From NCBI RefSeq assembly GCF_900460315.1, contig NZ_UHIO01000001.1, positions 1,517,501 through 1,581,500 on the forward strand: 64,000 nucleotides of DNA. The letters run 5' to 3'. The translations under genes were made by a program, and so were the position numbers. The stretch is from Veillonella criceti. GTDB lineage: Bacteria; Bacillota; Negativicutes; Veillonellales; Veillonellaceae. Of this stretch, positions 1 to 64,000 are shown in pieces; position 1 is the first letter of the stretch; each line of letters starts with the position of its first letter. A model generated the notes under the pieces. It did not search any database. It saw only the letters and a program-made list of their open reading frames with translations, and was not told where the DNA came from.

Positions 1-827
1 ACTTCAAAAACAGCTCTTAGCAACTTTTGTGTATACGGATGCTTTGCCTTTGTCAATTGTTTAGCCGCTACCTCTTCAACTACTTCACCATAATACATGA
101 CTAACACACGATGGCACATACTACGAATAAAAGCAATATCATGAGCTACAAAGATATATGTTAAATTCTTTTCTTTCTGTAGTTTTACCAATAATTTAGC
201 AATGGAATCCTGTACTGATACATCTAGAGCTGACGTAGCTTCATCAAACAGAATAATATCTGGTTCTAACACCAAAGCTCTAGCAATTGCTACACGTTGC
301 CGCTGCCCACCACTCATTTCATGAGGATATCGGTTAGCAAACGAACCATCTAACCCTACCATTTCTAAATAGCGAATAGCTATATTAGTTGCTTCACCAC
401 GTTTCAGTAAACCGAAATTATATAAAGGCTCACAAATAATATCAGCTACCGTCATACGAGGATCAAAGGCTTGTGAAGAATCTTGAAAGACCATTTGTAT
501 CTTACGTCGCTGTTCACGAGCCTCTTTACCAGTCCGTTTTTCCATACGAACACCATCTAGATAGATTTCACCACTAGTAGGCTCCAGCATGCGCATAACC
601 ATCTTCATCAACGTACTCTTACCACAACCAGATTCACCAACAATCCCTAGCGATTCCCCACGCCACAAAGACCATGAGACTCCTTTACAGGCTTCTAACA
701 AACCACCATTAGGCAAGGGAAACGTTTTACAAAGTGATTTCACTTCTAAAATGGGAGTACCAACCTCTCCTTTAGAAGCTAATGAGTCCTTTGTCATCAC
801 CACTTCTTTATTCAACTGTGTCAACAT
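1..827 (-). CDS. Nickel/peptide-type ABC importer ATP-binding protein, NikE/DppF-like (3' end cut by window)
   Basis: This is the second ATPase of a five-gene ABC importer; it powers uptake from the cytoplasmic face of the membrane. The first 275 residues are visible and the C-terminus runs off the window. Walker A (GESGCGKST) is at about residues 64-72, the ABC signature MSGGQ at about 171-175 and Walker B (IILFDE) at about 191-196, followed by the switch histidine in VAHD. The start is the ATG at 827, with GGAGGG just upstream. It overlaps the 3' end of the preceding ATPase gene by 20 bases, which indicates translational coupling. The substrate is not readable from the ATPase; the cobalamin riboswitch ahead of the operon points to cobalt or nickel rather than peptides. 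Confidence 0.9.
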   Translation of the reverse strand, partial: MLTQLNKEVVMTKDSLASKGEVGTPILEVKSLCKTFPLPNGGLLEACKGVSWSLWRGESLGIVGESGCGKSTLMKMVMRMLEPTSGEIYLDGVRMEKRTGKEAREQRRKIQMVFQDSSQAFDPRMTVADIICEPLYNFGLLKRGEATNIAIRYLEMVGLDGSFANRYPHEMSGGQRQRVAIARALVLEPDIILFDEATSALDVSVQDSIAKLLVKLQKEKNLTYIFVAHDIAFIRSMCHRVLVMYYGEVVEEVAAKQLTKAKHPYTQKLLRAVFE

Positions 828-1623
828 ACCGCGTCCCTCCCAATGTTGGTACCGCGTCCAATAATTGAGCGGTATAAGTCGAATGCGCTTTAAATAACAC
901 ATCATCACGCGTTCCATAGTCAACAACTTTGCCCTGTTGCATAACCATAATTTTATCTGCCATATACGCAGCCACACCTATATTATGAGTAACCATGATG
1001 ATTCCCGTTTTATTTTGCTTACAAAGTCGCATCAATTCTTCAACAATCTGTGCCTGTGTCGTTACATCTAGCGCTGAAGTCGGCTCATCAGCTAACAATA
1101 AATGGGGCGTAAACGCCATGGCCATCGCAATGCCCAAGCGTTGCCGTTGACCACCACTCAATTCAAATGGATAGCGATGGAGTAATTCTTTGCCAGCTGG
1201 TAATGAAACCATATCCAATAAGGCCAAAGCTTTCACTTCAGCATCTGACTTAGTCATTTGGCTATGACGACGAATATGAGCAATAAACTGCTTACCTATG
1301 GTTTGAATCGGATCCATGGCACTACCACTATCTTGGAAAATCATAGAAATGTCGGTACCACGATACTTACGCCAATCAGCGTCTGACCAAGTACTGACAT
1401 CTTGACCGCGATAGCAAATCTGTCCTTCCACTACATGACCGCCAACCGATAAACAGCCAATAAGAGACCGAATAACCGTTGTTTTACCGCTCCCTGATTC
1501 ACCTACAATCACAAGGATTTCGCCTTCCCCTAAAGAAAAGTTAACGTCTGTCACCGAAGGCGCCGCTTCACCATAGGCTATACTTACATTATTAACTTCA
1601 ACCAGTGCTGCCTCCCGTGTCAT
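808..1623 (-). CDS. Nickel/peptide-type ABC importer ATP-binding protein, NikD/DppD-like
   Basis: First ATPase of the importer, 271 aa. Walker A GESGSGKTT is at about residues 41-49, the signature LSGGQ at about 155-159 and Walker B LLLADE at about 175-180, with the H-loop in VTHN. It is shorter than typical OppD/DppD proteins (about 320-340 aa) and closer to NikD (about 255 aa), consistent with a metal-type system. It follows the binding-protein gene by about 90 bases. A GGTACCGCG string inside the 3' end encodes GTRYV in frame and is not a T-box. The transported compound is inferred from the riboswitch only. Confidence 0.9.
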   Translation of the reverse strand: MTREAALVEVNNVSIAYGEAAPSVTDVNFSLGEGEILVIVGESGSGKTTVIRSLIGCLSVGGHVVEGQICYRGQDVSTWSDADWRKYRGTDISMIFQDSGSAMDPIQTIGKQFIAHIRRHSQMTKSDAEVKALALLDMVSLPAGKELLHRYPFELSGGQRQRLGIAMAMAFTPHLLLADEPTSALDVTTQAQIVEELMRLCKQNKTGIIMVTHNIGVAAYMADKIMVMQQGKVVDYGTRDDVLFKAHSTYTAQLLDAVPTLGGTRYVDTVE

Positions 1624-1713
1624 ACGTTATGCGCACATCCCTTCTTTTAAATCCTATATATATTCTATTTCAAACGAATATATCTGAAATGACATACTTA
1701 TGAAATGAAATTC

Positions 1714-3276
1714 TTATTTAGCAATATCATTGGTAATCCAATAATAATCAGATGGGAACATCACCATCCCTTTAAGCGCTTTATTAGCAATAATATTAGT
1801 CATAGGATAACCAAGATATAACGCCGCCCCATCATTTAACAACAACTGTTGAATATCAATAATCAACTGCTTGCGTACGGCTGGATCAAACTCAGTAGAT
1901 AAAGCCTCTAACTTCGCATCTACTTCTGGATTGCTATAACCAGACCCATTTTGAGGATTATCACCATTTACATTCGTTTTCCAGTACCATTTTAAGAATG
2001 TTTCAGGATCCCCTGTATTGGCTGTTACAATGTTAGAAATGAGCAAATCATAATCGCCATCAATCCCCATTTTATCAATTAACGTATAATCAACTGTTTT
2101 GATTTTTACATCCACCCCGACTTTACGAAGGTCAGCCTGTACTGCCTCTGCATAAATCGGTAATTCAGCACGACTATTATATACTACAAAATCAACGGAT
2201 AATGGTTTACCGTCTTTATCTAAAATGCCATCACCATCCGTATCTTTCCAACCTGCTTCAGCCAATAAGTGTTTAGACCGTTCTGGATTATAAGCATTAG
2301 GATCTGTTAATTGGTCAAACCCATAATCCATAGATGGTGGAATTGGTGCCTTCCCTGGGATAAAGGTACCTTTCAATAGCACATCGGCATAGTTTTTACG
2401 ATCAGTCGCACTAATAAAAGCCGCTCTTACTTTAGGATCTCCGAGTAACCCTTTTTGATTAATCCGCGCTAATACAACTCGCAGGGAGGCAATTTCATCA
2501 ACTTGGAATTTATCATTCCCCTTGAATAAGCCAATTTCACCAGGCCCAATATTCACAGCCATATCCACTTCCCCAGATTGCAAGGCCATAGCCCTTGTAT
2601 TTGGATCTTCAATGGAAGGTACTTCAACTGTTTTAAATGGGACTGTGCCATTCCAATAATTTTCATTCGCTGCTAACACTGATTTATCTTTACTATAGGA
2701 CACCACTTGGTATGGGCCTGTAGCAATAGGTCCTTCTTTAGAAAAATTGCGCCCCTCTTTTTCAGATTGTACATCAACTACCAAAAATAATGGATCAGCT
2801 AAAAGACCTAGCATATTAGGCATCGGTTTCTTTGTTTTAATGGTTAATTCTTGCCCATTAGCTTCAATGGCATCATATTCAAAAAACGTAGCCGCCCGTT
2901 TACTCTTAGCAAACACTCGTTCAATAGATTCTTTTACTTCTGCAGCCGTTAATTTTTTACCATTCGAAAATTTAGCTTTATCATCAATTGTGAATGTCCA
3001 TGTCAACTGGTCATCACTTAACGACCATTTTGAAGCTAACCAAGGGGTTGGTTTCATTGCTTTGTCAAACTTCGTCAACGTTTCACCAATGCCATAACGC
3101 ATAACAACCCAAGCATAGAAATTATCCGTTGGCTCAAGTGTATCAGCAAAGTTAGTCACCCCAACTTTTAATACATCCTTATTATCTGCTGATTCACTGC
3201 CACAACCAGCTAATAAAGAAGCACATAATACAACACCCACACTACCCAATAGAGCTTTACGCCAAAACTTTTTCAT
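1714..3276 (-). CDS. Family 5 extracellular solute-binding lipoprotein, NikA/DppA-like
   Basis: Substrate-binding component of the importer, about 520 aa, anchored as a lipoprotein. The signal peptide ends in a lipobox LLAGC with the lipidated cysteine at about residue 25. The body shows family-5 landmarks: a WTFTIDD...FSNGKKLTA stretch, an IATGPYQV stretch and an NENYWNG stretch, as in NikA and DppA. I chose the ATG at 3276 rather than the one at 3285, because AAGAAGGG abuts the upstream ATG and lies a normal distance from the second. It lies between the permease and ATPase genes, an order B-C-A-D-E. Family 5 proteins bind peptides, Ni- or Co-chelates or haem; the B12 switch favours metal. 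Confidence 0.88.
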   Translation of the reverse strand: MKKFWRKALLGSVGVVLCASLLAGCGSESADNKDVLKVGVTNFADTLEPTDNFYAWVVMRYGIGETLTKFDKAMKPTPWLASKWSLSDDQLTWTFTIDDKAKFSNGKKLTAAEVKESIERVFAKSKRAATFFEYDAIEANGQELTIKTKKPMPNMLGLLADPLFLVVDVQSEKEGRNFSKEGPIATGPYQVVSYSKDKSVLAANENYWNGTVPFKTVEVPSIEDPNTRAMALQSGEVDMAVNIGPGEIGLFKGNDKFQVDEIASLRVVLARINQKGLLGDPKVRAAFISATDRKNYADVLLKGTFIPGKAPIPPSMDYGFDQLTDPNAYNPERSKHLLAEAGWKDTDGDGILDKDGKPLSVDFVVYNSRAELPIYAEAVQADLRKVGVDVKIKTVDYTLIDKMGIDGDYDLLISNIVTANTGDPETFLKWYWKTNVNGDNPQNGSGYSNPEVDAKLEALSTEFDPAVRKQLIIDIQQLLLNDGAALYLGYPMTNIIANKALKGMVMFPSDYYWITNDIAK

Positions 3277-3404
3277 ACTCAACATCCCTTCTTTAAATAC
3301 ATACCCTAAACCTAATGTTTACATCTGATACCACTTACTATATTTAAAATCACTCGCCCAAATAATCCTGACAACAATGTTTTATTATCAGTCTATAAAA
3401 CACC

Positions 3405-4223
3405 CTATTTTTGGCGAGGATCTAATATATCACGCAAGCTATCACTCCATACATTAAATATAGCTACAACGAGTAAAATAGCAGCCCCTGGAAACATCAT
3501 AAGCCAAGGCGCTAATTGTAAATATTGACGTCCTTCATTAAGCATAAGGCCCCACTCTGGTGTTGGTGGCTGCGCCCCAAACCCCAAAAAGGATAAACCA
3601 GCCACTTCTAGCATCATAATCCCTAAATCCATACTGGCGGTCACGACGACTAATGGCATACTATTCGGCAAAATATGGCGACGCAATATAACTGATGATG
3701 TTCCGCCACTCATAATAGCGGCCGCAATATAATCTTCTTGCCGTACTTTAATAACTAAACTTCGCACCAACCGAGCATATTTGGCCCAACCTACAATCGT
3801 AAGCGCTAAAATGGTATTGCCCACACTACCACCCATAATCCCAGCAATAGCAATGGCAAGTACAATACCAGGAAAAGATATCATGATGTCACAAATGCGC
3901 ATGAGCACCATTTCAACTACACCACCGAAATAACCTGCTATAGAACCTACAATCGTACCAATAATGGCGACTAAACACACGATTGTAAACGCCATAAATA
4001 GAGATAATCCCGTGCCATAAATAATCCGTGATAATACATCACGCCCCAATTTATCAGTACCAAACCAATGCGTTTCACTGGGGGCCTTTAAAGCATTCCC
4101 CAAATCTGAAGCAAAGGCATCATGAGGTGTTAACCAAGGTGAAAAAATAGCAATAATAACAATTAACAATACAAGTGCTGAATACAATGAAAATGCCGTA
4201 TGTGTTCTAATAAATTCTTTCAT
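3405..4223 (-). CDS. ABC importer permease, NikC/DppC-like
   Basis: Second transmembrane subunit, 272 aa. It has an N-terminal membrane segment near residues 13-33, a periplasmic stretch with the typical HWFGTDKLGRDV motif, and four to five further membrane spans. The cytoplasmic EAA-type loop lies around YIAAAIMSGGTSSVILRRHILPN. The start overlaps the stop of the partner permease by one base (TAATG), so the two are translationally coupled and presumably made in equal amounts. A 128-base gap with no clear hairpin separates it from the binding-protein gene. Confidence 0.9.
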   Translation of the reverse strand: MKEFIRTHTAFSLYSALVLLIVIIAIFSPWLTPHDAFASDLGNALKAPSETHWFGTDKLGRDVLSRIIYGTGLSLFMAFTIVCLVAIIGTIVGSIAGYFGGVVEMVLMRICDIMISFPGIVLAIAIAGIMGGSVGNTILALTIVGWAKYARLVRSLVIKVRQEDYIAAAIMSGGTSSVILRRHILPNSMPLVVVTASMDLGIMMLEVAGLSFLGFGAQPPTPEWGLMLNEGRQYLQLAPWLMMFPGAAILLVVAIFNVWSDSLRDILDPRQK

Positions 4224-5161
4224 TATTTGTGCCCCCGTTTCAAACGCGGATCCAATAATGTATAGGAATAATCAATGATGCCATTAATCAACATATACGC
4301 TATGGACGCCCACAGTACAAATCCTTCAATTAGAGGATAATCACGGAAAGTAATAGCTTGTACCGCCATCTTTCCAAGACCGGGCCAAGAAAAGACCATT
4401 TCTACCACAGCTACACCACCTAACAGCCAACCCATCGACATGCCAAAGATGGTCAATAAGGGTAAAAACGCATTAGGTAAAATATGTCGGAACATAATTT
4501 CCATATGTCCCATACCACGAGCCCGTGCACCGACTACATAGTCTTTATTAATTTCCTCTAAAATAACAAGTCGCACTTGACGCATAAACTTAGATATTAA
4601 AGCAAACGCTAATGTAAACGCTGGTAAAATAGCATTTTTCAAAGATACCGTAGCCGTTGCAATAGGGGCAATCCCCAATTTATAGCCAAAAATATACAAT
4701 AACATAAGACCTAACCAAAAAGCTGGTAACGAAATTCCTACAAACGCAATGCCACGAATTAAATAATCAGGCCATTTATTTTGATGAAGCGCTGCCACAA
4801 TCCCTAACGGCACCGCCATAACTAAAATCATAACAATTGTTACACCTGCTAACATAAGGGTGCCTGGCAAGGCTTCCATCATCTTATCCACTACAGGCTT
4901 CTTAGCTGAGTATGACATCCCTAAGTCACCTTGCATAGCATGCATGACCCAATTACCATACTGCACTAAAAAAGGCTTATCTAATCCCAAATCCTGTCTT
5001 GTTTGATCAATCAACTCTTGTGAAACAATCGTATCTGCCGTTTCTAATAACATAAGCACTGGGTCACCAGGCGCCAAAAAGCTTAAACTAAAGGTTAAAA
5101 AGGTAACCCCTATTAATGTCACTAACACTTGCCCTAAATGTTGCAGTGTTTTCTTAACCAT
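4223..5161 (-). CDS. ABC importer permease, NikB/DppB-like
   Basis: First transmembrane subunit, 312 aa, and first gene after the cobalamin riboswitch. It begins with a membrane segment at about residues 9-31, then the short GDPVLMLL periplasmic motif of this family, and five more membrane spans. The EAA-type loop that docks the ATPase is seen near VGARARGMGHMEIMFRHILPN. The start has AGGGAGGATAAGGT just upstream. As first gene of the operon it sits about 39 bases downstream (on its strand) of a strong intrinsic terminator, so its expression depends on read-through under riboswitch control. Confidence 0.9.
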   Translation of the reverse strand: MVKKTLQHLGQVLVTLIGVTFLTFSLSFLAPGDPVLMLLETADTIVSQELIDQTRQDLGLDKPFLVQYGNWVMHAMQGDLGMSYSAKKPVVDKMMEALPGTLMLAGVTIVMILVMAVPLGIVAALHQNKWPDYLIRGIAFVGISLPAFWLGLMLLYIFGYKLGIAPIATATVSLKNAILPAFTLAFALISKFMRQVRLVILEEINKDYVVGARARGMGHMEIMFRHILPNAFLPLLTIFGMSMGWLLGGVAVVEMVFSWPGLGKMAVQAITFRDYPLIEGFVLWASIAYMLINGIIDYSYTLLDPRLKRGHK

Positions 5162-5199
5162 ACCTTATCCTCCCTAATATATCTATTTGTTATCCCAAT

Positions 5200-5228
5200 A
5201 AAAAAACTCGCTCTTTGAAAGAGCGAGT
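5200..5228 (-). terminator. Riboswitch expression-platform terminator
   Basis: A perfect hairpin (arms ACTCGCTCTTT and its complement, 5206-5228) is followed on the minus strand by a run of U. It lies between the cobalamin aptamer and the permease start, the right place for a B12-induced transcription terminator. Confidence 0.9.
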
Positions 5229-5310
5229 ATGGACTCAGCAACAAATTAATCCTATATCAAGATATCTAATACAAAATCGTTAGACATCCATTGTGTAGTC
5301 AATAATTTGT

Positions 5311-5480
5311 TATAAGCAGGCTTTCTGGCTCATGATTCCTCATCAATTTCTAGCCTTCCCAGTTTCCCAGTGACTCTTTAGTGAAATTGACTCCTCATTT
5401 ACAGCTGTATGGCAGCATAGGACTTACACCTATTTTCCTCTTATTATCGCTCGGCATACCCGACACTTACAACATGAAGT
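5311..5480 (-). promoter_or_regulatory. Cobalamin (B12) riboswitch
   Basis: Read on the minus strand, the leader carries the conserved B12 box AGCCAGAAAGCCTGC at 5330-5316. It also has the core GTCACTGGGAA..GGGAAGGC (about 5350-5375) and the upstream GGTGTAAGTCC..GCTGCC segment (about 5410-5431), in the order expected for a cobalamin aptamer. An intrinsic terminator follows about 90 bases later and then a metal/peptide-type ABC operon. Known biology: adenosylcobalamin binding to such leaders switches off B12 synthesis or uptake, or cobalt uptake. Inference: high B12 shuts off this importer. Confidence 0.9.
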
Positions 5481-5482
5481 TC

Positions 5483-5512
5483 ATTATAAAGTTAGCAATA
5501 GTATATTATCAA
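5483..5512 (-). promoter_or_regulatory. Promoter of the B12-riboswitch operon
   Basis: On the minus strand, TTGATA (5512-5507), an 18-base spacer and TATAAT (5488-5483). Transcription would begin a few bases before the aptamer, as expected. Confidence 0.65.
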
Positions 5513-5671
5513 CAATATATAACATAAAACCTATATCGCTATTATGATATCTTATCTATTTATATTCTGTCAATTATTAGTCATGAATTATTGATATTTT
5601 TTCTTAAAAAAGAACAAAATTCTCTTATTCGTTCATAAATACAGTAAATTCATCGATAATTAACTATTTAT

Positions 5672-5711
5672 TATACCTAGCAGGGTATAGTATTAATACT
5701 AATAGGGGTAT
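5672..5711. promoter_or_regulatory. Inverted-repeat operator candidate (CsoR-like look)
   Basis: TATACC-TAGCA-GGGTATA (5672-5689) is an interrupted palindrome, followed by a related half (ATAGGGGTAT, 5702-5711). ATACC..GGGTAT resembles operators of the CsoR family of metal sensors. No repressor gene of that family is in the window, so this is a resemblance only. Confidence 0.3.
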
Positions 5712-5854
5712 ATGTAATAATGTGAAGCAATTAAAATAATCAGATAATTTACCAACTATACTATGTTTTACGACAATCTATTTTATATATGTGTGTTTTT
5801 AAATTATTTCTATACAATCAAATTTAATTAGTAAATAAACAGTCATGTTTTTTA

Positions 5855-5882
5855 TTTACATTATTTATAAAAAGAGTATAAT
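5855..5882 (+). promoter_or_regulatory. Promoter for the small ORF transcript
   Basis: TTTACA (5855-5860), a 16-base spacer and a perfect TATAAT (5877-5882). It predicts a start near 5889 and an unusually long untranslated leader of about 180 bases before the ORF at 6070. Confidence 0.6.
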
Positions 5883-5931
5883 AGATGATAATTGGTCGCT
5901 GAATTTCATTTTTTATTAATCTAATGCGTAT

Positions 5932-6009
5932 CTAGGAATTGATAGTGTCCATAATAAGACCAAATGCCTACCCTAAATATTTGCTTATACACTTCAATGC
6001 GTTTCCTAG
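5932..6009 (+). ncRNA. Unrecognised structured leader RNA (long bulged hairpin)
   Basis: Five Watson-Crick blocks nest into one helix: CTAGGAA 5932-5938 with 6003-6009; TTGA 5939-5942 with 5994-5997; AGTGT 5944-5948 with 5989-5993; ATAAG 5954-5958 with 5984-5988; CAAAT 5961-5965 with 5979-5983. This gives 26 base pairs, a 13-base loop and asymmetric bulges at 5943, 5949-5953, 5959-5960 and 5998-6002. No U-run follows, so it is not a terminator. It sits between a promoter and a ribosome-binding site. I do not recognise it as a known riboswitch class. Confidence 0.6.
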
Positions 6010-6069
6010 TTATGAAAAAACTACCTTACACAGTACAATAGTATTTCAAATTAAGGAGACGATAACTTC

Positions 6070-6249
6070 ATGTATAACAAAGAAAAAGAAGGTATTTTAT
6101 TACATGTAGGGAGTTATACAAAACCACTTCATGCAGATATTGTAGTTCATGAAGAACATGATTTTTCAAAATATGGTACGAAGACCCCTGAACAGATTAG
6201 ACAGGCTTACTATAAATCCAAACTACATCGGAAAAATCATTATAGTTAG
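6070..6249 (+). CDS. Small hypothetical protein, 59 aa
   Basis: An ORF of 59 codons, MYNKEKEG..., with AAGGAGACGATAACTTC directly ahead of the ATG, a convincing ribosome-binding site. The product is hydrophilic and histidine-rich (seven His: LLHV, PLHAD, VVHEEHD, KLHRKNHYS), has no cysteine, no membrane segment and no signal peptide. I do not recognise a family. It has its own promoter, a long structured leader and a downstream bidirectional terminator, so it looks like a single-gene transcription unit. The alternative is that the RNA is the functional product and the ORF is incidental. Confidence 0.6.
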   Translation: MYNKEKEGILLHVGSYTKPLHADIVVHEEHDFSKYGTKTPEQIRQAYYKSKLHRKNHYS

Positions 6250-6318
6250 TACTTGCTCATGATCTAACAATAAATCGTTTATAATGAATGAAATTTAAAA
6301 TAGGTAGGTAAAACAAAG

Positions 6319-6350
6319 AACCCAGCAACCATAACGGTTACTGGGTTTTC
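6319..6350. terminator. Bidirectional terminator
   Basis: Stem AACCCAG-CAACC with GGTTA-CTGGGTT around a short loop, with T-rich flanks on both strands. It ends the small-ORF transcript (plus) and the rpsF-ssb-rpsR transcript (minus). Confidence 0.85.
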
Positions 6351-6363
6351 ATGTGTTATGCGA

Positions 6364-6594
6364 TTATTCTGCAGTGAATGGCAACAATGCAATAGCGCGA
6401 GCGCGTTTAATTGCAAGAGTCAATTTGCGCTGATGTTTAGCGCAAGTGCCAGAAATACGACGAGGAAGAATTTTACCGCGTTCAGTCGTAAAACGACGAA
6501 GTTTAGCAATATCTTTATAGTCGATTTGATCTACATGATCAACGCAGAAGTTACATACTTTTCTTCTTGGCTTTCTGCCTCTATCTCTTCTCAT
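6364..6594 (-). CDS. rpsR: 30S ribosomal protein S18
   Basis: Small-subunit ribosomal protein, 76 aa, the normal length. It pairs with S6 on 16S rRNA. The basic N-terminus ([11 protein letters not shown]) precedes two cysteine/histidine pairs, CNFC and TCAKH, typical of the zinc-type S18. The core [20 protein letters not shown] is a strong family match. A GGAGGATTCACA sequence precedes the start. It is the last gene of the conserved rpsF-ssb-rpsR operon, 39 bases after ssb. Confidence 0.98.
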
Positions 6595-6633
6595 TGTGAA
6601 TCCTCCTTTTCGAATTAGTAGGAGTCCTAAACA

Positions 6634-7035
6634 CTAGAACGGAATGTTTTCTTCGTTACCGCCACCAAAGCTGTCGAAATTAGATGAACCACCGCCAAAG
6701 CTATCAGCGTTTTGAGCATCTAACGACTGACCAACAAAGTTAGCCACTACTTCAGTAACATAGCGTTTTTGCCCATCCTGAGTTTCATAAGAACGGGTAT
6801 TTAAACGACCTTCAACGAAACAACGGCTCCCTTTGCGAAGGTTACCAGCTGCTTCCCCTAACTTACCCCACGCCACACAATTAATGAAGGCTGTTTGTTC
6901 CTTCTGTTCATTGGTTGTAGAGTCAAAATACGTGTTTGTCGCAGCCACTGTAAATGTTGCTACGGCTCTACCAGTTTTAGTAAAGCGCACTTCAGGGTCA
7001 CGAGCTAAATTACCTAAGATCTGTACTGAGTTCAT
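6634..7035 (-). CDS. ssb: Single-stranded DNA-binding protein
   Basis: Binds single-stranded DNA during replication and repair, 133 aa. The OB fold covers about residues 1-105 (MNSVQILGNLARDPEVRFT, then FINCVAWGKLGEAA and FVEGRLNTRSYE). A glycine/serine/phenylalanine-rich linker leads to the acidic tip ENIPF, the docking tail for partner proteins. It is slightly short of the usual 150-180 aa because the linker is brief. It lies between rpsF and rpsR, 17 bases after rpsF. Confidence 0.97.
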   Translation of the reverse strand: MNSVQILGNLARDPEVRFTKTGRAVATFTVAATNTYFDSTTNEQKEQTAFINCVAWGKLGEAAGNLRKGSRCFVEGRLNTRSYETQDGQKRYVTEVVANFVGQSLDAQNADSFGGGSSNFDSFGGGNEENIPF

Positions 7036-7052
7036 AGTAAACCTCCCAGAGC

Positions 7053-7337
7053 TTACTTGCCGTGTTTAACAATTAGGTGTTTAAGGACATCATCGTTGAT
7101 TTTCAATACACGATCGATTTCTTTGATTTCAGCAGGATCTGCTTCAAAGTTAACCAATACGTAGAAACCGTCAGTGAATTTTTTCACTGCATAAGCAAGA
7201 CGACGCTTGCCCCAACGATCTACCTTTTCTACTGTGCCGCCTACACGAGCAATCAAAGCTTCTACTTTTTCAATAACCGCGTTGGTTGTCTCTTCTTCGG
7301 CTGGTTTCACAATCACCATGACTTCGTATTTGTTCAT
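7053..7337 (-). CDS. rpsF: 30S ribosomal protein S6
   Basis: 94 aa, normal for S6. The typical start MNKYEVMVIVKP and the core VDRWGKRRLAYAVKKFTDGFYVLVNFEA identify it. It binds 16S rRNA with S18. The start is preceded by GAGGAGGTGATTTTGT. It is the first gene of the operon, with its own promoter at 7417-7445. The roughly 75-base leader contains a small GC-rich hairpin that could be the autoregulatory S6:S18 site known in other bacteria. Confidence 0.97.
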   Translation of the reverse strand: MNKYEVMVIVKPAEEETTNAVIEKVEALIARVGGTVEKVDRWGKRRLAYAVKKFTDGFYVLVNFEADPAEIKEIDRVLKINDDVLKHLIVKHGK

Positions 7338-7366
7338 ACAAAATCACCTCCTCTTTTGGACATATG

Positions 7367-7385
7367 CCCCTATCTTCCATAGGGG
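7367..7385 (-). promoter_or_regulatory. Leader hairpin ahead of rpsF
   Basis: CCCCTAT-GGAAG-ATAGGGG on the minus strand forms a perfect 7-bp hairpin in the rpsF leader. rpsF leaders in many bacteria bind the S6:S18 complex for feedback control. Whether this hairpin matches that motif is not established here. Confidence 0.4.
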
Positions 7386-7416
7386 TAGGAAGCGCTTACC
7401 ATCAATAAGCCTTACT

Positions 7417-7445
7417 ATTATACCCCAAGTAAACATAAAACACAA
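7417..7445 (-). promoter_or_regulatory. Promoter of rpsF-ssb-rpsR
   Basis: Minus strand: TTGTGT (7445-7440), 17-base spacer, TATAAT (7422-7417). Confidence 0.65.
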
Positions 7446-7610
7446 TACCCATATATGATATAAATTATTTTTTAATCATATTTATTTAATAATTTATCGC
7501 TCGTATTATAAACTTGCATTTCCTGTGAATCTGACCCTGCTATTTTTTAACACTGACTTAGCACTAATATAAAAATATAAAAATTTTCTATAGAAAATTC
7601 CACTTTTCTC

Positions 7611-7639
7611 TGTACAGTCCTCGTTTCAAAAGGTATACT
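7611..7639 (+). promoter_or_regulatory. Possible promoter of ddh
   Basis: TGTACA (7611-7616), 17-base spacer, TATACT (7634-7639), about 55 bases before the start codon. The -35 element is poor. Confidence 0.45.
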
Positions 7640-7695
7640 AAAGTAAGATAATTAAATAAGAGTTATTATCACATACATTTTAGGAGGTTTTACCT

Positions 7696-8670
7696 ATGAA
7701 TTTAATTAAAGTAGGCATCGTTGGCTATGGCAATCTTGGTCGTGGCGTAGAAGCGGCCGTTAAATTGCAACCAGATATGGAATTAGTTGGTATATTCTCT
7801 CGCCGTAGTGGTTTAAAAACGGTAAGTGGTGTACCAAGTTATGCTATGAGCGAACTTGAAAATTTCAAAGGCAAAATTGATGTTATGGTTCTTTGCGGTG
7901 GTTCTGCCACTGACTTAATTGAACAAACACCAATGGTCGCTAAACATTTCACTGTTATTGACAGCTTCGATACTCACGCACGCATTCCTGAACATTTTGA
8001 CAATGTAAATAAAGCAGCTAAAGAAAGCGGTCACGCAGCTCTTATTTCCTGTGGTTGGGATCCAGGCATGTTCTCTTTGCAACGTGTATTTGCAGAAAGC
8101 ATTCTACCACAAGGTAAATCTTATACTTTCTGGGGCCGTGGTGTAAGCCAAGGTCACTCTGATGCCATTCGTCGCTTAGAAGGTGTTGTCGATGCTCGCC
8201 AATACACCGTTCCACGCGAAGAATATTTAGAGCAAATCCGTAATGGTGAAACTCCAGAAGTTACAGCTCAATCTGGCCATCTTCGCGAATGCTATGTAGT
8301 CGCTGCTGAAGGTGCTGATAAAGCTAAAATCGAAAATGATATTAAAACAATGGAAAACTACTTTGTTGGCTATGAAACCATTGTTCATTTCATCTCTCAA
8401 GAAGAACTCGATAAAAACCACAAAGGAATTCCACATGGTGGCTTTGTACTTCGTAGTGGTGAAAGCACAGAAGGAACGCGCCATGTAGTCGAATATTCCT
8501 TAAAACTTGACAGCAATCCTGAATTCACCGGCTCTGTATTGACTGCCTATGCACGCGGTATTTATCGCTTGGCAAAACACGGTGGCACCGGTGCTTACAC
8601 TGTGTTCGATATTCCACCGGCTTGGATTTCCACTCACAGTGCCGAAGAATTGCGTGCTCATTCTTTATAA
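7696..8670 (+). CDS. ddh: meso-Diaminopimelate D-dehydrogenase
   Basis: Catalyses the NADPH-dependent one-step amination of tetrahydrodipicolinate to meso-diaminopimelate, supplying lysine and peptidoglycan synthesis. 324 aa, family length. An N-terminal Rossmann motif VGIVGYGNLGRGV lies at about residues 6-18; GWDPGMFSLQRVF and the WGRGVSQGHSDAIRR stretch are hallmarks of the substrate domain. AGGAGG precedes the ATG. The gene is monocistronic, with an intrinsic terminator just after it. Its presence agrees with a meso-DAP peptidoglycan. Confidence 0.95.
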   Translation: MNLIKVGIVGYGNLGRGVEAAVKLQPDMELVGIFSRRSGLKTVSGVPSYAMSELENFKGKIDVMVLCGGSATDLIEQTPMVAKHFTVIDSFDTHARIPEHFDNVNKAAKESGHAALISCGWDPGMFSLQRVFAESILPQGKSYTFWGRGVSQGHSDAIRRLEGVVDARQYTVPREEYLEQIRNGETPEVTAQSGHLRECYVVAAEGADKAKIENDIKTMENYFVGYETIVHFISQEELDKNHKGIPHGGFVLRSGESTEGTRHVVEYSLKLDSNPEFTGSVLTAYARGIYRLAKHGGTGAYTVFDIPPAWISTHSAEELRAHSL

Positions 8671-8684
8671 GAATTAATAAAGTA

Positions 8685-8721
8685 AAAAGCCTATCCCCAT
8701 TCAAACGGCGGATAGGCTTTT
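8685..8721 (+). terminator. Terminator of ddh
   Basis: AAAAGCCTATCC pairs with GGATAGGCTTTT around a 13-base loop; the 3' arm ends in a short T-run. Confidence 0.85.
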
Positions 8722-8770
8722 GCCATAATTAACACACCTTTTATAAATAACAAATCAAATATCATATAGC

Positions 8771-8806
8771 AATAGCGTTTCAGTAATAGCGTTTCTATGC
8801 TATAAT
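8771..8806 (+). promoter_or_regulatory. Promoter of ychF with internal direct repeat
   Basis: Extended -10 TGC-TATAAT (8798-8806) with a weak TTTCAG at 8778-8783, 17 bases upstream. AATAGCGTTTC occurs twice (8771-8781 and 8785-8795) over the -35/spacer region. The leader before ychF would be about 115 bases. Confidence 0.55.
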
Positions 8807-8927
8807 ATATTGTTAGTATGCCTATATAGTTACTATCGTATAACAGACAACCATACGCATATAACTAGTTAAATTATAAAATAACCAACAATTATGTATA
8901 CATTGAATCGTTTAAAAAGGTGGTATT

Positions 8928-10034
8928 ATGAGCACAAATCTTGAAGTAGGTATCGTAGGTCTTCCTAATGTAGGTAAAAGTACATTATTTAATGCAATTA
9001 CCAAAGCAGGCGCTGAAGCCGCTAACTATCCATTCTGTACCATTGAACCAAATGTAGGTGTCGTTGATGTACCAGATGATCGTATTTACAAACTCGCTGA
9101 CATGTTCAAATCTAAAAAAGTAATTCCAGCCGCTATGCGCTTCGTTGACATTGCCGGTCTCGTAGCCGGTGCATCCAAAGGCGAAGGTTTGGGGAACAAA
9201 TTCCTCAGCCATATCCGTCAAGTAGATGCCATTGCTCAAGTCGTTCGTTGTTTTGACGATCCTAATATTACCCATGTGTCTGGCTCTATCGATCCGATTC
9301 GTGATATTGAAATTATCAATACAGAGCTTTGCTTAGCCGATTTAGACTCTGTAGAAAAACGGAAACAACGTATTGAAAAAATTGCCAAAAGTGGCGATAA
9401 AGAGGCCCGCATCGAACTACCTATTTTAGAAAAAGTCATCGAAGGTCTTGGCGATGCCATTCCTGTACGCGCGCAAGGTCTTGACGATGAAGAATTAGAA
9501 ATTCTTAAAGAATTAACTTTATTAACTGCTAAAAAATCACTATATGTAGCTAATATTTCAGAAGATGAAATTTCTGATTACTCCGGCAATGAACATGTAA
9601 AACGAGTACAAGAATATGCTGCTAACGAAGGATCTGGTGTCGTTGTCGTATCAGCACGTATTGAATCTGAAATTGCTGAATTATCTGATGAAGAAGCCAC
9701 TGCCTTCCTTGAAGAATTAGGCGTAACAGAAAGTGGTCTTGATAAATTAATCAAAGCAAGCTATGCCTTACTTGGTCTTATCAACTTCTTCACAGCTGGT
9801 GAAATGGAAGCCCGTGCTTGGACTATCGTCGATGGCACTAAAGCCCCTCAAGCAGCAGGTAAAATTCACTCCGATATTGAAAAAGGCTTCATCCGTGCTG
9901 AAATTGTTGCCTATGATGATTTAGTAACTTGTGGTAGCCAAAATGCAGCTAAAGAAAAAGGTCTTGTACGCCTAGAAGGTAAAGAATATGTGATGAAAGA
10001 TGGCGATGTAACCTATTTCCGTTTTAATGTATAA
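8928..10034 (+). CDS. ychF: Redox-regulated ATPase/GTPase YchF (OLA1 family)
   Basis: Ribosome-associated P-loop NTPase, 368 aa, of the usual length. The G1 motif GLPNVGKST is at about residues 10-18 and G3 DIAGLVAGASKGEGLGNKFL around 73-92. The G4 position is non-canonical (NISE), as expected in this family, which favours ATP over GTP. The C-terminal TGS domain carries INFFTAGEMEARAWTI and the KGFIRAEIV stretch. The start is preceded by AAAAGGTGGT. It is a stand-alone gene with a terminator downstream. Confidence 0.97.
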   Translation: MSTNLEVGIVGLPNVGKSTLFNAITKAGAEAANYPFCTIEPNVGVVDVPDDRIYKLADMFKSKKVIPAAMRFVDIAGLVAGASKGEGLGNKFLSHIRQVDAIAQVVRCFDDPNITHVSGSIDPIRDIEIINTELCLADLDSVEKRKQRIEKIAKSGDKEARIELPILEKVIEGLGDAIPVRAQGLDDEELEILKELTLLTAKKSLYVANISEDEISDYSGNEHVKRVQEYAANEGSGVVVVSARIESEIAELSDEEATAFLEELGVTESGLDKLIKASYALLGLINFFTAGEMEARAWTIVDGTKAPQAAGKIHSDIEKGFIRAEIVAYDDLVTCGSQNAAKEKGLVRLEGKEYVMKDGDVTYFRFNV

Positions 10035-10120
10035 GTCGTCAACATAAAAGCATTTACAATGTCTTTTTACCTTCATTGACAATTACTTAACAAAAACTCC
10101 ATAGAAATTTATAACCTATT

Positions 10121-10180
10121 AAAAGTCCTTATGACGAGGAGTCCATACATATAATGGATTCCTTTCATAAAGGCTTTTTT
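10121..10180. terminator. Terminator after ychF
   Basis: Nested inverted repeats: an outer AAAGTCCTTATG with CATAAAGGCTTTTTT, and an inner GGAGTCCAT with ATGGATTCC. A T-run ends the plus-strand side. It also lies downstream of the convergent Crp/Fnr-type gene. Confidence 0.7.
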
Positions 10181-10250
10181 GCTTGTGTAACAACTGTTAC
10201 AGACGACCTAATATTTTATTTGTATAATTAAATCACTGTGAGTAGAGCTA

Positions 10251-10931
10251 TTAATGACTTAAGCTAGACATATATTGCGTGGCTTCTGAACAATACGCTT
10301 TAAGACGGTCCTTATTGAGCACTTCAAGGCGCATTCGTTGAGTCTGAATAATCCCTTCCTCTTTCAATCGACGAAGATAACGATTAATATTTACCCGGCT
10401 CATACCTAAAATTTGACCTAATCGCTCTTGCGTAATATCTAGTTCAGATTTATCACGACAGATTAATAAATAAATAATATTACAAAGCTTATTAAAACCA
10501 TTATTATAGCCCTGATGGCCCGTTTCATAGAGAAGTAAATTAACAAATTTTGTATACCAACTAATCACGGCCATACTCATAGAGGGATGATGATGTAGTA
10601 TCCGATAAAAATCGTCTTTTTTTATCGCCACCGTGTGAGTCTCTGTCAGCACATGGCCTTCAAGGGAATCTTCAAGCTGTACAGGTCCTTCATAAAAAAC
10701 AGGGAATAATGTACTGCGACCATGAAAGGATATAATGCGCTCCCGCCCTGACGGATGATTCATAGCCAATTGAACTACACCTGATTTTATATAATGGAGT
10801 TCTTCAATAGAATCTCCTGGTGTCCATAAATAATCCCCTTCTTTAAAATGACAGATCCTAAAGGGCACTGTCTCAAGTAAGGGTTCAATGGCTGTAAAAT
10901 CTTCTGAGAAAAAATACATAGGATATATCAT
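10251..10931 (-). CDS. Crp/Fnr-family transcriptional regulator
   Basis: About 226 aa: an N-terminal cyclic-nucleotide-binding-like beta-barrel (residues about 10-130, with HFKEGDYLWTPGD and SGVVQLAMNHPSGRERI), a dimer helix, then a winged helix ending the protein (DITQERLGQILGMSRVNINRYLRRLKEEG). There is no N-terminal cysteine cluster, so it is not an Fnr-type oxygen sensor. I start it at the ATG at 10931, which follows GGGAGGTTACT; an in-frame extension to 11108 exists but would overlap the divergent gene. The divergent flavoprotein gene begins 130 bases away and may be its target. Confidence 0.88.
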   Translation of the reverse strand: MIYPMYFFSEDFTAIEPLLETVPFRICHFKEGDYLWTPGDSIEELHYIKSGVVQLAMNHPSGRERIISFHGRSTLFPVFYEGPVQLEDSLEGHVLTETHTVAIKKDDFYRILHHHPSMSMAVISWYTKFVNLLLYETGHQGYNNGFNKLCNIIYLLICRDKSELDITQERLGQILGMSRVNINRYLRRLKEEGIIQTQRMRLEVLNKDRLKAYCSEATQYMSSLSH

Positions 10932-11061
10932 AGTAACCTCCCTTTTTAAGATTGGTTTTAACGGTTCAATACCTATAAAGTCTAAACTGTTAATAAACGT
11001 AATTTTATCGTCCATATGGTAAAAAACAAAGTATAAGTATGCATGTAAAGGAGTTTGTATC

Positions 11062-11721
11062 ATGAATGTAATTGCTATTAATGGAAGTCCACGACCTAAC
11101 AAAAACACAGCTCAATTGCTCAATAAAGCCTTAGAGGGGGCTAAGCAAAGCGGTGCCACTACGGAATTCATTTCACTCTATCCACTTCAATATCGAGGCT
11201 GTGTCAGCTGTTTTTATTGCAAACGCAAAGATAAAGAACACGGAACCTGTATTGTAAAAGATGATTTAAGTCCTGTTATCGAAAAATTAAAAGCAGCCGA
11301 TGCCATTATTTGGGGCTCACCCGTTTATTTTTCTAATATGTCAGCCGCGATGCTAGCCTTATTTGAACGTTTCCTTTTTTCCAATTATATTTATAGCGCT
11401 TCGAATCCTTCTGTATTAGGAAAACAAATTCCTTCTGCTTTTATTTATACCATGAATATGACAGAAGAACAAACTCATCAATTTCACTTTAGAGATGTTG
11501 TATTACCTGTTGAAACTGGCGTTCATCGCATTTTAGGCGTTGAGCCAGAAAAATTATATGCATATAATACGGTGCAATTTGATGATTACAGCAAATTTGA
11601 ATCCTCTATTTTCTCAGAAAGTGACAAAAGAGCCTATAAAGAAGCTCATTTTGAAAATGACTTAAACCAAGCCTTCCAACTAGGGCAAAACTTAGTCGCT
11701 AAGGCCCAAGCCATTAATTAA
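11062..11721 (+). CDS. NAD(P)H-dependent FMN reductase / flavodoxin-fold oxidoreductase
   Basis: 219 aa, flavodoxin-like fold. The N-terminal phosphate-binding loop is INGSPRPNKNT (about residues 6-16), and AIIWGSPVYFSNMSA (about 76-90) is the second flavin-binding strand and loop. A cysteine group CVSCFYC..HGTC at about 48-67 resembles iron-sulfur flavoproteins, though one Fe-S ligand pattern cannot be confirmed by eye. AAAGGAG precedes the ATG. It is divergently placed from a Crp/Fnr regulator, so redox- or metabolite-linked control is plausible. The substrate is unknown. Confidence 0.85.
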   Translation: MNVIAINGSPRPNKNTAQLLNKALEGAKQSGATTEFISLYPLQYRGCVSCFYCKRKDKEHGTCIVKDDLSPVIEKLKAADAIIWGSPVYFSNMSAAMLALFERFLFSNYIYSASNPSVLGKQIPSAFIYTMNMTEEQTHQFHFRDVVLPVETGVHRILGVEPEKLYAYNTVQFDDYSKFESSIFSESDKRAYKEAHFENDLNQAFQLGQNLVAKAQAIN

Positions 11722-11763
11722 TAGCATATCCCCTATAAAATTAATAGCATATCCCCTATAAAA
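11718..11763. repeat. Exact 23-bp tandem duplication
   Basis: The unit beginning TTAATAGCATATCCCCTATA occurs twice in direct succession (11718-11740 and 11741-11763). It starts within the final codons of the flavoprotein gene; the identical copies suggest a recent slippage event. Confidence 0.95.
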
Positions 11764-11771
11764 TCCAAAAT

Positions 11772-11876
11772 AAAAAGATGTTATGACTAGCTCTGTATGG
11801 CCCCGTTCCAGTTAGACCAAATTAATCTAACTGGAACAAATGGCAACACAGCCTCCTTAGTCATGACATCTTTTTT
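11772..11876. terminator. Long nested hairpin, probable bidirectional terminator
   Basis: The outer arms AAAAAGATGTTATGACTAG (from 11772) and CTTAGTCATGACATCTTTTTT (ending 11876) pair. Inside, GTTCCAGTTAGA (11805-11816) pairs perfectly with TCTAACTGGAAC (11825-11836). The whole element is about 105 bases, much longer than other terminators here. It lies between convergent genes. Confidence 0.75.
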
Positions 11877-11905
11877 ATTTAATATTTTTTTATTTAATAT
11901 TTTTT
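11876..11905. repeat. 15-bp AT-rich tandem repeat
   Basis: TATTTAATATTTTTT occurs twice in succession (11876-11890, 11891-11905), directly abutting the long hairpin. Confidence 0.9.
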
Positions 11906-11926
11906 TATTTATTTTTATTCAGTCTA

Positions 11927-12802
11927 TTAGCGTTCGCTTTTACCTACAGGTACATAAATAGTACCGGCTGCCATAGATCCTACTGTACCTTGTTGGAAGA
12001 TAATGTATAACTCATGGTCTTCTGTTGCATAGAAATCAGAAGGTACTTTATCAATTGGTAAACTATCAGGGAAGAACTGTAACTTCAACTCTTCATCGCT
12101 ATTAATTGCTTTATTTAATACGTCTTTAGACACGCCACCAAAATCACCTAAAGATAATACTCTACCTGTAGTCGTATTGAAAGTAAACGCCTTCACAGTA
12201 TTCAAGCCATTCGCTGCTTGATCACCAATTGTGTAGGATTTAATTAATACACTAAAAATCCCTTTATCATTAGCTTCTACATCATAGGTAATGTATAAAT
12301 TTTCCTTCATATCAGCTTTTAGATTGGATTTTTCTAAATTCTTCTGTAATGTCTGTACATATTTTGTAATACGATCATTAATTTCCTTCGTTACAACAGG
12401 GCTAACTGAGGTAACAGTTGGATATGTAATATGTAAGCGATCACCTGTTACAGCGACTGGTGAAACTGATACAGCCAAACGTTGATAATAATCATTAGCC
12501 TCTGGTACTTGTACTAAATCAGCTTCTCTTGCTAATTCATCGGATTCTTCCCATAAAGCTTTATTCGTTGCAGGCGCAATATCTTTTGAAATTCGTTTCG
12601 TCATAATACCCGTTGTATTATTATGGGCTTCAGTTGGGGTAGCAACAGCTACTACATCACCATTATTATTCACAATAGCAGCAGCTGGTTCTGCGTTAAC
12701 CTTTACGACATCCACATCAGCAGCTTGAACAGCGCCTGTAGCCCCAAAAGCAACTGACCCAATTAAAGCTGCTAACATATATGATTTAAATACACGTTTC
12801 AT
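11927..12802 (-). CDS. Secreted RsiV/DUF3298-like protein
   Basis: 291 aa, exported: a signal peptide MKRVFKSYMLAALIGSVAFG..VQA with likely cleavage after about residue 27. The mature part has a DUF4163-like segment followed by a C-terminal DUF3298-like segment (AFTFNTTTGRVLSLGDFGG, then DFYATEDHELYIIFQQGTVG and IYVPV). Such domains occur in RsiV, where they bind lysozyme. Here there is no membrane anchor and no adjacent sigma factor, so an anti-sigma role is not supported. GAGGAGG precedes the ATG. It is likely a periplasmic protein of unknown role. Confidence 0.75.
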   Translation of the reverse strand: MKRVFKSYMLAALIGSVAFGATGAVQAADVDVVKVNAEPAAAIVNNNGDVVAVATPTEAHNNTTGIMTKRISKDIAPATNKALWEESDELAREADLVQVPEANDYYQRLAVSVSPVAVTGDRLHITYPTVTSVSPVVTKEINDRITKYVQTLQKNLEKSNLKADMKENLYITYDVEANDKGIFSVLIKSYTIGDQAANGLNTVKAFTFNTTTGRVLSLGDFGGVSKDVLNKAINSDEELKLQFFPDSLPIDKVPSDFYATEDHELYIIFQQGTVGSMAAGTIYVPVGKSER

Positions 12803-12972
12803 AACAAAAACCTCCTCAAAATATTAATTTTAATTATACTTTTATTGATATATACATAGTATATATGCATAAAACATATGATTAGTATAACAGCTTGTTA
12901 TGAAAAATTCATGATGAACCGAAATGTATACAATATAGTTCATGACAAATTATTGAATTTTGTCCGTATATT

Positions 12973-13000
12973 TTGTACAATTGTCTAGTAAGGATATTAT
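12973..13000 (+). promoter_or_regulatory. Possible promoter of the OPT transporter gene
   Basis: TTGTAC (12973-12978), 16-base spacer, TATTAT (12995-13000), about 40 bases before the chosen start. Confidence 0.4.
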
Positions 13001-13041
13001 TTTATGTATTTATTTTTAAAACAGAAGTAAGGAGGATTAGT

Positions 13042-15129
13042 ATGAAGCATGATTTTATGAGTCATGACTTACATCTGCCGGAATTAACGTTTCGCGGTAT
13101 GCTACTAGGCGTACTTATAACTATTATCTTTACCGCGTCCAACGTTTATTTAGGGCTTAAAGTTGGGTTAACCTTCTCTAGCTCCATTCCTGCAGCCGTT
13201 ATCTCTATGGCTATCCTACGTTTTTTCAAAGACTCTAACGTTCTTGAAAACAACATGGTACAAACCCAAGCATCTGCTGCTGGTACATTATCAGCTGTTA
13301 TTTTCGTATTGCCAGGCCTATTGATGCTAGGCTATTGGCAAGGCTTCCCTTATGGTGAAACATTATTACTCTGTGCCTGTGGTGGTTGTTTAGGTGTATT
13401 ATTTACTATCCCGCTACGCCGCGCAATGGTTGTAAATAGTGATTTACCATATCCAGAAGGTCGCGCTGCTGCTGAAATCTTAAAAGTAGGTAGCCAAGCT
13501 CACTCTGATGAAAACGGAGCTTCTAAATCAGCGAGTGGTATGAAAGAAATCGTAAGTGGCGGTATCTTTGCTGGTATTATCAGCCTTTGTACCAATGGGT
13601 TCCACTACTTAGCTGGTGAAATGAGTTTCTGGTTTGGTGTAGGCCGTGGGGTTACCCAATTCCCACTCGGTTTCTCAACGGCACTGTTAGGTGCTGGTTT
13701 CCTTATTGGTATTGCCAGTGGTATCGCTATTCTAGTAGGTATGATTATTGCTTGGGGTGGTTTCGTACCATACTTAACTAATGTCTTACCTATGGGTGAT
13801 GCTAAATCCGTAGAATCCTTTGCTATGGCCGTTTGGAAAGAAAAAGTTCGTTTCATCGGGGCTGGTTGTATCGGTATTGCCGCTATCTGGACATTAATTA
13901 CCTTAACTAAACCAATCATTGAAGGTATGCGTATTTCCATTAAAAACATGAAAATGTCTAATGAAGAACGTGATACCCATCGTATGGATACAGATATGAA
14001 ACCTTCAACTGTGGGTCTCGTATTCTTAGTTATCTTAATTGGTCTTGTTATCTGCTTCTACTCCTTCGTAAGCGCTGTTGATATTAATCCAGCTCTTATG
14101 TGGACTCTCGTTGTATGTGGTATCGTCATTGCCCTTTGCATTGGTTTCTTCGTAGCCGCCGCTTGTGGTTACATGGCTGGTCTTATCGGTACTTCTGCTA
14201 GTCCAATCTCTGGTATCGGTATTTTAGGGATTATCATTTCCTCCCTTGTAGTCTTTGCCATTGCCTCAGCTAATGATTTATTTGCTACCGAAGCAGGCGT
14301 TAAATTCGCAACAGCCATGGCCTTATTTATGACCAGTGTAGTTGTATGTATCGCAGCTATTTCCAACGATAACTTACAAGACCTTAAAACAGGTCAACTC
14401 GTAGGGGCAACCCCTTGGAAACAACAGGTAGCCTTATTAATTGGTTCTGTAGCTGGTGCTATTGCTATCGCTCCAGTACTTAACCTTTTATATGAAGCCT
14501 ATGGTTTCACTGGCGCTTTACCTCGTGCTGAAATGGATCCATCGGCGGCTTTATCTGCACCACAAGCTACCTTGATGACTACTATTGCTCAAGGTATCTT
14601 CAGTTCCAATCTTGATTGGGATTATATCCTTATTGGTGTTGGTATCGGGATTATCGTTAACTTAATTCTCAAGAGCACAACAGCTACTTTATCCTTACCT
14701 CCACTAGCTATTGGTATGGGTATTTACTTACCACCAAGCCTTGAAATGCCACTAGTAATTGGTTCTTTCATGAGCTACTTCGTAGGGAAATACTTAGTAA
14801 AACGTGCTAAAGAACGCAGTGGTGAATTAGCAGATGCTGATGTAGAACAATGTAACCGTCGCGGCGTACTTTTTGCGTCTGGTATGATTGTTGGTGAAAG
14901 TTTAATTGGTGTATTGATTGCGGTTATTATCGTTATTTCCGTAACCTCTGGTGGTGGCGAAGATCCACTTGGCATGGTTGGCAAAGATTTTGCTAGTACC
15001 GCTGAATGGCTTGGCCTAGCAGTCTTCCTCATTACAATTGCTTACTTTGTAAATCTTGTATTATCTACAAAATTCAATCGTGAAGAAGCATTAGCAATCC
15101 AACGCATCAATGAAGAAGAACATAAATAA
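13042..15129 (+). CDS. OPT-family oligopeptide transporter
   Basis: About 695 aa with some 15 hydrophobic spans, a proton-coupled importer of small peptides or metal-chelate-like compounds in the inner membrane. The family start is plain: LPELTFRGMLLGVLITIIFTASNVYLGLKVGLTFSSSIPAAV, followed by NNMVQTQASAAGTLS. I start at the ATG at 13042 after AAGGAGGATTAGT; an in-frame upstream ATG at 12973 lies in the promoter region. It is a single gene with a strong terminator behind it. The substrate cannot be read from sequence. Confidence 0.93.
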   Translation: MKHDFMSHDLHLPELTFRGMLLGVLITIIFTASNVYLGLKVGLTFSSSIPAAVISMAILRFFKDSNVLENNMVQTQASAAGTLSAVIFVLPGLLMLGYWQGFPYGETLLLCACGGCLGVLFTIPLRRAMVVNSDLPYPEGRAAAEILKVGSQAHSDENGASKSASGMKEIVSGGIFAGIISLCTNGFHYLAGEMSFWFGVGRGVTQFPLGFSTALLGAGFLIGIASGIAILVGMIIAWGGFVPYLTNVLPMGDAKSVESFAMAVWKEKVRFIGAGCIGIAAIWTLITLTKPIIEGMRISIKNMKMSNEERDTHRMDTDMKPSTVGLVFLVILIGLVICFYSFVSAVDINPALMWTLVVCGIVIALCIGFFVAAACGYMAGLIGTSASPISGIGILGIIISSLVVFAIASANDLFATEAGVKFATAMALFMTSVVVCIAAISNDNLQDLKTGQLVGATPWKQQVALLIGSVAGAIAIAPVLNLLYEAYGFTGALPRAEMDPSAALSAPQATLMTTIAQGIFSSNLDWDYILIGVGIGIIVNLILKSTTATLSLPPLAIGMGIYLPPSLEMPLVIGSFMSYFVGKYLVKRAKERSGELADADVEQCNRRGVLFASGMIVGESLIGVLIAVIIVISVTSGGGEDPLGMVGKDFASTAEWLGLAVFLITIAYFVNLVLSTKFNREEALAIQRINEEEHK

Positions 15130-15148
15130 TATCTTACAATGAACGTGT

Positions 15149-15192
15149 AAAACCGTTATACCTTCTATTAATTAGAGGTATAACGGTTTTTT
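15149..15192 (+). terminator. Terminator of the OPT gene
   Basis: AAAACCGTTATACCTYCT-type stem with AGAGGTATAACGGTTTTTT; strong stem with a T-run. Confidence 0.9.
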
Positions 15193-15327
15193 ATCTTGAA
15201 AAAATTTTAATAAAATTTTACACCGCCTAGCATTTCTATTTACAATACTATGTTTAAATGGAAAATAGAGAGTGCACTAAATTTAATTATTTGTATTATA
15301 ATCCCTTAAAGGAGGTAAGGATACATC

Positions 15328-16629
15328 ATGAAATGCAAGGCTTTATTAGCAGGTCTTCTTTGTATGACATCCGCATTAATCTTTGCTGGCTGTGGTAATT
15401 CCACATCAAATACTACACCAGCCAATGACAAAGTAGTAGAAATTGAATATTGGCATGTAGCCTCTGACAGTTTTGGTGGACAAACCGTTCGCGAATTAGT
15501 CGCAGACTTTAACAAAACTCACCCCAATATTAAAGTCACTGAAAAATTTAATCCTGATATGTATAAGGGATTAACACAAAATCTACAAGCTGCTCTCGCC
15601 TCTGGCCAAACCCCCGATGTAGTACAAATGGGCTGGAATTTTCTAAATTATGCACATGAAAATTTTGAAAATGATGATATTAATACAGTATTTGCTAAGG
15701 CCGGCGATCCTGACTTCATTAAAAATACCTTTGAACCTAATATTGCACGCTTAGCTCAAACAGCAGACGGCAATCAAGTAGGTGTACCGTATTCCTTATC
15801 AGTTCCTGTCCTCTACTATAATCCTGACATCTTCAAAGCGGCCGGATTAGATCCTAATACGCCTCCTAAAACTTGGGCTGAAGTACAACAATATGCTAAA
15901 CAAATAAAAGAAAATACTGGTTCGCCTGCTTTCTTCATGCAAGAATATGCGGATACTTGGACTAATCAGGCCTTAGTAGAATCGAATGGCGGCACTATGC
16001 TAATCCAAAAAAATGGTCAATGGCAATCCGGTTTTGATACGCCCGAAGCAGCGCAAGGCTACCAAGTTATTGCCGATATGATAAAAGCGGGTACTGGTTT
16101 ACATGCTACTAATGAAGAAGGGTTCCAAAGCTTTACATCCGGTAAACTAGCCATGGTAGCAACCACTATCGGCAAACGTGCCAATTTTGAAAAATCCTCC
16201 CAATTTAAAGTGATGACCACAACATTCCCTGCTTTTGATAATAAGCCTGTTAAAGTTCCTGCTGGTGGTAACTTCTTAATGATTCTATCCAAAGATGAAG
16301 CGAAACAAAAAGCCGCTGTAGAGTTTATTAAATACTTAGAAAGTGCTGAAAACTTAACTAAATGGGATACTGGTACCGGTTATTTACCACCACGTAAAAA
16401 CATGGATACCGAAGGACCTTACAAAAAACTAATCGATGAAAACGACAACATTAAAAAGGCAATGGCTATGCTCCCTAATGTAACACCTTGGGTTAGTTTC
16501 CCTGGACAAAATGGACTTCAAGCCGAACAAGTTCTAATCGATGCACGAGATGTAATCCTTAATGGCAGTCAAACCGCTACCGAAGCATTACATCAAGCAG
16601 CACTCAAAATTAATGAATTAATAAAATAA
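15328..16629 (+). CDS. UgpB-like extracellular solute-binding lipoprotein
   Basis: Substrate-binding protein of a carbohydrate-type ABC importer, 433 aa. The signal peptide ends in lipobox FAGC, cysteine at about residue 22. The body follows family 1 binding proteins: VEIEYWHVASDSFGGQTVRELVADFN at the start, then PYSLSVPVLYYNPDIFKAAGLDP, as in UgpB (glycerol-3-phosphate). AAAGGAGG precedes the ATG. It is followed by an intrinsic terminator before the permease genes, a layout that yields more binding protein than membrane complex. Glycerol-3-phosphate or a phosphodiester is a guess from family resemblance. Confidence 0.85.
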   Translation: MKCKALLAGLLCMTSALIFAGCGNSTSNTTPANDKVVEIEYWHVASDSFGGQTVRELVADFNKTHPNIKVTEKFNPDMYKGLTQNLQAALASGQTPDVVQMGWNFLNYAHENFENDDINTVFAKAGDPDFIKNTFEPNIARLAQTADGNQVGVPYSLSVPVLYYNPDIFKAAGLDPNTPPKTWAEVQQYAKQIKENTGSPAFFMQEYADTWTNQALVESNGGTMLIQKNGQWQSGFDTPEAAQGYQVIADMIKAGTGLHATNEEGFQSFTSGKLAMVATTIGKRANFEKSSQFKVMTTTFPAFDNKPVKVPAGGNFLMILSKDEAKQKAAVEFIKYLESAENLTKWDTGTGYLPPRKNMDTEGPYKKLIDENDNIKKAMAMLPNVTPWVSFPGQNGLQAEQVLIDARDVILNGSQTATEALHQAALKINELIK

Positions 16630-16700
16630 AAAATTTCTAATCTCTCATTCATCAATCAACTAATTTGCTATAGAGGGGTACCTTGCGGGGATTCCATCTA

Positions 16701-16745
16701 AAAAATAGAATCAATAGATATTACCTATTGGTTCTATTTTTAATT
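16701..16745 (+). terminator. Internal terminator/attenuator between binding protein and permeases
   Basis: AAAAATAGAATCAATAG pairs with CTATTGGTTCTATTTTT, followed by T-rich sequence. It probably limits read-through into the permease genes. Confidence 0.85.
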
Positions 16746-16782
16746 ATTAATACTTGTATAACCTATATAACGAGGTATTGTT

Positions 16783-17661
16783 ATGAATAAACTTACTAAA
16801 ACTGGCTATTTACTATTTTTACCAGCCATGCTATGTTTTCTCATATTTTATTATTGGCCACTAATCGTCAATATAGGCATGAGCTTTTTTTCCTGGAATA
16901 TGGTAAGTTCAAAAATTAAATTTGTTGGCTTAGATAATTATATAGATGTATTACAAAATGGAGAATTTTATTCTATCATCATTAATACTATATTATTTGT
17001 AGTGTTCTTATTGATTTTTAACTTCATACTTCCTTATATTTACTCTTATACCTTAGCGTATATATTAAAATATGGGAAAAATCTATATAAAATATTCTTT
17101 TTCATTCCTTCCCTCTTTAGTTTATCTGTAGCAAGTATTTTATTTTTATGGATCTACAATCCATTAGCCGGCCCTATTTTTACGATTCTACAAACCTTTG
17201 GCTTAGAATCACCTAGATGGTTAAAAGAACCTATTTTAGTTATCTTCTCTATCAGTCTCATTATTGCCTGGAAAGTATTTGGCTATAATTTTATTCTTAT
17301 GTTAGCCGCCATGATGTCAGTTTCAAAAGAAATGATTGAAGCTGCTCGCTTAGAAGGGGCTTCTGATTGGATGATTTTACGAAATATCATTATTCCACAA
17401 ACCTCCTCTTCTGCGATTTATGTCTTTGTTATAACTGTAGTATTTGGCCTACAGTATGTAATGATTCCTGTCAATATTCTCACGCAAGGTGGCCCAAATC
17501 AAGGCAGTGCTAACCTAGTATATGTAATATATCAATATGCTTTCGTCTTTTACCAAGTAGGCAAATCAGCAGCCTATGCGGTTGTTACTATGATTCTATT
17601 CGTACTCTTTGCCTGGTGGCGTAATAAAGTATTAGACAAGAAGGTTTACTATGAAAACTAA
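16783..17661 (+). CDS. Carbohydrate-type ABC permease, UgpA-like
   Basis: First inner-membrane subunit, 292 aa, with six membrane spans (the first at about residues 10-30, GYLLFLPAMLCFLIFYYWPL). The ATPase-docking EAA loop is EAARLEGASDWMILRNIIIPQ at about residues 187-207. GGPNQGSANLVYVIYQYAF is a family hallmark after it. CGAGG lies ahead of the ATG. It overlaps the next permease gene by 11 bases. Confidence 0.9.
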   Translation: MNKLTKTGYLLFLPAMLCFLIFYYWPLIVNIGMSFFSWNMVSSKIKFVGLDNYIDVLQNGEFYSIIINTILFVVFLLIFNFILPYIYSYTLAYILKYGKNLYKIFFFIPSLFSLSVASILFLWIYNPLAGPIFTILQTFGLESPRWLKEPILVIFSISLIIAWKVFGYNFILMLAAMMSVSKEMIEAARLEGASDWMILRNIIIPQTSSSAIYVFVITVVFGLQYVMIPVNILTQGGPNQGSANLVYVIYQYAFVFYQVGKSAAYAVVTMILFVLFAWWRNKVLDKKVYYEN

Positions 17662-18478
17662 TGTAAAAAAAGAACTACTGGGCCATATATTTTTAATCCT
17701 TTCTCTAATAATTTGCTTATGGCCTATCATTTTCTTATTATCAGCCTCCTTTAAAGATCTAAACCAAATCTTCCAATATCCGCTCAATCCCTTACCGGAA
17801 AACCCAACCTGGGCTAACTATACAACCGTATTAGAGCGATTCCCCATCTTTCAATTTACAGGAAATACATTCTTTATCGCTATTACGGTGACTCTATTTA
17901 AAATTATAACTAGTCTTTTAGCTGGCTTTGGCTTTGTGTATTACCGCTTCAAAGGCCGAGAATTTCTATTCAATTCGATGGTGCTTACCTTCTTCATTCC
18001 TATGTCCGTATTAATTATGCCTAACTATCTTCTCATATCCTCTATCGGTTTATTAGATACTGCCTTTGGCGTAATCCTAGTAGAAATGGTAGATGGTATG
18101 GGCATATTCCTTATGCGTCAAACGATGAGAAGCATTCCCAAAAGTATCTTTGAATCCGCCATTCTCGAAGGCGCTTCACCCCTTTACATTCTTTGGCATA
18201 TTATAATGCCCCTTGTGCGCCCTTCCATCATCTCTATTAGTATTATGTTCTTTATTAACGCTTGGAACGAATACTTTTGGCCCTTACTCATATTAAAAAG
18301 TAAATCAGAATATACCTTAGCCTTAGCGCTCCCTATGTTTATTAGTGCTGAAGGGGGCAGTGAGTGGGGCTTAGCCATGGCTTTGGCCGTCTTAACTAGC
18401 CTCTTACCGTTTATCTTATTTATCATTTGTCAAAAATATATTCTTAACACATTTATTCAAGCAGGAGTGAAAGGATAA
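17651..18478 (+). CDS. Carbohydrate-type ABC permease, UgpE-like
   Basis: Second inner-membrane subunit, 275 aa. Six spans, beginning IFLILSLIICLWPIIFLLSASF. The conserved loop ESAILEGASPLYILWHIIMPLVRPS is the EAA docking motif, and FINAWNEYFWPLLIL is typical of this family. The start lies inside the preceding gene and the stop shares one base with the ATPase start (TAATG), so the three are translationally coupled. Confidence 0.9.
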   Translation: MKTNVKKELLGHIFLILSLIICLWPIIFLLSASFKDLNQIFQYPLNPLPENPTWANYTTVLERFPIFQFTGNTFFIAITVTLFKIITSLLAGFGFVYYRFKGREFLFNSMVLTFFIPMSVLIMPNYLLISSIGLLDTAFGVILVEMVDGMGIFLMRQTMRSIPKSIFESAILEGASPLYILWHIIMPLVRPSIISISIMFFINAWNEYFWPLLILKSKSEYTLALALPMFISAEGGSEWGLAMALAVLTSLLPFILFIICQKYILNTFIQAGVKG

Positions 18479-19551
18479 TGCATAATATTGTATTTGATAC
18501 AGTTACTAAATCGTATCATGGAAAAGAAATCATTAAGCAACTAAACTTTGAAATCAAAGAAGGGGAGCGCGTTGTTCTACTCGGCCCATCTGGCTCTGGT
18601 AAAAGTACCACCTTACGTATGATTGCTGGTTTAGAAACGATTACATCGGGTCAACTTTTTATGGGTAATACTTGTGTAAATGATATCCCTCCAGGCGACC
18701 GCAATATTGCTATGGTATTTCAAAATTATGCTCTATTTCCTCATTTCAATGTGTGGGATAATATCGTATTTGGCTTAAAACTTCAAAAACTACCACAGTC
18801 TGAAATAGAATTACGTACCAAAGCGGCTATTGATATGCTTAACCTTACTGGCTATGAACATCGATTAATACAATCCTTATCTGGTGGTCAAAAACAACGT
18901 GTAGCCCTATGTCGTGCTATTGTAAAACAATCGCCGTACTTTTTGCTGGATGAACCATTAGCCAATTTAGATGCGCAGTTACGTCAACATGCACGCCAAG
19001 AGCTCATAAAGATTCATGAAAGTTGTAATTCCACTATGATTTATGTCACCCATGACCAAATAGAAGCCATGACAATTGGCCAGCGTATTGCTATCCTCCA
19101 TGAAGGAATTTTACAACAATTTGGCAACCCCCAAGAAGTCTATAATCAACCAGCTAACACCTTTGTTGCCTCCTTTATAGGAACACCAGCTATGAACTTA
19201 TGGGAACTCCCTGTTACAAATGGCCAACTTCACCTAGGATCCACCACACTTGATTTACCAGATACTATTACGGATAACTCTATTATCCTAGGTATTCGCC
19301 CTGAAAAACTAAAAATAGTTCCTTCTGAAACAGCATTATTACATGGTAAATGTCAATACATAGAAAATATTGGTCATATTCAAAATTGCTTATTAGATTT
19401 TTCAAATGATTTAAAAGGTTTCATCCAAATTCCTAGTATGAATGCACAAGTACAGCTTGATGAACAACTCGGTATAACCTTCAATTTAGCAGATGCCTGT
19501 TTCTTTGATTCCCAAACCAAACAAAATCTTCAATATAAACTAACACACTAA
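18478..19551 (+). CDS. Carbohydrate-type ABC ATP-binding protein, UgpC/MsmK-like
   Basis: ATPase of the importer, 357 aa. Walker A GPSGSGKST is at about residues 36-44, the Q-loop in VFQNYALFPH, the signature LSGGQKQR at about 133-140 and Walker B YFLLDEPLANLD at about 152-163. A C-terminal TOBE-type regulatory region (GIRPEKLKIVPSE) follows the nucleotide-binding domain, as in UgpC and MalK. Being the only such ATPase in the window, it might also serve other importers. Confidence 0.92.
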   Translation: MHNIVFDTVTKSYHGKEIIKQLNFEIKEGERVVLLGPSGSGKSTTLRMIAGLETITSGQLFMGNTCVNDIPPGDRNIAMVFQNYALFPHFNVWDNIVFGLKLQKLPQSEIELRTKAAIDMLNLTGYEHRLIQSLSGGQKQRVALCRAIVKQSPYFLLDEPLANLDAQLRQHARQELIKIHESCNSTMIYVTHDQIEAMTIGQRIAILHEGILQQFGNPQEVYNQPANTFVASFIGTPAMNLWELPVTNGQLHLGSTTLDLPDTITDNSIILGIRPEKLKIVPSETALLHGKCQYIENIGHIQNCLLDFSNDLKGFIQIPSMNAQVQLDEQLGITFNLADACFFDSQTKQNLQYKLTH

Positions 19552-19584
19552 CTCAAATTACATTTTAGATTATAAGGAGTTCCC

Positions 19585-20352
19585 ATGAATACACTTGCAA
19601 TTAGTGATCTTATATTTCCTGCCTTTGCTAAAAACCAACTAAAAAAGATTCCTCTATCCTATGGCCTCGAATATTTTATTGAATTTGGCTCTAATGCCTA
19701 TTGGGAACAGCTCTTTCCTCTATTAAATAGTGACCAACGCGCCATTTCATTACACGGACCTTGTGTAACTGTAAATCTAGCAGATCCATTGGATACACAA
19801 TATATGAATCAATTTAAAGAAGCTTTCACCATAGGAAAAAATATCCATGCCGATTTTGTTGTTGTTCATACCAATGAATTTTGGCTAGGTCATAGAACAG
19901 AATGTCAAGAATTAGTAATCAAACGGTTACAAGAACTAGCTGCATTTACTCATTCAATCAATGGTCCCCTTATGGCGGTTGAAAATGTAGGTCTTCACGA
20001 AAATAATTTATTTAACGAAAGTGAGTACATATCCTTATTTGAAACCATTCCCCATATTGTGTCTATCATTGATGTTGGTCATGCCAATGTAAATAACTGG
20101 GATTTACACCATGTAATAAAAACCCTAAACTCTAAAATTGTAGCCTTTCATTTACATGATAATGATGGTCAACGGGATCAACACCAACCAATCAATACGG
20201 GTACCATTAACTGGCCTGAATTATTTCAAACCATACATACCTATGCCCCTAATGCTACTAAAGTCTTAGAATATGCAAATGGAAGTTTTGCTAATAGCAA
20301 CGATTTATTGCAACATATAATGACTCTTCAAGATATGCTAACCATAAAATAA
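19585..20352 (+). CDS. Sugar phosphate isomerase/epimerase-like TIM-barrel protein (AP endonuclease 2 fold)
   Basis: 255 aa. It shows the strand-end metal ligands of xylose-isomerase-like TIM barrels: SLHGPC (about 53), VVHTNE (about 94), AVENVG (about 133), IIDVGHANVN (about 161), FHLHDNDG (about 190) and a final VLEYANG glutamate. It is 33 bases after the ATPase gene and so is probably cotranscribed. In Ugp systems a phosphodiesterase (UgpQ) usually takes this place; this protein is not of that family but may process the imported compound. The reaction is unknown. Confidence 0.8.
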   Translation: MNTLAISDLIFPAFAKNQLKKIPLSYGLEYFIEFGSNAYWEQLFPLLNSDQRAISLHGPCVTVNLADPLDTQYMNQFKEAFTIGKNIHADFVVVHTNEFWLGHRTECQELVIKRLQELAAFTHSINGPLMAVENVGLHENNLFNESEYISLFETIPHIVSIIDVGHANVNNWDLHHVIKTLNSKIVAFHLHDNDGQRDQHQPINTGTINWPELFQTIHTYAPNATKVLEYANGSFANSNDLLQHIMTLQDMLTIK

Positions 20353-20400
20353 GTTTTATCCTGCAACCCTAAATTTCGTATTAGTACATTGTTTTCCCTT

Positions 20401-20455
20401 ATATCTTAAAAAATATCTTAAAATATATACTAAAATATATACCAGAATATATACT
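20401..20455. repeat. Imperfect short AT-rich repeats
   Basis: Variants of AAAATATATAC(T/C)A and ATATCTTAAAA repeat four to five times in the gap between convergent genes. Low-complexity; no gene seen. Confidence 0.5.
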
Positions 20456-20522
20456 AAAAAGCATCTTACTATATAAGCGTATCCTAGCTACGCCTAAAAA
20501 TTAAAGTAAGATGCTTTTTGCT
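20456..20522. terminator. Bidirectional terminator between convergent genes
   Basis: AAAAAGCATCTTACT pairs with AGTAAGATGCTTTTT (15 bp); an inner GCGTA/TACGC hairpin sits in the loop. It serves the TIM-barrel gene and the opposing sulfatase gene. Confidence 0.85.
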
Positions 20523-20539
20523 TTTTATATACTATACGT

Positions 20540-22525
20540 CTACAACGCATTCCCTCGTTTCACACGCCAAATAGCGATTGTACGAAGTTCATCAATCTTT
20601 TGTCGATACGTTTCTGACAAATCGTCTTTTTGCTCATGATATCCAGCAGTATCTAGCCATAATTCATGATTAAAGACAAAAATTGTTGATTCAAAAATAC
20701 TCGGTACTAAGCTTTCATACGTATCACCATACCGTCCTACTAATTCAGCTAGTGTAGGCGCTATTTGCAGAGAACTAGCAAATGTATTTGTTATCCCAAA
20801 TCCAGTAGCCACGCCCTTTTCAGAAGCTAACCAATTAGCATCTATACCCGCTCCATAAAATATAATAGGAATTCCTGAATTGGTACGGCGATCTACTTCT
20901 TTAGCAAAGGTAAACCGTTCTCCATGATCACCTGTGATTACAAACAAAGTACGAGGATCTAATGTTTGTGCTCGTTTCACGAACTGTCCCATCATTTGAT
21001 CAGCATACCAAATATGCCCCAATTCAACAATTCGTTTTGAATCATCAGGCAATTCTTTAATACCAGTATTCATTACCTTCGTAGTATCAAAACCAGCTAC
21101 CTCTAAATCAATATCATAGGGTGGATGATTGCTAGTGGTCAAAATAAAGTGAAATATCTTCTCGCCTTTATGCTGAGCCATATAGGTTTCCACTTCTTTA
21201 AACAACACACCATCAGGAACACCCCAAGCATTCCCTGATTTTTGTGAAAAGGAACCGACATCGTGAAACTCATCAAAATTCTGGGCCAATACAAAATTGC
21301 GCACATCCTGCCAAGCGCCAAAACCACCGTACCAAAATACCGTTTTATAGCCTAACCGCTTCATTGTTGCCGCAATACCAAAACCATATTTTTCTTTATA
21401 AGACTCCCTTTCATAGTTTTCATACAGCCCTGTACTCGGTAAGCCTGTGACATAACCATTAACGGCAGGCATTGTCCCCGTGCCATGTGCTAATCCTTGT
21501 AAAAATAAACTATGTGATGATTGAGCCAATGCTTTACCTTCACTCACTAAATAATCACCAGGCCCTTTAAAGGTATCTAAAAATGGCCAAAGTGCATAGC
21601 TCTCACCTAATACTAATACAACGGTCTTAGGTTGTTCTTTTAACCGCGGTGTCACTACAGTATGCGTAAAAGCCTCATCAATATGTTTTGCCTGTGGATT
21701 CCCGCCATTATTGGCTATATACTCTTTTAATTTTGTTTCAGAAATATCTAATTTAACTGCTTGTGCTAACCGTTTTTCACTAGCATATACTCGATACAAA
21801 GCTTGCCCATCATCCAGTACTGCTTCATTTAATACTTGTGAAGAGAATCGACCTGCATTTTCCCAATTAATAGAGCTACTATAAGTAAATGCACCACCAA
21901 ATCGTAAAAATACAGCACTCATTGCCAATATAAGAAGAATTCCTGCCGTACGCCCTATAAGTTCTTTTTTAGACGTAGGTGCTAATGCCTGTAACCAATG
22001 TATTGTTCGCGGACATTGATAATCAATCCAACGCCAAGCACACCACCCTAAAATAGCGCCCACTACTAATGCTACCGGTAATCGCCACAACAGACCATAG
22101 GTATCAATAGCCGTCATCAATATAGCATACCAATCATCATTTACCCCATTAATTAACATGCGATTAAAACCAGAATTAAAAATAGTAAAATACGGAATGC
22201 GTACAAAGAAAAGAAGTGTGAATACAAGGGTGCCACCATAAGCTAACAAACCGCGCAAGAATTGACGCGGCCATTTGGCCCATAATGTGTATGGAACTGT
22301 AATCCCAAAAAATCCCAGAGCCATAAATAGGCCTGCTGTTTTTAAACTAATGCGCAAGCCATACCACATAGTTAATACCCAATCAGTCATAGTCACACTA
22401 TCATGTAACTGATTGCTAAATATAACAATAAATACCAAACGAAATAGGCTGAATAATACAATAAACCAGCCTAATGTTTTCACATCTTGTAATACACCTT
22501 GTGTGAAACGATTAAATCTAGCCAT
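20540..22525 (-). CDS. LTA synthase-family sulfatase/phosphoglycerol transferase
   Basis: 661 aa. Five hydrophobic spans occupy about residues 15-215, then an alkaline-phosphatase-fold domain faces the periplasm. Candidate metal and catalytic residues are visible: VLVLGESYALW, the likely nucleophile threonine in GTGTMPAVNG, and the metal-binding FVITGDHGERF. Family members transfer phosphoglycerol from phosphatidylglycerol to lipoteichoic acid or to periplasmic glucans (MdoB). In a diderm without classical lipoteichoic acid the acceptor is more likely a glycan or envelope component. It is a single gene, divergent from patB. Confidence 0.87.
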   Translation of the reverse strand: MARFNRFTQGVLQDVKTLGWFIVLFSLFRLVFIVIFSNQLHDSVTMTDWVLTMWYGLRISLKTAGLFMALGFFGITVPYTLWAKWPRQFLRGLLAYGGTLVFTLLFFVRIPYFTIFNSGFNRMLINGVNDDWYAILMTAIDTYGLLWRLPVALVVGAILGWCAWRWIDYQCPRTIHWLQALAPTSKKELIGRTAGILLILAMSAVFLRFGGAFTYSSSINWENAGRFSSQVLNEAVLDDGQALYRVYASEKRLAQAVKLDISETKLKEYIANNGGNPQAKHIDEAFTHTVVTPRLKEQPKTVVLVLGESYALWPFLDTFKGPGDYLVSEGKALAQSSHSLFLQGLAHGTGTMPAVNGYVTGLPSTGLYENYERESYKEKYGFGIAATMKRLGYKTVFWYGGFGAWQDVRNFVLAQNFDEFHDVGSFSQKSGNAWGVPDGVLFKEVETYMAQHKGEKIFHFILTTSNHPPYDIDLEVAGFDTTKVMNTGIKELPDDSKRIVELGHIWYADQMMGQFVKRAQTLDPRTLFVITGDHGERFTFAKEVDRRTNSGIPIIFYGAGIDANWLASEKGVATGFGITNTFASSLQIAPTLAELVGRYGDTYESLVPSIFESTIFVFNHELWLDTAGYHEQKDDLSETYRQKIDELRTIAIWRVKRGNAL

Positions 22526-22629
22526 TCATAAAACTCCTTATATTGTACTAATTACTAGTGAGCGACCTAATCCAAACTATATTCACCAGTAATTTCACAT
22601 TATATATCTGATTTATTATATCACCTCCT

Positions 22630-22658
22630 TTATTCTTTTAACATCTATTTGCTATAAT
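22630..22658 (+). promoter_or_regulatory. Promoter of the MalY/PatB gene
   Basis: TTATTC (22630-22635), 17-base spacer ending in TGC, TATAAT (22653-22658): an extended -10 promoter close to the start codon at 22688. Confidence 0.6.
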
Positions 22659-22687
22659 GAAATCAGTTCTTATTAGGAGGTGAATAT

Positions 22688-23890
22688 ATGTCACAACGAC
22701 TGACAAAAGAAGAATTTTTACACCGTTACGCCCTTGATCGACGCGGCACCAATAGCGTAAAATGGGATGCGTTAGCGCAACGTTTTAATACAACTGATGT
22801 ACTGCCTCTTTGGGTCGCTGACATGGATTTTAAAGTACCAGAAACAGTGACTGATGCATTAACAACCCGTATTCAACAAGGTGCTTTTGGCTATTCCCTA
22901 ATTAGCCCTACCTACCACCAGACTTTTATTGATTGGTTAACTCATCATCATGGCTATACACCTAAAAAAGGCTGGCTTCGTTTCACTAATGGTACTATTA
23001 CTACGCTGTTTTGGATTCTTCATGCCTTTACTAAGCCTAAAGACGCTATTATGATGCTAAGTCCTGTATACTATCCATTCTTCAGCACACCACAAGATAC
23101 TGATCATATCCCCATTTGTAGCGAATTACAACGCGATGAAACGGGTCGCTACTACATTAATTTTGAAGAGGTAGAACAAAAAATTAAAGAACATAATGTA
23201 AAGCTCTTTATTCTTTGTAATCCTCATAATCCTGTAAGTCGCCTATGGTCTGAAGAAGAATTAACTCGCTTATTTACTCTTTGTGAACAATATAATGTTC
23301 TCATAATCAGTGATGAAATCCATCAAGATTTTCACTTTGATACGTTTATCCCTGCACTAAAAGTCCAAGAGGGGCGTTTCAGCAATTCCATCATTACCAT
23401 TACCAGTGCCTCTAAGACATTTAATTTAGCTTCCTTGCCAGTAGCGCATGTGATTATTCCTAACAAAGAACATCGCCATATCTTTGATGCGTATGTAAAA
23501 ACTATCGATCATACACAATTATCAGTCCTCAACTTAGTTGCTACTGAAACGGCGTATCAAACCGGCGATATATGGCTTACGGGCCTATTAGCTACCATTC
23601 AAAGTAATTATGAATTGCTAAAAGACTTACTGTTAGCTAAAGCTCCGAATATAAAGTTTACGCCTCTCGAAGCCACCTATTTAGCTTGGCTTGACTTTAA
23701 TGCCTATATAAAACCGGATGAACTGGATGATTTTCTTATCAAAGAGTGTCGTGTAGGTGTTAACACAAGTGCAAATTTCGCACCTGCTACACCAGGTTTT
23801 GGACGTTTCAACCTAGCTGCTCATCCTGATACAATAAAAGAAGCAGCAAACCGAATTATTCAAGGCTTACTGCATCGAAATCTTATATAG
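22688..23890 (+). CDS. PLP-dependent cystathionine beta-lyase, MalY/PatB family
   Basis: 400 aa fold-type I PLP enzyme. The lysine that binds the cofactor is in SASKTFNLASLPVAHVI (about residues 238-254). LPLWVADMDFKVPETVTDAL near residues 37-56 and LCNPHNPVSR are typical of MalY/PatB. It splits cystathionine or cysteine, releasing homocysteine or H2S with pyruvate and ammonia. In the wider window it could supply homocysteine to MetH. AGGAGGTG precedes the ATG. A minor aminotransferase activity cannot be excluded. Confidence 0.9.
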   Translation: MSQRLTKEEFLHRYALDRRGTNSVKWDALAQRFNTTDVLPLWVADMDFKVPETVTDALTTRIQQGAFGYSLISPTYHQTFIDWLTHHHGYTPKKGWLRFTNGTITTLFWILHAFTKPKDAIMMLSPVYYPFFSTPQDTDHIPICSELQRDETGRYYINFEEVEQKIKEHNVKLFILCNPHNPVSRLWSEEELTRLFTLCEQYNVLIISDEIHQDFHFDTFIPALKVQEGRFSNSIITITSASKTFNLASLPVAHVIIPNKEHRHIFDAYVKTIDHTQLSVLNLVATETAYQTGDIWLTGLLATIQSNYELLKDLLLAKAPNIKFTPLEATYLAWLDFNAYIKPDELDDFLIKECRVGVNTSANFAPATPGFGRFNLAAHPDTIKEAANRIIQGLLHRNLI

Positions 23891-24060
23891 TCTCTGAAAT
23901 CTAAATAATCTCTAAGATCTAAATAATCTATAAAACGTATATAATATCAAACGATTAATTCGATAATACTCCTTGATACTATCAGCACAATTACGAATCC
24001 AAGATTGATACCCTATCAAACTATTGGAGTTATAGTGGGTTATAGTTCTAAATATGTATT

Positions 24061-24107
24061 AAAAAACCGTTGCCCTACGCAAATTGTAGAGCAACGGTCT
24101 TTTTTAT
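24061..24107. terminator. Bidirectional terminator
   Basis: ACCGTTGCCCTAC pairs with GTAGAGCAACGGT, flanked by A-run and T-run. Lies between the convergent lyase and GltD-like genes. The rest of the gap 23891-24060 holds only short repeats of TCTAAATAATCT and no gene. Confidence 0.85.
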
Positions 24108-24147
24108 TTAAATTAATAGCATTAACAGGCTAATCAATAATTACCGC

Positions 24148-25506
24148 TTATATATCACCTAAGAAACGTTTTGCTTCACAATAGTTAACCATACCTTCCA
24201 CTACTTTTTTAGCAGCACGCATAGCCAACACAACGGTAGCTGGTTTATGTACTACATCACCACCAGCGAATACCCCTTTGCGACTCGTCATACCATATGG
24301 CATTTCACGAGTTACTACATAACCATCTTTGTTAACCTCAATCCCATTACCAGGCCCCACTAAACGAGCATTTGGCTTATGACCAATGGCAATAATAATC
24401 TTATCAGCTGGAATGGTTTCATAATGGCCCGTCGGCTTAACCGAACCATCTTCTTGTGGCTCTTGCATTTCACAACGTAACCCTTCTACGACGCCCTCAC
24501 CCTCAACACTTGCTGGTGAAGCATAGAATTTAAATTCAACCCCTTCTTCTTTCGCCTCTTTATATTCTAAAGGATTCGCACTCATATTTTCTTCGCCACG
24601 ACGATAGGCAACCGTCACGGAAGCACCTAAACGAACACAAGTACGAGCCGCATCCATCGCTACATTACCAGCGCCAATAACAACTACCTTATCACCTTTT
24701 TGAACGGGAATATCATCATCCCCAACACGACCATTTTGATGTAATTGTACTGCTGTTAATAAAGCCATCGCTTGTAAAACGCCTGGCTTTTCATCACCAC
24801 GCATAGGTAATTCCATCGGTACATGGGTACCCGTAGCAATGAAAATCGCATCATAGCCTTCTTCAAATAAAGAATCAATCGTTTTATCTGGTCCAATAAT
24901 CGTATTACATTCAAAAGTAACGCCTAACGCTTTTAATCGGTTAATTTCACGATGCACAACTTCTTTACTTAAACGGAACGCGGGAATCCCATATAATAAA
25001 ATACCACCTGGTTCATCTTGCTTTTCAAAGATTGTAACTTCATAACCAAGCTTTGCCATATCACTAGCCACTGTTAATCCTGCCGGGCCAGAACCAATAA
25101 TACCAATTTTACCTTGGTCTTTAATAATTGGTTTCATACGACGAAGACCATGCAAACTTTCAAAATCAGCGGCAAATCGTTCTAATTTACCAATATTAAT
25201 CGGTTTGTTAGCTCGATTTAAAATACAATGCCCTTCACACTGTTTTTCACGAGGACAAACACGACCACATACAGCCGGCAAATTACTCCGTTCCCCAATA
25301 ATATCATTGGCTTCGCCAAAGTTACCACGAGCTATCGCTTGAATAAAACGAGGAATTTCATTTTCAATAGGGCAGCCTGTACGACATAACGGTTTAGCAC
25401 AATTTAAACAACGTTTAGCCTCTGCTAAGGCTTCCTCTAAGGTATAATCTCTATCTTCTGTATAACCAGCTTTAACAGCTTGTTCATTTCTATCTAATCC
25501 AACCAT
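24148..25506 (-). CDS. GltD-like NAD(P)H-dependent oxidoreductase (glutamate synthase small subunit family)
   Basis: About 452 aa. The N-terminal Fe-S domain has CLNCAKPLC..GCPIENEIP at about residues 34-53 and VCGRVCPREKQCEGHC further on. An FAD-binding IIGSGPAGLTVASDMAKLG follows at about 136, and a second Rossmann motif VVVIGAGNVAMDAARTC binds NAD(P)H. The start at 25506 follows AGAGGAGG; the in-frame extension to 25548 lacks a site. No glutamate synthase large subunit is adjacent, so this may be a homomeric glutamate synthase-like enzyme or electron-transfer subunit. Confidence 0.85.
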   Translation of the reverse strand: MVGLDRNEQAVKAGYTEDRDYTLEEALAEAKRCLNCAKPLCRTGCPIENEIPRFIQAIARGNFGEANDIIGERSNLPAVCGRVCPREKQCEGHCILNRANKPINIGKLERFAADFESLHGLRRMKPIIKDQGKIGIIGSGPAGLTVASDMAKLGYEVTIFEKQDEPGGILLYGIPAFRLSKEVVHREINRLKALGVTFECNTIIGPDKTIDSLFEEGYDAIFIATGTHVPMELPMRGDEKPGVLQAMALLTAVQLHQNGRVGDDDIPVQKGDKVVVIGAGNVAMDAARTCVRLGASVTVAYRRGEENMSANPLEYKEAKEEGVEFKFYASPASVEGEGVVEGLRCEMQEPQEDGSVKPTGHYETIPADKIIIAIGHKPNARLVGPGNGIEVNKDGYVVTREMPYGMTSRKGVFAGGDVVHKPATVVLAMRAAKKVVEGMVNYCEAKRFLGDI

Positions 25507-25654
25507 GGATAAACCTCCTCTATTTCTTCTTGTTGATGATTTCATCAATTTAGCTATATTTTACCTATCCCCTACAATATAAAATTAATTCTAATATACC
25601 ATAACGCCCATAGCTAGTAAATAGCTAGCCCCTCGCTTACCGTGCGAATAATAC

Positions 25655-25699
25655 CAAAAAAGTCGTCATTTGCTAATTTGACAACAAATGGCGACTTTT
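25655..25699 (-). terminator. Terminator of the serine-type transporter gene
   Basis: On the minus strand AAAAGTCGCCATTTG pairs with CAAATGACGACTTTTTT, ending in a U-run. Confidence 0.88.
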
Positions 25700-25791
25700 A
25701 GTTTAACTATTTACTTGTTTTTAAGTTTACCTAATTATTTTTAAAACAGTAACTATTATTTCTCTATATCCTTAATAATATATCACAAAAA

Positions 25792-27135
25792 TTAGTTCAT
25801 AAGGCCATAGAACATAGCTGCTACTGTAATTAAGCCAACGATAATAACAAAGTAGTTAGAAACACTTTGATATTTTTTCATTTTTTCTACCTTACGTACA
25901 GCTACCATAGGCATAAGTAATAAAATGAAAGCTACTGCTGGGCCACTTAGTGTTTCAATAATCCCTAAAATACTTGGGTTTAAGTAAGCAATTAAAGAAC
26001 AAGTAATCATCATGAATAACAAGATAATACGGTCAATTGTTTTTTCATTGAAGGATTTCTTATTTACTTTACCTAAGTCAATAATAATATCGCGTAAGCC
26101 TTCATAGGCTCCTACATAGTGACCTAGGAAAGATTTTGTAATCGCTACAAAAGCAATAATTGGAGCAAACCATGCAATAAATGGAGTATCGAAATGATTT
26201 GCTAAATAAGAAAGAATAGAGATATTTTGATCTTTAGCCGATTGTAAGTCAGCTGGCGATAAACTAAATACACAGCTATATACAAAGAACATTACAACTA
26301 CAAACATTAATAAAACAGCATACCGTTGAATATCACGAGTTTTCTTATCAACTTGATCATCACCATATTCATGACGTTCTTTCATTACAAACGTAGAAAT
26401 AATAGGGGAATGATTGAAAGAGAATACAAGTACTGGGAATGTCATCCATAATGTCATTAACATCCCCATATTACCGCCTGCTGGCTCAAAAGAAAGAATC
26501 GCTGTATTCCACTGTGGAATTAAATAGATACCAATGAGCAATAATGTAGCGATAAATGGATATACTAAATAACTCATAATGCGTACGATAATATCCTGAC
26601 CCATACGTACAATCGCTAATAAACCTAAAATAACAGCTATCGTAATAATGCCACGATGAATTCCTTCAATCCCCATTTGATGTGTCAATAAGCTGTCAGT
26701 CGTGTTAGTAATTGCTACAGAGTATAATAACAAGATGGTATAAATACTAATAAAATACACGATATTGAAAAGACGAGCTGCCACAGGACCCCAGAATTCT
26801 TCAACGGCACCAATAATACCTTTATCTGGTGAAGACGAAGCCATAACCATACGCGCTAAAGCACGATGCGCATAAAAAGTAACAGGAAAAGCAAATAACG
26901 TAATTAAGATAAGAGGTAAAATACCACCAATCCCTGCATTAATTGGTAAAAAAAGAACGCCAGCACCAATAGCCGTACCAAATAGACCTAACATCCAAAC
27001 CGTATCTTGCTTGTTCCATTTGCTAGCATCCAAAATTGGGGTACTCACACCTACTTGTGTTAGTGTTTCTTCTTGTACAGGAATCTCACCTTGTACCGGT
27101 ATGTCCTTTTGGACCATTGTTTGTTCATTCAACAT
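25792..27135 (-). CDS. Serine/threonine-type amino acid permease, SdaC/HAAAP family
   Basis: About 447 aa with 11 hydrophobic spans. The first span region LGLFGTAIGAGVLFLPINAGIGGI and the HRALARMVMASSSPDKGI loop are hallmarks of SdaC/TdcC permeases, which take up serine or threonine by proton symport. The hydrophilic N-terminus (about 35 residues) is rich in VQEE/VQGE repeats. I prefer the ATG at 27135, eight bases after AGGAG, over the ATG at 27141, which is too near. Monocistronic, with a promoter at 27236-27264. Confidence 0.9.
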   Translation of the reverse strand: MLNEQTMVQKDIPVQGEIPVQEETLTQVGVSTPILDASKWNKQDTVWMLGLFGTAIGAGVLFLPINAGIGGILPLILITLFAFPVTFYAHRALARMVMASSSPDKGIIGAVEEFWGPVAARLFNIVYFISIYTILLLYSVAITNTTDSLLTHQMGIEGIHRGIITIAVILGLLAIVRMGQDIIVRIMSYLVYPFIATLLLIGIYLIPQWNTAILSFEPAGGNMGMLMTLWMTFPVLVFSFNHSPIISTFVMKERHEYGDDQVDKKTRDIQRYAVLLMFVVVMFFVYSCVFSLSPADLQSAKDQNISILSYLANHFDTPFIAWFAPIIAFVAITKSFLGHYVGAYEGLRDIIIDLGKVNKKSFNEKTIDRIILLFMMITCSLIAYLNPSILGIIETLSGPAVAFILLLMPMVAVRKVEKMKKYQSVSNYFVIIVGLITVAAMFYGLMN

Positions 27136-27235
27136 AACCATTACTCCTTAAAATGTAACCTCATAAAAAACACGCATACCCTTTCCTAAATATAAGCCCC
27201 CAAAAATCCGTTCAGGAAAGACATTTCATATACGT

Positions 27236-27264
27236 ATGATAGCATGGCATGATTAAAATGACAA
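27236..27264 (-). promoter_or_regulatory. Promoter of the SdaC-like gene
   Basis: Minus strand: TTGTCA (27264-27259), 17-base spacer, TATCAT (27241-27236). The rest of the gap 27265-27624 is very AT-rich and I see no gene in it. Confidence 0.6.
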
Positions 27265-27624
27265 CTAATCATCATGATTGTATCGCATAGAGTGTACATT
27301 CACCGTGTTCAATTATCTATAGAGTAATGTTTTCTATTAAATATAAAGAAATAATAAAATAAAAATAAATAATTATATGCTTTTAAAGTGTATTAAAATT
27401 TAAATATTTTAAATTTCTTTGTTTTAATATAAATTTCTCATTTTTTTAATAAAATAAGGTATAATATCCACCCCAAAAAGATACTTTAAAATTAAACGCT
27501 ATGTTGAAAAAATACCTATATTTTCTTGAAAAAAATAGGCAAAAAGTTACCCATTTTTCGCTGACCTTAGCCATGTATGCTTATTTAATATAACGTATAT
27601 AGTATTTGGGAATTACTTTCAAAT

Positions 27625-27657
27625 AAAAAAACCACAAGACCTCATGGCCTTATGGTT
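27625..27657 (-). terminator. Terminator of tRNA-Arg
   Basis: On the minus strand AACCATAAG pairs with CTTGTGGTT, followed by seven U, 13 bases after the tRNA 3' end. Confidence 0.88.
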
Positions 27658-27669
27658 ACTGAATTTTTA

Positions 27670-27746
27670 TGGTGCGCCTAGGCGGAATCGAACCACCGAC
27701 ACGCAGTTTAGGAAACTGCTGCTCTATCCTACTGAGCTATAGACGC
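27670..27746 (-). tRNA. tRNA-Arg (anticodon CCU)
   Basis: 77 bases with encoded CCA. The acceptor stem GCGTCTA pairs with TAGGCGC (one G-U), the D arm has AGCTCAGTAGGATAGAGC, the anticodon stem GCAGT/ACTGC holds the loop TTCCTAA with anticodon CCU, and the T arm is GGTGGTTCGATTCCGCC. It reads the rare AGG codon. It has its own promoter and terminator. Confidence 0.97.
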
Positions 27747-27817
27747 ATGTATAACATACCATGCACTTTAGAAAGCCACCATTACTTCCTCTATACTAAG
27801 TACGCATGTATGTATAT

Positions 27818-27846
27818 ATTATAAACGGAATGCTCACATATCGCAA
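27818..27846 (-). promoter_or_regulatory. Promoter of tRNA-Arg
   Basis: Minus strand: TTGCGA (27846-27841), 17-base spacer, TATAAT (27823-27818). The DnaA-box cluster lies immediately upstream. Confidence 0.75.
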
Positions 27847-27850
27847 TATC

Positions 27851-27988
27851 AGTGGATATATCCTCTATTCACAAAAACTTATACACAGAGTTATCCACTA
27901 ATTTATTCACTTATCCACCTTTTTACATAACTTACACACAAGCTATACACAATATATCCACAGAATTTTGTGTATATTCTGTGGATAT
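27851..27988. promoter_or_regulatory. Dense cluster of DnaA-box-like 9-mers
   Basis: About eleven matches or near matches to TTATCCACA, on either strand, in 138 bases. Examples are AGTGGATAT 27851, CTATTCACA 27865, TTATACACA 27879, TTATCCACT 27891, TTATTCACT 27903, TTATCCACC 27911, TTACACACA 27932, CTATACACA 27943, ATATCCACA 27954, TGTGTATAT 27969 and TGTGGATAT 27980. The density equals that of the gaps flanking dnaA, but it sits about 17 kb away, between a 105-aa hypothetical gene and the tRNA-Arg promoter. Confidence 0.75.
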
Positions 27989-28062
27989 ATTCGTAAATAT
28001 GTATCAAGTTTTAATCTATCCCCGTGTATAACGTGTTTCAAGTAAAGCTAACCACAACGTTT

Positions 28063-28380
28063 TTATTCGGGAAAATACATAGTGTCATCAATTTCAATAG
28101 GACGGCTCCAATCAACTTGTACGTCCGTACGACCCCACATAACAGTTAAAGCAAGTTTCAAGTCAGCTAATGAGGCTAAGGGATCAACTGTAACTGTTTC
28201 ATAAGTGTCTAAACCTGTAGCCTTTTCTATGGTTTGAGGCGTATGTAAATACTCCCAAACTTTTTGTTGCCATTCTTCGGCAGGTAATACGACAGTTACC
28301 TCATGATTTACCTTGTTATATCCGATATATCCTTTTTCATCCACCCCATAATGGATGGCATAGTATGCTATGTCACTCAT
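28063..28380 (-). CDS. Hypothetical protein, 105 aa
   Basis: A small, acidic, soluble protein with AAAGGAGCAAGTACA ahead of its ATG, so very likely translated. It is rich in tryptophan (four, including EEWQQKVWEYL and VMWGRTDVQVDW) and tyrosine, with no cysteine, signal peptide or membrane span. I do not recognise a family. It is a separate transcription unit from the RND pump (147-base gap), and its 3' end runs into the DnaA-box cluster; a functional link is not shown. Confidence 0.75.
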   Translation of the reverse strand: MSDIAYYAIHYGVDEKGYIGYNKVNHEVTVVLPAEEWQQKVWEYLHTPQTIEKATGLDTYETVTVDPLASLADLKLALTVMWGRTDVQVDWSRPIEIDDTMYFPE

Positions 28381-28526
28381 TGTACTTGCTCCTTTACATT
28401 ATTATTGGCACTTACTCTTTTCCTATTTAACCACATCTAGACCTATCTATGCAATGCTATTTGATTAAATTTTATCGTATTAATCGTAAAATTACCAGTA
28501 AAAATTCACAATTATGAATAAATGCA

Positions 28527-31500
28527 TTACTTAGGTTCCGCCTTATAATACACCGCATACATAATTGGCAGCACAATTAAGGTTAGAATAGTTGCCACTA
28601 ATAAACCACCACTGAACGCGATAGCCATAGGTGACCAGAAAGCACTACTCATTAATGGCACCATCCCTAAAATAGCCGCTAAGGCTGTTAGCATAATAGG
28701 TCTAAATCGCAAGATAGTTGAACTAATAATCGCTTCATAAGTACTTTGTCCTTCACGACGATGTAATTCAATCTGGTCAATCAAGATAATCGAGTTACGG
28801 ATAATCATCCCACTTAAGGAAATCACACCTAATACAACCATAAAGCCCATTGGCGTATTAGTTAAGAGCATTGTTAATACAACCCCAATTAGACCAAGTG
28901 GAGCCGTTAATAATGCCATTAACATAAGTGGAATCTTTTTCAATTGGAACATTAAAATCGTCATAATTAAACAAAGCATAATAGGCATTGGCGCTTTTAA
29001 ATTATCCATAGCAATATTACTACGTTCTGCGGAACCGTCTACCTCAATGGTATAACCAGCTGGTAATGTTTCACGAACCGTATCTAATTTCTTATTTAAA
29101 TCATTAGCCAATGAATTGGCCATAACTGTAGGTGGTACATTGCCATGAACGGTAATGGTCGGTTCCATATTACGACGCCAAATAATTCCATCTTCATTGC
29201 CTAAGGAAATCGTTGCAATCTGACTTAATGGCACATAGGCGCCTGAACCTGTTTGAATAGGAATATTCTGTAACACACTCATATTATGTTCTTCATTGCC
29301 ACTCAATTTAAATTTCATTGGAATCGTCTGATTGCCTACATAATATTGTCCTACGGTTACACCTGAAATTTTACCTTGCAAATCAGTAGCTACTGAATAA
29401 CTATCAACCCCCATCAAACGTGCTTTAGCCGGATCTATTTGCACTTGAATGGTTGGTGTATTATCTGGCCAATCTTCAGAAATATCCGTTATATCTGAAT
29501 ACGTTTTAAATACATCCTTAACTTCATTAGCTATTTCTTTTACTTTTACCGTATCTGGCCCTGAAACACGGAACATAATTGGATATTTAGAAGGTGGTCC
29601 TGTTTGTAAAAACGTCATATTAATTAAAGCTGAAGGAAAGGTATCATTCAAAGTTTCTTGTAATTCTGTATATAACTCATTTCTATCTTCTAATGAATTA
29701 GCTACAATCACATATTGCATAAAATTATTACGCTCTACTTCAGGATCTAACGTAAGAATAAAACGTGGGGCCCCTTCACCAATATGTGCTGAATAATGAT
29801 TAATTCGTTTATCACCACTCAATAAGGAGTCTAACGTTTCAGCTTGTTCTTTAGTATATTGTAAGGAAGCACTTTGAGGAAACTGCACTGACACCATAAT
29901 TTCAGGCCGTGTAGAAGCTGGGAAAAATTCAACTTTAATTAAAGGCACACTAATTAAAGATACAACAAATAAAACGACTGTTGTAATTAAAACAATTTTA
30001 CGATGCCCCATAGCCCAATGTAGAAACTTTTCAAAGCGTTGTAAAAAAGCTTTTTGTACGCGTACGGCTTTAGTTTCTGCATGATTTTCTTTAATGCGTA
30101 TTAAGCGACTCCCCAAAACAGGACTGACCAAGACCGACGCAAACCAAGATAATAACAATGCCATCGCTACTACAATAAATAAGGAATGGGTAAATTCAGC
30201 GACTGAACCTTCCGATAAAAAGATTGGTAAAAATCCTGCACAAGTAATCAACGTGCCACTAAGCATTGGAAAGGCTGTTGATGTATAAGCAAAGGTAGCT
30301 GCTGAATGCGTATCTAAGCCTTCTTCCATCTTAAGCGTCATCATTTCTACAACGATAATCGCATCGTCTACGAGAAGACCTAAGGAAATAATCAAAGCCC
30401 CTAAACTAACTTTATGTAAATCAAGACCATCAGCATACATCCCTACAAACGTAGTGGCTACAACTACAGGAATCGTTAAGGCTACCACAAGGCCACTGCG
30501 TACACCTAAAGAAATAAAACTTACCACTAATACAATCGCTATCGCTTCAAATAGTGAACGCGTAAATTCACTAATCGACTCATCTACGACTTTTGGCTGA
30601 TTTGATACTTGATCAATCTGTAAGCCAACTGGTAATTCTCCTTGATACGAATCAAGTTTAGCCTGTAAAGCTTTACCAAATTCAATATTATTAGCCCCTG
30701 GATCCATTGATACAGCAATACCAATAGCTGGTTTACCATTAAAATAAAATAATGGACTTTCTGGTTCCCCATAATCGAGACGAACCGTAGCCATATCCCC
30801 TAAACGAAGCGTTTGCCCGTTTACCTGTAGTGGCATTTCACGAACAGACTCAACACTGTCAAAGAGGCCATTCACACGAAGATATACATTATTGGTATCC
30901 GTATCAATCATGCCGGCTGGTGCCATCGAACTTTGCTGTTTTAATGCATTTAAAATGGATTCACTACTTATATGATACGATGCCAACTTATCTTTATCCA
31001 TTTCTACATATAAAGTTTGTTGTTGAACCCCTTTTAAATCAATACGTTTAACATTAGGGACTGTTAATAATACACGCTTAATTTGTTCGGCATAGGCACG
31101 TTTTTCTTCATAGGAATAATCTTCCCCTGTTAGCGCATAAATCGTACCATACACATCATCAAAACGGTCATTAATAATTGGTCCCTGTACACCAGATGGC
31201 AATTTTGGCCATTCATCATTCACCATATGACGCACTTCTGTCCAAGCAGCTCGTACTTGTTCATCAGGTAAATTTTCTTTTAAATTAATATAAATAACTG
31301 TTTTGCTACCATCAGTAAAACTTTTTGTATAATCAAGACCTGGTAAATCACGGATTTTTTCTTCCAATTTATCCGTTACTTGCTCCGACATTTGGGCTGG
31401 CGAGGCCCCTGGCCAAGTAGCAGCCACAACCATGGTACGAATGGTAAAATTAGGATCTTCCATGCGACCAATTTTCATAAACGAAAACGTACCTATCGCA

Positions 31501-31574
31501 AAGAGCATAGCAATAAAGAAATAGATAATCGATTTATGTCGTAAAGCCCAATCAGCTAAATTAAAATTACTCAT
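28527..31574 (-). CDS. RND efflux transporter permease, AcrB/MexB-type
   Basis: Inner-membrane proton-driven drug/solute exporter, 1015 aa. It has 12 spans in two repeats with large periplasmic loops. The proton-relay aspartates are visible in SLGLLVDDAIIVVEMM (about residues 390-405), and repeat two carries ISLSGMIIRNSIILIDQIELH. It is a hydrophobe/amphiphile-type member. The start overlaps the adaptor stop by four bases (ATGA). No TolC-type outer-membrane channel gene is adjacent, so one is presumably elsewhere. Its presence implies an outer membrane. Confidence 0.95.
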   Translation of the reverse strand: MSNFNLADWALRHKSIIYFFIAMLFAIGTFSFMKIGRMEDPNFTIRTMVVAATWPGASPAQMSEQVTDKLEEKIRDLPGLDYTKSFTDGSKTVIYINLKENLPDEQVRAAWTEVRHMVNDEWPKLPSGVQGPIINDRFDDVYGTIYALTGEDYSYEEKRAYAEQIKRVLLTVPNVKRIDLKGVQQQTLYVEMDKDKLASYHISSESILNALKQQSSMAPAGMIDTDTNNVYLRVNGLFDSVESVREMPLQVNGQTLRLGDMATVRLDYGEPESPLFYFNGKPAIGIAVSMDPGANNIEFGKALQAKLDSYQGELPVGLQIDQVSNQPKVVDESISEFTRSLFEAIAIVLVVSFISLGVRSGLVVALTIPVVVATTFVGMYADGLDLHKVSLGALIISLGLLVDDAIIVVEMMTLKMEEGLDTHSAATFAYTSTAFPMLSGTLITCAGFLPIFLSEGSVAEFTHSLFIVVAMALLLSWFASVLVSPVLGSRLIRIKENHAETKAVRVQKAFLQRFEKFLHWAMGHRKIVLITTVVLFVVSLISVPLIKVEFFPASTRPEIMVSVQFPQSASLQYTKEQAETLDSLLSGDKRINHYSAHIGEGAPRFILTLDPEVERNNFMQYVIVANSLEDRNELYTELQETLNDTFPSALINMTFLQTGPPSKYPIMFRVSGPDTVKVKEIANEVKDVFKTYSDITDISEDWPDNTPTIQVQIDPAKARLMGVDSYSVATDLQGKISGVTVGQYYVGNQTIPMKFKLSGNEEHNMSVLQNIPIQTGSGAYVPLSQIATISLGNEDGIIWRRNMEPTITVHGNVPPTVMANSLANDLNKKLDTVRETLPAGYTIEVDGSAERSNIAMDNLKAPMPIMLCLIMTILMFQLKKIPLMLMALLTAPLGLIGVVLTMLLTNTPMGFMVVLGVISLSGMIIRNSIILIDQIELHRREGQSTYEAIISSTILRFRPIMLTALAAILGMVPLMSSAFWSPMAIAFSGGLLVATILTLIVLPIMYAVYYKAEPK

Positions 31575-32662
31575 ACTCGTACCTTAGCCCCTTCTTCTAA
31601 TTTATCAGTACCAGCTGTTACAATACGATCACCAGACTGTAAGCCAGAAGTTACCTGCACACTATTCGCTCCCATAGGGCCTAAGGTAACAGATATTAAT
31701 TTAACAGTATGTTCTTTAGTTACTACATACACTTGCCCTTTACCATTCTGTTTAGGGTCACGAGTACCTACTAAGGCAGTCAAAGGAACTTCTATAGCTT
31801 GTCCATTAGATTGATTAAAAGCTACATTGGCCGTCATTCCTAGCTGCAATTGCGTTGGTCGATTTGACAAAGCAACTTTTACAGTATATGTACGTGCTGT
31901 TGCATCAGGCACTGGTGAAATTTCACGAATAATCCCCTTAGTTATTACATTTGGCAAAGCCCAATACGTTACATTTGCTTCGGTACCTACTTGTACGGAC
32001 GCCATCATCTGTTCTGGCAAGGAAATCACCGCTTCAGGTTCATCACCTACAGCAATCATACCAACCGTTTGACCGGCACCTACCACTTGCCCTACTTCAA
32101 TCGTACTCGCTGTAATAATCCCATCAGCTGGTGCAACAAGTTGCGTATAATTTTGCTGGTTTTCACTCGTCTGTACATTAGCTTGTGCTTGTGCCAATTG
32201 AGCTGCCGCTACTTTATACGAATTTTCCATCTGATCTAATTGTAATTGACTCACTGCTTCCTGTGCATAGAGTACACGATATCGTTCTACATTCGTCGCC
32301 GCTAATTCATATTGAGATTGAGCCGCTGCTAAGGCGCCTTGTGCATTCTGCAATTGACTACTCGTATCACCTTGATTTAACACAGCCAATATTTGGCCAG
32401 CACTCACTCTATCGCCTACATTAAAATTCTTTTGAATAACACGTCCACCAATTTGAAAGGATAAAGCTGTTTCATAACGGTTTTTTATAGTACCTGATAA
32501 GCTATTTTCATTGCTAGCCGATTCTTTACCGACTACCATCGTTTTAACCAGTGGTGCTTGTTCCTTTGTTTTAGAATCACTACCACAACCACTAATAAAA
32601 GCTAAACAGCTTATCATTAATACACAAAAAATCATATGTTTACTTCTAAGGGAAGACCACAT
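31571..32662 (-). CDS. RND efflux periplasmic adaptor (membrane fusion) lipoprotein
   Basis: 363 aa. The signal peptide ends with lipobox ISGC (cysteine about residue 26), so it is lipid-anchored in the inner membrane. Then come the barrel-sandwich (lipoyl) half, a helical hairpin at about residues 105-170 (alanine/glutamine-rich: AQGALAAAQSQYELAATNVE), the second lipoyl half VAPADGIITAS, and the beta-barrel domain. It bridges the RND permease to an outer-membrane channel. AAGGAGG lies ahead of the start. Confidence 0.93.
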   Translation of the reverse strand: MWSSLRSKHMIFCVLMISCLAFISGCGSDSKTKEQAPLVKTMVVGKESASNENSLSGTIKNRYETALSFQIGGRVIQKNFNVGDRVSAGQILAVLNQGDTSSQLQNAQGALAAAQSQYELAATNVERYRVLYAQEAVSQLQLDQMENSYKVAAAQLAQAQANVQTSENQQNYTQLVAPADGIITASTIEVGQVVGAGQTVGMIAVGDEPEAVISLPEQMMASVQVGTEANVTYWALPNVITKGIIREISPVPDATARTYTVKVALSNRPTQLQLGMTANVAFNQSNGQAIEVPLTALVGTRDPKQNGKGQVYVVTKEHTVKLISVTLGPMGANSVQVTSGLQSGDRIVTAGTDKLEEGAKVRV

Positions 32663-32751
32663 AATAAACCTCCTTATAGAGACTGTATCATTAGAACTTT
32701 AACCAACTTTGCTACTTTTAACTTTATTACTTTTATTATATAATAGACACC

Positions 32752-33741
32752 TTATTTTTCAATGGAAACTAATACTTTTCCATGTAAGCCACCTTTTTTT
32801 ACTTTAATGAAAGCGGTTTCACTAGCCTCTAAAGGATATATACTATCAATAGCTGGTTTATAATCAGATTGTAAAAGAATAGCCAATGTGTCTTGTAATT
32901 GCTCACCATTTGGTGCTACCCACATGAATTCATAAGTTTGCTTTCTTTTTCTAGCCCTTCTACGAACACCATACGATGCAAGAGCTAAAATCCATTGACG
33001 CCACCAACTCAAGCCTAATGATTTAGCAAAATCAGCCGTAGGCATCCCTTTTAAAGTCAGTACTTTACCATTGATTTTAACTAATTGTTGTACTACGTTA
33101 GTAGTATTGCCTCCAACCATATCAACGCCATAATCAACTACCTCTTCAATTTGTATAGCTTCTTTACTTTTATAATCAAATACTCTGTTTGCACCGAGTT
33201 GTAAAATATTAGAGGCTTCTTTCTGATTACCGCTTACATACATTGTTAAGCCTTTGTGTTTACCCAAAAGAACTAACATAGCACCAACAGCACCAGTACC
33301 ACCGGCTATAAATATAGTTTCGCCCTTTTTACATTGCAATTTTTCTAAAATTTGAGCCGCTGTTAATAAAGCTACCGATAAGGTAGCACCATCTTGTTCA
33401 CTCAAATTTTTGGGTAAGAGCGTAATAGCACTGGAAGGAACTGCTATGTATTCAGCTAAGGTCCCTTCCCAAGCCCCCATCACGACGTCACCAATTTCAA
33501 AGTCAGTAACAAGATGACCTTTAGCTACAACTGTGCCTACCATTTCAGCTCCTAGGGTATACGGTAATTGAATTGGCTTTATAATATTAATCGTTCCTTC
33601 TGCAAATAAATTATCCACTGGATTAACACCAACATAGGATACGTTGATAAGAACTTCATGCTCTTTAGGTTCTGGTTTTGCTATATTATTGATTGTAATT
33701 TGAGGTTCTTTTCCTTGTTTAACAATTTGTACGGCTTTCAT
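32752..33741 (-). CDS. Quinone oxidoreductase-like MDR-family NADP-dependent dehydrogenase
   Basis: 329 aa, zinc-independent medium-chain dehydrogenase/reductase. The catalytic domain starts MKAVQIVKQGKEPQITINNIAKPEP and includes VGVNPVDNLF. The Rossmann motif AGGTGAVGAMLVLLG is at about residues 145-159. No structural-zinc cysteine cluster is present. It lies 41 bases after an Rrf2-type regulator on the same strand, so it is probably under that regulator. The substrate is likely a reactive carbonyl or quinone, by family analogy. Confidence 0.87.
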   Translation of the reverse strand: MKAVQIVKQGKEPQITINNIAKPEPKEHEVLINVSYVGVNPVDNLFAEGTINIIKPIQLPYTLGAEMVGTVVAKGHLVTDFEIGDVVMGAWEGTLAEYIAVPSSAITLLPKNLSEQDGATLSVALLTAAQILEKLQCKKGETIFIAGGTGAVGAMLVLLGKHKGLTMYVSGNQKEASNILQLGANRVFDYKSKEAIQIEEVVDYGVDMVGGNTTNVVQQLVKINGKVLTLKGMPTADFAKSLGLSWWRQWILALASYGVRRRARKRKQTYEFMWVAPNGEQLQDTLAILLQSDYKPAIDSIYPLEASETAFIKVKKGGLHGKVLVSIEK

Positions 33742-33782
33742 ATAATCGACTCCTTATTAATCCTTTATTAATCACTTATTTA

Positions 33783-34244
33783 TTACTTAATAACTATATT
33801 TTTTATTATTTCTGGATTATATTGTTCAATATGATTACGCATTCTATGAATCACATCGGCTAATGATGTCTGTTCTAATTTTTCTCTTACTAACTTATTA
33901 CATTCGGCTAACAAATCTTCTAGCGTAGGTCTAATAAACTGACCTACTATACACTGATCATTAGCATTAGTATGGATATCCCAAATATATAGAGTATCCG
34001 TACCTTGTATAGCCTTATAAATTTGCCACAAAGTAAGTTCTGCTTTAGGTACAGCTAACTGAATCCCTACTTTACCTTGCTGACTACAAATAATGTTTTG
34101 TTTTTTTAATAGAGCTAAAATCTTACGAATATAGCTAGCATTTTTATTAACACTTCGACCAATTTGTTCTGACGTTAAATCCTTTGGTCCCTCTGAAATC
34201 ATAATCAACATATGAATAGCTACAGAAAATTTTACATCTAACAT
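33783..34244 (-). CDS. Rrf2-family transcriptional regulator
   Basis: 153 aa. The winged-helix start MLDVKFSVAIHMLIMISEG and the helix LTSEQIGRSVNKNASYIRKILALLKKQNII are typical of Rrf2 proteins. The three closely spaced cysteines that hold an Fe-S cluster in IscR/NsrR are absent; the cysteines are far apart (SQQ-flanked C, DQC, AEC). It therefore looks like a YwnA-type thiol or ligand sensor. It directly precedes the dehydrogenase gene, its probable target. Confidence 0.88.
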   Translation of the reverse strand: MLDVKFSVAIHMLIMISEGPKDLTSEQIGRSVNKNASYIRKILALLKKQNIICSQQGKVGIQLAVPKAELTLWQIYKAIQGTDTLYIWDIHTNANDQCIVGQFIRPTLEDLLAECNKLVREKLEQTSLADVIHRMRNHIEQYNPEIIKNIVIK

Positions 34245-34373
34245 AATAACTCCTTTAACATATTAGATAGCCATTTAAGTATATATATTTCTATCTAACA
34301 CAATACTTGTATCAATATCTAATACAACTATTATATCATAGATTAACTGTAAATCTTTAGACTCATAAAAAAT

Positions 34374-34418
34374 AAAATCCCCATAGCTCATTTTCTTCAA
34401 TGAACTATGAGGATTTTT
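34374..34418 (-). terminator. Terminator of the CBS-domain membrane protein gene
   Basis: AAAATCCTCATAGTTCA pairs with TGAGCTATGGGGATTTT on the minus strand, ending in a U-run. Confidence 0.87.
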
Positions 34419-34453
34419 ATTATATGTGTAATATTTTATAACTACTTTATAAC

Positions 34454-35821
34454 TTAACTATCTTTATTTTCATCTGTTACTTCATCTATAACAGGTTCAT
34501 GGGTCACCATAATTTTATCAATACGAACATTGTCCATATCGACAATTTCAAAGGTGTAATCCTCCCATACATAGCGTTCTAGCTCTTTAGGGATACGACC
34601 GAATAAATACATAAGAAAACCACCGACTGTTTTGTATAAATCTTCATCTTCACCAGGTAATTCCTTTGTAATATTAAAATAGTCTTTAAATTCGTCAATA
34701 CTCAATAAGCCATCCACTAACCAAGTCGTATCACTACGTTGAATCACACGATTTTCTTCTTCTTTTAATTCATCTTCACTAGCAGGCATTAATCCCACTA
34801 ATTTTTCCATAATATCGTGTAAAGTTACCAAGCCACTAAAACCACCATACTCATCAAGTACGACTGTTTCATGAACCCCTTCCGTACGAAATACCTCTAA
34901 TAATTTCATCAAGCTAATAGATTCCGGTACCATTACAGGTTGCTTAGTACAAGTTTCCACTAATTCTTTTAGCGTTTTATGACCATTTTGCTTCATGTGT
35001 TCAGCAAAAACATCGGCTACCACTACTAAGCCTTCTAATTCATCTAAGGAATCTCGCCCTACTGGTAATCGATAATGTGTCGAATGACATAATCGTTCTT
35101 TAATCTCTTCTTCGGGACTATTCAAATCTAACCATTTTAGCTGTGTTCGCGGTGTCATTACATCACCAGCATTCAAATCAGCCAAGCGAAAGACATTATC
35201 TACTAAACGAGGTTCGTCCTTTTCAAAAGCACCTAGTTCTACACCTTGAGTTAGCATTTTATTAATTTCTAATTCAGTCACCGGTGCTTCTTCTTTATCT
35301 TTTACACCCATAACTTTTAATAAAGACGTCGTTGAAACGCTCAGTAAAGCTACTAATGGAGTTGCAACTACAGCAAAATAATGCATAGGTACGGCCATGA
35401 AAATAGCAATTTTTTCTGGTGCATTAAGGGCTAAGCGCTTTGGCACTAATTCACCAATAACCAAGGATAAATATGTTGTTAAAGATACAATAATTATGGG
35501 ACTTACTGAATCAGCATAACTAGCCAACGTAGGTATATATTCTTTAATAACTTTAGCCATCGGTTCTGATAAAGCCGCCCCTGAATACAAACCAGTAACA
35601 ATACCAATTAAAGTAATACCAATTTGTATCGTTGAAAACATTTGATTAGGATCTTCCGATAATTGAATAGCCCGTTGAGCTCCTTTACTGCCTTTTTCAG
35701 CACTATCTTCTAATAAACCTTTACGAGCATTAACAATAGCTAATTCAGTCATTGAAAAAATCCCATTGGCTATAATCAATAATAAAATTATAAGTATCTC
35801 CAGACCTACATCACCATCCAC
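34454..35821 (-). CDS. CNNM/CorC-type membrane protein (DUF21, CBS pair, CorC domain)
   Basis: 455 aa. DUF21 with four hydrophobic spans (about residues 5-190), a CBS pair at about 215-335 (DVMTPRTQLKWLD; DEYGGFSGLVTLHDIMEKLVG) and a C-terminal CorC/HlyC domain. Relatives are implicated in magnesium or cobalt efflux. The start is a GTG with AGGAG twelve bases away, longer than usual; no better start is visible in frame. It stands alone between terminators. Confidence 0.87.
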   Translation of the reverse strand: MDGDVGLEILIILLLIIANGIFSMTELAIVNARKGLLEDSAEKGSKGAQRAIQLSEDPNQMFSTIQIGITLIGIVTGLYSGAALSEPMAKVIKEYIPTLASYADSVSPIIIVSLTTYLSLVIGELVPKRLALNAPEKIAIFMAVPMHYFAVVATPLVALLSVSTTSLLKVMGVKDKEEAPVTELEINKMLTQGVELGAFEKDEPRLVDNVFRLADLNAGDVMTPRTQLKWLDLNSPEEEIKERLCHSTHYRLPVGRDSLDELEGLVVVADVFAEHMKQNGHKTLKELVETCTKQPVMVPESISLMKLLEVFRTEGVHETVVLDEYGGFSGLVTLHDIMEKLVGLMPASEDELKEEENRVIQRSDTTWLVDGLLSIDEFKDYFNITKELPGEDEDLYKTVGGFLMYLFGRIPKELERYVWEDYTFEIVDMDNVRIDKIMVTHEPVIDEVTDENKDS

Positions 35822-35976
35822 TGATTTATCACTCTCCTCTTACTTCAAGTGGATACATTATATAATATGTACTATACAATACTACAAGTACACATGGTAT
35901 ATAGACAACCTATATACTTACCGTATAGTATACCAAAATCTACTATATTTCGCTATGAGTAATCGTAGTTTATAAA

Positions 35977-36021
35977 ATAAGCCTTACCAGACTTTGATTT
36001 ATAAAGTCATAGTAAGGCTTA
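35977..36021 (-). terminator. Terminator of the Dxs-like gene
   Basis: ATAAGCCTTACTATGACTTTAT pairs with ATAAATCAAAGTCTGGTAAGGCTTAT as a near-perfect stem on the minus strand. Confidence 0.85.
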
Positions 36022-36085
36022 TATTTTAATTTCATATGCTAGGTTTTATATTCTTTAATTTTTTTATGCTAGACTCTGAGTTTTC

Positions 36086-37837
36086 TTATTTATTTAAAAT
36101 CGCTTTAATATCTTCTACGATTAATTCAGGAGATAAATGATAACGAGCTACTAATTCTTTCATTGGTACACGATCATTTACTTCTTTTTTCATACCAATC
36201 GTCAATACTTTTACATCAGTTGGCCCATAGAAACGAGCTACTTTTTCACCAAAACCACCGTCTAATACGCCATCTTCTAGCGTAACTACTAAACTATGAT
36301 TTGCTTTTAAACTTTCCAAAGTTGCTTCATCTACTTCAGAAGATAAACGAGGGTTCACTAAGGTTGCTTCAATGCCTAACTGCGCTTGTAATGCTTCTTT
36401 AGTACGTAAACCTAAGTCATAGAAAGCACCAAGACCTAAAATGGCTACCGTATTCCCTTGAGCTGTGACTTCATTTGTCAAAGTTCCTATAAAAGCTTTA
36501 CCCGCTTCATACGTCTGAACCTTACCACCTGGTACACGAATCATAACAGGCATGTCAGTCTGTTCTAACGACCAATCTAACATAGCGATTAATTCTTCCT
36601 TAGTCGCTGGTGATAAAACGCGTAAATTAGGAATATTATTCATCATAGCCATATCAAAGGCACTAGAATGAGTTGCATCCATCGATGAAATGCCACCACC
36701 TAGTGGGAAGGATATAATCGTTGCTGGATTACTATTTAAAGCTAAGTCTTGTGTCAATTGGTCATAGGTACGTTGTAAGAAAGTACCTGCATCTAAAATC
36801 ACTGGTTTAGCTCCATTTTTAGCAAGACCTGCCGCCATAGCTACCATATGTTCTTCAGCAATCCCTACATCAATAAACTGCTTACCGGCTTCTGCACGAC
36901 GTTCTGCACTAAAACCAGCAATGCCAGGTACACCAGCTGTTAAACCAACTACTGTTTTATCAGCTTTCATTTTTGCTAACAAGTGAGTAGCAATAATTTC
37001 ATCGTAATGATCTTCTTTCATATAGGCATCAACATCAAAATCTTTCCCCATAATATAATGATAGGATTCTTTATCTGCTTCCGCTGCTGGTAAGCCTTTA
37101 CCTTTTACAGTAACTACATGAAGGACAACAGGATGATTAGTATCTTTAACCGCTTTAAAAACTTCAATCAAATCATCTAAATTATGACCATCTTCAATAA
37201 ATACATAGTCAAGGCCCATAGCTTTGAAGAAGTTATTGCTAGCCTTACCTTTACTATCTCGTAATTCTTTTAAATGTGGATATAAACCGCCTTCATTAGG
37301 TGCAATCGACATATCATTATCGTTAAATAAAACGATAAAATTACTCCCCAATGTAGCACTTACATTAAGCCCTTCCATAGCTTCGCCACCAGATAAAGAA
37401 CCATCACCTAAAATAGCCACTACATTACCCGTTTCACCTTTTAAATCGCGAGCTTTAGCTAAGCCAGAGGCTAGACTAACTGCAGTAGATGTATGACCAA
37501 TAGTAAAGAAATCATGTTCACTTTCATTAGGGTTGGTATAGCCTGAATATTTTGTATAAGACGCTGGGTCAGTAAAGGCTTCTTTACGACCAGTCAACAT
37601 TTTATGAATATAGGATTGATGGGATACATCAAATACAAATTTATCTTTTGGTGAATCAAATACATAATGTAGAGCTAACGTAGCTTCTACAAACCCAAGA
37701 TTTGGTGCCATATGACCACCAGTAGCTGTAACCCGTGTAATTAACACATCACGAATTTCTTGGGCTAATGTTTTTAATTCTTCAATACTCATTCCTTTAA
37801 TATCTTTTGGGGCCTTAATTGTGTCTAATAAACTCAT
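36086..37837 (-). CDS. 1-Deoxy-D-xylulose-5-phosphate synthase-like ThDP enzyme
   Basis: 583 aa transketolase-fold enzyme with Dxs-type features: GGHMAPNLGFVEATLALHYVF near residues 41-61, the thiamine-diphosphate motif GDGSLSGGEAMEGLN..NDNDMSI around 145-180, and the catalytic EEHMVAMAAGLA in the pyrimidine domain. It is about 40 residues short of usual Dxs and several normally invariant stretches differ: DVSHQSYIHK for DVGHQxYPHK, GHTSTAVSLA for GHSSTSISA. It may be a divergent Dxs paralogue with another role. Single gene with its own terminator. Confidence 0.75.
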   Translation of the reverse strand: MSLLDTIKAPKDIKGMSIEELKTLAQEIRDVLITRVTATGGHMAPNLGFVEATLALHYVFDSPKDKFVFDVSHQSYIHKMLTGRKEAFTDPASYTKYSGYTNPNESEHDFFTIGHTSTAVSLASGLAKARDLKGETGNVVAILGDGSLSGGEAMEGLNVSATLGSNFIVLFNDNDMSIAPNEGGLYPHLKELRDSKGKASNNFFKAMGLDYVFIEDGHNLDDLIEVFKAVKDTNHPVVLHVVTVKGKGLPAAEADKESYHYIMGKDFDVDAYMKEDHYDEIIATHLLAKMKADKTVVGLTAGVPGIAGFSAERRAEAGKQFIDVGIAEEHMVAMAAGLAKNGAKPVILDAGTFLQRTYDQLTQDLALNSNPATIISFPLGGGISSMDATHSSAFDMAMMNNIPNLRVLSPATKEELIAMLDWSLEQTDMPVMIRVPGGKVQTYEAGKAFIGTLTNEVTAQGNTVAILGLGAFYDLGLRTKEALQAQLGIEATLVNPRLSSEVDEATLESLKANHSLVVTLEDGVLDGGFGEKVARFYGPTDVKVLTIGMKKEVNDRVPMKELVARYHLSPELIVEDIKAILNK

Positions 37838-37914
37838 ACAATTTTCCTTTCCATACTATCATATATGTTCTAATTGATGATAACCTATGAATCATCAAAA
37901 AAACTAGTTATATA

Positions 37915-37965
37915 AAAATTCCGCAATCTTAAGTAAATATCTTGCTTACTTAAGACTACGGAATT
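37915..37965 (-). terminator. Terminator after the LysP-like gene
   Basis: AATTCCGTAGTCTTAAGTAA pairs with TTACTTAAGATTGCGGAATT on the minus strand; T-rich sequence follows. Confidence 0.88.
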
Positions 37966-38007
37966 CATTATAAAGCTTGAAGTCAACTTCAAGTCAAGTA
38001 TTAAATT

Positions 38008-39459
38008 TTATTTTTCATAATCTCGTTCTAGATTTACTTCTTTTAGTGGAATAACATGTGTCTTATTTTTAGCTTTATAGCTTGCATAAACTAATAAGAA
38101 TACAGGAATACCAATATAAGCTACACTAGCCCCATACCAGTCAATTGTATCGCCAGTAAAAGCTGTATAGTTTTGACCAGCAATAATGATTAAACAAAGT
38201 ATCATGGCAAAAATAGGACCAAATGGGAAGAACAAGGCTTTAAATGGAATAGAATCTAAGCTCTTACCTTGTTCGTGGAAAGCACGACGGAAACGATAAT
38301 GGGCAATAGCAATCCCAAGCCACGCAATAAAACCACTCATACCACTGATATTAATTAACCAGTTATACGCTGTCCCTTCACCAATTAAAGAGGTTAAAAA
38401 GGCAAATACACCAAACGCAGCTGTTGCCAATAAAGCAGGTACTGGTACACCACGAGAATTTAATTTTGTAAAAATCTGAGGTGCATCCCCCTCTTTAGCC
38501 ATGGCATATAACATACGAGTTGAGGCATATAAACCAGAGTTACCGGCTGATAAAACAGCAGTCAAAATGATGGCATTAATAAAGCTCGCTGCAAAAGCAA
38601 AACCAAAACGATCCAATACTAATGTAAATGGACTAATGGCAATATTTTCTACACTAGCATTCAATAAATTAGGATCATCGTAAGGAATTAAGAACCCAAT
38701 AACAGCAAAGGCACCAATATAGAACAATAAAATACGCCAGAAAATAGAGTGAATGGCTTTTGGAATATTCTTTTCAGGATCTTCTGATTCACCGGCTGCT
38801 ACCCCAATTAATTCTGTCCCTTGGAACGAGAAACCAGCTACCATAAAGATAGCTAAAATAGAGCCAAAGCCACCAACAAAAGGAGCTTCGCCACGAGTCC
38901 AGTTTTCAAAGCCTGGCGAAGTGCCACCAATGCCTAAAATCAACATAGTCCCTACAAAAAGGAATACGAATACGGTAATAACCTTCATACTGGAGAAGAA
39001 ATATTCACTTTCCCCAAAGGAACGCGTTGATAAATAGTTCATTAAAAATAAAGCACATAAGAATAAGGCTGACCATACAATGGCTGGAATCTCTGGAAAC
39101 CAATATTTCATAATGAGAGCGCCTGCTACCAATTCTGCTGCCAAAGTAATGGCCCAGTTAAACCAATAATTCCAACCTAACGCAAAACCAAAGGCTGGAT
39201 CTACATACCGTGATGCATAGGTACCAAAAGAGCCTGGTACTGGTAAATAGGTGGCCATTTCACCAAGACTTGTCATCAAGAAATATACCATAATACCAAT
39301 AAAGCCATAGGCTACTAAGGCCCCACCAGGGCCGGCCGTACTAACGACTTCACCACCAGCAACAAATAAACCAGTCCCAATGGCTCCACCTAGTGCAATC
39401 ATATTCATATGACGCGATTTTAAACTTCTTTTTAATTTGTTATCCGCTTCATTACTCAC
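38008..39459 (-). CDS. Amino acid permease, LysP-like (APC family)
   Basis: 483 aa with 12 spans. It starts LKRSLKSRHMNMIALGGAIGTGLFVAGGE, the AAT/APC signature, and contains FQGTELIGVAAGESEDPEKNIPKAI. The resemblance is closest to LysP, the lysine-specific permease. The start is a GTG seven bases after GGGGGG. It lies only 16 bases after gyrB on the same strand with no hairpin, so it is likely cotranscribed, an uncommon neighbour for gyrB. gyrA is not in the window. Confidence 0.87.
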   Translation of the reverse strand: MSNEADNKLKRSLKSRHMNMIALGGAIGTGLFVAGGEVVSTAGPGGALVAYGFIGIMVYFLMTSLGEMATYLPVPGSFGTYASRYVDPAFGFALGWNYWFNWAITLAAELVAGALIMKYWFPEIPAIVWSALFLCALFLMNYLSTRSFGESEYFFSSMKVITVFVFLFVGTMLILGIGGTSPGFENWTRGEAPFVGGFGSILAIFMVAGFSFQGTELIGVAAGESEDPEKNIPKAIHSIFWRILLFYIGAFAVIGFLIPYDDPNLLNASVENIAISPFTLVLDRFGFAFAASFINAIILTAVLSAGNSGLYASTRMLYAMAKEGDAPQIFTKLNSRGVPVPALLATAAFGVFAFLTSLIGEGTAYNWLINISGMSGFIAWLGIAIAHYRFRRAFHEQGKSLDSIPFKALFFPFGPIFAMILCLIIIAGQNYTAFTGDTIDWYGASVAYIGIPVFLLVYASYKAKNKTHVIPLKEVNLERDYEK

Positions 39460-39475
39460 TAAACAGCCCCCCTTA

Positions 39476-41389
<1,914 letters not shown>

Positions 41390-41464
41390 CTATTTTAGTA
41401 GTAATTAACTATATATCGTTAAGATTCTCTTTTTTAAAGATTTACCCTTAATTATACTCTATTT

Positions 41465-41734
41465 TTATCGTTTTGTGTATAAGCTCACAGGAATTCCCGT
41501 TGTTGCACGCTGTAAACGACGTCCTACGCCTGTAATTGACATGCTTAATCCATAAATAGCATCTACGGTAACTAAATAACTTTCAATGGGTTCATCAGGA
41601 AATACATGAATCACTTCACTATTTTGCCACTGCTTATTACGCCGGCGACGCCCTTTTAGGAGCGGAATATCTTGTACTACCGCTACAATATCCTCAATAG
41701 ATACACTATACGTATCTGATAAATGTACAAACAT
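41465..41734 (-). CDS. remB: RemB/YaaB-like extracellular matrix regulator family protein
   Basis: 89 aa small protein. It resembles Bacillus YaaB/RemB (DUF370): MFVHLSDTYSVSIEDIVAVVQ at the start. It occupies the same place between recF and gyrB as yaaB does in Bacillus. RemA/RemB proteins influence biofilm matrix genes in Bacillus; the role here is untested. The ribosome-binding site is weak. About 40 bases separate it from the preceding dciA-like gene. Confidence 0.78.
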   Translation of the reverse strand: MFVHLSDTYSVSIEDIVAVVQDIPLLKGRRRRNKQWQNSEVIHVFPDEPIESYLVTVDAIYGLSMSITGVGRRLQRATTGIPVSLYTKR

Positions 41735-41774
41735 AGATCATTCCATCACTTTCTTAATTATAGGATTTCTTATT

Positions 41775-42836
41775 TTAATGACGTTCATAATGAGTGCGTT
41801 TTTGTTCATATTGAAAACGCATTTTTTTTATTGCATTTTGGACAAAGCCTTTATCTAATTGTTGTGCTTTTTTATGAGTAATCAACATAAGTAACATATA
41901 TATATCATAATTATCATCTGATGCTTCACGAATAACTCGATTTCTAAAAAAATACACGCACTCTCTGTGAGCTAACTGATAATCAGCCATAGCACAAGGT
42001 ATAATCAGCTTACATACATCATCATACACTAAGTATGGTTGTTCAAATAACAGAGTTTTAATTGCTTCAATACGCTGTCTATACTCATACTCAGCCTGTT
42101 CTTTAGCTTTTAAAGTACAAGCCATACACACTGTATCAGTTGGCCCTACTAAGGAATCACAATGAGCACATGGATGATAGCCATGCGCCTTTAAATACTT
42201 AGTTTTCTTATACTGTTTGATTTGCGCTTCTCTAAACGTTTCACGCATAGACGGTTCTGAAATATGGGTAACTACCTGTTCTATAGTGGCAAGTTCAGCT
42301 TCACTCAAAGAAATAGCCTCAAAATCTAATAGGGGTCGTTCATAAGTTTCCGTAGCCTGAGTTGCCCCATAAGCTAATACGCCCTCTTCTTTGATATAAC
42401 TTTGCTTATACATAGAAAGTTCTATATCCGTCATAAGAGTCTTTCCATAATATGCATTAATTTTTTGTAGCAATTGTCGTTTCATCATCTGCAATTGTTG
42501 CAAACAAGGGGAGTTTAAAGCGGCAACTTTTAAAATTGGTGGCTGTATCGCTAATAATCGAGTTTGTTTAGCCAGTAAAGGACCCACCACATTAGGCCAA
42601 TCTTGGTATAGACGCATAACAGCAAAGATTTGGAATACTTTAAACTGATTATACTTAGTCTTTAAATGGGGATCATATTGTGAAAGATATGTATCAGCTT
42701 TATAACCAACAGGTCCTGCTGATCGATGTGTATCAGTAATGGATGACACATACTCCATAACAGAATTAGTTTCTATTTGATTAGTAAAATCAGGATTTAT
42801 CTGTCGCTTATCAGTCTCCGACTCTTCGCTCTTCAT
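41775..42836 (-). CDS. dciA: DciA-like (DUF721) protein with zinc-ribbon C-terminal extension
   Basis: About 353 aa. The DUF721 core is near residues 60-130: MRLYQDWPNVVGPLLAKQTRLLAIQPPILKVAALNSPCLQQLQMMKRQLL. DciA proteins help load the replicative helicase, and the gene lies between recF and gyrB. It is two to three times the usual DciA length. A four-cysteine ribbon (CAHC..CMAC) sits near residues 222-241, followed by a helical, basic tail. I place the start at the ATG at 42836, after GGCGGTGAG; a GTG 18 bases upstream overlaps recF. Confidence 0.8.
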   Translation of the reverse strand: MKSEESETDKRQINPDFTNQIETNSVMEYVSSITDTHRSAGPVGYKADTYLSQYDPHLKTKYNQFKVFQIFAVMRLYQDWPNVVGPLLAKQTRLLAIQPPILKVAALNSPCLQQLQMMKRQLLQKINAYYGKTLMTDIELSMYKQSYIKEEGVLAYGATQATETYERPLLDFEAISLSEAELATIEQVVTHISEPSMRETFREAQIKQYKKTKYLKAHGYHPCAHCDSLVGPTDTVCMACTLKAKEQAEYEYRQRIEAIKTLLFEQPYLVYDDVCKLIIPCAMADYQLAHRECVYFFRNRVIREASDDNYDIYMLLMLITHKKAQQLDKGFVQNAIKKMRFQYEQKRTHYERH

Positions 42837-42840
42837 GGTC

Positions 42841-43917
42841 TCACCGCCTTTCACAATTGACTAACGCTACATCCGTTAAATGCTGCACTTCTTCTAAATC
42901 AGTCGTAGTAATAAAGGTTTGAATCCGCTTATGAATAAATTGTAATAAATTCTGTCGTCGTTCCTTATCAAGCTCACTTAAGACATCATCAAGCAATAAA
43001 ATAGGATATTCGCCCACTTCTGACTTAATATATTCTAATTCACTTAATTTAAGTGATAAAATAGCTGTTCGTTGTTGCCCTTGTGAACCAAATCGTTTTA
43101 AATCAATCGGCCCTGAAAAAAAGCCTAAATCATCACGATGAGGACCAAAGGATGTATTCATACGATGCCGATCAACAGCTAAATTAGCCTGTAATTGTTC
43201 ATAAAAAGCATCTGCTTCAGTTATATAAGCACCATTAGCTTGTTGTTGCTCATAGGTTAATTTTAAATTTTCCTTGCCACCAGTTAAACGACGATTCATT
43301 AAATCTAAGAGTAAATTAATCTTCCGTAAACTATCAAGCCGTTTTTTTATAATAAAAGAACCTGCTTCAGCTAATTGATAATCCCATTCAGCTAACGACA
43401 CCGTTGTCTTACCATAAGAATCTTTAAGCACTTTATTACGTTGTTGCAAAATTTTATTATACATTCTCAATTGCTGATAATATAAAGCACTGGTTTGTGA
43501 AATTTCAATATCTAAAAAGCGACGACGTAAGGATGGACTCCCCTTAATTAATTGTAAATCCTCGGGACTAAAAATGACCGTATTTAAGGTACCCATTAAT
43601 TCCTTTTGCAAAATACGATTTCCATTTAAGCGAATATCCTTTTTTTCCTTACCGCTTAAACGTAAATTAATTTTTTGCTTCGTCTCTTTTTTTATAAATT
43701 CTACAATAATGCCAGCTTCACTAGCCCCAAATTGTAATAAATCTTGTGTATCATTGGTACGATAACTTTTACCAATCGTACTGACATAAAGGGCTTCTAA
43801 CATATTACTTTTCCCTACCCCATTAGGGCCATAAAGAACAATAATATGTGGAGGAAATGTCCAACTAGCTTGTTTATAGTTACGAAAATTAACGAGCTCT
43901 AAAGAGTGAATATTCAC
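42841..43917 (-). CDS. recF: DNA replication/repair protein RecF
   Basis: 358 aa SMC-like ATPase that loads RecA at gaps. The start is NIHSLELVNFRNYKQASW; Walker A GPNGVGKSN is at about residues 30-38, and the signature and Walker B region is LLLDDVLSELDKERR near 302-316. The start codon is GTG; it overlaps the yaaA stop by four bases (GTGA). Order dnaA-dnaN-yaaA-recF is the standard Firmicutes one. Confidence 0.97.
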   Translation of the reverse strand: MNIHSLELVNFRNYKQASWTFPPHIIVLYGPNGVGKSNMLEALYVSTIGKSYRTNDTQDLLQFGASEAGIIVEFIKKETKQKINLRLSGKEKKDIRLNGNRILQKELMGTLNTVIFSPEDLQLIKGSPSLRRRFLDIEISQTSALYYQQLRMYNKILQQRNKVLKDSYGKTTVSLAEWDYQLAEAGSFIIKKRLDSLRKINLLLDLMNRRLTGGKENLKLTYEQQQANGAYITEADAFYEQLQANLAVDRHRMNTSFGPHRDDLGFFSGPIDLKRFGSQGQQRTAILSLKLSELEYIKSEVGEYPILLLDDVLSELDKERRQNLLQFIHKRIQTFITTTDLEEVQHLTDVALVNCERR

Positions 43918-44159
43918 TCGTCAGCCTCCTCTTTAACGACTAATAATGTGCCAATTCCTTGAATTTTTACAATATCATCAGGATAAATTTTCTTACGTTT
44001 TTCATGGCAAAGTTCACCATTAACCGTAATTTTTTCATCATCTAATAAAAACTTAACTTGCCCACCAGTTCCAATAATTTGTTCAAACTTTAATAATTGA
44101 TCTAATTTAATATACGGGGTATGAATTTCAACTTGAATTGGTTCCTCTTTCATTTTCAT
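43914..44159 (-). CDS. yaaA: S4-domain RNA-binding protein YaaA
   Basis: 81 aa single S4 domain: IKLDQLLKFEQIIGTGGQVKFLL then VNGELCHEKRKKIYPDDIV. It is the usual small gene between dnaN and recF; the family is thought to bind ribosomal RNA. The start is preceded by AGGAGGATCCT. It sits 21 bases after dnaN and overlaps recF by four bases. Confidence 0.93.
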   Translation of the reverse strand: MKMKEEPIQVEIHTPYIKLDQLLKFEQIIGTGGQVKFLLDDEKITVNGELCHEKRKKIYPDDIVKIQGIGTLLVVKEEADE

Positions 44160-44180
44160 AGGATCCTCCTAACTCAGTGC

Positions 44181-45290
44181 TTAATTAGTACGCACTGGTG
44201 TTACAACATAGGTATAATTTGGATTATCGTCTTGACGGATAACAACAGGACCATTTTGTTTTAAATACAAATGAATACGATCACCACTACTATGACGTAA
44301 AATATCACCAATATAACGGCCATTAAAGGAAATCGTAAATGGGGTGCCATTAAATTCACAAAGAACTTCTTCTTTAGCCATACCAATTTCAGCATTTTGT
44401 GTTGATAAGGTCACTTCTTTATCATTCCAATCATAGCGAATGACATTATAGCTAGCATCTTTAGCTAATAAAGATACACGATCAACAGCACCAGCAAAAT
44501 CCCGACTATTTAATATAGCATTGGAATCAAATTGAGAAGGAATTACTTTTTCATAATCAGGATATTGACCTTCTATTAAACGAGAGAATAAATAAATAGT
44601 ATCAAATAAGAAGACCACATTCGTACGATTCCAGATAATACGAACCATAGTTGGTTGATCTGTTGGCAATAAACGTGATACTTCCGCCAATGTTTTAGTA
44701 GGTATTAGAATACGCATAGCTGATGGCATAGCTTCTGATAAAGTAATTTTTTTTACGGCCATACGATGTGTATCTGTAGCCACCATGGTTAAATGAGTGC
44801 CTTCACCTTCTAATAAAGCACCTGTAAAAATAGGACGATCATCATCACTAGCGGCCGCATAGTTGGTCAAATCAATCATTTGCTTAAATTGTTCACCATC
44901 TACATCAATATGGTATTCATCATGAATTTGTTCTACCAAATTAAATTCACTAGGATCCATCATGATTAAGTTAAATTGCGAGCTTTCAGAACTGAGCAAT
45001 AATTGTTTAGTGTCTTCATTAGATTCTAAGGTAATCGTATCTGTTGGTGTTTTACGAACCCATTCTTGGAAGTAACGAGTACTCAATACGATAGTTCCTT
45101 CTTCAATAATATTGGCATCAATAGTAATGCGAATACCAATTTCATAATCATTGGCTTGCATTTCTACTTTACCATTTTTAGTTGTCATATAAATAGCACC
45201 TGGTAAATTGGAACTTGTTTTATTTTGACTTACCTTGGCTAATGCATTGAGTGCTTTTTGTAATGTGTCTTTTGAAAATTGAATTTTCAT
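44181..45290 (-). CDS. dnaN: DNA polymerase III beta subunit (sliding clamp)
   Basis: 369 aa, the standard length. Three clamp domains in tandem; the start MKIQFSKDTLQKALNALAKVSQNK, VATDTHRMAVKK and the C-terminal YVVTPVRTN are family landmarks. The clamp confers processivity on the replicative polymerase. AAAGGAGT precedes the ATG. The 252-base gap before it contains one of the DnaA-box sets. Confidence 0.98.
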   Translation of the reverse strand: MKIQFSKDTLQKALNALAKVSQNKTSSNLPGAIYMTTKNGKVEMQANDYEIGIRITIDANIIEEGTIVLSTRYFQEWVRKTPTDTITLESNEDTKQLLLSSESSQFNLIMMDPSEFNLVEQIHDEYHIDVDGEQFKQMIDLTNYAAASDDDRPIFTGALLEGEGTHLTMVATDTHRMAVKKITLSEAMPSAMRILIPTKTLAEVSRLLPTDQPTMVRIIWNRTNVVFLFDTIYLFSRLIEGQYPDYEKVIPSQFDSNAILNSRDFAGAVDRVSLLAKDASYNVIRYDWNDKEVTLSTQNAEIGMAKEEVLCEFNGTPFTISFNGRYIGDILRHSSGDRIHLYLKQNGPVVIRQDDNPNYTYVVTPVRTN

Positions 45291-45355
45291 AGGTACTCCT
45301 TTACTAATACTGATGTGATTAATTTTTAATTATTAGTAGTCTTAGTAGTAGGGAT

Positions 45356-45530
45356 GGTGGATAAGTGGATAAGTATTTGAAAGTAGCATTTTTATTAGGT
45401 TTTCCACATGCGTATAAGTATGTGAATGAAAATAAAAAGTTATCCACATATGAACTTAAATTTTCGTAACTGTTTAAAAGTTGGAAGTTAAACACAAATT
45501 ATAAACAGGTTATTCACAGAGTTATCCACA
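45356..45530. promoter_or_regulatory. DnaA-box set between dnaA and dnaN (part of bipartite origin)
   Basis: Six boxes in 175 bases: GGTGGATAA 45356, AGTGGATAA 45364, TTTTCCACA 45400, TTATCCACA 45440, TTATTCACA 45510, TTATCCACA 45522. Two are perfect consensus. It lies in the dnaA-dnaN gap, as in bipartite Firmicutes origins. Confidence 0.85.
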
Positions 45531-45542
45531 CCCTGAATCGTA

Positions 45543-47279
45543 TTAATTATGACCGTTAATTTTACTGATGATATCGCTTATCATCCGCTTTAAATCAGCA
45601 TTCTTTTCCATATCTTCACTGATTTTAGTATAGGCATGAATCGCAGTAGTATGGTCTTTTTTGCCAAAGGCTTGTGAAATTTGTGGATAACTTTCATTAA
45701 TTAGTTCACGACATAGATACATGGCGATTTGTCGAGGATGAGCATATTGCTTATTTCGTTTTTGTCCTACTAATAGTTCTTTCTTAATTTTGAAATAATC
45801 AGCAATAAAGTCTTGAATGTAAGTAATGGATAAAATAGTTTCTTCTGTTTCAGGAATTAAATCACGTAATACATAACGAGCATATTCAACTGTAATTTGA
45901 TCTAATTTTTGTTCCATTTCAGCAGCGCTAATTAATTTAATAAGGGCACCCTGTAAATCACGAACACTGCGATTATAATAGGTGGTACCAAAGAAGCGAA
46001 TGACTTCATTAGGAATCCATAGATCATGTAAACGTTCTCGTTGTTTATCTATATAGGACTTAGTAATAGCCTCTAAAGTTTCTGAATTAGGTGGTTCAAT
46101 AGTAACAACTAAACCTGAATTAAAACGAGTTTTTAAACGATCTTCCATTTGGTCCATGTCTTGAGGTAAGGTATCACTGGTCAATACGATTTGCTTTTTG
46201 CCATCGGTTAAGGCATTAAAGGTATGGAAAAATTCCATTTGAGTCCCGGCATAGCGATTATCCTGAATAAACTGAATATCATCAATTAATAGAACATCTA
46301 CTTTGCGGAAGGTATTGCGAAATTCTTCATTCTTTTTAAAACGGATGGCCTGCACAAATAGATTTAAGAAATTTTCACTGGTAATACACATTATTCGAAG
46401 TGATGGATAACGACGTTTTATTTCATTACCAATTGCGTGCATTAGATGTGTTTTACCTAATCCAGATTTACCATAAATAAAGAATGGATTATAGCGAGTG
46501 GCTGGATTTTCAGCAATATTTTGTGCGGCAACATAGGCCATTTGACTGGAACCACCAGGAATAAAGGTATCAAATGTATAGGCTGGGTTTAATTGCAAAA
46601 TTGATTTATTGTTTTCATTTAAAATTGTATTGGCATCTGGCTGGGGTGTATCAGCCGTTTCTAAATGAGGAAATAACGAATCAGATCCCATAGCTGGTTC
46701 TTCAGGTATATAGGGACGTTTACCATCAATCATTGATTTCTTATGTGTCGTCTCTATTCGAATTGGTTCATCATAGGTCGGTGATGAAGTCACTACTTGC
46801 GAGGGTTTATTACTAATAGGCGGTAAGCCATAACGCTGTGCTAATTGCTCATAACCATTGGATATAGGCTCAGTAGGAAGCTGGTTGGTTAATGGTTCTG
46901 ATTCGTAAGGTGTGCCTGTATAAGACGTTATGGTTGGAGGGAATTCATCGGTGGGCACAGTCTCTTTTGATTCACTAACAATAGTAGGTTCTTTATCACC
47001 CACTGTTGTAATAATAATGGTAAGAGTAGAGTTATTTTGTGATAGCCGTTGCCAAATATTATTTACTGAATTACGAAATGCAGTATTAATCATTGGTTCT
47101 TTTTCAATGAAATCCCTAATATATGATTGCATTGTCGTTAAGGTAAGTGTTTTGCTTGCTTCATCTAAGGTGAGAGGCAATAAGCGAAGAATGGTGCTCT
47201 CTAAAATTTGTTTTGGTAATGTGTTTTCAATATCTTCACGCACCTTGTTCCAAAAATCATTAAGATTTATGTTTGACAT
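45543..47279 (-). CDS. dnaA: Chromosomal replication initiator DnaA (long form)
   Basis: 578 aa. Domain I covers about residues 1-92, the AAA+ domain carries Walker A GKSGLGKTH and Walker B LLIDDIQFI, and the DNA-binding domain IV ends with KKDHTTAIHAYTKI. The family usually has about 450 aa; the extra length is in domain II, a roughly 140-residue linker rich in Pro, Thr, Ser and Glu (about residues 93-231). The initiator binds the boxes on both sides of its gene. Start preceded by AGGAAGG. Confidence 0.97.
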   Translation of the reverse strand: MSNINLNDFWNKVREDIENTLPKQILESTILRLLPLTLDEASKTLTLTTMQSYIRDFIEKEPMINTAFRNSVNNIWQRLSQNNSTLTIIITTVGDKEPTIVSESKETVPTDEFPPTITSYTGTPYESEPLTNQLPTEPISNGYEQLAQRYGLPPISNKPSQVVTSSPTYDEPIRIETTHKKSMIDGKRPYIPEEPAMGSDSLFPHLETADTPQPDANTILNENNKSILQLNPAYTFDTFIPGGSSQMAYVAAQNIAENPATRYNPFFIYGKSGLGKTHLMHAIGNEIKRRYPSLRIMCITSENFLNLFVQAIRFKKNEEFRNTFRKVDVLLIDDIQFIQDNRYAGTQMEFFHTFNALTDGKKQIVLTSDTLPQDMDQMEDRLKTRFNSGLVVTIEPPNSETLEAITKSYIDKQRERLHDLWIPNEVIRFFGTTYYNRSVRDLQGALIKLISAAEMEQKLDQITVEYARYVLRDLIPETEETILSITYIQDFIADYFKIKKELLVGQKRNKQYAHPRQIAMYLCRELINESYPQISQAFGKKDHTTAIHAYTKISEDMEKNADLKRMISDIISKINGHN

Positions 47280-47306
47280 ACCGTTTCCTTCCTAGGTGTA
47301 ACATAT

Positions 47307-47659
47307 TGTGAATAAGTGGATAACTAAAATACCTATAACTGTGCATAAGTTTTTTCTTTTTAGTAAAAAAAGAAAAATAAAAAGGTTAACACGTTAGATA
47401 AACACTGACTTTATACGTTGATTAGATTAAGTGTGGATAACAAGTGTATAAGTTGTGTATATCCTGTTGATAACCTGTGGTTAGATACTCACAATATGTT
47501 TTTCCTGTTTTATTTTGTCACTTAATATTTTATCAGAAAATAGCCACCTTGTCATTGCTAGTTGTGGATATCTTTATGGGGGACTGACGAGCACTAAAAA
47601 TAGTAGCTAATTGTATAAATGACTACTATATAAGGTATAATATAATAAAAGTATCCACA
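47307..47659. other. Probable replication origin (oriC) with DnaA boxes
   Basis: Ten or so DnaA-box-like 9-mers lie in the dnaA-rpmH gap: TGTGAATAA 47307, AGTGGATAA 47315, TGTGCATAA 47340, TGTGGATAA 47432, AGTGTATAA 47443, TGTGTATAT 47454, TGTTGATAA 47465, TGTGGTTAG 47476, TGTGGATAT 47563 and GTATCCACA 47651. Long AT-rich stretches (47500-47530, 47590-47690) are candidate unwinding elements. All genes to the left back to 24 kb are minus, all to the right are plus. Any dnaA promoter overlaps the leftmost boxes. Confidence 0.88.
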
Positions 47660-47696
47660 AAACGCTAAATAAAAAGGAAGATAAAGCACATTACTA

Positions 47697-47725
47697 TTGA
47701 CATTATAAGGGTTTATATTTATAAT
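47697..47725 (+). promoter_or_regulatory. Promoter of rpmH
   Basis: Perfect consensus: TTGACA (47697-47702), 17-base spacer, TATAAT (47720-47725). Confidence 0.92.
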
Positions 47726-47780
47726 TATGCTGTTATGGTATAAGTAATTACTAGACCAATCTCGAGGAGGTGTTTGATAC

Positions 47781-47915
47781 ATGAAACGTACATATCAGCC
47801 AAATACGCTTTGGAGAAAACGTACTCATGGTTTCCGTGAACGTATGAAGACTATTGGCGGTCGTCTTGTTTTGAAAAGACGTCGTGCTAAAGGCAGAAAG
47901 AAATTGTCTGCATAA
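47781..47915 (+). CDS. rpmH: 50S ribosomal protein L34
   Basis: 44 aa, normal length. [18 protein letters not shown] starts it and the arginine/lysine-rich [12 protein letters not shown] ends it. GAGGAGG lies ahead of the ATG. It is transcribed away from dnaA from a consensus promoter, the universal arrangement beside bacterial origins. A terminator between it and rnpA should keep L34 in excess of RnpA. Confidence 0.98.
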
Positions 47916-47938
47916 TATAATAGCTTTTAGGCAGGAGA

Positions 47939-47967
47939 AAAAAACTTGGCGCTGCTGCCAAGTTTTT
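47939..47967 (+). terminator. Attenuating terminator between rpmH and rnpA
   Basis: AAAAACTTGGC pairs perfectly with GCCAAGTTTTT around GCTGCT, followed by T. rnpA has no separate obvious promoter, so read-through must feed it. Confidence 0.85.
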
Positions 47968-47994
47968 CTATTCATAATGGCATAGGAAGAAAGT

Positions 47995-48363
47995 ATGAGT
48001 GAATTAACGTTTACCCTAGATAAAGCACGAAGAATTCGTAAAAATAATGAATATCGTCTTGTCTATAAACATGGCAATTATGAAGTAGGTCGCCTTTGTG
48101 TGGTCTATCGTATGCCAGTAGCTAAACAACCAACCCGTATTGGTTTTGTAACGGGGAAAAAGGTTGGTGGTGCTGTGGAACGTAATCGTGCTCGACGTTT
48201 GATGAAAGAGGTATATCGCCTCAATCAGCATGCTATTAGAGAAGGGTATGCCATTGTGGTAGTCGGTCGTGCTCGTATGGCTGAAGCTACTTATGAGCAA
48301 GCGCGTAAAGAGATGATGTATCTTTTTAAGAAAAGTAAACTATTGAAAAATAGTGATACTTAG
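47995..48363 (+). CDS. rnpA: Ribonuclease P protein component
   Basis: 122 aa basic protein that assists the RNase P RNA in tRNA 5' maturation. The family motif [15 protein letters not shown] is at about residues 63-77, after [13 protein letters not shown]. It follows rpmH and precedes yidD, the standard order. The 3' end comes 13 bases before the yidD start chosen here. Confidence 0.95.
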
Positions 48364-48376
48364 AAAGAGGTGCTTC

Positions 48377-48619
48377 ATGCAACGCAGTATAACCTTATTA
48401 ATGGGCGCATTAAATTGGCTATTCATTGGATTGGTGCAATTTTATCGCTATGGAATCTCTCCATTGAAGCCTAAAACTTGTCGATTTTATCCCTCATGTT
48501 CGACGTATACCTTGGAAGCATTACGCAAATATGGACCTTTTAAAGGCAGTTATTTAGGAATTCGGCGCATTTTACGTTGTCACCCTTTTAATCCTGGTGG
48601 CTACGATCCTCTTCCGTAA
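48377..48619 (+). CDS. yidD: Membrane protein insertion efficiency factor YidD
   Basis: 80 aa. The conserved block [48 protein letters not shown] identifies it. It aids YidC. I start at the ATG at 48377, with AAAGAGGTG upstream; an in-frame extension at 48353 would overlap rnpA. An N-terminal amphipathic or membrane segment covers about residues 5-25. Confidence 0.95.
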
Positions 48620-48738
48620 TAACACAAATTTGGAAATGTCAAAGTGTCTGTATGGATGAAATATAGACCATACCATAACGTATATGGACACGCAAAGGCC
48701 ATTTGTATTCGTCATCAATACTCGTAAGGAGAAGACTA

Positions 48739-49395
48739 TTGGAAATTTTTCAGGTATTAGTTGATTTTATGCGAACCTTGCTTACGTATTGCTATAATCT
48801 TACGCAAGCGATTGGGTTCCCAAGCTATGGTATAGCGATTATTATTTTAACCATTGCTATTAAAGCTGTATTAGCACCATTAACGGCAAAGCAGGTTAAA
48901 TCCATGAAGGGCATGCAAAAGTTGCAGCCTAAGATGAAAGAAATTCAAAAGAAATATAAGAATGATCCACAAAGAGCACAACAAGAAATTGCTAAAATGT
49001 ATAAAGAATTAGGGGTTAACCCGTTATCTGGTTGTTTGCCATTACTTGTACAAATGCCATTCTTAATTGCTATTTTCTATGCCTTACAAGGGTATCCATA
49101 TGATCCAGCTTATGAAAGTTTCTTATGGTTGCCAAGTTTGGGTGAAGCGGATCATTTGTATATTTTACCGGTTTTGAGTGCTCTTTCTACATTTGTAATG
49201 AGTAAACAGACTGCTGGTGATAATTCTGGCGTAGCGGCAGGGCAACAGAAAGTTATGCAAATTTTCATGCCTCTTTTCATTGGTTACATCAGTTTGAATT
49301 TCCCAAGTGGTTTGGTTATTTACTGGGTTGTATCAAATGTATTCCAAATGATTCAGCAGTTCTTTATCTATCGTAATGATAATAAGGAGGCTTAA
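48739..49395 (+). CDS. yidC: Membrane protein insertase YidC/OxaI family
   Basis: About 218 aa, with five spans of the Oxa1 core and no large periplasmic domain. Landmarks: YGIAIIILTIAIKAVLAPLTAKQ, the cytoplasmic MKGMQKLQPKMKEIQKKYK coiled segment, and NPLSGCLPLLVQMPFLIAIFYAL. There is no lipobox. The start is probably a TTG at 48739, seven bases after AAGGAG; no ATG fits. It inserts membrane proteins with or without SecYEG. Three bases separate it from jag. Confidence 0.93.
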   Translation: MEIFQVLVDFMRTLLTYCYNLTQAIGFPSYGIAIIILTIAIKAVLAPLTAKQVKSMKGMQKLQPKMKEIQKKYKNDPQRAQQEIAKMYKELGVNPLSGCLPLLVQMPFLIAIFYALQGYPYDPAYESFLWLPSLGEADHLYILPVLSALSTFVMSKQTAGDNSGVAAGQQKVMQIFMPLFIGYISLNFPSGLVIYWVVSNVFQMIQQFFIYRNDNKEA

Positions 49396-49397
49396 TT

Positions 49398-50243
49398 ATG
49401 GATTATATTGAAATTTCGGCAAAAACCATCGAAGCTGCTGTAGCTAAAGGTACAGAACAGCTTAAAGCCGATGGTAAAGTAGTAGCTGATACAAAAGTCC
49501 TAGAACAACCATCCAGTGGTTTTTTAGGTATTGGTCGTCGTGATGCGTTAGTGCGTTTATATTTTGAAGAAGCACCAGTAACAGAAAAAATAGCACAAAC
49601 AGTTAATGAAACAGTAAATACGGTAGCCGAAGAAGTATCTATAGCGGTGGCCGATGTTAAAGTAGCTGTTGATGAGGCTAAAGAAAATGTAGCTGACACT
49701 GTTGAAACAACCGTAGAAGCAGCTACGGAAGTAGCCTCTGAAGTGGTAGCTTCTGTAAAACCACAGCGTGAAGCGATTTCAAAAGAAGAACAAATCCGTA
49801 TTGCTGATAAAGGTAAACAATTCTTACAAGATATGTTTGCTAAGATGGGCTTAGCTGTGCAGATTGAAAAAATGATGACGGCCGATAAGATTACGTTCCA
49901 GATTCATGGCGAAGAATTAGGAATTTTGATTGGTAAACATGGTCAAACCTTAGATGCTATTCAATATTTAACTAATTTAGTGGCTAATAAAGAAGTCGCT
50001 GGTCATTGCCATATCGTGGTTGATGTAGAAAATTATCGAGCTCGTCGTGAAGAAACGTTAGTGAATTTAGCGAAACGTTTAGCTTCAAAGGTAAAACGAA
50101 ATCGTCAAAAGATTTCGTTAGAACCAATGAGTGCATTTGAACGTAAAATTATTCATTTAACACTTCAAAATGAACCACATATTGTGACTGATAGTGAAGG
50201 TGAAGAACCATATCGTCACGTAGTCATTGCTTATAAACGATAA
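49398..50243 (+). CDS. jag: RNA-binding protein KhpB/Jag (SpoIIIJ-associated)
   Basis: 281 aa. Jag-N domain (about residues 1-55, with PSSGFLGIGRRDALV), a variable linker rich in Val, Ala, Glu and Asp repeats (about 60-125), then KH (LGILIGKHGQTLDAIQYLTNLV) and R3H (SAFERKIIHLTLQNEPHIVTDSEGEEPYRHVVI). It binds RNA and affects cell division and envelope growth in other Firmicutes. It is directly after yidC, with GGAGG before its ATG. Confidence 0.95.
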   Translation: MDYIEISAKTIEAAVAKGTEQLKADGKVVADTKVLEQPSSGFLGIGRRDALVRLYFEEAPVTEKIAQTVNETVNTVAEEVSIAVADVKVAVDEAKENVADTVETTVEAATEVASEVVASVKPQREAISKEEQIRIADKGKQFLQDMFAKMGLAVQIEKMMTADKITFQIHGEELGILIGKHGQTLDAIQYLTNLVANKEVAGHCHIVVDVENYRARREETLVNLAKRLASKVKRNRQKISLEPMSAFERKIIHLTLQNEPHIVTDSEGEEPYRHVVIAYKR

Positions 50244-50258
50244 GCTATGTGCGAGTCA

Positions 50259-50289
50259 TAAAACCCGATCTATGATCGGGTTTTATTTT
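50259..50289 (+). terminator. Terminator after jag
   Basis: TAAAACCCGATC pairs with GATCGGGTTTTA, followed by TTTTT. Confidence 0.92.
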
Positions 50290-50396
50290 TACTATGATTT
50301 ACAATGTTTTAATTACTAAATTACTCCATTACTGATAGTGTATTGTAGATAGTAAGATGTTAGGATTGTAAAATCGTTGCTATAGAGGAGCAAACC

Positions 50397-51785
50397 ATGT
50401 ATACAGAAGATACGATTGCTGCCATTGCTACGCCCCCTGGAATTGGTGGTGTAGGTATCATTCGAGTGAGTGGCACTCGTTGTTTTGAAATAGTGAGCAC
50501 ATTATTTCAGGCTAAGGGAACCGTACCTTTAGAAAAACGGCCAAATCGAACCATACAATATGGTCATATTATAGATCCTCAGAAAGGTAATAAAATACTG
50601 GATGAGGTATTAGTTTTAATTATGAGAGGTCCTCAATCTTTTACGGCTGAGGATGTTATAGAAATCCAGTGTCATGGCGGTATTGTCGTGGTGCGTGAAA
50701 TTTTGAAAGTATTGCTACGCCAAGGGGCTCGTTTAGCCGAGCCTGGAGAATTTACGAAACGGGCCTTTTTAAATGGTCGTATCGATTTAACGCAGGCGGA
50801 AGCTATTATAGATATTATTGAAGCTAAATCAGAGCAGTCTTTATCAGTAGCGGTAAAACAATTGGATGGTACCTTAGCTAAATTAATTCGTACAATTCGC
50901 GAAGATTTAATTGCACTGATTGCTCATTTAGAAGTGGCTATTGATTATCCTGAGGAGGATATTGAAGAACTAACTATGGAAGAAACGGCTGATAAATTAC
51001 GGCCGATTTTAGTTCAAATTGATACTTTATTAGCAACAGCTAATCGAGGACGGTTGCTGCGTGATGGTATAGTTACGGCTATTGTAGGTCGTCCTAATGC
51101 AGGGAAATCCAGCCTTATGAATGCATTATTGCGTGAGAATCGCGCTATTGTAACAGATGTGCCGGGAACGACTCGTGATAGTATTGAAGAAGCCATTACT
51201 ATTGAAGGAATTCCTGTACGTTTAATTGATACAGCAGGGATTCGTGAAACAGAGGATATTGTAGAAAAAATTGGGGTAGATCGAGCTAAGGAATATCTAG
51301 AATCAGCTCAAATCGTCGTATGTGTCATTGATGCTTCAAAGCCATTAACACCAGAAGAAGAAGCTATCTTACATAGCACATCAGGTAAAAATACCATTGT
51401 ATTTCTGAATAAAGCTGATAAAGGCGCTGTAGTAACGGACTCTATGATAGCACAATATGGAACCTTTACGGTAGTAGCTACAATTAGTGCTGCTAATGGT
51501 GAAGGTATGGATATATTGGCGGAAGCTGTAAAACAGTTAGTATATGGTGGCACCGTTCAAAATGAATCAACCGCCTTATTAAGTAATGTCCGTCATATCA
51601 CATTGATGGAACAAGCTAAGAGCCAACTACAGACGTCCTTAGAAACTATTGAAGCAGGTATGCCTGTGGATTTTGTGGTTACTGATATGCGTGAGGCGTG
51701 GGAACGTTTAGGGGATATTACAGGGGATAGTTTACGAGAATCTATGGTGGATGAATTATTTAGTCGATTCTGCTTAGGTAAATAA
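50397..51785 (+). CDS. mnmE: tRNA modification GTPase MnmE
   Basis: 462 aa. The N-terminal tetrahydrofolate-binding domain starts EDTIAAIATPPGIGGVGIIRVSG. The G domain carries GRPNAGKSS at about residues 231-239, DTAGIRET and NKAD. The C-terminal helix ends with the catalytic FCLGK. With MnmG it makes the cmnm5U modification on tRNA wobble uridines. It is first in mnmE-mnmG-rsmG; the promoter region 50290-50396 shows GAGGAG before the ATG. Confidence 0.97.
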   Translation: MYTEDTIAAIATPPGIGGVGIIRVSGTRCFEIVSTLFQAKGTVPLEKRPNRTIQYGHIIDPQKGNKILDEVLVLIMRGPQSFTAEDVIEIQCHGGIVVVREILKVLLRQGARLAEPGEFTKRAFLNGRIDLTQAEAIIDIIEAKSEQSLSVAVKQLDGTLAKLIRTIREDLIALIAHLEVAIDYPEEDIEELTMEETADKLRPILVQIDTLLATANRGRLLRDGIVTAIVGRPNAGKSSLMNALLRENRAIVTDVPGTTRDSIEEAITIEGIPVRLIDTAGIRETEDIVEKIGVDRAKEYLESAQIVVCVIDASKPLTPEEEAILHSTSGKNTIVFLNKADKGAVVTDSMIAQYGTFTVVATISAANGEGMDILAEAVKQLVYGGTVQNESTALLSNVRHITLMEQAKSQLQTSLETIEAGMPVDFVVTDMREAWERLGDITGDSLRESMVDELFSRFCLGK

Positions 51786-51815
51786 GATAGCCTCGAGAGA
51801 GGGATAGGAGATAAT

Positions 51816-53693
51816 ATGTATACAGTTGATACTTATGATGTTATTGTCATCGGTGGTGGTCATGCTGGTTGTGAAGCGGCGCTTGCTACAGCTCGTATGG
51901 GCCAACGAACATTGATGGCGACTCTTAATTTAGATAATATTGCCCTTATGCCATGTAATCCAGCCGTTGGCGGTCCTGGTAAAAGTCATTTGGTTTATGA
52001 ATTGGATGCTTTAGGTGGTCAAATGGCTATTAATGCGGATGCGACAGCAATTCAAATGCGAATGCTAAATACGGGCAAAGGCCCTGCTGTGCATTCCTTA
52101 CGAGCTCAATCAGATAAAGTAGCCTACCAACGGTTAATGAAAGAAACCTTGGAAAACACCGATAATTTGAATGTAAAACAGATTATGGTTAATGAACTAT
52201 TAATTGAAGATGGTGAAGTAAAAGGGATTTTGAGTGAACTTGGTGAAGTATATGAAGCAAAAGCGATTATACTTTGTACGGGTACTTATCTGAAAGGTAA
52301 AATTATTACTGGTGAATTAACTTATACCGGTGGCCCTAATGGCCAACGAACAGCAGAATTGTTATCTGATTCTTTACGCAAACATGGTATTGAGTTGATG
52401 CGTTTCAAAACGGGGACGCCCGCACGCGTAGATAAACGAACGCTTACTTTAGAACATATGACAGAACAGCCTGGGGATGGTATGTATCGTTCCTTCTCTT
52501 TTATGTCAGATTGGACGAATCGCAATGAACAGGTGTGTTGGTTGACGTATACCAGTGAAGAAACACATGATATTATTCGTGCTAATTTGAATCGGGCACC
52601 TATGTATACAGGCATTATTGAAGGAACAGGCCCTCGTTATTGTCCATCTATTGAAGATAAAGTGGTACGTTTTAGTGATAAAAGTCGTCATCAATTATTC
52701 GTAGAACCTGAAGGAAATCATACGAATGAAATGTATGTACAGGGGATGAGTACGAGTCTTCCTATTGATGTACAATATAAATTCTTGCGTACGATTCCTG
52801 GCTTGGAAGATGTGGAAATTATGCGTCCAGCTTATGCGATTGAGTATGATTGTTTAAATCCATTACAATTAACACCTGCTTTGCAAGTTAAGATGATTAA
52901 AGGCTTGTATTCTGCAGGACAAGCAAATGGTACTTCTGGTTATGAAGAAGCAGCGGCTCAAGGATTAATGGCGGGGATTAATGCCGCTTTATATTTACAA
53001 GGTAAAGAACCATTTATCTTATCTCGTTCAGAAGCTTATATTGGTGTTCTGATTGATGATTTAGTAACTAAAGGGACAAAAGAGCCATATCGTATGATGA
53101 CGAGTCGCAGTGAATATCGTTTATTATTACGTCAAGATAATGCGGATATGCGTTTAACTGAAAAGGGCTATGAAATTGGTCTAGTTACGGAAGAACGGTA
53201 TGCTCGTTTCAAAGCAAAAAAAGAATTGATTGAACAAGGGTTAGCTGAATTGCATAATACGCCAATTAATCCATCCAATGAAGTGCAGGCTAAATTAGAA
53301 GCAATGGGTACAGCGCCTATTAAAACAGGAATTAAGGCCTTTGACCTAGTAAAACGTAATGAATTATCTTATGGTGACGTAGCAGAAGCTTTTAATTTAA
53401 CACGATATACGCCTGATGTAGAAGAAGAAATTGACATCATGATTACGTATGATGGATATATTAAGAAACAAATGGAACAGGTAGCTAAAGTACGGAAATT
53501 AGAAGAAAAGATTATTCCTGCTGATTGGGATTATGAAACGATGAAGGGCATTTCTTTAGAAGCTAAACAAAAATTAGCACAAATTAAGCCACATTCCATT
53601 GGTCAAGCTAGCCGTATTTCAGGCGTTTCACCAGCAGATGTATCCGTATTGCTTATTCAATTGGAACAGTATCGTCGTGAACAACAGTCCTAG
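51816..53693 (+). CDS. mnmG: tRNA uridine 5-carboxymethylaminomethyl modification enzyme MnmG
   Basis: 625 aa FAD enzyme, partner of MnmE. FAD-binding motif [22 protein letters not shown] is at about residues 8-29; [21 protein letters not shown] and the [13 protein letters not shown] stretch are family marks. It reads directly after mnmE (30-base gap) with AGGGATAGGAG before the ATG. Confidence 0.98.
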
Positions 53694-53701
53694 GAGGGCC
53701 T

Positions 53702-54427
53702 ATGAATTTTACTGATAATTTGGCGGTTCAATTAGAAGCTGCTGGTTTTACTGTTACAGAAAAACAATTAGAGCAATTTACTACCTATTATGAAATGCTT
53801 ATAGAAACAAATAAAAGCTTGAATTTAACGGCGATTACGGATCCACATGAAGTAGCTGTGAAACATTTTGTAGATTCGTTGACGGCTTTAGATGAGGGGC
53901 AAATTGTTTTTAAAACAGGAGCCACCCTTTTGGATTTAGGTACTGGTGCGGGCTTTCCAGGTATTCCGTTAGCGATTATGCGACCTGATTTAAAGATAAC
54001 TCTCTTTGATTCGTTGCAAAAACGACTTACTTTTTTAGAGTCAGTTATTAAAGCCCTTCATATATCCAATGTAACTACTTTGCATGGCCGTGCTGAAGAT
54101 CTGAGTCATATGGTGGCACATAGAGCTACTTATGATATTGTAACGAGCCGAGCAGTAGCACGGTTACCAATTTTGTTAGAATGGGCCTTGCCTTATGTGA
54201 AACAGAATGGGTATATGGTTGCTTTAAAAGGCGCTGCCTATGAAGAAGAGTTACAAGAAGCTAAAAAAGCATTACAAATATTAAAAGGGACTGTGGATAG
54301 AGTAAAACCTGTACAATTACCTACATTAGCTGATAAACGAGCGATTATTTATGTGCGTAAAACAGGCATTACCCCAAAACAATATCCTCGTAAACCAAAA
54401 GAAATAAAGACAAAACCATTAGTGTAA
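53702..54427 (+). CDS. rsmG: 16S rRNA (guanine527-N7)-methyltransferase RsmG
   Basis: 241 aa SAM-dependent methyltransferase. The SAM-binding LLDLGTGAGFPGIPLAIMRP is at about residues 77-96, with FDSLQKRLTFLESV and VTSRAVARLP following. It methylates G527 of 16S rRNA. It starts eight bases after mnmG, with AGGAGGG at the junction, so it is coupled. The C-terminal tail is lysine-rich (KQYPRKPKEIKTKPLV). Confidence 0.96.
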   Translation: MNFTDNLAVQLEAAGFTVTEKQLEQFTTYYEMLIETNKSLNLTAITDPHEVAVKHFVDSLTALDEGQIVFKTGATLLDLGTGAGFPGIPLAIMRPDLKITLFDSLQKRLTFLESVIKALHISNVTTLHGRAEDLSHMVAHRATYDIVTSRAVARLPILLEWALPYVKQNGYMVALKGAAYEEELQEAKKALQILKGTVDRVKPVQLPTLADKRAIIYVRKTGITPKQYPRKPKEIKTKPLV

Positions 54428-54464
54428 ATCTAACTAGTAGATTGCATTAAAGCATTTACATGCT

Positions 54465-54546
54465 TAAACCCCTGAGTTGAAGTTTTTACCTATAACAAAG
54501 TGTATTTTTTACATATAGGCTAAAACCTGCATACTCAGGGGTTTTT
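54465..54546 (+). terminator. Terminator of mnmE-mnmG-rsmG (wide loop)
   Basis: AAACCCCTGAG pairs with CTCAGGGGTTTTT, with a 55-60 base insert that contains its own short pairing (ACCTAT/ATAGG). An unusually long loop for a terminator. Confidence 0.7.
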
Positions 54547-54547
54547 C

Positions 54548-54576
54548 TTGACAATCTATAGCATAGAAGGTATCCT
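54548..54576 (+). promoter_or_regulatory. Promoter of the methionine operon
   Basis: TTGACA (54548-54553), 17-base spacer, TATCCT (54571-54576), just ahead of the SAM aptamer. Confidence 0.8.
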
Positions 54577-54590
54577 ATTTTTATGTGTTG

Positions 54591-54719
54591 ACCTTATCAA
54601 GAGCGATGGAGGGACTTGGCCCTATGATATCCAGCAACCAGCAGAGGCAAGGTGCTACTTCCAACAGGAAACTGACAGATGAGGTAAAGTCCTCTGTCTG
54701 TATAGATGGAGGTTTTTTT
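54591..54719 (+). promoter_or_regulatory. SAM-I (S-box) riboswitch with terminator platform
   Basis: The S-box core is plain: CTTATCAAGAGCGATGGAGGG, GGCCCTATGATATCCAGCAACC and GGCAAGGTGCTACTTCC. P1 is ACCTTATC (54591-54598) with GATGAGGT (54678-54685). An antiterminator can form from ACAGATGAGG (54675-54684) and CCTCTGTCTGT (54691-54701). The terminator is CCTCTGTCT with AGATGGAGG and seven T (54691-54718). High SAM favours P1 and so termination of the metH-metF operon. Confidence 0.95.
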
Positions 54720-54747
54720 ATGAGAAAATGTAGTGAGAGGTGGGCGT

Positions 54748-55413
54748 ATGGCTATTTATAATGGGCGATTACCACAAATTGATAAAGCAGAAGTAACGCG
54801 CTATGCAGGCTTACGCCAGGCAAAGGATTTTCCACAACAATATGTAATGGAGGCCTGTTTAGAGGTTCAGTTAGTGGCTGAACCTAAAGGTATATTTGAA
54901 GAATATGACTATGATGCGGAAACAGGCCTTATAAAAAGTAATCCCCCTTTGCAATTAACAGGACATTCGATTCGTCAGCATTTAGCAAAAGCGACTAAAG
55001 TATATGTTATGGCGGTTACAATTGGGGAAGCCGTTGAATTAAGGAGTGCTGAATTATTTAAAGCTGGTAATTATACATTAGGTTTATTGGTCGATGCAGC
55101 CGCTACAACAGCAGTTGAACAAGTGGCGGATCAAGTGAATGAAGTGATTAAACAGTCGGCCGCCAAAGCTGGTTATACGACGACTTGGCGTTTTAGTCCT
55201 GGATATGGTGATTGGGAATTATCTATACAAAAACAACTAGCCGCTATAGTAGGGACGGATAAAATCGGTTTATCCGTGACAGAGGCTTTTTTATTATTTC
55301 CACGTAAGTCAGTTACCGCGATTGTTGGCTGTATGCCTAATGGGGCGCAACTTTCAACAAAACGAGGTTGTACTTCTTGTACACAAGCAAATTGTGCTTC
55401 GCGTAATGGATAA
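54748..55413 (+). CDS. Stand-alone methionine synthase activation-domain protein
   Basis: About 221 aa, resembling the C-terminal SAM-binding activation domain of MetH: RFSPGYGDWELSIQKQL and IGLSVTEAFLLFPRKSVTAIVG. In E. coli that domain is fused to MetH; here it is separate and just upstream. A cysteine-rich tail (CTSCTQANC) ends the protein. I place the start at the ATG at 54748 after GAGAGGTGG; a GTG 15 bases earlier is also in frame. It should support reductive re-methylation of the cobalamin of the MetH encoded 128 bases downstream. Confidence 0.87.
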   Translation: MAIYNGRLPQIDKAEVTRYAGLRQAKDFPQQYVMEACLEVQLVAEPKGIFEEYDYDAETGLIKSNPPLQLTGHSIRQHLAKATKVYVMAVTIGEAVELRSAELFKAGNYTLGLLVDAAATTAVEQVADQVNEVIKQSAAKAGYTTTWRFSPGYGDWELSIQKQLAAIVGTDKIGLSVTEAFLLFPRKSVTAIVGCMPNGAQLSTKRGCTSCTQANCASRNG

Positions 55414-55540
55414 GCGTGATGGATTTATGAATTTGCTAATAAAGAGAGTATACAGTAGGAATTAAAGTACAATTATAATTAGATACTGATAAGTAGTTTG
55501 ATTAGAGGGTTAGGTATAGTTAGAGAGAAGAGGCGATAGT

Positions 55541-57970
55541 ATGTATATTTTTGATGGAGCTATGGGCACTATGCTACAACAATCAGGTCTTGAGGAGGGG
55601 CAATGTCCTGAATTGTTTAATATAGAACATCCTGAAATTGTGACCAGTATTCATGCAGCATATTTACAACATGGGAGTGATATTGTAACAACGAATACCT
55701 TTGGCGCGTGTAGTCTAAAATTAGCCGATTATGGTTTAGCACAGCGTGTGAAAGAAATTAATACAGCAGCTGTAATAGCGGCTAAGCAGGCTATTATGGA
55801 GGTTAAACCTAATGCTAAAATAGCAGGTTCTATGGGACCTACAGGCCAGTTTATTGAACCATTAGGACAGATTTCTTTCGATGCAGTTTATGATACCTAT
55901 TATGAACAGGCCTTAGCTTTGATTGAAGCGGGTGTAGATTTTATCATCATTGAAACGATTATTGATGTACAAGAAATGCGTGCTGCTTTATTAGCCGCTC
56001 GTGATGCCCGTAAACGACTTAATAAAAGCAAGAATGATGTGGGCATTATTTGTCAATTTTCTTTTAGTGAGGATGGTCGTACCATTACGGGAACACCACC
56101 AGAAGCCGCGGCTATTATGGTAGAGGCTATGGGCGCTGATGTTGTGGGAATTAACTGCTCCTTAGGGCCAGAACAATTAATTCCTTTAGTTGCACGATTG
56201 GCTGCTGTTACTAATTTACCAATAAGTGCGCAACCTAATGCAGGTATGCCTATGTTAGTAGGTACAGAAACAGTATTTCCTTTATCACCGCGTGAAATGG
56301 GGTCCTTTGTGCCAGCTTTACTTGATGCAGGGGCTACATTTGTAGGTGCTTGTTGTGGTAGTACACCGGCTCATATTGCTGAGATTACAAAAGCGGCACA
56401 GCATCATACACCAAAAGAACGGGTAGAAGTAGCGCCTTTTACAGCTTTTACGAGTCGTACTCGTTTTGTTAAAGTCGGTCATACAGAAAAACCAATTATC
56501 ATTGGGGAACGAATTAATCCTACGGGACGTAAAGTATTAGCCAAAGAAATTAAAGCTGGTAGTTTTGCTATGGTAAAACGAGATGCATTAGCACAAGTAG
56601 CCGCTGGTGCTGATGTATTGGATGTAAATATGGGCGTACCTGATATAGATGTAGTCGCTGTTATGAAACGGGCGATTATGGAACTTTCTATGTTGGTTGA
56701 TGTGCCTTTATCCATTGATACATTAGATCCAGATGCTATGGAATCTGGGCTAAAAGCGTATCCAGGCCGTCCTTTAATCAATTCTGTCAATGCTGAACCA
56801 GAACAATTAGAACGGGTATTACCTTTAGCTAAACGATATGGTGCTGCTGTGCTTTGTTTGCCTTTAGGTAAAGGTGATTTGCCAGCTACAGCGGAAGAAC
56901 GGGTAGCGTTAGCTAAAGAAATCGTGTTAGCTGCCTATGCAGTAGGTTTACGAAGTGAGGATTTATTATTAGATCCGTTAGTATTAACCTTAGCGAGTGG
57001 TCAAGATAGTGCTGTGCAAACTTTACGCACGTTGGCTATGTATAAGGAAACATTTGGTTTTCCTACTGTTATGGGATTATCTAATGTGTCATTTGGTTTG
57101 CCACAGCGGCCGTATTTGAATAGCCAATTCTTAACGATGGCCTTATCTCATGGATTGACGGCTCCCATATTGAATCCATTAAATGGGATGGTTAAAAAAG
57201 CATTTATTGCGGGGCGAACTTTATTAGGTTTTGATCCTGCGGCAGCTGAATTTATTGCTGATTATGGGCAAGAAGAAGAGGGAGTGCCAACAGGTACTGT
57301 AAGTGTTACGAAGGAAAGTACGGTTACCTTTGATAGTGTGGATCCTTTAGAAAATATTCAACATGCCGTTGAACAAGGGGAAAAGGAATTAGTTATCCAG
57401 TTAGTGGAACAAGCGTTAGCACAAGGCATTGACCCTTTGAAAATTACTAAACAGGCTTTATCAGAAGCTATGAATGTAGTGGGCGATAAATTTGGTAGTG
57501 GTAAATTGTTTTTACCGCAAGTCATGTTAGCCGCTGAAGCTATGCAAGGGGCTTTTCAAACGATTAAGCGTGTGTTACCTGAAAGTGATGGTGTGACAAG
57601 AGATACAGTCATTGTAGCTACGGTAAAAGGGGATATTCATGATTTAGGTAAAAATATAGTAGCCGCTTTATTAGAAAATAATGGCTATCGAGTTGTTGAT
57701 TTGGGAAAAGATGTGGATCCTACAGACATTGTGGCAGCGGTTGAACGTGAAAACGCATCGGTAGTAGGAATTTGCTCTTTGATGACGACGACTATGCCTA
57801 TGATTGATGTCACAATACAGGCTATTCGTGACGCTGGTTTATCATCAAAAGTTATCGTTGGGGGCGCTGTTTTAACTCAGGAATATGCTGATAAAGCAGG
57901 CGCTGATAGCTACGCTAAAGATGGAATTAGTGCTGTTAATATTGTTAAACATCTATTAGGTGATGCTTAA
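55541..57970 (+). CDS. metH: B12-dependent methionine synthase (without activation domain)
   Basis: 809 aa. Domains in order: homocysteine-binding barrel (about 1-290, with GAMGTMLQQSG and zinc-ligand CCGST), pterin-binding barrel (about 315-580, IGERINPTGRKVLAKEI), cobalamin cap (about 600-680) and cobalamin domain (about 685-805) with DIHDLGKNIV. It transfers a methyl group from methyltetrahydrofolate to homocysteine via B12. The fourth, activation domain is absent and is encoded by the gene upstream. GAAGAGGCGA precedes the ATG. Confidence 0.95.
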   Translation: MYIFDGAMGTMLQQSGLEEGQCPELFNIEHPEIVTSIHAAYLQHGSDIVTTNTFGACSLKLADYGLAQRVKEINTAAVIAAKQAIMEVKPNAKIAGSMGPTGQFIEPLGQISFDAVYDTYYEQALALIEAGVDFIIIETIIDVQEMRAALLAARDARKRLNKSKNDVGIICQFSFSEDGRTITGTPPEAAAIMVEAMGADVVGINCSLGPEQLIPLVARLAAVTNLPISAQPNAGMPMLVGTETVFPLSPREMGSFVPALLDAGATFVGACCGSTPAHIAEITKAAQHHTPKERVEVAPFTAFTSRTRFVKVGHTEKPIIIGERINPTGRKVLAKEIKAGSFAMVKRDALAQVAAGADVLDVNMGVPDIDVVAVMKRAIMELSMLVDVPLSIDTLDPDAMESGLKAYPGRPLINSVNAEPEQLERVLPLAKRYGAAVLCLPLGKGDLPATAEERVALAKEIVLAAYAVGLRSEDLLLDPLVLTLASGQDSAVQTLRTLAMYKETFGFPTVMGLSNVSFGLPQRPYLNSQFLTMALSHGLTAPILNPLNGMVKKAFIAGRTLLGFDPAAAEFIADYGQEEEGVPTGTVSVTKESTVTFDSVDPLENIQHAVEQGEKELVIQLVEQALAQGIDPLKITKQALSEAMNVVGDKFGSGKLFLPQVMLAAEAMQGAFQTIKRVLPESDGVTRDTVIVATVKGDIHDLGKNIVAALLENNGYRVVDLGKDVDPTDIVAAVERENASVVGICSLMTTTMPMIDVTIQAIRDAGLSSKVIVGGAVLTQEYADKAGADSYAKDGISAVNIVKHLLGDA

Positions 57971-58116
57971 TTACAAGACGTTGATAGTGGCTTACAGTCT
58001 AGTTAGTTTAGATTTGATGGTTAGCTATAACTAAATTAATAGAGTAATAATAGGATAATTTTAGTGAATTAATAATAATTGTAGTAAAGATATAGTTAGA
58101 GAGAGTTGGGGATAGA

Positions 58117-58980
58117 ATGGTAGTATCATTACGAGATAAACATAAAGCAGGTCAATTTACGATTACGGTGGAATTGGATCCACCTAAAAGTGCATCAGTA
58201 ACAAAAACATTTAAAGAAGCGGCCCAATTAATGGACAGAGTCGATGCTATTAATATTGCAGATTGCCCTATGGCAAAATTGCGGATGAGTCCTATAGCTT
58301 TAGCACATTTAATTAAATATCGGGCACAAATAGATACAATTTTTCATTTGACTTGTCGTGATCGTAATATTTTAGGGTTACAAGCTGAGTTGCTAGGCGC
58401 AGCAGCGTTAGGAGTAGATAATATTCTAACACTTACCGGTGATGAACCAGCTCGTGGTGATCATCCAAAGGCACAGCCTGTATTTGAAGTAGATTCTATG
58501 GGTTTATTGAAAATTGCTCATACTTTAAATTCTGGCTTTGATTTAGCGGGAAATCCATTAGATGAAGCTACTAATTTTTATATTGGTACCACAGGAAATC
58601 CTGGTGCAGATGATTTAGAGGCTGAAAAGGGAAAAATTATTCGTAAAGTAGAAGCTGGCGCTAATTTTATTCAAACTCAGCCAATTTACAATTTAGAAAA
58701 AGCTAAACGATTTATTGATATGGTGGCCCCATTAGGTTTGCCTGTCATGTTAGGTTTGATTCCTCTGAAAAGTTTTAAAATGGCCAATTACTTACATACA
58801 AAAGTACCAGGTATTTCTTTAACAGATGATATTTTAAAGCGAATGGAGCTAGGTGGTAAAGAAGCCGGGTTAGAAATTGCCTTAGAGACTCTATGGGAGA
58901 TTAAAAAAATCGCTCATGGTGTTCATATTATGCCTCTTAATGACATTCAGACAGTGCTCTATTTAATCGATCATATTTAG
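58117..58980 (+). CDS. metF: Methylenetetrahydrofolate reductase
   Basis: 287 aa flavoprotein barrel that makes 5-methyl-THF for MetH. FTITVELDPPKSASVTKTF is the N-terminal strand, THLTC-type HLTCRDRNILGLQAELLGAA and LTLTGDEPARGDHP bind folate/FAD, and GANFIQTQPIYNLE is further family sequence. It is 147 bases after metH in the same direction with no hairpin, so it belongs to the same SAM-controlled operon. A terminator follows. Confidence 0.94.
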   Translation: MVVSLRDKHKAGQFTITVELDPPKSASVTKTFKEAAQLMDRVDAINIADCPMAKLRMSPIALAHLIKYRAQIDTIFHLTCRDRNILGLQAELLGAAALGVDNILTLTGDEPARGDHPKAQPVFEVDSMGLLKIAHTLNSGFDLAGNPLDEATNFYIGTTGNPGADDLEAEKGKIIRKVEAGANFIQTQPIYNLEKAKRFIDMVAPLGLPVMLGLIPLKSFKMANYLHTKVPGISLTDDILKRMELGGKEAGLEIALETLWEIKKIAHGVHIMPLNDIQTVLYLIDHI

Positions 58981-58998
58981 GTTTTAACTAAATAAATT

Positions 58999-59037
58999 AA
59001 AGCATCTCTTAAAGATTGCTCTTTGAGAGATGCTTTT
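58999..59037 (+). terminator. Terminator of the methionine operon
   Basis: AAAGCATCTCTTAAAG pairs with CTTTGAGAGATGCTTTT. Confidence 0.9.
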
Positions 59038-59091
59038 GTTTGATTTAGTTTTGTTTTAGTTATAATAGTGGTAGAAGCTGATGTATTACTA

Positions 59092-59107
59092 TGTTTCACG
59101 TGAAACA
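59092..59107. other. parS centromere-like site
   Basis: TGTTTCACGTGAAACA is a perfect 16-bp palindrome and an exact match to the bacterial parS consensus. It lies 102 bases before parA. ParB is expected to nucleate here. I found no other CACGTG-centred copy in the window. Confidence 0.95.
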
Positions 59108-59161
59108 TTTTTATTAAAAGTGTGAAATTATTGGAATTTACAAGTTTTTATCTGGTGAGTA

Positions 59162-59170
59162 TGGTATAAT
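59162..59170 (+). promoter_or_regulatory. Extended -10 promoter of parAB
   Basis: TGG-TATAAT (59162-59170); no clear -35 element. About 40 bases before the parA start. Confidence 0.5.
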
Positions 59171-59208
59171 ATTTTGTGTATTTAATATTAAGAAACTGAG
59201 GTGAGCCT

Positions 59209-59970
59209 GTGGGAAAAATTATTGCCATTACAAATCAAAAAGGTGGCGTAGGAAAGACAACAACATCTGTTAATCTAAGTGCGTGCATTGCTAAATTAGG
59301 CAAAAAAGTATTGCTTATAGATATGGATCCACAGGGGAATGCTTCCAGTGGTCTTGGTATTGATAAAGATAATTTAGATTCGTGTATTTACGATGTACTT
59401 ATTAATGATATGGCTGTAGAGGATGTAATTGTTCCTACAGCTATTAAAAAGCTTAAAATTGCGCCAGCATCAATTGATTTAGCCGGTGCTAGTGTTGAAT
59501 TAGTTGGTCTATCTAAACGAGAATATATACTAAAAAAAGCATTAAAGTCGATTAAAGATGAATTTGATTATATATTTATCGATTGTCCACCATCATTAGA
59601 TTTGCTGACTTTAAATGCATTAGTAGCCGCTAATGGCGTATTGATTCCCATTCAAAGTGAATTTTATGCGTTAGAAGGGGTTAGTCAGTTAATGAACACG
59701 ATTAATCTAGTGAAAAAATCATTGAATGAAAAATTAGATGTAGAAGGTGTTCTTTTGACTATGTTTGATGGACGGACTAATTTATCAATTCAAGTAGCGG
59801 ATGAAGTAAAAAAATATTTTACTACAAAAGTATATAAGACGATTATTCCACGAAATGTTCGTTTAAGCGAAGCGCCTAGTTATGGGGAGCCCATCATTAT
59901 TTATGATCCAAAATCAAAGGGAGCCGAAGTCTATATGAAGTTAGCGAAGGAGGTTTTGAAAAATGCCTAG
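59209..59970 (+). CDS. parA: Chromosome partitioning ATPase ParA (Soj)
   Basis: 253 aa deviant-Walker-A ATPase. KGGVGKTTTSVNLS is at about residues 11-24, with the signature lysine; DMDPQGNASSGLG and FIDCPPSLDLLTLNAL follow. It works with ParB to place and regulate the origin region and can affect DnaA. The start is GTG (GAGGTGAG just upstream). The parB start lies eight bases inside its end. Confidence 0.97.
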   Translation: MGKIIAITNQKGGVGKTTTSVNLSACIAKLGKKVLLIDMDPQGNASSGLGIDKDNLDSCIYDVLINDMAVEDVIVPTAIKKLKIAPASIDLAGASVELVGLSKREYILKKALKSIKDEFDYIFIDCPPSLDLLTLNALVAANGVLIPIQSEFYALEGVSQLMNTINLVKKSLNEKLDVEGVLLTMFDGRTNLSIQVADEVKKYFTTKVYKTIIPRNVRLSEAPSYGEPIIIYDPKSKGAEVYMKLAKEVLKNA

Positions 59971-60952
59971 AGATAGTAAGAAAAAAGGTGGTCTAGGTAG
60001 AGGTGTTCTTTCGCTAATGCTACAGGAGACAGCTAACGAAGCGCTAGAGGAAACAAAAAATAAAACTACAAAACAGAATAATGGTCTAGTAGAACTTGCT
60101 TTGACAGAGATTGAGGCGAATCCTAATCAGCCACGTCGTCATTTTTTAGAAGATGAAATGGCTACGTTGGTAGAATCTTTGAAACAACACGGCTTAATTC
60201 AACCGATTGTAGTGAGTAAACAAGGCGAGAAATATCAAATTGTAGCTGGTGAACGACGTTGGCGAGCAGCTCAATTGGCTGGCTTTAAAACAATTCCTGT
60301 AGTGATAAAAGATTATAGTACGGAACAAATTACAGAAATTGCTTTAGTAGAAAACTTACAACGTCAAGATTTGGATCCTGTAGAAGAAGCATATGCTTAT
60401 AAACGGCTAATGGATACCTTTAAAAAGACACAGGAAGATATTGCCAGTCGTCTTGGCCGGAGTCGTTCTCATATAGCTAATATGATTCGCTTGTTACAGT
60501 TACCGGATTTTATTTTGACCGATTTATCGGTGGGAGATATTACAATTGGACAAGCAAGACCTTTATTAGCTTTGAAAAATAAAGAACTACAAAAAGAAGC
60601 TTGGCAATTGATTAAAGAAAAAGAGTTAACAGCGCGACAAGTAGAAGTTTTAGTAAAACAGTTATTAGAGGGGAAGGATAAAGCAACTAAAGCGGTTAAA
60701 ACTAATCCCCATAATACAGCAGAATTACGAGCCATTATGGATCGTTTAAAAGTAAGTTTAGGTATGCCAGTAGATATCAAAGTAAGAGCTGGTAAGAAGG
60801 TACAAGGGAAGATGGAGATTGCCTTTAAGAATGAAGAAGAATTGGCATATCTTATTGAATATTTAGAGGCCCAACGTATGGGTGAAGTTAAGGGAGCTTC
60901 CCCTGCACAAACAGAATCTGAAGATACAGATTCAATTTCATTTCACGTTTAA
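59963..60952 (+). CDS. parB: Chromosome partitioning protein ParB
   Basis: 329 aa. The ParB/Srx CTPase domain holds NPNQPRRHF and VAGERRWRAAQLAG (the ERR arginines are the nucleotide motif) at about residues 50-110. The helix-turn-helix part is QEDIASRLGRSRSHIANMIRLL at about 155-176, and a C-terminal dimer domain follows. Its expected site is the parS at 59092. AAGGAGG precedes its ATG inside parA. Confidence 0.97.
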   Translation: MPRDSKKKGGLGRGVLSLMLQETANEALEETKNKTTKQNNGLVELALTEIEANPNQPRRHFLEDEMATLVESLKQHGLIQPIVVSKQGEKYQIVAGERRWRAAQLAGFKTIPVVIKDYSTEQITEIALVENLQRQDLDPVEEAYAYKRLMDTFKKTQEDIASRLGRSRSHIANMIRLLQLPDFILTDLSVGDITIGQARPLLALKNKELQKEAWQLIKEKELTARQVEVLVKQLLEGKDKATKAVKTNPHNTAELRAIMDRLKVSLGMPVDIKVRAGKKVQGKMEIAFKNEEELAYLIEYLEAQRMGEVKGASPAQTESEDTDSISFHV

Positions 60953-60984
60953 CACGTATAATAGAGGCAGGTAAGTAAGAAGCT

Positions 60985-62211
60985 ATGACAACAATGGAAC
61001 AAACACCAAAAGCAAATCGAGTTCATATCGGCTTTTTTGGTCGCTGTAATGCAGGTAAATCAACACTGATTAATATGTTAACAGGGCAACCAATTGCTCT
61101 TGTTTCTGATGTAGCAGGGACAACAACAGACCCAGTAAGTAAGGCTATGGAGATTTTACCGCTAGGACCAGTGGTTATTACTGATACGGCAGGCGTAGAT
61201 GATACGTCTGAACTAGGGCCTTTGCGCATTGGTAAAACAAAAGAGTTACTACCTCGCATGAATATGGCTGTATATGTATTGAAAACAGAGGATGCACCAT
61301 CTGAAGACGATATAACGTGGCTTAGTTTGTTACAACAAAAAAAAGTGACAACCTTATTAGTTCTTAATGAAGTTGAAGGGTATGAAGCTGAGGCCTATAT
61401 GGCTAAATATGCTAATGAATTAAGTAGCTTTAAATTACCTTATATAGGGGCTAATTTGTTGAGTAATGACAAGCAAAGTGCTATTTTGAAGCAGTTGGGT
61501 ACTATGAAACCAAAGGATCAAGAAGACGAACAGAGTTTACTTGCTGGTCTAGTAGAACCTCATGATCTTATTTTATTAGTGTGTCCCATTGATTCAGCAG
61601 CACCGAAAGGTCGACTTATTTTACCGCAAGTACAAATGATTCGTGAAATTTTAGATACCCATGGAATGAGTTTGGTCGTACAGACAGAAGAAGTGGCTAC
61701 GGCTTTAACAAAATTAAGTGTTAAACCTAAATTAGTCATTACCGATTCTCAGGCTTTTGATGCGGTAGCGGCGCAGGTGCCAGAAGATATACCTTTAACA
61801 TCTTTTTCTATCTTAATGGCTCGTTTTAAAGGGGATTTAAAGACCTTAGCAGCTGGTGTAAAAGCTGTTAAAAATTTAAAATCGGGGGCGAAAGTTCTTA
61901 TTAGTGAAGGATGTACACATCATCGTCAATGTGACGATATTGGCAGCGTAAAAATTCCTCGTTGGCTTAAACAGGCCGGTTATGAAAACTTAGATTTACA
62001 ATGGACTAGTGGTGGCGCTTTTCCTGATGATGTGCGCACCTTTGATTTAATTATTCATTGTGGTGCTTGTATGTTGACTCGTCGTGAAGTTTTGCGCCGT
62101 TTGGACGTTTCACAGGAACAAGGTGTTCCTATTGTAAATTATGGCGTGCTAATTGCGTCATTACATGGTATACTAGACCGTGCACTCAGTCCGTTTGTGG
62201 CTGAATTATAA
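60985..62211 (+). CDS. hydF: [FeFe]-hydrogenase maturation GTPase HydF
   Basis: 408 aa. GTPase domain: FGRCNAGKST at about 13-22 and TDTAGVDDTSELG near 68-80. The middle region binds the dimer, and the C-terminal Fe-S ligands are visible in EGCTHHRQCDD and HCGACMLTRREV. It is the scaffold on which HydE and HydG products form the H-cluster precursor. The gene is 32 bases after parB; hydE, hydG and the hydrogenase are not in the window. Its ribosome-binding site is weak. Confidence 0.93.
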   Translation: MTTMEQTPKANRVHIGFFGRCNAGKSTLINMLTGQPIALVSDVAGTTTDPVSKAMEILPLGPVVITDTAGVDDTSELGPLRIGKTKELLPRMNMAVYVLKTEDAPSEDDITWLSLLQQKKVTTLLVLNEVEGYEAEAYMAKYANELSSFKLPYIGANLLSNDKQSAILKQLGTMKPKDQEDEQSLLAGLVEPHDLILLVCPIDSAAPKGRLILPQVQMIREILDTHGMSLVVQTEEVATALTKLSVKPKLVITDSQAFDAVAAQVPEDIPLTSFSILMARFKGDLKTLAAGVKAVKNLKSGAKVLISEGCTHHRQCDDIGSVKIPRWLKQAGYENLDLQWTSGGAFPDDVRTFDLIIHCGACMLTRREVLRRLDVSQEQGVPIVNYGVLIASLHGILDRALSPFVAEL

Positions 62212-62259
62212 GAGTGTAAATTCATTATATCCGTATAATTTAAAATAGAAAGGCAAATC

Positions 62260-62781
62260 ATGCTAGAAAATATGCAACTTTGGATCGTCATTGGGGGCGG
62301 TTTATTACTTATTGTATTATTTCTCTATTGCCTCGTATTGCAGAGTAAAATAAATTCGCTTAATAAACGATATGAATATTTTATGCGCGGTGAAAACGGC
62401 AGTAGCTTAGAACGAAAATTATCCGTAGAAGTGAAAGAATTACGGGATGCAGCAGAGTCTATTGAAAACTTATTTCAACAACAACAAGCTATTCAGACGA
62501 CGCAGCATAATACGTTTCAAAAAATTGGCTTTGTTAAATACAATGCCTTTGAAAATATTGGGAATGACTTGTCTTTTTCCGTTACTTTATTAGATGGTAA
62601 TAATAATGGGATTTGTATTTCCAGTGTATATGGTCGTAGTGAATCTCGAATTTTTAGTAAACCAATTGTGAAAGGGAAAAGTTTGGCGAGTCTTTCACAA
62701 GAAGAAATGGAAAGTTTACAAGAAGCACTAGGCAGTAAAAGTAATGAAGAAGCTTTAATTAGTGCATCTGTGGTAAAATAA
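62260..62781 (+). CDS. DUF4446-family membrane-anchored protein
   Basis: 173 aa. One N-terminal membrane span (about 7-28, WIVIGGGLLLIVLFLYCLVLQ), a coiled-coil stretch (about 30-75) and a beta-rich end with FQKIGFVKYNAFENIGNDLSFSVTLLDGNNNGICISSVYGR. That last block is the DUF4446 signature. Such genes are frequent near parAB in Firmicutes. The function is not known. It is 48 bases after hydF. Confidence 0.85.
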   Translation: MLENMQLWIVIGGGLLLIVLFLYCLVLQSKINSLNKRYEYFMRGENGSSLERKLSVEVKELRDAAESIENLFQQQQAIQTTQHNTFQKIGFVKYNAFENIGNDLSFSVTLLDGNNNGICISSVYGRSESRIFSKPIVKGKSLASLSQEEMESLQEALGSKSNEEALISASVVK

Positions 62782-62896
62782 TAAGATAGGGTATTTATTA
62801 GATTATGATGTAAGGTTTGATGAGAAATAGTTTAATATATACTGTATGGTTAATTGTTAGTTAGATAGTAGTTGTAAGATAGGATGTGGTGACAGT

Positions 62897-63868
62897 ATGA
62901 AAATACCAGACTTTCTGGCACAACAAGTGCAAAGTCAGGGAGATTCGTACACGTTGCAAATGACTAAAAAACAATTGCGTTTAGTTGTGGGCATTATTGT
63001 TGCTATTATAGTGGTGACCCTTATTTTTGGTATTTGGGGCATTACACGACAAGCAGAAGTTATGCAACTTAGACAACAAACACAATTACAAACAGAACAA
63101 TTAAAGTTATTGCAGCAAAAGACAGAAATTTTAGACAAAAAAATGGAATCGCTTGATCAATTGGATAAAGAGATTCGTCAGATGGTAAAAGGTTCTGAAA
63201 GTGGAACTATACCACAAGGTGGTGGCGAAGCACAGACACCAACAGCCAATACGGATAAAGAGGAGCCTGGCGGTGTTAATAAGGCGCAAACCAATGCTAG
63301 CGCGACGTCAGTTACAAGTTTGTCAGCTAAATTATCAAGACTCGATAGACTAGCTCAACAGCGTATGGCTTCGTTTTATATGTTACGTAATATTTTACGT
63401 GACGGTGCAGGGCAAAATATTCGTGATTTACAGTCTGTTGCCTTTGCTTCTAATAATCCAGGTTCATCTACGACAATGCCATCCATTTGGCCAACAAAAG
63501 GGGTAATTACTTCTAATTTTGGTGGCCGTGTGGATCCTGTATATGGTGGCTCTGCCAGTCATGAAGGGTTAGATATTGCCAATGATTATGGTACGCCAAT
63601 TATAGCGACCGCGGCTGGTACGGTTACGTTTGCTGGTAGCACCAGTGGTGGTTATGGCAATTTAGTTGAAATTGATCATGGTAATGGCTTTGTCACGCGG
63701 TATGGACATACATCTGTCGTATTAGTTCATGAAGGTATGCAAGTAAAACAAGGTGACACAGTTGCTCTTATGGGAAGTACTGGTAAGAGTACGGGGAGTC
63801 ACTTACATTACGAAGTTAATATTAATGGTGTAGCTGTAGATCCTATGCTATTCTTACCAATTCAATAA
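62897..63868 (+). CDS. M23-family peptidoglycan endopeptidase, membrane-anchored
   Basis: 323 aa. One membrane span at about residues 29-52, a coiled coil rich in Gln/Leu at about 55-97, a Ser/Thr/Gly-rich linker, and a C-terminal LytM domain. Zinc ligands are in SHEGLDIAND and SHLHYEVN (HxH), with TRYGHTS as the further histidine. It probably cuts peptide bridges in the periplasm or, if degenerate in action, regulates amidases. The active-site residues look intact. A strong terminator follows. Confidence 0.9.
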   Translation: MKIPDFLAQQVQSQGDSYTLQMTKKQLRLVVGIIVAIIVVTLIFGIWGITRQAEVMQLRQQTQLQTEQLKLLQQKTEILDKKMESLDQLDKEIRQMVKGSESGTIPQGGGEAQTPTANTDKEEPGGVNKAQTNASATSVTSLSAKLSRLDRLAQQRMASFYMLRNILRDGAGQNIRDLQSVAFASNNPGSSTTMPSIWPTKGVITSNFGGRVDPVYGGSASHEGLDIANDYGTPIIATAAGTVTFAGSTSGGYGNLVEIDHGNGFVTRYGHTSVVLVHEGMQVKQGDTVALMGSTGKSTGSHLHYEVNINGVAVDPMLFLPIQ

Positions 63869-63929
63869 AATAGATATAGAATAGAGATATAGCTATTTAG
63901 GGATTTTATGATTTAAATCAGTCTCATTT

Positions 63930-63976
63930 AATGCTGGTGTCATGTGAAATGGACATGACGCCAGCATTATTTTTTT
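63930..63976 (+). terminator. Terminator of the M23 gene
   Basis: AATGCTGGTGTCATGT pairs with ACATGACGCCAGCATT, followed by a run of T. Confidence 0.93.
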
Positions 63977-64000
63977 GAAATATACACTTTTTATATAACG

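Follow-up and report, generated by a model that had tools for sequence, protein, structure and literature searches.

A conserved DnaA-box cluster at the 3' end of a 105-aa protein gene in Negativicutes, a candidate DnaA control site outside the replication origin

The window, the whole stretch of DNA analysed here, covers 64,000 nucleotides of the Veillonella criceti genome, and positions are counted from its first letter. A cluster of DnaA-box-like 9-mers, found by box search and assessed by shuffling, occupies 27851-27988, between a gene for a 105-aa protein (28063-28380, minus strand; defined by family searches), whose 3' end faces it, and a tRNA-Arg(CCU) (27670-27746, minus strand; tRNA call). 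In this DNA of 30% GC, 11 of the 9-mers differ from TTATCCACA at no more than two positions; five of these are within one mismatch, and none is perfect. On the plus strand, the boxes at 27851, 27969 and 27980 read in reverse and those at 27865, 27879, 27891, 27903, 27911, 27932, 27943 and 27954 read forward, giving eight one way and three the opposite way. Two outlying boxes at 28023 and 28048 (28023-28056), with two mismatches each, are of doubtful membership. On the other side, four bases separate the last box from a promoter-like site of the tRNA, TTGCGA-17-TATAAT (27818-27846, minus strand), detected by motif scan and conserved in alignment. The origin region of the window comprises dnaN (44181-45290) and dnaA (45543-47279), together with rpmH and rnpA, around the GC-skew turn. 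A reading made beforehand from the sequence only had described about eleven boxes in 138 bases, the same two neighbours and a distance of about 17 kb to dnaA; the count is exactly 11, both neighbours are at the positions claimed, and the distance from 27988 to 45543 is 17.6 kb. Elsewhere, the window carries a cobalamin riboswitch (5298-5485, minus strand) and a SAM riboswitch (54591-54685, plus strand), both above the Rfam gathering scores.

Dinucleotide shuffling of the 138 bp (n = 2000) never produced 11 boxes at up to two mismatches or five at up to one; the means were 1.1 and 0.13 boxes and the maxima five and two, respectively. When the whole window was shuffled (n = 100), the best 138-bp stretch held five and three boxes at these thresholds. 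Among 2000 letter-permuted motifs, only TTATCCACA reached 11 at up to two mismatches, and only one other motif joined it in reaching five at up to one. Genome-wide, 711 matches at up to one mismatch were counted, against 638 for a reversed control motif. A DNA search of the window genome found no second copy of the cluster, the matches being the cluster itself and its palindrome against itself.

At the end towards the 105-aa gene, spacing scan and alignment define a convergent core (27943-27988, minus strand), which in gene sense reads >2>6<2<, the arrowheads giving box directions and the numbers the bp between boxes (at 27980, 27969, 27954 and 27943). Alignment and folding also reveal a perfect 16-bp inverted repeat (27951-27991), with arms at 27951-27966 and 27976-27991 and a 9-bp loop, holding the outer core boxes. 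As RNA, this repeat folds well, with z values of -7.2 in the window and -4.9 in V. ratti. In an alignment of six species the block of convergent boxes is nearly invariant, a constancy that the flank on the side of the 105-aa gene lacks. Two paired arm positions co-vary among these species, one from T-A to C-G, R32 being a broken intermediate, and the other from A-T to T-A. Since paired positions change together, it may be the symmetry that is conserved, whether in the DNA or in an RNA hairpin. The repeat was also considered as a terminator of the 105-aa gene and rejected, as it has no T-run and a terminator scan finds only one, after the tRNA.

In the window genus, the Veillonella ratti group (with V. 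intestinalis, V. sp. R32, V. ratti, V. seminalis, V. sp. KGMB01456 and V. magna), the 105-aa gene has the cluster at its 3' end in seven of seven genomes. The same holds for all four assessable g2 genomes (two more end at contig ends), for the single g3 genome and for three of three in the Megasphaera family, genomes of one genus not being independent in these counts. The V. parvula group departs from this pattern: none of its 13 loci (L009, L015-L018 and L020-L027) has the cluster at the 105-aa gene, and in nine named loci the tRNA-Arg is still found downstream of that gene. The sequence-only reading had singled out the orthologous gap of close relatives as the place where chance would show itself by missing boxes; the cluster is kept there, the V. 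parvula group being the exception. The 105-aa gene lies 16-17 kb from dnaA in six genomes of the window genus (the seventh has them on separate contigs), 11 kb in two g2 genomes and 37 kb in g3. The distance to dnaA grows to 52-191 kb in five Megasphaera-family genomes and to about 410 kb and 450 kb in G063 and G159, and it is 81-131 kb in five V. parvula-group genomes, taken as circular single contigs.

The 105-aa gene occurs in 43 of 60 relatives and its family in 251 of 300 Negativicutes. For the class as a whole, 40 gene-anchored loci were hand-picked, about one per genus, among the gene-positive genomes listed (251 positive overall), and the criterion for a cluster was three or more boxes, each with no more than one mismatch, inside 300 bp at the gene's 3' end. 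Outside family f14 (Selenomonadaceae), 19 of 25 loci from 11 families carry it, five of the 19 at 53-60% GC, and only two of 918 control windows elsewhere in the 40 loci pass the same criterion. In f14, which takes in Schwartzia, Pectinatus and Mitsuokella contigs, no cluster was found at the 3' end of the gene in any of 15 loci. The pairing can also be loosened: in L193 (Schwartzia) the cluster stands 5.6 kb beyond the 105-aa gene, in L180 it stands 8.5 kb beyond, adjoining tRNA-Arg(ACG), and in L116-L118 cluster and tRNA-Arg are present and the 105-aa gene was not found in the sequence retrieved. The three elements can thus be separated from one another, and the pairing of gene and cluster is common.

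With triples of two tandem boxes and one opposing box denoted by their two spacings, a >3>13< core (3/13; up to three mismatches in all) is found in 15 of the 40 loci, from eleven families, and each of the 109 other spacing combinations is found once or never. The remainder of the same loci yielded 3/13 once and 3/14 once (gaps of 2-4 bp tested). Eight of the 40 loci (G063, G071, G082, G120, G152, G169, G208 and G218) were already matches of a pattern search; three of them are within the 15, the other 12 coming from the 32 loci that this search had not seen. Outside Veillonellales, the class core measures 43 bp, its boxes beginning at 0, 12 and 34, and one idea is that the 13-bp gap would fit an extra 9-mer with 2-bp gaps. 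Veillonellales have shorter spacings. At up to four mismatches in all, the 2/6 triple of the window genus occurs in seven of seven genomes, 3/4 in four of four g2 genomes, 3/3 in g3, 2/5 in two Megasphaera-family loci, 2/3 in six loci and 2/17 in seven; at up to three mismatches, 2/6 and 3/4 occur in four loci each of 20. The spacing is not unique in the window genus, because the same clusters also give 2/17 at up to four mismatches. Lacking the 3/13 core, the window genus therefore matches the class by the place of its core, not by exact geometry. In family f18, loci L103, L105 and L107 have triples with 3 and 5 bp and one box opposed, which is the spacing of the DARS sites of E. coli.

The pattern search looked for a tandem pair of boxes and then one in the opposite direction, and matched 43 of 300 Negativicutes; the reversed control pattern had no match among the genomes listed. 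Among 30 pattern loci, 12 have the 105-aa gene, 11 have a tRNA-Arg (anticodon ACG or CCU), and none has dnaA, dnaN, rpmH or rnpA, a test that found dnaA and dnaN in 15 of 15 oriC loci as a positive check. In the single-contig genome G076, two 43-bp cores flank dnaA at about 210 and 325 kb (L112, at G076:C1:210648, and G076:C1:2374909), with a 105-aa gene match near the second only. Phylum-wide, the 43-bp pattern was met in 12 of 398 genomes, ten of them outside Negativicutes and eight of those ten in family f46, and no dnaA, dnaN or tRNA was found in these 12 stretches. The f46 loci (L208-L215, outside the class) are possibly an independent candidate DnaA site.

Regarding the 105-aa protein, its family has no match in Pfam, NCBIfam or PHROGs. 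The predicted structure is a confident alpha/beta model (pLDDT 94.9), with no Foldseek match in the PDB at E <= 0.001 and, over 989 chains, no VIA match at Z >= 5; missing relatives of a predicted fold do not prove that the fold is new.

Among the ways to explain the cluster, AT-rich chance is extremely improbable. The low GC content of the stretch would suit it, but it is contradicted by the shuffles, the permuted motifs, the fixed spacing, the conservation in loci of 53-60% GC, and the presence of the cluster at the same gene throughout the window genus and in further Negativicutes. A second or bipartite origin element, one of the roles first proposed, would find some support in box density. 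The sequence-only reading had put the cluster on a par with the origin, and with 8.0 boxes per 100 bp it is in fact denser than both oriC sets (4.4 and 2.0), though with weaker matches. Set 1, between dnaN and dnaA (45291-45542, 252 bp), holds 11 boxes at up to two mismatches, two of them perfect, and set 2, upstream of dnaA (47280-47781, 502 bp), holds 10 with one perfect, so that of the roughly six and ten boxes announced for these sets the ten stood and the six had to be raised to 11. Against an origin element, the cluster has no perfect box, and the cumulative GC skew of the window has its minimum at 45200, inside dnaN beside dnaA, and does not turn at 27.9 kb, which makes an extra origin unlikely. 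Furthermore, the class-wide core is missing from 30 dnaA loci: at up to three mismatches, triples 3/13, 3/5, 2/6 and 2/5 were found in none of them and 3/4 in two, both from g2, the commonest being 3/2 (9 of 30), with some of these loci beginning at a contig start and thus covering one side of oriC only. The core geometries 3/13 and 2/6 differ from those of oriC. Given the skew and the absence of the class core from the dnaA loci, the origin element was dropped as very improbable. DnaA might instead act as a transcription factor or roadblock on the tRNA-Arg promoter or on read-through from the 105-aa gene, and local effects on the tRNA are possible, because only four bases lie between the last box and the -35-like hexamer of its promoter. 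The order of gene, cluster and tRNA on one strand is shared by many loci, and an interplay of tRNA read-through and DnaA roadblocks is described for E. coli datA in the part of PMC10950094 drawn on here. We nevertheless consider such a role improbable, as tRNA-Arg lies within 600 bp in just seven of 19 cluster-positive loci; among five Megasphaera-family loci, four have no tRNA-Arg over about 8 kb and the fifth has it at 3.1 kb; the tRNA of V. magna (L008) is about 170 bp past the last box; and the V. parvula group has the tRNA without the cluster. The suggestion that the site ties rare-codon tRNA supply to initiation is weakened likewise, because the cluster persists without a neighbouring tRNA in the Megasphaera loci, as far as the sequence was read, and the nine V. 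parvula-group loci keep the tRNA and lack the cluster.

We therefore think it rather probable that the cluster is a conserved DnaA control site outside the origin, probably restraining initiation, with DnaA binding deduced from the boxes. Opposing boxes, constant spacing and a conserved place speak for one defined DnaA complex and against a scatter of sites. Of the three roles offered at the outset, the non-origin class of datA and DARS is thus the best supported, by the conserved cluster, its place and its spacing, and the extra origin falls away. In the proposed mechanism, DnaA would bind the convergent core as a defined complex and from there would spread onto the weak boxes nearby, many of which are separated by 2-3 bp; weak boxes at such distances are described as favouring cooperative head-to-tail DnaA oligomers (PMC8682772, consulted in part). 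Near oriC, as in this genus, the site would be duplicated soon after initiation, as is datA in E. coli according to the portion of PMC5742627 used. Early copying would let it lower free or ATP-bound DnaA, by titration or by datA-like inactivation, and so delay the next round. The negative sign of the effect is our choice, as the DARS-like opposing boxes are also compatible with reactivation. Some observations weigh against this explanation. The V. parvula group (0 of 13) and f14 (0 of 15) do without the cluster at that place, a sink for titration would not need fixed spacing, the 3/4 spacing of g2 occurs in the oriC of g2 itself, and the role of early duplication is weakened because outside Veillonellaceae the cluster can be far from dnaA. 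Reactivation would work the other way: ADP-DnaA on the opposing core boxes would meet head to head, lose ADP, leave ready to take up ATP and promote initiation, which we regard as unlikely but as the main rival. As in DARS (PMC5742627, seen in part), the core has three boxes, one opposite to two, and opposing DARS boxes are described as supporting head-to-head DnaA contact that promotes ADP release (PMC8682772, in the excerpt used). The class core is built in this way too, its spacings being 3 and 13 bp, and the 2/5 of two Megasphaera-family loci, the 2/6 of the window genus and the 3/5 of f18 come close to or equal the E. coli spacing. However, most families (with 13 bp) and the window (with 2/6) have spacings unlike 5/3, the f18 loci were selected by a pattern permitting that spacing, and a scan at up to four mismatches recovers DARS1 and misses DARS2. 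Moreover, both sites are distant from oriC in E. coli, DARS1 being at 0.81 Mb, DARS2 at 2.97 Mb and oriC at 3.92 Mb.

Returning to a DnaA control site that restrains initiation, the site was probably inherited from an early Negativicutes ancestor, and the cluster is probably an old switch that helps to set the timing of chromosome copying. A bolder version, speculative and rather unlikely, would make it an ancestral Negativicutes element that reactivates or inactivates DnaA through the 43-bp convergent core, a nucleotide-switch site outside Proteobacteria, with the 105-aa protein acting with it on DnaA.

DnaA sites away from the origin have been explained in E. coli, and in B. subtilis the understanding is partial. 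No published description of a DnaA-box cluster in Negativicutes was found in a literature search that was thin in subscription papers. The site is a class-wide version of a known kind of element. Its conservation with fixed geometry in a class of Bacillota makes it testable whether a switch like DARS or datA arose or survived outside Proteobacteria. This testability is helped by the fact that Selenomonadaceae and the V. parvula group naturally lack the cluster at that place, the latter offering a natural comparison that has the 105-aa gene without the cluster. It is also helped by the window genome, in which no YabA match was found.

Among known systems, DARS1 and DARS2 of E. coli K-12, between bioD and uvrB and between rppH and mutH, respectively, both read >5<3<. 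The window cluster shares with them a three-box core with one box opposed (>2>6< in the window, >3>13< in the class) at fixed spacing. The DARS sites have one spacing in common, box I standing opposite II and III (PMC5742627, in the part drawn on), and its 5 and 3 bp are found neither in the window (6 and 2) nor in most core families (13 and 3), where extra boxes also surround the core. Like E. coli datA, the cluster is a non-coding group of boxes by tRNA genes (glyV-X-Y in E. coli) on the oriC side of the chromosome. It may differ from datA in having boxes both ways, as the essential boxes of datA run in one direction and are accompanied by an IHF site (PMC5742627, same part); the window genome has one PF00216 gene, of the HU/IHF family and either HU or IHF. 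Transcription also differs, running from the tRNA genes into datA in E. coli (PMC10950094, as excerpted) and away from the cluster in the window. As regards B. subtilis, its DBCs are box clusters outside the origin, which the window cluster also is, near oriC in this genus. What sets it apart from the DBCs as described in the available part of PMC5295017 is the attachment to one gene family class-wide, often with a fixed-spacing core. According to the same part of that source, DnaA control rests on nucleotide state in E. coli and on oligomer formation in B. subtilis; cells without six DBCs initiate early, the effect being strong only when all six are removed, and clusters with significant roles are not identified there. 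E. coli also concentrates DnaA boxes near oriC (PMC12371093, consulted in part), and this high-density region resembles the cluster in having boxes on the oriC side that are copied early; it is a broad regional enrichment, unlike the one compact conserved element described here. Under the best reading of these likenesses, the window cluster would be DARS-like in the arrangement of its boxes and datA- or DBC-like in its position.
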